From a virus, in the IMG/VR virus record IMGVR_UViG_3300022752_000314, positions 1 to 27,628 of that record: DNA of 27,628 nucleotides. The stretch is one strand, 5' to 3'. The notes beneath the pieces are model-generated. The model did not search any database. It was not told the DNA's origin and worked only from the letters and a program-made list of their open reading frames with translations. Shown here piece after piece: positions 1-27,628 of the stretch. Numbering within the stretch: position 1 is the stretch's first letter; each line of letters starts with the position of its first letter. Both the position numbers and the translations under genes were made by a program.

Positions 1-672
1 GCTCAACAGGAACTTTATGGTGAGATGCTTGACAGTGTTGAAGGTGCTCTATGGACAGATGAGTTGATTGAAGCACATAGACAGAATGCTCTACCACTCA
101 ACACTCCACTTCGTTGTATTGGCGTTGACCCGTCAGTAGCAGAGAACCCTAGAGATGAATGTGGAATTGTTGTAGTCGCATCTACGGGTGAGAGAGATTT
201 GTATAAGCGTCAGGCTTGGGTGCTTGAAGATGCTAGCGTGCTTGGCTCACCTGAAGTGTGGGCTAACAGAGTTGTAGCAATGGCTCGTAAATGGGGATGC
301 CCAGTTATTGCTGAAGTAAACCAAGGTGGTGCTCTAGTTCGTAATGCTATCAATGCTATTGACCCAAACATCAAAGTACTTGAAGTACATAGCAAGTATG
401 GTAAGCAATTGCGTGCTGAGCCAGTAGTACTTGGTTATGAGCAAGGTCGTGTACATCACATTGGTTATCTACCAGACTTAGAATCACAGATGCTTAGTTG
501 GATTCCAGGTGAAGGTAAATCACCAGACAGAGTAGATGCTTTAGTTCACGCACTTACCGCTCTAATGATTAAGCCACCTGCTGGCTTCGTTGGTGGCAGA
601 CTAACTGCTAAGTCTATGGCTAGTCGCCGACTACCTGATTCAAAAGGTAGTGGCTTCCTAAGATTGAGATAA
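1..672 (+). CDS. Terminase large subunit, C-terminal part (5' truncated)
   Basis: The reading frame is open from base 1, so the N-terminal ATPase lies outside the window; 223 residues remain. This part is the RNase H/RuvC-like nuclease that cuts concatemeric DNA during packaging into the prohead. The visible start (QQELYGEMLD) is the usual ATPase-nuclease junction of actinophage terminases. Candidate metal-binding acids are D43 (in IGVDPS), E105 (in VIAEVNQGG) and D176/D179 (in SPDRVDALVHALT), which fit the family order D-E-D. The first internal ATG, at 25, lies inside the conserved region and is not a start. The gene ends directly at a bidirectional terminator facing the reverse-strand phosphatase gene. 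I am confident of the family; the length of the missing part cannot be seen. Confidence 0.93.
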   Translation, partial: AQQELYGEMLDSVEGALWTDELIEAHRQNALPLNTPLRCIGVDPSVAENPRDECGIVVVASTGERDLYKRQAWVLEDASVLGSPEVWANRVVAMARKWGCPVIAEVNQGGALVRNAINAIDPNIKVLEVHSKYGKQLRAEPVVLGYEQGRVHHIGYLPDLESQMLSWIPGEGKSPDRVDALVHALTALMIKPPAGFVGGRLTAKSMASRRLPDSKGSGFLRLR

Positions 673-709
673 AAGAAATCCCCTACCAGATGATAGGGGA
701 CTTTCTTTT
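672..709. terminator. Bidirectional intrinsic terminator between convergent genes
   Basis: A 6-bp GC-rich stem (CCCCTA at 680-685, TAGGGG at 694-699) has an 8-nt loop and is extended by AAAGAAA (672-678) pairing with TTTCTTT (702-708). The flanking A and T tracts supply a U-run in both directions. It sits between the terminase stop and the phosphatase stop and would end both transcripts. Confidence 0.85.
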
Positions 710-714
710 GTATC

Positions 715-1305
715 TTAGTTTCTCCACTTCCAGAGTGCTACTTTGTCTTCGTTGAGACCAAGTAGATAATCTACAAAGTGTTTATTGCATAAGACTGCTT
801 CTGAACGCTTCTCACGCATTACCGTGATTGCTTCTTCTGGTGAGTAGCCATCACGAATAAGCACAAGTGCCATCACAATACCACTGCGGTTGAGACCTGC
901 TTGACATCTGATTAGCACACGCTTACCAGACTTCCAGTCTTTGTGTGCCATCTTCACTATGTCTTCTAGTTCAGTCTCTGGGTTGAAGTCTCCCATAGCA
1001 CTGTCCCAGAAACCTAGTCGTACTTCTTTTACAAACCAGTCAGCAGGTTCAGCACTTGCGTACAATGTATATACCGAATCAAAATCTTCAGGCGTGATTC
1101 TTTTGTTTGGTCTATCAATCTGATAGTGCCAGTGGTCTTCTGCCCAGGTGTCTAGTGTCCCACCTTGCCATAGGTTAGGCAAAGTTTCAGTCCATAAGTC
1201 CCTAGGCATTACTGCGTGTCTAGGTCTTGTCAGTTCTTCTAGGCTAGAATCAATAATCTCTTGCCTTGCCGTAAAGTCGTCTTCTATTTTCTTTTGAGAT
1301 GTCAT
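715..1305 (-). CDS. Cysteine-dependent (dual-specificity/tyrosine type) protein phosphatase
   Basis: The protein has 196 residues. It carries the C-x5-R phosphate-binding loop as IRCQAGLNRSG, with nucleophile C134 and R140, followed by a typical long helix. The residue before the Cys is Arg, not the usual His of HCx5R, which may alter the pKa of the nucleophile. An N-terminal LPNLWQGG segment matches the start of the catalytic domain in related phage phosphatases; the acid-rich FWDSAMGD stretch may supply the general acid. A TTG at 1314 also lies in frame, but AAAGGA ends directly before it and stands 9 nt from the ATG at 1305, so I chose the ATG. The gene points against the packaging genes, has its own tandem promoters upstream and shares the terminator. 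It probably acts in the host cell, but the substrate is unknown. Confidence 0.82.
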   Translation of the reverse strand: MTSQKKIEDDFTARQEIIDSSLEELTRPRHAVMPRDLWTETLPNLWQGGTLDTWAEDHWHYQIDRPNKRITPEDFDSVYTLYASAEPADWFVKEVRLGFWDSAMGDFNPETELEDIVKMAHKDWKSGKRVLIRCQAGLNRSGIVMALVLIRDGYSPEEAITVMREKRSEAVLCNKHFVDYLLGLNEDKVALWKWRN

Positions 1306-1343
1306 TTCTATCAATCCTTTCGTCTTTATGTATTGATATATCT

Positions 1344-1372
1344 ATTATCCAGTATCCATACCTATTTGTCAA
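1344..1372 (-). promoter_or_regulatory. Sigma70-type promoter, proximal, for the phosphatase gene
   Basis: Read on the reverse strand, a perfect -35 TTGACA (1367-1372) is followed by a 17-bp spacer and a -10 GATAAT (1344-1349). The phosphatase ATG at 1305 lies about 30 nt downstream of the expected start of transcription. The -35 is embedded in GGGCTTGACA, shared with the second promoter upstream. Confidence 0.78.
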
Positions 1373-1415
1373 GCCCTACTTGACTTGCGGTTAGGTATTA
1401 GATGTCCTACTAATA

Positions 1416-1444
1416 ATCTTACTACTTATATAGTATCTTGTCAA
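1416..1444 (-). promoter_or_regulatory. Second, distal sigma70-type promoter candidate for the phosphatase gene
   Basis: On the reverse strand TTGACA (1439-1444) is followed by 17 bp and a weaker -10 TAAGAT (1416-1421). It lies exactly 72 bp upstream of the proximal promoter and shares its GGGCTTGACA context, and a CGGTTAG follows on the plus strand in both cases. This looks like a duplicated promoter or operator unit. Confidence 0.5.
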
Positions 1445-1975
1445 GCCCAACACACATACGGTTAGCCATTTGTTCCCAGTTATACCAGTTCCATATGTAT
1501 TCCTAGTACCCACACATACACGGGTGTTGCCCGGCTACTCTGTCTAGTACACGGGTGTCAGCCCAGTACCATAGGTCATACACATAAGGTGTCTTGTGTG
1601 TTGTGCCCTTTATTTACTTACCTCTTATGCTTTAGATGAGTGATGAGCCACTAAGCCCTCCCTGTTATGCCACATCATATGTAATGCCCACATACATTGA
1701 GCCCCATTCATCAGCATCTAAGATGCGGTCAGCCCTTTGTAGATAGTCCAACTATTATTGCCTTATATCTATGCCCCATCAGTGCCCACATTACAAATGC
1801 GGTCAATCCACATCTAATCAGCATTCTTTATACTTCTAAGACTGATATATGTCTAGTAGATGACTACTATTTCACTAATAAGATAGTCAAGCCCCCCTAG
1901 ACTACCTAGGTAATCACATAAGAAGCCCATACCTGCTAGGTAGGTGCTCCTAGGTTGGCTATATAGGCGGCCTAA

Positions 1976-2127
1976 TAAGTATTTGATAAGTCATCATAGA
2001 CTTGTTTAAGTATCAAATAAGTCTAAATAAGTACTCATAAGTGTCTAATAAGTATCAAATAAGTCTAAATAAGTGCTCATAAGTGTCTAATAAGTATCAA
2101 ATAAGTCATCTATAAGTAAAAATAAGT
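1976..2127. repeat. Helically phased TAAGT array, 14 copies
   Basis: TAAGT starts at 1976, 1987, 2007, 2018, 2028, 2038, 2049, 2060, 2070, 2080, 2091, 2102, 2113 and 2123. Steps are 10 or 11 bp except one double step, where a degenerate TAGAC occupies the empty slot at 1997. The mean is 147/14 = 10.5 bp, one turn of B-DNA, so every motif faces the same side of the helix. A 7-bp inverted repeat brackets the array: GCGGCCT at 1967-1973 and AGGCCGC at 2134-2140. Such a design suits cooperative binding by an oligomer that wraps DNA, for example a small-terminase ring, replication initiator or partition protein. The helix-turn-helix product encoded at 2354 is the nearest candidate ligand. Confidence 0.88.
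2008..2107. repeat. 42-bp tandem direct repeat, 2.4 units
   Basis: Units start at 2008, 2050 and 2092 with AAGTATCAAATAAGTC. Units one and two differ at a single base (GTACTC against GTGCTC); the third breaks off after 16 bp. The 42-bp unit equals four 10.5-bp turns and is the higher-order period of the TAAGT array, which points to growth by duplication under selection for helical phase. Confidence 0.9.
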
Positions 2128-2141
2128 GCCTGGAGGCCGCT

Positions 2142-2180
2142 AAATCGGCAAAAAAATCGGCATTTTTTCGGCATTTTTTT
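2142..2180. other. Phased A/T tracts with CGGCA repeats, probably curved DNA
   Basis: CGGCA occurs at 2146, 2158 and 2169, separated by a run of seven A (from 2150) and a run of six T (2163-2168), and followed by seven T (2174-2180). Tracts recurring at 11-12 bp normally bend DNA. The block lies directly beside the TAAGT array and could help wrap it round a protein. Confidence 0.6.
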
Positions 2181-2335
2181 CAGGAAACAATTTTCGAGGA
2201 GGTCAAAAGTAACGGTTGCCGTCTCACACGCCAAAGGCAAAAAACACTAATGTATCTTTTTTCTCCGTCAGTAATAAGTATTTATCGCATAAGGGCCACT
2301 CCCGGATTTTCCAAAAAAATCGTTCCTAGTACAGA

Positions 2336-2344
2336 TGCTAAAAT
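2336..2344 (+). promoter_or_regulatory. Extended -10 promoter candidate; likely leaderless mRNA
   Basis: TGC followed by TAAAAT forms an extended -10 element with no clear -35 (the upstream hexamer is A-rich). Transcription would start near 2351, three bases before the ATG at 2354. No Shine-Dalgarno sequence lies in the preceding 20 bases, so the message is probably leaderless, a mode common in Actinobacteria. Confidence 0.5.
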
Positions 2345-2353
2345 AAATACATT

Positions 2354-2875
2354 ATGGAAAACAGAGAATACGCCCGTGAACATCCACTACCCCAAGACGA
2401 AGTTGAGTTCATAAACGCCCTTACAAAGAAAGAACGCTACTACCGAGCCAAGCAACTATTTGATGGTGGTTGGACACTTCAATCAATAGGTAATGCGTTC
2501 ACCCCAGAAGCCAAACGCTCCACAGTTCAATACTGGACAAGCCAAGGCAACCCTAGATTTGCAAAAGATAAACCAGTTCCATCTCCTTGGGGCGGTTTCG
2601 TCGACGCTCCTATGCCTAAACCACAAAAGGGTTATCAACTCAAACGCCCTAAGTCTCCAGGTATTCCTAAGGATGTACAAGAGCGTCTACGCTATCTAGC
2701 CCCCCTTGCTCGTTTATATCGAAGTGGTATGTCGTCGACATCCCTAAATGGATTAGCCAACTCGGAAATGAACGACATAGTTCAAGACCTATACAATAAG
2801 AATGTCAAGATTGCTGAGATTGCCAAAGCATCGGGCGTAACTAGCAGAGCGATTGCTCGCAGATTAGGGAAATAG
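2354..2875 (+). CDS. Helix-turn-helix DNA-binding protein, small-terminase candidate
   Basis: The protein has 173 residues and two probable helix-turn-helix units. The first is at about 24-65 (RAKQLFDGGWTLQSIGNAF, then a recognition-helix-like STVQYW). The second is at the extreme C-terminus, about 147-173 (KIAEIAKASGVTSRAIARRLG). A basic Pro/Lys linker at about 75-105 and a helical segment lie between them. It is the first gene of the forward run, just downstream of the phased TAAGT array. Position and size suit a small terminase subunit that recognises the packaging site, or a repressor of this region. The start follows from the -10 element and the lack of an alternative ATG with a ribosome site. 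DNA binding is well supported; the specific role is inference. Confidence 0.8.
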   Translation: MENREYAREHPLPQDEVEFINALTKKERYYRAKQLFDGGWTLQSIGNAFTPEAKRSTVQYWTSQGNPRFAKDKPVPSPWGGFVDAPMPKPQKGYQLKRPKSPGIPKDVQERLRYLAPLARLYRSGMSSTSLNGLANSEMNDIVQDLYNKNVKIAEIAKASGVTSRAIARRLGK

Positions 2876-2877
2876 AA

Positions 2878-3255
2878 ATGCGAATAGTTCACGATATCTT
2901 TCCAGCCCACCTGAGCGTTGCTCCAGCAGACTATTCAGACGATGAGTTCTCCATAAAGTCTCAAGGTAATCCTGACGGTGTTTTTTATAGGGATGTCACC
3001 CGTGTTGTGATTGTTGAAGACCCTAACGGCCACACCGTTTGGGTTGCTCAGGATTCTCCTACTGGACCAAACATTATTTTCCAAGAGCGTCTAGCAACTT
3101 TTCACAAGGCAGATACTCAAGAACAAGACTCTCACGCTAAGACCGTCAGCGGAAAGATACTAGCGTTTTCCAAAGACAACAACTGTGGATGTGGCTCTAG
3201 GCTAAGAAGTTGGAACCCATACCGAACACTTCACTCAATCAAGGATTCATTTTGA
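2878..3255 (+). CDS. Conserved phage protein of unknown function with CGCGSRL motif
   Basis: The protein has 125 residues and begins 2 nt after the previous stop, with AGGG about 9 nt upstream. The N-terminal two thirds look like a mixed beta domain (TRVVIVEDPNGHTVWVAQD). The C-terminal third has GKILAFSKDNNCGCGSRLRS followed by WNPY. The closely spaced Cys pair and basic residues could bind metal or form a small knuckle, but I see no four-Cys zinc site. The CGCGSRL-WNPY tail seems familiar from actinophage proteins encoded near the portal gene, where it has no assigned function. It overlaps the next gene by four bases, so the two are translationally coupled. Confidence 0.75.
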   Translation: MRIVHDIFPAHLSVAPADYSDDEFSIKSQGNPDGVFYRDVTRVVIVEDPNGHTVWVAQDSPTGPNIIFQERLATFHKADTQEQDSHAKTVSGKILAFSKDNNCGCGSRLRSWNPYRTLHSIKDSF

Positions 3256-3554
3256 AAATTACTGATTACATAGACCCATTTACTTTCATAATTTTATGTC
3301 TAGCGACTTTTAGAATTACTCGTCTTTTTCTTTTTGATTACATCCTTGAGCCGCTGAGAAACTTGATTTGGAAAAAGTTTCCACCACATACTTGGCTAGG
3401 CTACTTGCTTACTTGTACTTGGTGTTTCAGCATTTGGGTAGCATCGGGTATTGCGATTTGCTATACAATAGTTCCTATGGTAACCGTAGTCGTTGCTATA
3501 CCGTTTGCATTATCTGCGGTTGCCTCCATAATTTCCAAGCGTCTAGACGACTAA
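3252..3554 (+). CDS. Small membrane protein, DUF1360-like
   Basis: The protein has 100 residues from a TTG that overlaps the previous TGA as TTGA; AAGGA lies 6 nt upstream. A longer in-frame extension exists but lacks a ribosome site and runs inside the previous gene. Residues about 8-25 and 45-90 form hydrophobic segments (PFTFIILCLATFRITRLF; then a CTWCFSIWVA motif and a Val/Ile/Ala-rich stretch), predicting two or three membrane passes. The LLTCTWCFSIW motif is like the TCxWC signature of DUF1360/YjcA-type small membrane proteins seen in many Gram-positive phages. The role is unknown; a membrane protein in a head operon is unexpected. Confidence 0.75.
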   Translation: MKITDYIDPFTFIILCLATFRITRLFLFDYILEPLRNLIWKKFPPHTWLGYLLTCTWCFSIWVASGIAICYTIVPMVTVVVAIPFALSAVASIISKRLDD

Positions 3555-3570
3555 CAGTAGGAGAATAACT

Positions 3571-5397
3571 TTGGGCGTTTTCAGGCGTGATAAGTCAGTA
3601 CCACAGAATCCACCAACAAGAGGTATTCGTGCGTCTGCTCCAATCACTAATAACCTACCTGCTAACTCTGTCTTTCTGAAGCCAGTACCTAACGCTGCTT
3701 CAGCCGTTGCTTACAACACTCCACGAGCGTTGACCGCTGCCGCTGCTCAGATGAAGATTGGCGACAGAACAGAAGCCGAACAATTCAAGAACAGAAGGGC
3801 AGCAGCGTCTTCAGCGTGGCAATCAGAAGCGTGGGAATACTATGACGCAATCGGTGAAATCAAATATGCTTTCAACCTTGTTGCTTCTGTTGTATCTCGT
3901 ATTCGTTTGTATCCTGCCGTTGTCTCTAACCCAGCAGAATCTCCAAGCCCAATTAGAAATGTCGAAGCATTTGACCAGCGTATAGTTGCCGCAGCGGAGC
4001 GTGCTCTAGGCAGACTTGATTCTGCTTATGGTGGTCAGGCTGGACTTCTAAGAGACGCAGCACTAAACATTCAGGTAACTGGTGAGTGCTACCTAAGCCA
4101 GATTCCACTACGCCCATCAGACGGAACTCCAGAGTCTTGGGATATCCGTTCCGTTGACGAAATCAGCGTAGACAGTCGTGGCAATGTTGTTATCAGCCCA
4201 AGACGAGAATTGAAAACTGCTGGTGGTGGTTCCCAGAAGGGCGTTTATGTTTTGCCTAAGGGTGCGTTCATTGGTCGCATTTGGAAAGCACACCCACGCT
4301 TCTCTGAAGAAGCAGATTCTTCGATGCGTGGAATCCTAGACCTTTGTGCTGAACTACTTCTTCTAAACCGTACATTCCGTGCTACAGCACGCTCACGCCT
4401 AAACGCTGGTGCTCTTTACTTGCCAGATGGTCTATCGGTTGCTGCTAACCCAGACCCAGACTTCCCGTACTCAGACCCAGATGGTATTTACGAAGGCCCA
4501 ACTCCAGAGGAACTTGAAGACGAGTTCGAAGACCAACTTATGGATGCGATGACAACTCCTATTAAGGATGAAGATTCAGCATCTGCCGTTGTTCCACTTA
4601 TCATTCGTGGTCCTGCGGAACTTGGAGATAAAATCAAGCAGTTCAAGTTTGAGCGTTCATTCGACCCATCTCTTGCTCAGCGTGCTGACCGTGTGCTTGA
4701 GCGTATTCTTCAGGGTCTAGATGTTCCTAAGGACATCGTTACAGGTCTAGCAAATGTGAAGTACTCAAACGCACTTCAGATTGATGAGGCTCTGTACAAG
4801 GCTCACATTGAGCCGTTGATGCTTCTTATTGCTGACGCTCTTACTGTTGTCTATCTACGCCCTTACCTACTTGCTAACGGATTCACCGAGCCAGAAGTAG
4901 AACGCATTGTTGTTTGGTATGACCCATCACAGGTTGCTACTCGCAATGACCGTGCTGCTGACGCAGATATGGGATTCGACAAGATGGCTGTTTCTTATGA
5001 GACTTGGCGTAGAGCACACGGTTTCTCTGAAGCAGAAGCCCCAAGCCCAACTGAAGTTGCCTTGCGTCTACTTGTTGAAAAGGGAATGATTACTCCTGAA
5101 CTTACGGAAGCAATGCTTGGCGTTGTAGCCCCAGATGTTATGGAGAAGATTCGTGGAGCAGCACAGGCAGCACAGCCAACTCCACCAGTTCCAGGTCTAG
5201 ACCAAATGCTTCAAGGTGGTGAGCCACCAGCGGGTGGTGAAGCACCAGCAACACCTGAAACTACACCACCTGGACTAGCAGAGCCAAACGCACCAGCCGA
5301 AGCACCTGCGGAGAGTAGTCCACCGCCAATTACTCCTGGAGCGTCAGCACCAGAAGGATTAGCAGAACCTACACAACCACCACAGGAAAGTAAATAA
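3571..5397 (+). CDS. Portal protein
   Basis: The protein has 608 residues and starts at TTG, with TAGGAG about 8 nt upstream. The portal forms the dodecameric ring at one head vertex through which DNA enters and leaves, and it docks the terminase. Supporting features are the N-terminal YYDAIGEIKYAFNLVASV segment, the central GLDVPKDIVTGLANVKYSNA clip/stem-like region, and the ALYKAHIEPLMLLIADAL helix that precedes the C-terminal wing. Residues from about 535 to the end are a low-complexity Pro/Ala/Glu tail, probably disordered and inside or outside the head. The length is in the upper normal range for portals because of this tail. The stop overlaps the next ATG by one base (TAATG). Confidence 0.92.
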   Translation: MGVFRRDKSVPQNPPTRGIRASAPITNNLPANSVFLKPVPNAASAVAYNTPRALTAAAAQMKIGDRTEAEQFKNRRAAASSAWQSEAWEYYDAIGEIKYAFNLVASVVSRIRLYPAVVSNPAESPSPIRNVEAFDQRIVAAAERALGRLDSAYGGQAGLLRDAALNIQVTGECYLSQIPLRPSDGTPESWDIRSVDEISVDSRGNVVISPRRELKTAGGGSQKGVYVLPKGAFIGRIWKAHPRFSEEADSSMRGILDLCAELLLLNRTFRATARSRLNAGALYLPDGLSVAANPDPDFPYSDPDGIYEGPTPEELEDEFEDQLMDAMTTPIKDEDSASAVVPLIIRGPAELGDKIKQFKFERSFDPSLAQRADRVLERILQGLDVPKDIVTGLANVKYSNALQIDEALYKAHIEPLMLLIADALTVVYLRPYLLANGFTEPEVERIVVWYDPSQVATRNDRAADADMGFDKMAVSYETWRRAHGFSEAEAPSPTEVALRLLVEKGMITPELTEAMLGVVAPDVMEKIRGAAQAAQPTPPVPGLDQMLQGGEPPAGGEAPATPETTPPGLAEPNAPAEAPAESSPPPITPGASAPEGLAEPTQPPQESK

Positions 5398-5867
5398 TGC
5401 ATAGAGAGTTAGCAGAAAAGTTAGCAGTATGCTTAGGCGACACCGTTGCTTATAAATTCATTGCTCACGGTTATCACTGGAATGTGAAAGGACCATTGTT
5501 CTCTCAGTTCCACGAATTCTTCTCAGACCTATACGAAGACGCTGATTCAGCGATTGACCCACTTGCTGAAAACATTCGTAAGTTAGGGTTTGATTCACCT
5601 TTCACGCTAGAAGATTTTTCTTCATTGACTTGCTTGGACATCAACCCTGTTTCTGGCGACCCAATTGATATGGCATCTAATCTTTTGATTATCAACAAGC
5701 ACCTAAAAGAATGCTTGACTGGAGCCTTTGACATTGCTAATGCGTGTAATGAGCAGGGCATCGCAAACTTCTTAGCAGAGCGTATTGATATGCACTCTAA
5801 GTGGATTTGGCAGTTGTCTACAACTGTTGGAGCAGACGCTACATCTATTACTAGATTGGAACTCTAA
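5397..5867 (+). CDS. Dps/ferritin-like protein in the head operon
   Basis: The protein has 156 residues, the usual Dps length. The Dps signature is clear: YHWNVKGPLFSQFHEFF then AIDPLAENIRKLG. Against E. coli Dps, ferroxidase ligands H51, H63, D78 and E82 correspond to H27, H39, D54 and E58, while D67 corresponds to S43, with D44 beside it. So four of five ligands are kept and iron oxidation may be changed. The N-terminus is short and lacks the Lys-rich DNA-binding tail. Dps proteins form 12-subunit shells that oxidise and store iron and protect DNA. Here the gene is coupled to the portal (one-base overlap) and lies 2 nt before the giant gene, so the product is either co-expressed for host takeover or present in the virion. 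Confidence 0.85.
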   Translation: MHRELAEKLAVCLGDTVAYKFIAHGYHWNVKGPLFSQFHEFFSDLYEDADSAIDPLAENIRKLGFDSPFTLEDFSSLTCLDINPVSGDPIDMASNLLIINKHLKECLTGAFDIANACNEQGIANFLAERIDMHSKWIWQLSTTVGADATSITRLEL

Positions 5868-5869
5868 TA

Positions 5870-8800
5870 ATGAGTGAACAAGAAGACTCAGAATTTTTTG
5901 ACCCAGTTAGTGAGATAAACAAACTTCTATCTGATGAACGACCAGCACTTCCATCTATCTACAAAAAAATAGAGAAGTTAGATGTTGTTGGTGAAGGCAA
6001 GGCTATCGTTGCTTCGGCTAACGCTAAGGCACTTCCTACTCGCAGAATCGGCAAGTTCGAAATGCTTGAAGTTCTGGAAAGAAGCCTAAACAGGACTGTA
6101 CTAAATCTTGCTAACCCTGGAGAGCGTGTATTTACTGCTCTCCGAGAACTATCAGACTTTGTGAATATGGCAACTACAGGTGCTCAGCCTAAGATTGCTA
6201 ACGCACACAGAGACCTACTACCAGTAGGACACCCATTATCAACAAGAGAGCACAACTTCAGTCAAGAAGAAGTCGCTCAATTTCACGCTGAGTGGATGTC
6301 GGCAGACCCTAGAATTGCCGAAGAGTTCCGCCCGCTTGTTGCTTCTGCTTATAGAGCACCAGAAGCAAGCCTTGAGCGTGAATATGTAATAGCAAAGTTG
6401 GAGACAACAAGTGCTAACGAGGTTCCAAGGGATGTGATTCTCGGCTTGACGGCTGGGATAGACCCTTATGGCGGGGGGAACTCTTTTTTAGCCCGTTCGA
6501 TGCGTGCTAGGGCACAGCGTCGAGACAGAAGAGGTAGATTTGCTTGGATGGGTGGCGGAGCCAGAGTTTGGCTCGGTAAAGCCCTAAAAGGAATTTCAAC
6601 ATTATTTAGGTTCGCTGGCTATGATTCAAAGACAGACACCTTTGACCTAGAAATTTTCAATCACCCAACTCTTGGAACTGGTATCTATAGCGTTCCAGCA
6701 GACAAGGTTGAAGCGATAAAGGCTATTCTTCCAGATAGCGTAAACTTGGGAGCACCTAAGCCAACCCTAGTTTCCAAGAACATTCTTGTTGACCCAGCAA
6801 CGCTAGTAAAAAAAGAAGCACCTACTGGCTGGGAAAAAATTTCTAGCAAAGATGGCGTTGATGTTTTTCGTTCTGCTGATGGTTGGATAGCAACTCGCTA
6901 TGCTAATTCTGCTTCAGCACCTAACGAGCCAAGCATCACTAGAGTTCGTGGTGCCAATGATGACAAGAGCATAAACCCAGACCTACCTGTTTATCACCTT
7001 GCTAAAGGTTCTAATGATGGAACAGTTGTAGATAAGCCATTTGCTGTAACTCAGAGTTGGGGAGATACACAAGCACTTCTTGCTCGCTACGACAAAAAGA
7101 TGGCACCAAAGGAAGAGCAACCTAAAGCAACTCTCGAAGGAACATCACAAGAATTTATTGATGGATGGACAAAGGGTATTTATCAAGTTGCTAAGTCTGA
7201 TAACCAAAACCCATACCTTATTGAAAAAGAAGACACAGCAAATGGTAAGCCATCATTTACTGACCCTAGCGGTAGGTATATCGCTGTAAAACTTGCTACT
7301 GTAGTCTCTCCTAACTGGGGACCAGATGCTAATGGTATAAAAGAGAGAAGTGACTCGCTAACTAGAGCACAGGTTCTTGATAGTGGAAAGCCAATCCACA
7401 CTTTTGACGGTGCTCAAAAGTGGGATGGAAATGTCGAAAACCTATACAGACTTGAAAGAGTAAAAAGCGACGGCAGACGAGAAGTACTTGGTTTCTATCA
7501 AGACCCTGAAGACATCGAAAAAGATACCGAGATTCCACCTAGCGAGGACAAACCTCAAGATTTCTATGAAAGCGTTATTGCTGACACTCTACAGTGGGGT
7601 GGAAATACTATTGACTTTGTTGATGGCAACTCACCGCAAGACGGCTACATTATTGCTCACGAACCAGATGTACTAAAGCAAGACGGTACTATAGGTAAAA
7701 GAGAAGAGATTTACACTCCAGAACAGTTCACTGACCCAGTTGAAGGTCCAAAGATACTTCGTGAGTTTGCTCTAAAAAACTCTGACAAACTTACTCAGCA
7801 GGGTTTCTACTTAGGTACTTGGCTAGACACTGTTGATGTAACAGATGAAAACGGTAAAGTTATAGACCAGCGTGAGATGGTATTCCTAGATGTTAGCGAG
7901 TATGAGAAAGACTTTGATAAGGCATTCGACAAGGCTGAGGCCCGTGGGGAACTTGCTTACTATGGCGTATCTGAGGGTAAGAGTTTTTATGTTAAAGATG
8001 AAAAGCATAGACAAGAAACTCTTCGAAAAACTCCAATACTAGACCTTGAAGAAAATAGTCGTCTGAAACAAGCGTATGAAGATGCTAAGAAAAACTATAA
8101 CCAATGGTGGTATGCCAATAAAGACGAATACAACGCTATTGCTAAAAAGGGTCTGATTCAGGCTGTCCCAGATGAGCAAGGGCGTTATATGCCTAATCCA
8201 AGACTTGAGCAAGAAAACAAAGAACTTTATGATTTGTATCTTGCTAAATACAATGCTCAAGTTGCTTATAGCGACTATCAAGCAAACTATCTTCGCTCTA
8301 TTTTTGAGATGTCTCCTAGTGAATTCGGATTGCCTAGAAGAGACCCCGGTGCTGAAAACTATGGACTAAGCCAAGATGACCTAAAAATTAGAGATAGGTA
8401 TGTCGCTGATGATGTTCAAACTATCGCTAGAAATAAAAACTTGCGTGATGGTGGAGAGCCAACTCAAGAAGACCTTAAGTTAGATTACTTGATTAAGCAA
8501 TCAAGCCTAAAAGATGACACCGTTTTTTACAGAGGAATTGCTCTAGACCCTGAGTTGGTTAAAGAGATGTCACCTGGAGATAGTTTCTACAACAGAGCCT
8601 TTTCTTCAACTGCTCTAAATAAAGAAGTAGCACTTATTTATGTAAATGGTAGACAGCCACATACTCCAGATAAAGTAAAAACAGTATTTAGAATGCTTTG
8701 CCCTAAGGGTATGAACGCAATCCATGTTGGTGGAAATGAAGTAATTCTTCCACGCAATACTAAAATGCGTATACTTAGAAAGTCAGAAGTAGACGGCATA

Positions 8801-11800
8801 ACCTACTTTGATGTAGATGTTGAGCCTCAAACGAAAGAAGAAATAGATGCCAGAATCCAAGGGCGAGTCCCAAAACCTGAAGAATCTAAAGATGGTTCAA
8901 GTTCCAGCGAACTTCCAGGAAATGACGGAGGAGGAACAGATGGCTTGGGCGACCAAGGCCCATTCCCAGTTAATTACGGCCCTAAACCAGCAGGACAAGA
9001 ACAAACCCCAAGAGTAACTGACCCAAATAACGCAATTTGGTTCAGTACGCCTAAAGATTTATTGGGAGTAAGCCTAAATGACATAATTGGCGAGGCTACT
9101 GCCATAAATCAGTACAATGACCCAGAAAAACACTTGGCTAAAAGGCTAAAAGCACATGTCGCTCAATCTCTAACTAAAAAACTAAAAGATTTAGACAACG
9201 AAGAGTTTTTGAAGATGGCAGTGTCTTTGAGAATGTTTTTCAAAGACGATTTATATTGGGGAGATGACAGTCTAAAAGATATATCTACTATTCCAGTACT
9301 TTTTCACGATAAAGATGGTACAACTACTTATTACACCACCATTAGGGGATTAGTATTGCGTGGTCCTATGGGAGATATTCTCCCTAAAGACCTAATTGAT
9401 AGGCTAAATACCGAGAGAATATCTCGTGAAGATGCTAAAGAAGTAGTCAGACTTATGAATAAGTCTGATAAACATCCTGACTTAAATAAAATTGTTTTTA
9501 TAAATAAAGACAATGAAGAATATATGGGAATCCTAAGAGAGTCCGTAGCATCTAATCTTGTAGCACAGTGGGCATCTACTTCAAACGGTGATAACGCAAT
9601 GTCTCTCGCTATCCAAGACTTGGCTTTTAAGGAATTTGGAGTAGACAAACCAGCGGAGTGGAGAGTAAATGATGAAACTCTTGGCAAAATTTCTGAAATA
9701 AAAAATAATCACGAAAACTTCCTTAGAAAATTCTTGAGAGCACAGTACGACCTTACTCAAGAATATTTCCAGAAAAAGGGTATTTCTAAAATAACTCTTT
9801 ATCGTGGAGTAAAAAACTTTACTGCCCACGATATGACAAAATCTACCTTCCCTACTTCAAAAGGTTTTACAGCATCTATTCGACTAAGACCTCTATCTGC
9901 TTGGTCAACTAGCGAGGGAATAGCAATTGGTTTTAGTAGAGGAGCAGATTCAAAGATATTCCGTAAGGAATTTGATGTCAAAGACATATTTGCTTTCCCT
10001 GGCACTGGTGTTGGCTGTTATGACGAAAAGGAAATGGTAGTTCTAGGTGGTGTAACTGATAGCGTGGACATAGCAGACTACAGCCCTGTCGACACTCCTA
10101 GCGTTTCTTACAATTCTCCAGAGCCACAGGCAATTACATATAAAGAAGACCAGCCTCAAATACAGGTGAACAACGCTCCTATAAGCAACGCTCCTAAAAA
10201 GATGTCGAACACAGAGCGTAAGAGACTTGAAAGAGCCCAAAAACTTGCTGAAAAAGAAGCAGCACCATCTTCAGAAGAAGTCAAGCAACAAATGGAGCAA
10301 GCCCGACAGGATATCGCTCAGGTTGCTCAGGCTATTCCAGAAAGTGTTGATTCACTATTCGACTCAAGTAATCCGCTAAACATTCTAAATGCTAGGAATA
10401 TCACTAACGACATTACTGGCTCTAGAACAAATAGAAATAATCTTTCTAAAGATGATTTGCTTAGCCAAAAACTATTATTTATGGAACCAACTAAGGAATG
10501 GTACGACTTACTAGACCGTATTGAAAAGTCTGGCGAACCGTTTGCTAAGCAAATTATTAGCAGAATAAAGCAAAAGCACGACAGACTAATCAAAAAAATT
10601 GAGCAAAACACCATTGAAGAAAGACAGGCTCAGGTTGAGTACGACAACACACTGAAAGAACTTCACAATGTTGTCAATACCTTAGTAAATAATGCTTTGG
10701 CTAACCCTAATGATGTGCCTGGCTTGAATGTCATAACTGTCCCACTAATGGCAAAACTGGATACATACTTCAATGGCAATCCTAATAATGAAGTATTGGT
10801 AAGAAACCCTTATCTATTGGGTATGGCTCTTATGTCTTTGTATGCCACAAATGACCCAAGAATCGCTCAGGCTAATCCAGATTTTGATGCTAATGAAGTT
10901 TCTAAAGTAATAACTGACCTAGTAAACAAATTTAGGGCTGCGTATACCAGATATGGTTCCAATGCTAGTGGAAGTGCTTTTGCCGTTCCAGACAGAACAG
11001 CATTAGTAAAAGAAGTTCAAAGAATTTATATTGAAAACTTGTTTGGTGGACTAAACCCTACTAATCCTCACTCTACTATAGCGATGCTTGCCAAACTATC
11101 TCACGATTCTTCTTTAGACCCAATTCTTCCTAAGGACTCTATAAAAGTTATTAGTAGCAAGTCTAAAGATTTGCGTTCTTCTATGGACAGGCTGACTCTA
11201 AAAAGAGCAGAAACTATTTCAAATAAAAAGAAATTAGCCAAGGAACTTTCAGATACTACTAAAGAAGTGCTTTCTGAAAGTGGTCTGGAGTTCAACCACG
11301 GAGTCAAGTTATCAGCAAATGATATAACTTGGACTGGCGTACACGATTTCCAGTTTGGCTCTAACCCTGTAACTAAAAAATTAGAGTTCCAACCTACTCA
11401 GATGCCAGATTATATAAAGAATAAAACTGCTTCTGAACTAAGAAATGTAAATGGCATAGTTGATGTAGTCAATGAAGCAATTCAGTCCTACCCTAAGCCA
11501 GTGGCACTAGCCCTAAAGCAGTTCCTGATTGATAATAAATCAAGTTTCTCTTTCTTCACTGGCTCTAGAGGTGTTACAGCATTAGTAAATCCAGACGAAC
11601 TATATAAGGCTCACGACATTGGAGACCTTAGCAATGTAATCAAAAAACTTGGAATATCTGGATATAATAAGGATGAGGCCGTTGAGACTACCGTTCACGA
11701 ATTGCTACACCTTATAGTAAATGGAATCTTTAGAAACCAAATGAACTCAATCGCTTGGGCTAAGCAATCTAAGGAAACCAATATTGAAGGTCCAAATGGC

Positions 11801-12235
11801 AAAATTTCTCACAACTTTGTGGACTCTAACTATGGAAACATTGGTTTCACTATGAATGGAGACTACTTAGACGCTGAAGACATTATGTCTTTGATATCTG
11901 CCAATGAACTAGGTGCTGCTTCACCAAATTATGCTGGTCCTTATATTGGTAAATACGGTGTGGCTGCTGGTGCTCAGGTTGCTTTAGGTCAGAGCCCATT
12001 CTCTCACGGTGAACTTCTAAGTACCTTATTTGAGTCCCTACTTGGTGGTGGCTTGAGTGGTATGTTCTCAACTTATATGAACCCTAAAAGAGTGCTGTCT
12101 GGAACTAACCCAGACGGTACCCCAAAATATATATCTATGGACTCTAGCGTTTTTTCTGAGGGAATGATGCCTTTTGGAGTTAGTATGATTGTATTGCTAA
12201 ATGAATTAGCAAAGCAGAAGTTAGGAATAGCATAA
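5870..12235 (+). CDS. Giant multidomain head protein: two ADP-ribosyltransferase folds and an HExxH protease-like domain
   Basis: The protein has 2121 residues. The N-terminal ~200 residues are unassigned. Residues 203-232 form a basic helix with QRRDR, GRFA and MGGG, followed by a small beta domain ending in GTGIYSVPADKV; this module recurs in the 4242-residue protein. The first ADP-ribosyltransferase fold is at about 880-985: R888 in FYRG, SSTA at 912-915 and a lone catalytic-type E957 in GNEVILPRNT, with Gly at the first acid position. The second, at about 1302-1420, has R1312 in LYRG, STS at 1346-1348 and E1386-K-E1388, the complete signature. Residues 1443-1486 look like a charged coiled coil. 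HELLH at 1943-1947 marks a zinc metalloprotease-like domain. The start ATG has only a weak ribosome site, suggesting coupling to the Dps-like gene. T4 Alt is a known injected ADP-ribosyltransferase; the same role here is inference. Confidence 0.85.
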   Translation: MSEQEDSEFFDPVSEINKLLSDERPALPSIYKKIEKLDVVGEGKAIVASANAKALPTRRIGKFEMLEVLERSLNRTVLNLANPGERVFTALRELSDFVNMATTGAQPKIANAHRDLLPVGHPLSTREHNFSQEEVAQFHAEWMSADPRIAEEFRPLVASAYRAPEASLEREYVIAKLETTSANEVPRDVILGLTAGIDPYGGGNSFLARSMRARAQRRDRRGRFAWMGGGARVWLGKALKGISTLFRFAGYDSKTDTFDLEIFNHPTLGTGIYSVPADKVEAIKAILPDSVNLGAPKPTLVSKNILVDPATLVKKEAPTGWEKISSKDGVDVFRSADGWIATRYANSASAPNEPSITRVRGANDDKSINPDLPVYHLAKGSNDGTVVDKPFAVTQSWGDTQALLARYDKKMAPKEEQPKATLEGTSQEFIDGWTKGIYQVAKSDNQNPYLIEKEDTANGKPSFTDPSGRYIAVKLATVVSPNWGPDANGIKERSDSLTRAQVLDSGKPIHTFDGAQKWDGNVENLYRLERVKSDGRREVLGFYQDPEDIEKDTEIPPSEDKPQDFYESVIADTLQWGGNTIDFVDGNSPQDGYIIAHEPDVLKQDGTIGKREEIYTPEQFTDPVEGPKILREFALKNSDKLTQQGFYLGTWLDTVDVTDENGKVIDQREMVFLDVSEYEKDFDKAFDKAEARGELAYYGVSEGKSFYVKDEKHRQETLRKTPILDLEENSRLKQAYEDAKKNYNQWWYANKDEYNAIAKKGLIQAVPDEQGRYMPNPRLEQENKELYDLYLAKYNAQVAYSDYQANYLRSIFEMSPSEFGLPRRDPGAENYGLSQDDLKIRDRYVADDVQTIARNKNLRDGGEPTQEDLKLDYLIKQSSLKDDTVFYRGIALDPELVKEMSPGDSFYNRAFSSTALNKEVALIYVNGRQPHTPDKVKTVFRMLCPKGMNAIHVGGNEVILPRNTKMRILRKSEVDGITYFDVDVEPQTKEEIDARIQGRVPKPEESKDGSSSSELPGNDGGGTDGLGDQGPFPVNYGPKPAGQEQTPRVTDPNNAIWFSTPKDLLGVSLNDIIGEATAINQYNDPEKHLAKRLKAHVAQSLTKKLKDLDNEEFLKMAVSLRMFFKDDLYWGDDSLKDISTIPVLFHDKDGTTTYYTTIRGLVLRGPMGDILPKDLIDRLNTERISREDAKEVVRLMNKSDKHPDLNKIVFINKDNEEYMGILRESVASNLVAQWASTSNGDNAMSLAIQDLAFKEFGVDKPAEWRVNDETLGKISEIKNNHENFLRKFLRAQYDLTQEYFQKKGISKITLYRGVKNFTAHDMTKSTFPTSKGFTASIRLRPLSAWSTSEGIAIGFSRGADSKIFRKEFDVKDIFAFPGTGVGCYDEKEMVVLGGVTDSVDIADYSPVDTPSVSYNSPEPQAITYKEDQPQIQVNNAPISNAPKKMSNTERKRLERAQKLAEKEAAPSSEEVKQQMEQARQDIAQVAQAIPESVDSLFDSSNPLNILNARNITNDITGSRTNRNNLSKDDLLSQKLLFMEPTKEWYDLLDRIEKSGEPFAKQIISRIKQKHDRLIKKIEQNTIEERQAQVEYDNTLKELHNVVNTLVNNALANPNDVPGLNVITVPLMAKLDTYFNGNPNNEVLVRNPYLLGMALMSLYATNDPRIAQANPDFDANEVSKVITDLVNKFRAAYTRYGSNASGSAFAVPDRTALVKEVQRIYIENLFGGLNPTNPHSTIAMLAKLSHDSSLDPILPKDSIKVISSKSKDLRSSMDRLTLKRAETISNKKKLAKELSDTTKEVLSESGLEFNHGVKLSANDITWTGVHDFQFGSNPVTKKLEFQPTQMPDYIKNKTASELRNVNGIVDVVNEAIQSYPKPVALALKQFLIDNKSSFSFFTGSRGVTALVNPDELYKAHDIGDLSNVIKKLGISGYNKDEAVETTVHELLHLIVNGIFRNQMNSIAWAKQSKETNIEGPNGKISHNFVDSNYGNIGFTMNGDYLDAEDIMSLISANELGAASPNYAGPYIGKYGVAAGAQVALGQSPFSHGELLSTLFESLLGGGLSGMFSTYMNPKRVLSGTNPDGTPKYISMDSSVFSEGMMPFGVSMIVLLNELAKQKLGIA

Positions 12236-12456
12236 TGTCAGATGAAATCATTTGGACCGAAGACAACAATGAGGATGCGGATTGGCTAAAGGGCTCGACT
12301 TGGGACTTACCAACTGATGCACAGGAGTTTTTGCGTTCTTTAGGTGGTATCACCCTAGAACAGTTTATAACCCTACCTGCTGCTAAGGCTATGCCAGATG
12401 AACTAAGAGAAGAACTACTAAAACTAGGTTATTCAGAAGTAGAGAAACCTCAGTAA
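12235..12456 (+). CDS. Small acidic protein of unknown function
   Basis: The protein has 73 residues and starts at an ATG overlapping the stop of the giant gene (TAATG). It is strongly acidic at the N-terminus (DEIIWTEDNNEDADW), with a helical C-terminal half (LTLPAAKAMP-like region, then ELREELLKLGY). No known motif is visible. Coupling to the giant gene suggests equal expression, for instance a chaperone or neutralising partner for its enzymatic domains, but that is a guess from position only. Confidence 0.65.
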   Translation: MSDEIIWTEDNNEDADWLKGSTWDLPTDAQEFLRSLGGITLEQFITLPAAKAMPDELREELLKLGYSEVEKPQ

Positions 12457-12755
12457 TGTACATAATTTTCACGGATAGAAGCGAAGCACGCTGGAGTTCT
12501 AGGACTGGGCTAAGCGTTGATAATGATTTTCTAGATGACACTAAGGCTTTCCAGTGTCTTTCTATGTACTCGTCTCTAGAAGACGGACAATCTTATAAAT
12601 TCAAAAAGTTTTTGGCAACTCTTCCTATTGATAGAGCAGACTCACTGTTTGTAAAAATGTTTATTGAAGACCATTTTCCAGGTGTTGAATTCATTGGATA
12701 TGACGGTCCAGAGATTCCTTATCAAATCACACCTCCAGGAATTATTGTAGAATAG
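12456..12755 (+). CDS. Small protein of unknown function
   Basis: The protein has 99 residues, again with a one-base TAATG overlap with the previous gene. It looks like a compact alpha/beta protein (MYIIFTDRSEARW; FVKMFIEDHFPGVEFIGYDG) with no cysteine cluster, signal peptide or membrane segment. I recognise no family. It is the last gene of the coupled run that begins at 2354; a promoter for the next giant gene follows at once. Confidence 0.65.
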   Translation: MYIIFTDRSEARWSSRTGLSVDNDFLDDTKAFQCLSMYSSLEDGQSYKFKKFLATLPIDRADSLFVKMFIEDHFPGVEFIGYDGPEIPYQITPPGIIVE

Positions 12756-12777
12756 AACCACCTAATAAATAGGTTAT

Positions 12778-12806
12778 TTGACGCATCACTACACTGTTTT
12801 TATACA
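12778..12806 (+). promoter_or_regulatory. Sigma70-type promoter for the 4242-residue protein gene
   Basis: TTGACG (12778-12783), a 17-bp spacer and TATACA (12801-12806) lie in the 92-bp gap before the giant gene, whose ATG at 12848 is preceded by AGGAGAA. The expected 5' leader is about 35 nt. The -10 lies inside an inverted repeat, so a repressor may act here. Confidence 0.65.
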
Positions 12807-12813
12807 GTAAGTG
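12787..12813. promoter_or_regulatory. Inverted repeat over the -10 box, possible operator
   Basis: ACTGT (12793-12797) and ACAGT (12804-12808) are separated by 6 bp and extended, with small offsets, by CACT (12787-12790) and AGTG (12810-12813). The symmetry spans the -10 hexamer. It could bind a dimeric regulator or form a hairpin; there is no T-run after it, so it is not a terminator. Confidence 0.45.
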
Positions 12814-12847
12814 GTTCCCCTTCTAACCAGTTCCAGGAGAATTTTTA

Positions 12848-15800
12848 ATGACCTACGCCTTCGGCATTTACTTTGAAGATGATGACAACCTAGGACTGGT
12901 GGCGGCAGGTAATCGCTGGACTTCTGGTGGAAACTCTGCTCTGGCCCGTCGTCTTCGTGTTGCTATGCAACGCCGTGACCGTTATGGTCGCTGGGCTGAA
13001 ATGGGTGGTGGAATCTCTTTCCCTGGCCGTCTACCAGATGGCAGTGTAAGTAAGTTCGTTGGTCGCTATGTCGGTCCTGCTGAGCGTCAAGACTATATGC
13101 GTGTCTATGTAACAGACGGCAGACGACCTGGAATCTATGAAGTTCCTTGTAAGGTTGCTACTGTAGCAAAGGCTCTTCTAAAAGAAGGCGACCTAAAGAA
13201 CGCTGGTGTAAACCTAGATGTCAATGGTAAGACTGTAGGTGAAGTTCTTGATAAGGACATCGAGTTTGTCGACCAAATGTGGAAAGGCAACAAGCCTAGC
13301 GACTTTGAACTCGATATGGCTCGTGGAAAAGTATCTCCAACAGAGAAGAAGGCAATTGTAAAGGCTCGCCTAAAGGCACCAGCCCACAAGTCATACAATA
13401 TTGTTGATGAAAAAGGCGTTCGCATTGACAAAGACGAAGTTCCGTCTACTCCAGAAGTAAAGAAGCCAAGTAAAAAGGCTAAGCCAGCCGAAGTATTCCC
13501 AATTCCAGATTTGTCTAAGTTAGATGATAAGGAACGCAACCGTCGTGAGTGGTATGTAGATGCTAATGGTAAGCGTATCCCTGCTAACAAACTTACTGAA
13601 GCAGATAAAACTCCAGAGAACCGTCGTATCCGTGATTTGGATAACAACAGAGTTCTAGATGGCAATGGTCATCTTGTAGAGTTCAAGCCAACATCTAAGC
13701 CAGAAGCAAATCCAATTCCACAGGGTGAGTTCCACCCTGTCGTTGAGCCAGACGATGGTTTCTGGAATGCTAACAATGTAAAGCCAGAAGAAGTTCAGAA
13801 AGACATCACTGACCCTCAGGCAGCATACGATGCTCTATTTGATGGTGGATTCATTGAAGTATCTCCAGAAGTGGCATTGGCAGCAGTTGACATTGCTGCT
13901 AAAGATATGCCTTTCCTTGGTAGAGATGAAAACCCTCTATTCCAGTCAAAGCCTGATGACCCTAGATTTAGAGAGATTGCTAATATTTTGGCTTCTCTAC
14001 CGTCTGCTCAGGAGACAAGACTAAAGCGTGCTATCAACTTGGCTCTAATGAGCGAAGACAAAATCAACGCTCTAAAGGCCTTCCTAGACAACAATGTTGA
14101 AGAAGGAACTGGTCTATCACCAGAAGCAATGAAAGAACTTCACCGCAAGTTCCGTAACCTTGGTGTTGACATTACAAATATGCGTATCAAGGGTCAGGAT
14201 GCGTTCAGCAACGACAACCTTGGTGCTGAGCGTATCAATATGCCACAACTTGACGCAGCAGACCAAGCAGACTTCCTTGCTTACTGTAAGAAACTTGGCG
14301 TTGGATTCCACGAAGCCACCGCTACACCACAGCAACTTCACCCTATCCAAGCAGAAATGGATATGGGAGATGTTGGAAAGATTATGGCATCTTGGCTTAG
14401 CCCAGAACTTCGTAAGAAGTACGGTATGGATGACCAGTATCTATTTGTTACCAGAGATGGTTATGTTCTAGATGGACACCACAGATGGTCATCTGCTCTT
14501 CTTGCTGAAATGAAGAGCGGTCAGCCCATCAACCTAAAGGTAATGGTTCTAGATATGGACCACGAGAATGCCTTGAAGTTTGTAAACGAGTACAACGACC
14601 ATGTTGGTATTACTCGTCAAATGGTTGGCGGGAAGAATGTCGCTCAGCCACGCCCTGAAGCACAGAAAGCAGAACTACCTGCGTCTGAGCCAGTAAACCT
14701 AATTTTGAATAGGGCTCCTAAAAACCCTAATCAACCAAGTTCTGGTGCTAATGGACCAGATGGCTCACCTATTGAGTCTTGGCTTGATAGGCAGTTGGCA
14801 AATAACGGAGACCTCATTAAGGCTCAGTTTGCTGACAGACTTACCGAAGACAAGCCGAATGTGGCTGAACCTAGGTCTCCGCTACCGGGCTCAAAGACAG
14901 TTGTAGATAACCTACTAAAGTACAGAGATAGTCTTCGTGCTAGCCTAATTGACGCTTCTCTAGATGGCGACCAAGAACTATTCAAATTTAGATTTGAAAT
15001 CGCTAAGAGAGTTTCTAATCTTCTAAATCAGATTTATGACAACTATAGAAACGGTCACGACTACACCAGAGATACTGAAATTGCTCTTAGTACTAGCAAC
15101 CCTGATGAAAAACTAAAGGCTTTCAGAATCCTACCTAACACCATGGTCACCCATGTTGACAACAATGGTGTAAAAATTATTGACTCATTCGATGCTATAA
15201 CCATTGCAAAAAATGGTATGCCATTCGTAATTCGCTGGAAAAAGAGTGGTAGCAGTACCGCTTACAGAGTGGCGGCAGATGGAACCGTAGACTTCAATGC
15301 CCATGAAGGCGATTGGGCTTACGGTGGTGGTCTAGGTCACAATGGTAGCCAAGACTATAGAAGGGCTGCTGACGGTAAATTTGTTCCTAGTACAGCAGTT
15401 AGCGGTTCTGCATTTACTGACAAGAAAAGTCAAGCACTTGGTCTTATGAGTGGTCACATCTTCCTAACTCGTTGGGTACAAACTCAGTTTATGGAAAATG
15501 CTCGCTTAAGCCACAGCAGTACTTTGTATGCCCCTGGAACTTTTTATAGCAAAACTGTTTCTAAAGATATGCGTGACCACCACAGAAGTCAGGCAGATAA
15601 AGCAGTTCATCAAAATAACCCTAATGGAGATATCTTCAAAGTATTGAAGGCCATGGGTCTTGTAAATGGAACATATATTCCTTTTGATAGAAATGCTACC
15701 GATAACCAGCCAGGTGGTGGAGGTAGCAATAGCGGTGGTAATGGTTGGCTCAAAAGAATAACTCCATCAAACCAGAGTGGTGGAACTACCACTCAATCAG

Positions 15801-18800
15801 TACTGGACTCATTCTCTATAAATGATGCAGTTAGCCAGTATTACGAAACTTTTGCTAGAAAGAGTGAAGCAGATAAGCAGACAATTCTAGATGCTATGCC
15901 TGAAGTATTTAGAGAATACTTTACTGGGGCACCTTCTAGACCTGAATGGATGAAGTATCAAAACTTCGATGTTCAGTATGGAATGCTAGGCACTGTCTAC
16001 TCAGATGGTATGAAGAAGCAGGAAGCAATAGACTTCCTAGACAGAATTATTACTGGCCTACCTCAACTTCACAGGGCATTTGGAGCAAGAGAAGATTCTT
16101 CATCTGCCAGAATTGCTAAATTAACCGCACTAAAAGATGCTATCAATGCTCACCAGTGGGACCAAGCAAACAACAACTACAACAGACCTAAGCCTTTCAA
16201 CACAAACAGCATTAGAGTTATGGAATCTCCATTTGCTGGAAACTTCAAATTTGGTGACTGGACTGTTGAAAGAGACCTTAAGAGAGTTATAAACGAACTT
16301 CCGTTCACTCCTGGTGGAAAACCTGATGGTGCACCTGACCACTGGACAGAGAACCCTAGCGAACTAGAGCAACGATTTAGCCCAGAAACTCTTCTAGAAG
16401 TTCTTACCAATTCATTGAAGAACGATGGCGGAAAAGTGGCACACCTACCTGCTGATTCTTCAGGTAGAGACCCTATTGATGTCAACCCTACTGCCGTATA
16501 CAAAGCCCTAGAAAACCACGGTTTTGATACTGAGAAGATGCTTGCTGAAATTTATGATGACATAAATGGAAACAGTGCTAACTTGGATGCTCTACTAGCA
16601 AAGAGAAGCGACCTTGGAAACCTTAATGACATTATTGCTCAACTTGCTAGCGAAGTAGGAACCTTAGAAGAGCCTGTAGTATTCAGCCAAATCGGTGGAG
16701 ACTATGACCCTGCTAATGGTGGAGTTCTACAGTCTGACCTAATCAAACGCCACTGGGAAAATGTTGACGGTAACCCTGCTCTTGATTTGAAAGAACTAGA
16801 GGCGGTCAACGAGTCATACTATGACGCTAATAGAAATAGGTTGATTGACGGTAAAGCCTACACTCCTAAAGTTGCTAACAGACAGTTCTATACTGCTGGA
16901 GTTGCTGACAACCCTAAGATTATTGCTAGAAACTTCTCTCCTAGAGGTCTAAGCAATGCTTTGACTGACGCTATTCAAAATAGCAGAACAACCGTAAAAC
17001 TAAAATTCCCGAACGGTCAGGAATTAGAAGTAGAAAACGCAGCCATTAGAGATGCTCTACAGCATCAGGGCTACGATGTAAATAAACTACTTAGCGAAAT
17101 GTCTGGTATCAAGCCAGAACCTAAGAGACCAAGTTTCCTAACTGCTGAAACAAATCAGGCTGGCGATGAGGCTTACCAATGGAATGGAATCGGTTCATCT
17201 GTATTTGCAGACAATGTTCCAGTAATTCTTGAAAAAGGTTCAGCAGATAATCGTGCGACATTTAATGGAAATGTCTATGAAATTGGTTTGGCAAGTGGAA
17301 CTGATGGGGAGAGACAAACTTTCACCGCAAAACTTGCTAAAATTCAAAAAAATGCAGACGGTAAGTTTGAAGTTTGGGTAGCCAAAAAAGAAGACAACTT
17401 CGTTGGTGAGTTCAGTGGAGCCCCAGACGGTGTCTATCCTAATTTTGGAAATGCTTTGTACGATGTACAAAAGCATGCAATGTCGGAATTGAACCTGTCT
17501 CGTGGAACATCTATGCACGATAACTATGCCACTGAGCCTAGATTATCTACAAATCTAGATGAGCACTCAGTAATCAACAATGATTCTCCAGATGCTGTAG
17601 AAGTTGCTGGTATGACAATTTCTAGACCTGGCAATACTGGGACTACTCAAATATTTGAAAACAGCAATGGTATTCGCAGAATCAACAACACTCTGATTAC
17701 TGGAACTACTCGTGTATACAGTTTGAACTCAAACCCACTTGCTGGTGAAGACAGTCCACTAGAAAACCTAGTTAGACACACTACAGATGCTGATGGCAAT
17801 CAGATAAATACAGATGTATATAGCATCACCAAAGTATCTGACCCTAATCTAAACGATAAGTATGTTGTCCAACTGCTTGGTGGTAAAGACTCTTCTACTG
17901 GCTTAGAATTGCCACCTCAGAATCTAGTTTTAAGTGATTTAAATATTGCTAGAAGCATAGCAAGAAGACACGCATACATTACTGAAGGCAATGACCTAAA
18001 TGGCATAAATAATGACCGTGCTCAACTTTTGTCTAACATTAATTCAGTAGCACCTTCTGCTTCAGTAGAAAATATGCACATCGCTTCAGATACCAACTCT
18101 ACAGTTGCTGGTACTCCTATAAAACTTGCTGGTGGTGTAGAAGGTAAGTTGGTAGTTCAGGTCAAAAAGGGTGCTCACCCTGCTTGGCGTAGAGGTGTTC
18201 CAGACTCAGATAACAGATATGTTTACGCAACCGTAGATATCACTAACCCAGATGGTAGTGAAAAATATGGAAGTTATCAGATAGTTAGAACTGCTCTAAG
18301 AAGATGGACAATTCAACCTACCTTAAGTCCTATGATGTCTGGTGTACGAAACCCATTTGTGGGAAATTACCTACCTACATATAGCAACTACTACCACGAT
18401 AAGCAAGATGCTTTAAATTATCTAAAAAACACAGTCAACAGACAATTCTTAGGTCAAAACCCAGGCAACAAGTCTTTGTTCCCTGAAGAAAGAGTGGTAA
18501 ATGTTGCTAACCCTGCTCCTAATGCTTTAAACCCTGCTGTTGCACCTAGAGCATCAGAAAACTTCCTATCTGATGATAAGTTCTCGGACTTTGTTGCTCA
18601 GCGTGGTCAGGTACTTGACCTAACTGGAGCAGTACAGCAAGGCGGTATGGGTGGAGGTGCTTCTGGCTCTCTGAAATTTGAATTTAATGGTAAAAAATTC
18701 AAAATTAAATATGAAGGTGATGACAAAGCCAGACAAGAATCTTTTAACCACGCTATATACAAACTTGTAGGTATTCAAACTACTGAAGCATTGCTTGGTA

Positions 18801-21800
18801 CTGGTATCCCTAATTTAATTCCGCCTCGTGACCGTAACCTTGGGCCTGTGACCATAGTTCTAGCAGATGAATTTGAACCAAATATTGTTCCTGGTCGTGC
18901 TAATGGTCACATGAATGGTCAGGCAGTATTTAATGGAAGTTCATTCACAAAACCTGAGAATCAGCAAGCAATTGCCGATTTACAAGAGGGTCTACTAATG
19001 GATGTTCTTACTAATAATGGCGACATTATGGGTAACACTGGCAACACATTTATTGCTATTAGAAATGGTATTCGCCGTGGTGTCCGTTGTGACAATGGTT
19101 CTGGCGGTGTTTACGAAGCAATTGGAAATAGTCGTAGCGATGGATTCATTAATAGAGATGCTTCTGACAGACTGAAAAGTACTTTCGGTGATTTTATGGC
19201 TCGTGGAGTAGTCAAGGGAACTACCGATGACGGAAGTTTGAAGAGGGGGCTTACTCCAGACTCACTTAAGGCTATTGCTAGAAGAACCATTCTGCCACTA
19301 ACAGATGACAAGATTGATGCCTTAGTTCAGGGAATCATCACAAATGACCGTGATAAGAGAGACCTAGCACAGCACTTGAAGCGTCGCCGCCTTGAGATGC
19401 TGAACTATATGGGAATTGACCCTAACTCAGAGCCACCTCAGGGTGAATCAGCAAACATACCTAATGTTATTCCAGGTAATATTCCACCTAACTTGGCAGA
19501 CAACGGCTATGAATTTGTCTCTGACAATGCTAATGGCACACCAAGAATAAAGATGGCTGGTTCTGTAGATGCTAATGGAGTATTTAGACCTTCTCATTTT
19601 GATAACCTACCTACAGATGTAAAGGCTCAACTACGCTACGGTCAGTTATTACCAGAGAACCTACCATTTATCTCACATAACAGCGACCATCCTTCATTGG
19701 TAATTGACGGTGCTGGAATAGTCAGACCAATCGGTAAAAATGGTATGACTTCTATCTTTATCCGTAAGCGTAAAGCAGACGGTACTTATGAGTATCTTTA
19801 CATCAAGCAAGGTGAAAACGGAAACAAAAAAATCCTAGACACCAACAGACAGCAACTTATGCCAATCGTTCACAATAACGAGGATGGCTCAGACAAGTCT
19901 CTTGAAGAAATGTTGGCATCAGAAGGATTCTCTGGAATTCCTGTAGTTAGCAGTAAGGAAATGCGTCTTGCTATTCCTGGCTTGGGTCAAGACCACAGAA
20001 TTATTGTGGCTGATATTGGCAGTGAAGACATTTCTGGTGTTCTAAGTAGAGCAAATACAAATGGCGTAACTAGAGAAGCAATATGGAGACAAGTAGAGCG
20101 TCTAAAAACTAGACCTGAGTACTACTATAACCAGTTGAATGGCAACGACGACAAGAATTCTGTTGTCAACCAACTTCAGGAATGGGAAAGAACTTGGGCT
20201 TCATCACCATCTGCCGAGCCTAGTGCTGATGGCGGAGATATTGGCGGTAACGGAGATGGAAACGGTCCTACTGGCGGTAACGGTGGAGGCCCATCTGGTT
20301 CTAGTTCCGATACTTCTGGCCCTTCAGACGGTCCAGAGGGAGATGGCTGGAGAGCAACACGCTCCATGGCTTTCAGAGATGCAAATGGAAATGTTAATCG
20401 AAACAGCGGCGGTGTAGTATTCCAATCTCACCCTAATGGCGGAATTAGAGTATTTGACGACAGCAATAACGAAGTTCAAGGTGAGATTTTACCTACTTAC
20501 CACGGCCACTGGGTAGCCACATTTATGCCTAATGATATTGACAATGTCAATAGAGATAGAAGAAATGGTAGAGCAATCAAGGGTATCTTTGCTTCTAAGC
20601 AGGATGCTGCTAACTGGCTTGCTAAAAAGGTTTATGACAAGTATGGAGTTCCAGAGGGCGATGGCGGAAACCGTAGACCATTTAATGAAGGTGGTACTGG
20701 TGACTATAACCCTAACGCTGCTCCATATGTAGAAATTAAAAAGGGTTTCCTAAACCCTACTACCGAAAACCAGCGTAATTTGGCTAATCGTCTAGTTGAC
20801 CACAAACAAGCAACTCCTGAAGAGCGTGCTTTGTTCCGTGCTATGTTGACTCAGGATAACTTGACTGTTGGTGAAGTTGGATATGTAATCAATAAACTCA
20901 AGGATAGAGACGACAGAGATTCTGCCGAACTTGCTGAGTCAAGAAGAGTTCGTGACGAGGCTGCCGCTGCTAATCCAATTCAGCCTTCTACTCTTGAAAG
21001 AGTTATTGAGCCACCAGATGTTGTTCCAGTTATTGCTTGGAACCTAAGACCTGGTCATAGAATTCTTGGCAAGGTAAATGGAAATGTTGTATTTACTGCT
21101 CCAGGTGAAAACAACACTATCAATGTTGGTGTTGTAAAGGATGATGGAAAACTACATGTTTACAAGGTAAACCGTAGCACTGTTATTGCTTGTTCTAACC
21201 AGCAAGTTGCTCAAGCAACCACTAATGCTGTACCTACTCACCCTGTAATTCAACAGCGTAGAGCACAGGCAAGGCTTATTCAGGACCAAATCAAGGCCCT
21301 ATACCCTAACCACCGTGAACTTCCTAATGGAGATTTGATTGTTGGTCAGCGTGACCACAGACAGGCAGATGGCAGAGTATTCCGCTATGAAGCAGTAGTT
21401 CACAAACTAAAGTCTGATGAATTTATTAGTTATGTCCGTAAGCAACAGATTGATACTAATGGAAACCCTGTTGGTGAATCAAGGGCTGCTTATCTAACTG
21501 TTCCTGGACACTCTCCAAAGGCAGTAAAGGGAAGACTTGCTAGGGAAGTAATGAGTGTAATCAACTCAGCAAACCCAGCAAACGGGTTCAATCAGAAGCA
21601 ACACGAGCCAGAAGTTACTAATCCAGCGACTGGACTGCCACTACCAGCAAGTCTTGTAAACCAGAACGCTCAGTTCATTGGCACTACTGGAATTGAAAAA
21701 ACTGGAAACGCTACTAAAGATGCTTTGATTTCTTATGTACAAAATCTAGTTGCTAGAGGTATGGCTCACCCTGAAATTATTGAGCAAGTAATTGGTAAAA

Positions 21801-24800
21801 ACCAAAACATATTCTCTCGCCATCAAATGGATGACATCATCGAGCGTCTTGAGTGGAACAGACAGTTCCCTGGTACTAACGCTATTCCTTATGTATCTAA
21901 GGACAACAAGACTATCGTTCGTGTTGGAGACCGTGTAACTCACTATGACGCTAACGGTAATCCAATCCTTATGGACAATGGTCAGCCTAGAACTGGTGTT
22001 GTAACTGAGCGTAGACCTTACACTCTAAACCGCAAGCCAAACGGTGACTACGAATACACTGACCAACTGTATGTTCAATGGGACAACACTAATAGACCAC
22101 ATCAGGCTGCGGCTCGTCGTCTAGAAGTCAACAGAAGAGCAGACGGCACTCAGCCAGTTCCAGCAGTACAGGGACCAAACGAAGGCGGAGATAACAATCC
22201 TGCTATTCTCCCAATGCCTCTTCCTAAACCTAGAGCGGGACAACAACCTGCTGCCCCTGCCCCCGCAAATAATGAAAGTGGTATCAATCAATTAGTAGAT
22301 AGATACAACGAAAATAGAATCCCAACTGGGTTTACCTTAGCCCGTGATGGTGGATTTGGTCAATTAGGTAACGGTGACCCAATAAGTCTTAGAGACGAAG
22401 AGGTCGCTGCTCAGGGGCTTGCTGCTCTAAGAGGTCGTATCTATCAGGATGAAGATGGTGCTTTTGTAGTACAAAAGTGGGGAAACAACGGTGGATTTGT
22501 CTCTAAAGAAACATATCCAGATGTTATGACTGCTCTAGAAGTTCTTAGCCAGCACGCAACATCTTTAAGAAATGAAAAAGATGGTAATGGAACTTCTGAG
22601 CCAGAAACTAGCAGTCCATCTTCTTCTAGCCCATCCTCTCCTAATGGTGGAGATGGCGGTGGGGTTCCACCTACTAACCCACCTGCTGGTGGAGAAGGTG
22701 GAGCGTCAGAAGGTCCAGGACTAGATTTGAATATGGGTAGATGGAGACAAGGTTCCCCACCTGATGGTGTTGCTCCTCGCCCTGGCGATGGCGTAGTTCC
22801 AAAAGTAAATACATTCTGGGATGATGACCAGCCACCTACTCAGTACGATGTTGTCAGAGATGAAAACCGTACTAAGTTTGTTGGCCGTGCTGGACAAAAC
22901 CCTGGTGCAGAAGCATTTATTTATGTTGAAAAAACTCCTAATGGAAACTGGAGAGTAGTCGACCCTAGAGAAAGAGGAGATGCTCGATACAGTGCTGAAT
23001 ATGGAAACCGTAATATAGCAGAAGCAATTGCTGTCAATAAGATGGCTGGTCGTGAAGAATACAACAGACTAATTCTCAACCAAGATAATAGTGGTAGAAC
23101 TCCTAATGAGCCAGAAAATGCTCAGGAGCCTGTACTAGACCTTCCTTGGAATGATAAGAGAGTTGAAATTCAACCACAAGAAATTGGTGCTATCCGTAGT
23201 TTTGAACTTATCAATGATATGGGCAATGGAGGTTTAGAGCCTATAAAGGTTGAGATTGTGAGAGACCCTGCTAGTACTAGATTCCTTCCTGAAGGCATGG
23301 GGTATGAAGGCATTGAAGTTCAAAAGTACACTGCTGGCTGGGGAGTAGATGGTATAGCAAGCAACTCTGGTGAAGTAAAAATATTCGCAACTAGAGGTGA
23401 GGCTGAAGCAGCAGCGGTAAATAGCATGCTTAAATTCAACCAAGATGTAAAGAATGCTTATATAGCACAGCAAAATGCTCCTTCAGTTGCTAGAGAAGAT
23501 TCAGAATCTCCTACTAGCGGAAACTCTGACTCTGACTTAAGAGTTGGAGAGAACCGTGCTCCAGATGGAATGGTAGAAAACAGAGAAGCAAATGGAGACT
23601 TCACTGCTGATTTTGCTATTGGTCAGAATACTTTCCAAAGAGTTAGAAAGCCAGACGGCAATGCTGGTTATTACTACAAGGGCATAGAGATTGCTACTAT
23701 TGAAAAAAATCCTGATGGAACTTTCAATGTTAAAAACATTTGGGGAGCAGATGACAGTGATTTTGTAGTTGCAAACGATGAACGGTCTGCTCTAGTAAAG
23801 GCTCAGTCAATTATTTGGCACGCTAATCAAGACGGCAAGATTGACCAAATGAATCAATATATTGCTGATGGAAACATTGATGTAATAGAGCCGGGTACTA
23901 CAATCATTCCCCCTACTCCAGAACAGGGTCCTCAAATCACTACAGCAGTTCCAGCAACTCCGGGGCAGCCGAAGCAAGAATCAGTACCTGAGTTTGCTCC
24001 TCCAGGCTATAAAGCAAATGGACAAATGAATGTTGGAGGTGGAGTTGGTGGTCAGAATGACTTCCGTGATATCACTCCACAACCACAAGAAGGTGCTATT
24101 CTTCGTCAACATAATGCAAGAAACATTGGTGGAGATTACAACCCTGGCTTCTACTGGGAAAACCCAGATGGAACAGTGGCTGAATGGGACTCCAATCGTG
24201 ATGGTAAAAAATTCATGAGACCCACACCAATAAATCGTGAAGAACCAGATAACTCTGGTGTTCGTTACCAGCCTGGCGATGTATTTGACCCTAACCACAG
24301 ACCTGATAATGGCAACAACAACAACGGTGGCACACTACCTACTGGTCCATCAGACAATGGTGGCAACGGTGGAACTCCACCTGCTAATAACCCGCCAGCA
24401 GGGCCAGCCCCCGTTGCTCCAGAAGCAGAACCTGTTCAAGAGCCTCAGGGTAAGCCTAGAGTAAATAGGATTCAGCCTGGTGACCGTTATGTGAAGCAAA
24501 ACAATAGATTACTTCCAGATAAAAATGGTAAGTACACAGGTTTTGATGTATACGATGCTAGAACTAAAAAACTTATCGCTAGAGCAGAAACTAAAGAAAT
24601 TGCTGACGATATTGCCGCTGGTAGAAGAGACCTAAACGGTAAGTTGATTGATTACACTACTCCACAGAAGCCTGGAATCCAAAGAGTTCCTAGACCAGAA
24701 GGATATAGTAAAAATATAACTCCTGACAGTAAAGATAGGATGTTCAACAAAGATTTCTATATTGAAAATCTAAAGGACCCTAACTCACCTGTAGTTAGAT

Positions 24801-25576
24801 TGAACTATGACGAGGCTAATGCTCAGTATGTTGGACAGTTGTATGCCAATAAGGAAGATGCTAAAAACCAAAGAAATCCTATTGGAGAATCCTTTGCTAA
24901 CTCTGCTCAAATTCGTGCTGAAGATACTGCTCACGCAGCAATTCAAAAAGAATTAGATAAGAAAGTCAAACCAGCAGTTCCAGTGGCAGAAGCAACTAGA
25001 ACCGATATGGGCGATGGAGTATTCTCAGTTGCTGGTACTAACGGCGAGTATGGTATTGCTGTAAGAGGGTCTGATGGTAAGTGGTCTACTAGAACTCACG
25101 AGACTTCTAGAGATGCTATGAATAACCGAAACCCTATTGATAGCGGTACCTACGATACCGAGCAGGAAGCCGAGGCCGCCATTCGCAAGACTATTGCTGA
25201 CCGTGATGCTCAAAGAAACGCAGCCAATATTCTTCAATGGCAGTCTGGGTCAGATGGTAAGCAATATCTTGGACTAGACGGAGTTCCTGGAGTAGATGAA
25301 GAAACTTCACCTGTCTATGGCATAAGCCCTAGTCCTTTCGGTGGCTGGGCACTTGCTCGCTGGGACTCAAAGGCTGCTAAGGATGCTGGAGCACAACCAA
25401 GTTCAATTATGGCTCAACCAGATGAGGAGTCTGCTAAGAATGATGCTCTAAAGCAGATGAACGATTTCTTGCGTAATTTGACTGGTCAGAACCCAACTGC
25501 TCCTAATGGAAATTCTTCAGAAAGTCCGTCAGGTGGTCAGTCTCCGTTTATAATTCCGTTCAATCCTAATGCCTAG
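12848..25576 (+). CDS. Giant 4242-residue polyvalent head-region protein with ParB-like and kinase-like domains
   Basis: This 12.7 kb gene has AGGAGAA 8 nt before its ATG. Residues 26-55 repeat the basic QRRDR / GRWA / MGGG module of the 2121-residue protein, with a beta domain after it (PGIYEVPCKV). A ParB-like domain lies at about 480-580, centred on DGHHRW at 542-547. Residues 1177-1237 and 1363-1420 are an internal duplication. A kinase-like fold spans about 1915-2200: Gly-rich loop near 1932, D2059 and N2063/N2066 in the catalytic loop, D2082-N-G as metal site. Helical and SH3-like segments follow (about 2630-3100), then many small beta-beta-alpha modules to the end. Gly/Ser/Pro/Asn linkers separate blocks at about 2455-2498, 3245-3310 and 3815-3870. 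No tape-measure-like helical repeats or membrane segments are seen. The position, after the portal and before the maturation-type gene, suggests a virion or injected protein; this is inference. Confidence 0.85.
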   Translation: MTYAFGIYFEDDDNLGLVAAGNRWTSGGNSALARRLRVAMQRRDRYGRWAEMGGGISFPGRLPDGSVSKFVGRYVGPAERQDYMRVYVTDGRRPGIYEVPCKVATVAKALLKEGDLKNAGVNLDVNGKTVGEVLDKDIEFVDQMWKGNKPSDFELDMARGKVSPTEKKAIVKARLKAPAHKSYNIVDEKGVRIDKDEVPSTPEVKKPSKKAKPAEVFPIPDLSKLDDKERNRREWYVDANGKRIPANKLTEADKTPENRRIRDLDNNRVLDGNGHLVEFKPTSKPEANPIPQGEFHPVVEPDDGFWNANNVKPEEVQKDITDPQAAYDALFDGGFIEVSPEVALAAVDIAAKDMPFLGRDENPLFQSKPDDPRFREIANILASLPSAQETRLKRAINLALMSEDKINALKAFLDNNVEEGTGLSPEAMKELHRKFRNLGVDITNMRIKGQDAFSNDNLGAERINMPQLDAADQADFLAYCKKLGVGFHEATATPQQLHPIQAEMDMGDVGKIMASWLSPELRKKYGMDDQYLFVTRDGYVLDGHHRWSSALLAEMKSGQPINLKVMVLDMDHENALKFVNEYNDHVGITRQMVGGKNVAQPRPEAQKAELPASEPVNLILNRAPKNPNQPSSGANGPDGSPIESWLDRQLANNGDLIKAQFADRLTEDKPNVAEPRSPLPGSKTVVDNLLKYRDSLRASLIDASLDGDQELFKFRFEIAKRVSNLLNQIYDNYRNGHDYTRDTEIALSTSNPDEKLKAFRILPNTMVTHVDNNGVKIIDSFDAITIAKNGMPFVIRWKKSGSSTAYRVAADGTVDFNAHEGDWAYGGGLGHNGSQDYRRAADGKFVPSTAVSGSAFTDKKSQALGLMSGHIFLTRWVQTQFMENARLSHSSTLYAPGTFYSKTVSKDMRDHHRSQADKAVHQNNPNGDIFKVLKAMGLVNGTYIPFDRNATDNQPGGGGSNSGGNGWLKRITPSNQSGGTTTQSVLDSFSINDAVSQYYETFARKSEADKQTILDAMPEVFREYFTGAPSRPEWMKYQNFDVQYGMLGTVYSDGMKKQEAIDFLDRIITGLPQLHRAFGAREDSSSARIAKLTALKDAINAHQWDQANNNYNRPKPFNTNSIRVMESPFAGNFKFGDWTVERDLKRVINELPFTPGGKPDGAPDHWTENPSELEQRFSPETLLEVLTNSLKNDGGKVAHLPADSSGRDPIDVNPTAVYKALENHGFDTEKMLAEIYDDINGNSANLDALLAKRSDLGNLNDIIAQLASEVGTLEEPVVFSQIGGDYDPANGGVLQSDLIKRHWENVDGNPALDLKELEAVNESYYDANRNRLIDGKAYTPKVANRQFYTAGVADNPKIIARNFSPRGLSNALTDAIQNSRTTVKLKFPNGQELEVENAAIRDALQHQGYDVNKLLSEMSGIKPEPKRPSFLTAETNQAGDEAYQWNGIGSSVFADNVPVILEKGSADNRATFNGNVYEIGLASGTDGERQTFTAKLAKIQKNADGKFEVWVAKKEDNFVGEFSGAPDGVYPNFGNALYDVQKHAMSELNLSRGTSMHDNYATEPRLSTNLDEHSVINNDSPDAVEVAGMTISRPGNTGTTQIFENSNGIRRINNTLITGTTRVYSLNSNPLAGEDSPLENLVRHTTDADGNQINTDVYSITKVSDPNLNDKYVVQLLGGKDSSTGLELPPQNLVLSDLNIARSIARRHAYITEGNDLNGINNDRAQLLSNINSVAPSASVENMHIASDTNSTVAGTPIKLAGGVEGKLVVQVKKGAHPAWRRGVPDSDNRYVYATVDITNPDGSEKYGSYQIVRTALRRWTIQPTLSPMMSGVRNPFVGNYLPTYSNYYHDKQDALNYLKNTVNRQFLGQNPGNKSLFPEERVVNVANPAPNALNPAVAPRASENFLSDDKFSDFVAQRGQVLDLTGAVQQGGMGGGASGSLKFEFNGKKFKIKYEGDDKARQESFNHAIYKLVGIQTTEALLGTGIPNLIPPRDRNLGPVTIVLADEFEPNIVPGRANGHMNGQAVFNGSSFTKPENQQAIADLQEGLLMDVLTNNGDIMGNTGNTFIAIRNGIRRGVRCDNGSGGVYEAIGNSRSDGFINRDASDRLKSTFGDFMARGVVKGTTDDGSLKRGLTPDSLKAIARRTILPLTDDKIDALVQGIITNDRDKRDLAQHLKRRRLEMLNYMGIDPNSEPPQGESANIPNVIPGNIPPNLADNGYEFVSDNANGTPRIKMAGSVDANGVFRPSHFDNLPTDVKAQLRYGQLLPENLPFISHNSDHPSLVIDGAGIVRPIGKNGMTSIFIRKRKADGTYEYLYIKQGENGNKKILDTNRQQLMPIVHNNEDGSDKSLEEMLASEGFSGIPVVSSKEMRLAIPGLGQDHRIIVADIGSEDISGVLSRANTNGVTREAIWRQVERLKTRPEYYYNQLNGNDDKNSVVNQLQEWERTWASSPSAEPSADGGDIGGNGDGNGPTGGNGGGPSGSSSDTSGPSDGPEGDGWRATRSMAFRDANGNVNRNSGGVVFQSHPNGGIRVFDDSNNEVQGEILPTYHGHWVATFMPNDIDNVNRDRRNGRAIKGIFASKQDAANWLAKKVYDKYGVPEGDGGNRRPFNEGGTGDYNPNAAPYVEIKKGFLNPTTENQRNLANRLVDHKQATPEERALFRAMLTQDNLTVGEVGYVINKLKDRDDRDSAELAESRRVRDEAAAANPIQPSTLERVIEPPDVVPVIAWNLRPGHRILGKVNGNVVFTAPGENNTINVGVVKDDGKLHVYKVNRSTVIACSNQQVAQATTNAVPTHPVIQQRRAQARLIQDQIKALYPNHRELPNGDLIVGQRDHRQADGRVFRYEAVVHKLKSDEFISYVRKQQIDTNGNPVGESRAAYLTVPGHSPKAVKGRLAREVMSVINSANPANGFNQKQHEPEVTNPATGLPLPASLVNQNAQFIGTTGIEKTGNATKDALISYVQNLVARGMAHPEIIEQVIGKNQNIFSRHQMDDIIERLEWNRQFPGTNAIPYVSKDNKTIVRVGDRVTHYDANGNPILMDNGQPRTGVVTERRPYTLNRKPNGDYEYTDQLYVQWDNTNRPHQAAARRLEVNRRADGTQPVPAVQGPNEGGDNNPAILPMPLPKPRAGQQPAAPAPANNESGINQLVDRYNENRIPTGFTLARDGGFGQLGNGDPISLRDEEVAAQGLAALRGRIYQDEDGAFVVQKWGNNGGFVSKETYPDVMTALEVLSQHATSLRNEKDGNGTSEPETSSPSSSSPSSPNGGDGGGVPPTNPPAGGEGGASEGPGLDLNMGRWRQGSPPDGVAPRPGDGVVPKVNTFWDDDQPPTQYDVVRDENRTKFVGRAGQNPGAEAFIYVEKTPNGNWRVVDPRERGDARYSAEYGNRNIAEAIAVNKMAGREEYNRLILNQDNSGRTPNEPENAQEPVLDLPWNDKRVEIQPQEIGAIRSFELINDMGNGGLEPIKVEIVRDPASTRFLPEGMGYEGIEVQKYTAGWGVDGIASNSGEVKIFATRGEAEAAAVNSMLKFNQDVKNAYIAQQNAPSVAREDSESPTSGNSDSDLRVGENRAPDGMVENREANGDFTADFAIGQNTFQRVRKPDGNAGYYYKGIEIATIEKNPDGTFNVKNIWGADDSDFVVANDERSALVKAQSIIWHANQDGKIDQMNQYIADGNIDVIEPGTTIIPPTPEQGPQITTAVPATPGQPKQESVPEFAPPGYKANGQMNVGGGVGGQNDFRDITPQPQEGAILRQHNARNIGGDYNPGFYWENPDGTVAEWDSNRDGKKFMRPTPINREEPDNSGVRYQPGDVFDPNHRPDNGNNNNGGTLPTGPSDNGGNGGTPPANNPPAGPAPVAPEAEPVQEPQGKPRVNRIQPGDRYVKQNNRLLPDKNGKYTGFDVYDARTKKLIARAETKEIADDIAAGRRDLNGKLIDYTTPQKPGIQRVPRPEGYSKNITPDSKDRMFNKDFYIENLKDPNSPVVRLNYDEANAQYVGQLYANKEDAKNQRNPIGESFANSAQIRAEDTAHAAIQKELDKKVKPAVPVAEATRTDMGDGVFSVAGTNGEYGIAVRGSDGKWSTRTHETSRDAMNNRNPIDSGTYDTEQEAEAAIRKTIADRDAQRNAANILQWQSGSDGKQYLGLDGVPGVDEETSPVYGISPSPFGGWALARWDSKAAKDAGAQPSSIMAQPDEESAKNDALKQMNDFLRNLTGQNPTAPNGNSSESPSGGQSPFIIPFNPNA
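16376..16558 (+). repeat. Internal protein duplication, copy 1 (residues 1177-1237)
   Basis: This copy starts FSPETLLEVLTNSLKN and ends KALENHGFDTEKMLAEI. It matches copy 2 at F-S-P, L, A/V-L-T, N, the hydrophobic strand pair, AL, HG/QG, (F/Y)D and KLL/KML-(A/S)E, without notable DNA identity. Confidence 0.7.
16934..17107 (+). repeat. Internal protein duplication, copy 2 (residues 1363-1420)
   Basis: This copy starts FSPRGLSNALTDAIQN and ends ALQHQGYDVNKLLSEM. Its strand region reads VKLKFPNGQELEVEN. It is about 186 residues after copy 1 and represents an old duplication of a ~60-residue alpha-beta-alpha unit. Confidence 0.7.
22280..25530 (+). repeat. C-terminal array of divergent beta-beta-alpha modules (residues ~3145-4227)
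   Basis: At least six segments share a pattern: a strand pair with an aromatic (for example NGNWRVVDP, DGAFVVQKW, DGTFNVKNI, DGKWSTRTH, GGWALARWD), a loop, then a helix starting with T/E/D and rich in Ala (RGEAEAAAVNSM, TEQEAEAAIRK, DERSALVKAQS, DEESAKNDAL). Similar units occur earlier, near residues 2501-2600. Sequence identity is low, so this is a call on pattern only. Gly/Pro linkers separate some of the units. Confidence 0.5.
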
Positions 25577-25652
25577 TATTAGCGGTTTTCTAAACACACT
25601 AAGCAAATAGTAAGATAAACTTTATTGTAGAAATATCTTTGGAGATATAAAT

Positions 25653-26339
25653 ATGCCTCAAAACCCTGAGTTCTCTTTGAATTCCGACACGCTTGGAGTT
25701 GTCTATAAAGACATTGGCGTACTGGTTGGCTACACATCTGAAAATGCCGAGCAACCTAGCGAAACTCACGCAATCTTGGGTGCTTATTATGAGCCATCTG
25801 GTAATTACAAGGGATTGTATTTTGTACTGCCAGAAGGTTCAATCAAGTACTTTGATGTAGATACGGCAAAACTTGCTACTGAAAATGATGGCTCTTACAT
25901 TACTTTTCAGGCAGACGGCAACCTTTGGTTGATTAGGGATATTTCTGAAGACGATGGTACTTGGATTTCTAAGTACAAAATGGAACTTCCAGTTGAAGTA
26001 CTACAGCAACTGATTGTTGGTCGTTCTAGAGAAGCATTGAATAAGTATCTTGGAGTGTCTATCCCAGAAGGCACCCCTGAGTTTGAAGACTTGACTGCTT
26101 ATTTCTCTGACGCTTCAAAGAGTATTTTTGCTTTGAACTACTTATCTTCCAATGGCACTTACACCAGAATAAATTATTCTTGGGAAAAGAGCGATACTTC
26201 ATACGATTACTATGAAGACCTTTCTGTGGCTGAAATTGACCCAGATAAAGCAAGCGAACTTATAGATAAGTACGATGAAGCAGATGGACTATTCCCTGTA
26301 AAAGATATCCTAAAAACCTATGAAGTGAGTGGTAAATAA
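25653..26339 (+). CDS. Acidic protein of unknown function next to the last head gene
   Basis: The protein has 228 residues; TTTGGAG lies about 9 nt before the ATG. It is acidic and rich in Tyr, Ser and Asp. The first half looks like beta strands (GLYFVLPEGSIKYFDVD; ITFQADGNLWLIRDI), followed by a helix (VEVLQQLIVGRSREALNKYL) and a second beta part. The first half loosely resembles the small beta modules of the giant protein. No catalytic motif is visible. The stop overlaps the next ATG by one base, so it is coupled to the following gene. It could be a chaperone or minor head component; I cannot decide. Confidence 0.65.
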   Translation: MPQNPEFSLNSDTLGVVYKDIGVLVGYTSENAEQPSETHAILGAYYEPSGNYKGLYFVLPEGSIKYFDVDTAKLATENDGSYITFQADGNLWLIRDISEDDGTWISKYKMELPVEVLQQLIVGRSREALNKYLGVSIPEGTPEFEDLTAYFSDASKSIFALNYLSSNGTYTRINYSWEKSDTSYDYYEDLSVAEIDPDKASELIDKYDEADGLFPVKDILKTYEVSGK

Positions 26340-27628
26340 TGGAATCTAAATTTTTAGGTCTAGATAAAAATCAAGTTGCTTACTACGGTAACTCGAATTA
26401 CTATGTAGCAATTGACACTAACTTCAATGCTGTAGTTGAGCAGGGTGAAGTAGACACTTCAGTATCAGAAAAAATTGGCAGTCTTATCAAAAATGTTGCC
26501 CTACCGATTGAGACTATCGAACTAGCAATTTCGGCTTTATCTTTGATAACCCCAGACACTAATTCTTTATTGGCTTCTGCTCGTTTATACAGCATACCAA
26601 GTGGTGTCAGATTAGAAGCAAAGAAGGCTCTTGATTGGCACAAAGAGCACCACCGTGGTGGAACTCCTGTCGGTCTAAACACTGCTCGTACTCTTGCTCG
26701 TGGTGGACAGATTGGTATTGAAAAGGTACGCCACATTGCTAAATACTTCCCTCGCCACGAAGTAGATAAAAAAGGCAAAGGCTGGGAACCTGGCGAAGAT
26801 AATTTTCCAAGCAATGGAAGAATTGCCTGGGCACTCTGGGGTGGAGATGCTGCTTGGCGTTGGGCTAAGGCAATTGTCGAGCGTGAAAATGCTCACGCTC
26901 TAAAGGCTGATGCTGGATATTCAGAAAACATCGGTGCTGATATCTCTCCTTTCGAAGATGCTCAAGGATTAGACGATAGCATTGCTCCAGACTTTTTGGC
27001 TCGTGTTCGCCTTGATGGTTCTGGTATTGACCGTATTTACAAGGTTGATTTAGATGGACAAGTCTATGCGTGGGATGACGGTACTTGGGATGACCTTGGA
27101 CACGCAGAAAACGGAGATATTTGGACTTACGATAAGGCTCTTGATGACCCTTATGATTTAGTCGAAAAAACACATGTTCAGATTGACCCTGAATCAGCAA
27201 TTATTATTTGTGCTCGTCTAAATACCAATCCTTTCAAAAATATTTCAATTGAAGAGATTGACGAAGATGAAGCCCGTATGGCAGCAGATGCTGCTTCTGA
27301 AGAAGATTGGGACTTTATTGATGTAGTCATTACTGCTGCTGGTGAAGGCGGTGGAGCAACAAGCAGAGATGGAAACTACACTCCTCAAGAGCGTTCACAA
27401 AATGCTTCTAGACAAGTTCGTGATGGTGGCGGAAGATTTGCTACCCAAGGTAAGAATGTTTCTGTAAAGGGTCAGGGTAATGGAACTATTACCAATGTTG
27501 ACCAAAATTCTGGAAATGTTACTGTAAAACTTGCTAATGGTCAGTCAGTAGTTGTACCAGCAAAAGACACTAAGCAGACTGAAGAGCAAGATGTTGCTTC
27601 CCCGCTTGGTCCATACAATCAGGCTGAC
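26339..27628 (+). CDS. Phage head-operon protein with RGGT/LWGGD domain and GRFA motif (3' truncated)
   Basis: 430 codons are visible and the frame is open to the window end. The ATG overlaps the previous TAA by one base. Residues about 80-182 form a domain seen in many phage head-maturation protease and minor head proteins: PSGVRLEAKKALDWH, HHRGGTPVG, ARTLARGG, the helix KYFPRHEVDKKG, and IAWALWGGDAAWRWA. The middle is acidic (DEDEARMAADAASEEDWDF). Residues 361-371 carry RDGGGRFATQG, after which NGTITNV / GNVTVKLANGQ / VVVPAKD looks like a small SH3-type barrel. This resembles the N-terminal module of the two giant proteins. Protease residues are not visible in the present part. The function may be scaffold/maturation or another packaged effector. 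Confidence 0.75.
   Translation, partial: MESKFLGLDKNQVAYYGNSNYYVAIDTNFNAVVEQGEVDTSVSEKIGSLIKNVALPIETIELAISALSLITPDTNSLLASARLYSIPSGVRLEAKKALDWHKEHHRGGTPVGLNTARTLARGGQIGIEKVRHIAKYFPRHEVDKKGKGWEPGEDNFPSNGRIAWALWGGDAAWRWAKAIVERENAHALKADAGYSENIGADISPFEDAQGLDDSIAPDFLARVRLDGSGIDRIYKVDLDGQVYAWDDGTWDDLGHAENGDIWTYDKALDDPYDLVEKTHVQIDPESAIIICARLNTNPFKNISIEEIDEDEARMAADAASEEDWDFIDVVITAAGEGGGATSRDGNYTPQERSQNASRQVRDGGGRFATQGKNVSVKGQGNGTITNVDQNSGNVTVKLANGQSVVVPAKDTKQTEEQDVASPLGPYNQAD

Follow-up and report, generated by a model that had tools for sequence, protein, structure and literature searches.

Between the large terminase gene (terL) and a gene for a protein with two helix-turn-helix (HTH) domains (HTH-B), the viral DNA analyzed here carries a helically phased array of the word TAAGT, followed by a conserved noncoding block that resembles the right genome ends of phages with long direct terminal repeats (DTRs). 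On the evidence of sequence comparison, we consider it likely that the array is the recognition part of a terminase site at the phage's right genome end, where a long DTR has its right border; there, an oligomer of an HTH protein or of the small terminase (TerS) would contact one half-site per turn. Through this array the viral packaging machine probably recognizes its own DNA, and we present it as a candidate terminase site whose recognition element is unusually regular and helically phased. The stretch studied (the window) comprises positions 1 to 27,628 of IMG/VR record IMGVR_UViG_3300022752_000314, and its features are listed in Table 1.

Exact copies of TAAGT start at positions 1976, 1987, 2007, 2018, 2028, 2038, 2049, 2060, 2070, 2080, 2091, 2102, 2113, and 2123, with spacings of 11, 20, 11, 10, 10, 11, 11, 10, 10, 11, 11, 11, and 10 bp. 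As an initial annotation had reported, they fill 14 of 15 slots at a mean pitch of 147/14 = 10.50 bp, which is also the best-fitting period. The "missing" slot is occupied by a degenerate word in phase, TAGAC, and a further in-phase degenerate word, GAGGC, makes a sixteenth. All the TAAGT words are asymmetric, share the same orientation, and occur once per turn. Such a density is far above chance: when the intergenic region was simulated 2,000 times with a first-order Markov model, no 160-bp stretch contained more than 5 TAAGT, against 14 observed. Two other elements of that annotation held only in part. The 42-bp tandem unit exists but is restricted to 2.4 copies covering 2007-2107, and the two arms of the bracketing 7-bp inverted repeat are both present in the window but are not kept in the aligned relatives.

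Table 1 Features of the window around the phased array
Feature	Position	Strand	Basis or remark
terL, 3′ part of the large terminase gene	1..672	+	
Dual-specificity phosphatase-like gene, divergent from HTH-B	715..1314	-	
Left inverted-repeat arm, GCGGCCT	1967..1973	.	Imperfectly conserved
Phased array, 15 slots, 14 exact TAAGT, pitch 10.5 bp	1976..2127	+	Word positions and grid decoding
Degenerate in-phase slot, TAGAC	1997..2001	+	
Sixteenth in-phase degenerate word, GAGGC, inside the right inverted-repeat arm	2133..2137	+	
Right inverted-repeat arm, AGGCCGC	2134..2140	.	Imperfectly conserved
Whole conserved noncoding block, used as profile	2141..2353	+	
Three CGGCA copies, each followed by an A/T tract, 11-12 bp apart	2146..2181	+	
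Conserved box GGAAACAATTT, left of the predicted genome end	2183..2193	+	
Predicted physical right genome end (right DTR border), ± a few bp	2216..2217	.	Homology to deposited ends
Conserved box TCTCACACGCCAAAGGCA, right of the predicted end	2222..2239	+	
Likely extended -10 element TGCTAAAAT of the downstream operon	2336..2344	+	Conservation, consensus inference
HTH-B, 173 aa, two HTH domains	2354..2875	+	Directly after terL or after the block in relatives

Coding heptads likewise produce 10.5-bp steps (half a heptad is 10.5 bp), so the reading frames had to be considered. A hidden coding coiled coil as the source of the period is ruled out by stops in all six frames, and the array is noncoding. 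The region also gave no match to a curated RNA family in Rfam. Direct pattern matches in unrelated viral contigs (L003-L017), with TAAGT at 11/11/10/11 spacing, apparently lie in reverse-strand coding sequence for leucine-rich coiled coils and look like coding decoys for phased-motif searches. In the noncoding stretch to the left of the array (1500-1810), words like ATGCGGTCAGCC and ACACGGGTG recur, in the window and in relatives alike.

Relatives were gathered through homologues of the downstream HTH-B gene, and the array sits at the same place in them. When aligned on a 10.5-bp grid, 11 relatives have 12 slots each, extending over exactly 115 bp (11 turns) from first to last with zero indels; the 15 slots of the window (147 bp, 14 turns) make its array three whole turns longer. 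The slot words vary among the relatives (TAAGT, GAAGT, TATGT, TAGGC, etc.) within a single code, nAnGY, in which the second position is A in 124/132 slots, the fourth is G in 128/132, and the fifth is a pyrimidine in 129/132, counts somewhat inflated by the choice of each slot as the best of ±1 bp. These three positions are nearly fixed while the linkers between slots drift. Of the seven close members tested in a period scan compared against dinucleotide shuffles, six had a best period of 10.5 bp and L027 one of 10.25; in six divergent relatives (L148-L150, L154, L155, and L161), whose slot word is TAGGC with T-tracts between, it was 10.5-10.75 bp. Judged from these alignments, the helical register is retained while the sequence changes, and the array is old and under selection. 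The strictly kept register also supports the proposal that the motif is presented on one face of the helix, once per turn.

The phasing is not shared by the whole family. Phased pentamers beside the homologous gene, which the initial annotation had proposed to look for, are present in close and divergent members, but 10.5-bp phasing is undetectable in L152, L158, L162, L164, and L203 despite the same end block. The ends of isolated Microbacterium and Arthrobacter phages also differ from the array, as no 10.5-bp phasing was detectable in any of those examined; their comb scores peak at every period tested, which is a composition effect. Phasing is therefore not essential to all such ends, and the 10.5-bp register is one solution rather than a universal need. 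Three relatives (L158, L160, and L162) have repeats near 21 bp (two turns), e.g., CATTCGTATCCAAACAATAAT, 110-300 bp upstream of HTH-B, and DSL-LC01 showed neither a significant block (a weak match, E = 1.4) nor a phased array.

A comb scan of two whole 135-kb relatives, G1 and G2, ranked the array by far the highest: it scored 96.6 in G1 and 73.5 in G2, whereas the runners-up reached 32.7 and 29.5, respectively. No second such array was found in either genome, including before other genes. The array is noncoding, unique in each of these genomes, and conserved, as would be expected of a terminase recognition site.

Its position relative to a genome end was predicted from the adjoining block. 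The isolated relatives that also carry this downstream gene, large phages of Microbacterium and Arthrobacter, have exact direct terminal repeats of 15.5-20.5 kb in their deposited records. A profile of the block was built from 12 freshwater relatives, with the Microbacterium and Arthrobacter phages left out of training. Its best match in the whole genome of Zooman (E = 0.003, 17030-17130) covers the right DTR border at 17079, and the right border is likewise the best match in the whole genomes of Cece and A3Wally, in Big4, for which only the genome ends were searched, and in the searched part of Racecar. In the Arthrobacter phage Mimi the border ranks second, behind one better chance match elsewhere; the border match of Atuin is weaker, that of Pumpernickel was missed by the profile, and Gordonia phages without HTH-B gave no block match. 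In single genomes the E-values ranged from 0.003 to 4, which is modest. When the profile was broadened to 47 freshwater members, it gave only three matches with E < 5 in ~1.4 Mb, all of them on these borders.

In Cece, A3Wally, Atuin, and Mimi, the border is at model positions 74-75, corresponding to 2215-2216 of the window, with the deposited end of Big4 ~10 bp further left, and a GAAAC-type box and a TCTCA-CCAAA box flank the end in nearly all the phages compared side by side. The right genome end of the window is therefore predicted at about 2216|2217. This cut would fall between GGAAACAATTT and the TCTCAC..GCCAAAGGCA boxes, about 80-240 bp to the right of the array slots and ~80 bp past the last of them. 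The right ends of the Microbacterium phages Zooman, Big4, Cece, and A3Wally and of the Arthrobacter phages Mimi, Racecar, and Atuin are homologous to the block, so the early guess of a pac- or cos-type site is well supported as far as location is concerned. These phages also carry relatives of HTH-B. The terL gene lies close to the array both in the window and in the relatives.

The array lies in a divergent intergenic region, between the phosphatase gene and the late operon of HTH-B and the portal protein, and a conserved leaderless-type -10 element precedes HTH-B, itself a protein with two HTH domains. One could accordingly imagine the array as an operator or enhancer to which HTH-B or HTH-A binds cooperatively, its proximity to a genome end being incidental. 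We regard such a transcriptional role as unlikely: the predicted genome end lies between the array and the promoter, which are 200-370 bp apart, no comparable array precedes other genes in G1 or G2, and the end block occurs independently of HTH-B in other lineages. In a group with 44% identity, terL abuts HTH-B (37 bp) and the block lies ~2.1-2.2 kb upstream, before HTH-A, and in the Microbacterium phages the block lies several kb before terL. These placements, before HTH-A or far from terL, argue that the block is not merely the promoter of HTH-B.

The opposite end of the DTR offers a candidate for the small terminase. In Big4 and Atuin, the first gene starts 19-63 bp (within about 65 bp) from the left DTR end and matches the TerS family phrog_2538; homologues of this gene lie 28.8-29.5 kb to the left of the block in five freshwater relatives. 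No significant homology at the DNA level was found for the left DTR border. G1 and G2 close as circles through exact overlaps of 108 and 114 bp, as expected if a long DTR had collapsed in assembly. The linear genomes of the freshwater phages are thus predicted to have a DTR of ~29 kb with TerS at its left border and the array at its right. Like these relatives, the Microbacterium and Arthrobacter phages have a TerS-like gene at the left end and terL near the right end, except that terL lies outside the DTR in the Microbacterium phages, whereas it is predicted to be inside the ~29-kb DTR of the freshwater relatives. A stem-loop with apparently compensating stem changes and the loop CAGYCTCTCCCCMGT is conserved in L057 (G001:C1, ~70420-70465) and also in G2, G3, G5, and G6, some 20-60 bp before the TerS-like gene; it may mark the left genome end.

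The product of HTH-B was compared with known TerS families. Its best Pfam terminase match, Terminase_5, scored 16.9 bits, under the cut-off of 20.3, phrog_7067 was matched with E = 0.035, and a fold search with a structure model of low confidence (pLDDT 63) gave no useful match (E > 1). As the terminase match is below cut-off and the gene at the opposite DTR end is the stronger TerS candidate, HTH-B is probably not the small terminase. A second protein with two HTH domains, HTH-A (G001:C1:95814-96485 and W04:C1:16447-17025), is encoded just before terL in the freshwater phages and ~650 bp before the right genome end of the Microbacterium phage Big4.

Predicted curvature was calculated with wedge parameters of the Bolshoy type. 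Within G1 and G2, no stretch is predicted to be more curved than the end of the array together with the CGGCA/T-tract block, and the CGGCA/A-T tract element lies at the end of this stretch. The arrays of the window, G1, L149, L154, and L161 are curved far above shuffles, and the divergent arrays combine phased T-tracts with TAGGC. This would suit a purely structural role in which phased A/T-rich and G/C-rich steps curve the DNA and TAAGT is not read base-specifically, a form of conformational selection that has been proposed for the SF6/SPP1 pac (PMC4737164). We judge it rather unlikely that structure is the whole explanation, since nearly fixed slot positions beside drifting linkers speak for base-specific reading, and the arrays of G2 and L024 retain the code yet, taken alone, are no more curved than shuffles.

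An AT-rich, curved region with repeated sites at a genome end might also be an origin, or the site at which the long terminal repeat is duplicated, a step that long DTRs require, bound by an initiator in the manner of iterons rather than by terminase. This seems quite unlikely. The cumulative GC skew has no turning point at the array in the circular G1 and G2, the homology of the block is to the genome end itself, and a 5-bp motif on every single turn does not resemble known iterons.

The initial annotation had further considered a phage centromere, a reading that would imply a plasmid-like prophage state. Like the array, the ParR-parC and TubR-tubC systems have short direct repeats about one turn apart, with DNA wrapped on an oligomer, and in Type II centromeres the direct repeats are 10-11 bp (PMC5016525). 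However, no tubulin-family (TubZ) or ParA-family gene that could act as the motor was found in the two circular 135-kb relatives, in searches whose positive controls worked (in the ParM search, no control gave a match), and the array lies at a predicted, terminase-linked genome end, upstream of an HTH gene rather than of a par operon. A partition centromere of the ParR/TubR kind is therefore disfavored, and we hold it to be highly improbable.

Returning to terminase recognition, we infer how the site would work in this phage, covering the binding protein, the wrapping, the cut, and the packaging role. A phage DNA-binding protein would act as an oligomer and contact a short asymmetric half-site (nAnGY, here TAAGT) once per helical turn on a single face of the DNA; the simplest candidates are the small terminase and the HTH-A and HTH-B proteins encoded around terL. 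By wrapping or bending the intrinsically bendable DNA, this oligomer would bring the large terminase into place for a cut near 2216|2217, ~80 bp to the right. Small asymmetric words that all point the same way and recur at each turn are what a head-to-tail oligomer lying along one side of the helix would be expected to read. Tentatively, the array might even be the DNA-side imprint of a ring of small terminase (or of HTH-A/B), one HTH per half-site per turn, whose motif drifts and whose phase is kept, a possibility to which we give less weight than to terminase recognition as such.

Whether DNA is wrapped around the small-terminase ring or threaded through it has long been debated, and the known pac sites provide little sequence evidence. 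If true, the imprint reading would give evidence, in the sequence itself, that terminase recognition wraps DNA in a nucleosome-like way. The wrapping model could be tested cleanly on such a natural substrate, a family-wide array conserved in register over 12-15 turns next to a genome end, and the array would also provide a sequence rule for locating genome ends in uncultured long-DTR phages, where circular assemblies hide them.

Neighboring HTH motifs in small-terminase rings are about one turn of B-DNA apart (PMC4737164), and a wrapping model with bendable DNA has been proposed for SF6/SPP1 (PMC4737164, PMC9611059). Like the array, the SPP1/SF6 pac is ~100 bp of DNA near the terminase genes, bendable and alternating in AT/GC, and in the model one HTH contact is made per helical turn around the ring (PMC4737164, PMC9611059). 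We found no description of a regularly phased motif there, whereas here a 5-bp word recurs every 10.5 bp over 12-15 turns. SPP1 and SF6 also use a headful pac, whereas the array lies at a predicted DTR end. Like the array, lambda cosB and HK97 cos place a recognition element beside the cleavage site at a genome end, although here a long direct terminal repeat without cohesive ends is predicted. In lambda, the R sites are few, and they are not known to recur in phase on every turn. The HK97 site binds its ring differently, without a long phased array, the HK97 complex indicating another mode of small-terminase binding (PMC11331095). The HK97 cos site is read through an A-tract adjoining C:G pairs (PMC11331095); here, T-tracts next to CGGCA lie between the array and the predicted cut.

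Further downstream in the window, a ferritin/Dps-like gene (5397-5867) lies between the portal gene and the first of two giant ORFs (5870-12235, 2121 aa, and 12848-25576, 4242 aa). Both giant ORFs have a common GGNS.LAR...RRDR.GR.A.MGGG stretch near their N-termini, and the first contains segments that resemble, by eye, ADP-ribosyltransferase motifs.

What the first reader, a model, noticed from the sequence alone, without database searches (positions are those of the whole stretch)
12848..25576. A single 12.7 kb phage gene for a 4242-residue multidomain protein
The protein is not a tape measure: it lies in the head section, is rich in beta modules and linkers, and includes ParB-like and kinase-like folds. 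Its size is exceptional for a phage gene and costs a large share of coding capacity, so it must be important, perhaps as a multi-effector polyprotein.
Basis: partly seen in the sequence, partly recalled or inferred. Interest (0 to 1): 0.75.

Follow-up and report, generated by a model that had tools for sequence, protein, structure and literature searches.

The report
Giant phage effector with shared tag
This is a very long virus-of-bacteria gene whose protein is probably packed inside the virus head and injected into the bacterium as a string of enzymes, and a small domain near its start, shared with sister giants and with the head-maturation protease, may be the label that gets such proteins into the head.

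Summary
The ORF is real: 12848-25576 is one open frame of 4242 codons with an AGGAG ribosome-binding site, lying in the head operon of an actinophage-like genome. A 135-kb relative has a 4227-aa orthologue at the same place, under purifying selection along its length, so an assembly error is out. It is not a tape measure: relatives have a separate one. The ParB-like fold (aa ~464-592) and the kinase-like fold (aa ~1921-2190) are supported; the kinase is closest to CtkA/CotH/HipA and keeps its catalytic residues. The best reading is a virion-packaged, injected polyvalent effector protein, a known kind (Iyer 2017; phage P1 DarB is the tested model). Its size is not exceptional in its family: related frames reach 7,671 aa. 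The new part is a ~90-aa domain near the N terminus (QRRDRxGRFAxMGGG plus an SH3/Tudor-like barrel). It marks giant ORFs downstream of the portal gene in 77 of 77 relatives with a portal in view, occurs in two or three co-encoded giants, and its core recurs in the capsid maturation-protease polyprotein. I propose that it is a capsid-targeting module. Packaging, injection and the tag's role are inferred, not shown.

The parts
12848..25576 (+). giant gene, 4242 aa (called W_4242 in the report)
   Evidence: open frame and translation; full-length orthologue 4227 aa; dN/dS < 1
12835..12839 (+). AGGAG ribosome-binding site
   Evidence: sequence
12923..13198 (+). N-terminal tag domain, aa ~26-117: QRRDRYGRWAEMGGG then SH3/Tudor-like barrel
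   Evidence: alignments, AlphaFold2 strands 55-107, VIA-align Z about 5 to Tudor/SH3-like chains
14237..14623 (+). ParB/sulfiredoxin-fold domain, aa ~464-592, with DGHHR motif (R546)
   Evidence: PHROG 2859 6e-21 over aa 434-594; Noc/ParB Z 6.8, Srx Z 6.0; BFVD ParB/Sulfiredoxin E 1.9e-8
16304..16558 (+). module aa 1153-1237, duplicated at aa 1352-1418 and found in many sister giants
   Evidence: HMM self-match iE 2e-5; 43 hit rows in related ORFs
16901..17101 (+). second copy of that module, aa 1352-1418
18629..19444 (+). CtkA/CotH/HipA-like kinase domain, aa ~1928-2199; K1954, E1964, D2059, D2082 invariant in 16 aligned rows
20351..25477 (+). C-terminal half: small beta/alpha modules joined by G/N/P-rich linkers, aa ~2502-4210; repeats only weakly supported
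   Evidence: composition; profile pairs; orthologue alignment with indels at linkers
5870..12235 (+). second giant gene, 2121 aa
   Evidence: relatives of 2823 and 2039 aa at the same place
6440..6733 (+). tag domain in the second giant, aa 191-288
8366..8806 (+). ADP-ribosyltransferase-like domain, aa 833-979 (below Pfam's curated cut-off)
   Evidence: PF03496 E 2e-4
9740..10054 (+). second ART-like domain (DRAT-like), aa 1291-1395 (below cut-off)
   Evidence: PF07357 E 0.0037; orthologue 6e-4
11696..11710 (+). HELLH zincin motif, aa 1943-1947, HExxH kept in all three relatives aligned
26339..27628 (+). N-terminal 430 aa of the capsid maturation-protease polyprotein (runs off the window)
   Evidence: 50% identical to DSL-LC01 protein annotated capsid maturation protease
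27359..27496 (+). tag-like core (RDGGGRFATQG) in that polyprotein, aa 341-386
3571..5397 (+). portal protein
   Evidence: phrog_776 1.5e-102
5397..5867 (+). ferritin/Dps-like protein
   Evidence: PF00210 2.5e-14
1..672 (+). terminase large subunit, nuclease part
   Evidence: PF17289 5e-8

Best explanation
W_4242 is a polyvalent effector protein: made late, packed into the procapsid, and injected with the DNA, where its separate folded domains act on the host or on incoming DNA. Shown here by sequence and model: one long conserved frame, head-operon position, a tag domain, a ParB/Srx-fold domain, and a CtkA/HipA-type kinase with all catalytic residues kept. Inferred: the kinase phosphorylates host proteins; the ParB-like domain is a nucleotide-regulated nuclease or nucleotide sensor; the C-terminal beta modules are binding or spacer units; the protein enters the head through the N-terminal tag, which the phage also puts on its second giant and on its maturation-protease polyprotein; the maturation protease, or the second giant's HELLH zincin, may trim it.
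For: Position between portal and maturation protease. Orthologues and purifying selection. ParB fold. Kinase fold and invariant K/E/D/D. Sister tag-bearing giants carry established polyvalent domains: of 14 scanned, RNase_T in 10, UvrD in 9, MPTase-PolyVal in 2, ArdC-N in 2, ADPrib_exo_Tox in 2, GNAT in 1. Cassette shuffling: the ParB module sits in a different, type-II giant in L063 and is missing from the same-position giants of L013 and L014. Tag-bearing ORFs lie downstream of the portal in 77 of 77 loci with a portal in view. Published precedents: polyvalent proteins near portal/terminase (PMC5512222); P1 DarB, 250 kDa, whose N-terminal 30 residues send a reporter into the capsid (PMC9024508 section 31); Burro gp27, a >4,400-aa actinophage protein judged virion-associated (PMC7302621 section 20).
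Against: No proteomics or injection data exist for this phage or for any tag-bearing relative that I found. No Pfam, NCBIfam or PADLOC model matches W_4242 itself. Most of its length (for example aa 640-1150 and 2240-4242) has no assigned activity. The ParB match to solved structures is weak (no Foldseek hit at E <= 0.001; Z 6.8). The kinase is not the truncated type described for polyvalent proteins.
Confidence: 0.72

Rival explanations
1. It is an internal structural or scaffolding protein of the head (DNA organiser or capsid stabiliser); the enzyme-like folds are decayed and serve only as bulk.
For: Head-operon position; tag shared with the maturation-protease polyprotein; long stretches without recognised domains.
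Against: Catalytic K, E, D, D of the kinase are invariant in 16 diverged rows; DGHHR is kept in W, L004, L005, L008 and L063; domain content differs between orthologous giants, which suits effectors better than structure.
Confidence: 0.14
2. It is made in the infected cell as a late host-takeover protein but never packaged.
For: No virion data; position alone does not show packaging.
Against: Late genes act too late for host takeover; sister proteins carry ArdC-N and MPTase-PolyVal, typical of proteins that enter with DNA (PMC5512222).
Confidence: 0.08
3. It is a genome-ejection channel or a virion RNA polymerase such as that of phage N4.
For: Both are very large head-stored proteins.
Against: Pfam finds no RNA-polymerase domain in it; the annotated relatives have minor tail, tape-measure and tail-chaperone genes, so a long tail, not a podovirus; modular, linker-rich sequence.
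Confidence: 0.04
4. Tail tape measure, or an artefact of assembly.
For: Length alone.
Against: Separate tape measures in DSL-LC01 and Pumpernickel; full-length orthologue on an independent contig; selection along the whole frame.
Confidence: 0.02

Closest known systems
Polyvalent proteins of phages (Iyer et al. 2017, PMC5512222)
   Same: Several unrelated enzyme folds in one chain, in phage late genes beside portal/terminase; sister tag-bearing giants carry MPTase-PolyVal and ArdC-N.
   Different: Full-length CtkA/HipA-type kinase instead of the C-lobe-less kinases described there; far larger (to 7,671 aa); a family-wide N-terminal tag also present in the maturation protease; R-S-E type ART models match (ADPrib_exo_Tox), whereas that paper names HYD2-type ARTs.
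Phage P1 DarB/DdrB antirestriction head proteins (PMC9024508, PMC5512222)
   Same: Very large head proteins; N-terminal capsid-targeting signal; DdrB has a ParB-like domain.
   Different: P1's signal is under 30 residues and BLAST found no consensus among Dar proteins; here a ~90-aa folded domain is plainly shared.
Microbacterium phage Burro gp27 and cluster EK >4,400-aa proteins (PMC7302621 section 20)
   Same: Actinophage giants next to the portal gene, judged virion-associated and perhaps processed.
   Different: No tag match in those records in the phage-collection search; those are podoviruses; no recognised effector folds reported.
Helicobacter pylori CtkA kinase (PDB 3akk) and HipA/HipT/CotH kinases
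   Same: Fold over the whole domain, Z 15.8, rmsd 3.6 over 225 residues.
   Different: 15% identity; embedded in a phage giant; substrate unknown.
ParB-bearing giant 'structural protein' of Pseudomonas phage Epa33/F116 group
   Same: tblastn match over the ParB region in an 11.4-kb annotated gene.
   Different: 27.6% identity over that region only; the window's tag was not matched in these records.

Membership tests
Polyvalent proteins | two or more domains of disparate activity in one polypeptide | tested here: met
   ParB/Srx-fold and CtkA-like kinase domains in one frame, by model and profile; activities themselves not assayed
Polyvalent proteins | encoded among late/virion genes of a portal-terminase phage | tested here: met
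   terminase, portal, maturation protease around it
Polyvalent proteins | carries hub domains such as MPTase-PolyVal or ArdC-N | tested here: inconclusive
   not in W_4242 (Pfam finds none); MPTase-PolyVal in 2 of 14 and ArdC-N in 2 of 14 sister tag-bearing giants; HExxH in the neighbouring giant
Polyvalent proteins | packaged and injected with the DNA | not testable with these tools
   needs virion proteomics and injection assay
Polyvalent-type protein kinase (Iyer 2017) | loss of the whole C-terminal kinase subdomain | tested here: not met
   model aligns to CtkA over both lobes, model residues 22-291
DdrB-like ParB domain | ParB/Srx fold with active-site arginine | tested here: met
   fold and DGHHR motif; that R546 is the active-site arginine is inferred
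DdrB-like ParB domain | Asp/Asn at the end of strand 2 and the extra helix with a conserved tyrosine | not tested
   the published alignment was not available here
CtkA/HipA/CotH kinase fold | fold plus Lys, Glu, catalytic Asp and metal-binding Asp | tested here: met
   assignment of the four residues to these roles is inferred from position
Tape measure protein | gene between tail chaperones and minor tail proteins, only length ruler | tested here: not met
   separate annotated tape measures in DSL-LC01 and Pumpernickel
MuF-type polymorphic toxin | MuF domain at the N terminus | tested here: not met
   Pfam scan to E 0.1 finds none in either giant
Capsid-targeting sequence (T4/P1 type) | N-terminal or near-N-terminal element common to packaged cargo | tested here: inconclusive
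   tag starts at aa <=40 in 19 and at aa 120-205 in 36 of 58 nonredundant ORFs with a 5' end, so a common near-N-terminal element is present; that these proteins are packaged cargo is inferred
Capsid-targeting sequence (T4/P1 type) | sufficient to send a reporter into the head | not testable with these tools
   needs a tag-reporter packaging assay

The most novel reading that the evidence does not exclude
The RDxxGRF/SH3-like tag is a transferable capsid-import module of a large actinophage group: the same folded address label is placed on the maturation-protease polyprotein and on one to three giant, freely recombining effector chains of up to about 7,000 residues, so that the assembling procapsid loads any tagged cargo and injects it into the host.
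Probability: 0.35. Interest if true: 0.75.

Novelty: new variant of a known kind. Interest (0 to 1): 0.52.

Why it matters
How phages choose which very large proteins to load into the head is open: in P1 a targeting signal was shown, but BLAST found no consensus shared among the Dar proteins (PMC9024508). Here a conserved, recognisable domain is shared by candidate cargo and by the maturation protease across a widespread phage group with cultured members (Microbacterium phages), so the question can be tested directly by fusing the tag to a reporter. If true it gives a sequence handle for finding injected effectors and a possible protein-delivery device for actinobacteria.

Tried and rejected
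Rejected: tape measure; assembly artefact; defence-system component (PADLOC: no match in either giant).

The tag as the general head-protease cleavage site: the motif is absent from the three major capsid proteins read (DSL-LC01, Pumpernickel, L005), so I do not claim it as the cleavage site; cleavage at the tag in giants stays open.

C-terminal beta modules as clear repeats: of 66 pairs of 12 hand-picked modules, 3 exceed probability 20 (best 47.9) against 0 of 66 with shuffled columns; two names I tried were not found in the sequence and were dropped. Only weak.

Search of 84,980 bacterial and archaeal species genomes for the tag: 30 stretches matched the pattern, none was a relative. This pattern search can miss distant copies, so it only suggests that the tag is rare in cellular genomes. 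Profile search of the kinase against PDB sequences gave no kinase; only the fold search did.

Circularity told: the loci were chosen because they hold the tag, so the 37 motif hits in tag ORFs are by construction; the independent part is the 11 hits that lie in maturation-protease ORFs and the absence of hits in any other ORF of those 29 loci (0.48 expected by composition for the whole set). Loci were oriented on the match, so strand is not evidence. Many loci are near-duplicates (107 tag ORFs, 60 at 90% identity).

Papers: PMC5512222 abstract and sections 6, 8, 9, 10, 15, 32; PMC9024508 passages and section 31; PMC7302621 passages and section 20; PMC10611076, PMC7824862 passages; PMC12810830 outline and abstract; all others only as search listings. 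That the tag is not described in print rests in one open-access library and on 'hypothetical protein' labels; it may be named elsewhere.

Full report
Observation. The window holds one frame of 4242 codons at 12848-25576, with AGGAG eight bases before its ATG. Upstream on the same strand lie the nuclease part of the large terminase, a DUF1360 membrane protein, the portal, a ferritin/Dps-like protein and a second giant of 2121 aa. Downstream lie a 228-aa protein and the start of a protein 50% identical to the one annotated 'capsid maturation protease' in Actinomycetia phage DSL-LC01. The large-terminase part is 80% and the portal 67% identical to those of DSL-LC01, a genome assembled from lake-water metagenome and assigned to actinobacterial hosts by prediction (PMC10611076, passages).

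Is it real? A contig of 135,069 bases has a 4227-aa orthologue in the same place and another contig has its first 2229 residues. Across the frame dN is 0.37 and dS 1.32 against the 4227-aa orthologue, with dN below dS in each of 15 segments (one segment has saturated dS); the first 600 residues are the most conserved. An assembly error or a chance frame is excluded as far as sequence can do it.

Not a tape measure. DSL-LC01 and Microbacterium phage Pumpernickel both have the giant between portal and capsid genes (3289 and 2235 aa) and a separate annotated tape measure after the tail chaperones.

Domains. No Pfam, NCBIfam or PADLOC model matches the 4242-aa protein. PHROG 2859 matches aa 434-594 and, with another part of the same profile, the maturation-protease protein at 26339, so the two domains sit in one family elsewhere. 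AlphaFold2 on aa 1-640 with 47 rows (mean pLDDT 74) gives a ParB/sulfiredoxin fold: Noc/ParB chains at Z 6.8 (rmsd 3.5 over 98 residues) and sulfiredoxin at Z 6.0, ParB/Sulfiredoxin phage models in BFVD at E 1.9e-8; Foldseek against PDB alone gave nothing at E <= 0.001. AlphaFold2 on aa 1900-2240 with 16 rows (mean pLDDT 79) gives a kinase whose best match is CtkA of Helicobacter pylori (Foldseek E 3.4e-6; Z 15.8, rmsd 3.6 over 225 residues), then CotH 13.6, PI4KII and HipA/HipT about 12-13. Lys1954, Glu1964, Asp2059 and Asp2082 are invariant in all 16 rows, which suggests an active enzyme; their roles are inferred from position. A module at aa 1153-1237 is duplicated at 1352-1418 and common in sister giants. 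The C-terminal 1,700 residues look like small beta/alpha units between linkers rich in G, N, P and S, but the case for repeats is weak.

The second giant (5870-12235) has two ADP-ribosyltransferase-like regions, both below Pfam's cut-offs, and an HExxH motif near its end kept in all three relatives. Its relatives at the same place are 2823 and 2039 aa long, gaining or losing whole regions in the middle.

The tag. Residues 26-117 of the 4242-aa protein are related to residues 191-288 of the 2121-aa protein, and to copies in DSL-LC01 (two proteins) and Pumpernickel. A scan of 2.9 million viral contigs with this alignment gave 259 pattern matches, 197 relatives, 80 loci kept. In these and the earlier loci 107 ORFs carry it, 60 after removing near-copies. 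The consensus is GGNSxxxRSxRAxxQRRDRxGRFAxMGGG followed by a five-strand barrel that resembles SH3/Tudor domains only weakly (Z about 5). A portal gene is in view in 77 of 86 loci, and in 77 of 77 the first tag ORF starts within 2.5 kb of its end. The tag begins at residue 40 or before in 19, and at 120-205 in 36, of 58 nonredundant ORFs with a 5' end; the other three begin at 329-352. Two of these three match the DSL-LC01 maturation-protease protein D_603 and the third matches its D_851. Eighteen loci show two or three strong tag ORFs. Frames with a tag reach 7,671 aa and 14 of 33 records exceed 4242.

The tag core also occurs in the maturation-protease polyprotein. In one search, 12 weaker matches lie in frames of 612-1746 aa. 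All 12 are that polyprotein: eight checked and four (DSL-LC01, Pumpernickel, G009, G030). Of 48 RDxxG[RKQ][FW] motifs in 214,016 residues of 29 loci, 37 are in tag ORFs (by construction), 11 in maturation-protease ORFs and none elsewhere; 0.48 are expected from composition. The motif is not in the three major capsid proteins read.

Sister cargo. Of 14 long tag ORFs scanned, 10 match RNase_T, 9 UvrD helicase, 2 MPTase-PolyVal, 2 ArdC-N, 2 ADPrib_exo_Tox and 1 GNAT. The kinase profile matches 35 ORF rows among the loci, 18 distinct domains aligned. The ParB module has moved: it is in the second-giant type in L063 and is absent from the same-place giants of L013 and L014.

How it most likely works. 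The protein is made with the virion proteins, enters the procapsid (inferred: by the tag), stays there with the genome and passes into the cell, where kinase, ParB-like and other domains act at once (inferred from the polyvalent-protein model, PMC5512222). Phage P1 DarB is the tested model for the first step: its N-terminal 30 residues carry a reporter into the head, and its authors found no shared consensus among Dar proteins by BLAST (PMC9024508). Burro gp27 shows that an actinophage giant beside the portal can be in the virion, at about 250 kDa, perhaps processed (PMC7302621).

Verdict. A new variant of polyvalent effector proteins. Known: the kind, the ParB and ART themes, giant actinophage genes. 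New here: the family-wide tag shared with the maturation protease, the full CtkA-type kinase, and sizes beyond 7,000 residues. Packaging, injection and each enzyme activity remain untested.

Noticed in passing
window 2007-2129: Array of short TAAGT-type direct repeats (42-base unit, 98% matches) inside a noncoding stretch 1315-2353 between the terminase/phosphatase genes and a helix-turn-helix gene; could be a binding-site array.
   Followed up: no
window 715-1314, minus strand: Dual-specificity phosphatase gene (DSPc 4.5e-11) on the opposite strand inside the head operon.
   Followed up: no
window 5397-5867: Ferritin/Dps-like protein between portal and giants; a related ORF follows the portal directly in 38 of 77 loci with a portal, of 157-168 aa in 15 and of 367-442 aa in 23. 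Might be packaged to protect DNA.
   Followed up: partly
L094:4619-5188, L095 and L098, and others: A further RDxxGKF motif (QPRDAKGKFRxVLARxKxxLG) in the last module of the maturation-protease polyprotein, just before the capsid gene.
   Followed up: partly
L015, L021, L040 and others: Tag-bearing giants with a DnaQ-like exonuclease and a UvrD helicase in one chain.
   Followed up: no
L091 (Pseudomonas phage Epa33, record 46547-57946): An 11.4-kb gene annotated 'structural protein 5' holds a ParB region related to the window's.
   Followed up: no
window 12778-12816: Inverted repeat ACTGT..ACAGT just before the giant gene's ribosome-binding site (seen); could be a promoter operator or hairpin.
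   Followed up: no
G022:C1:41049, G024:C1:46523, G025:C1:28286: Second tag-bearing frames of 6,023-6,256 aa behind a first giant in the same contig.
   Followed up: no
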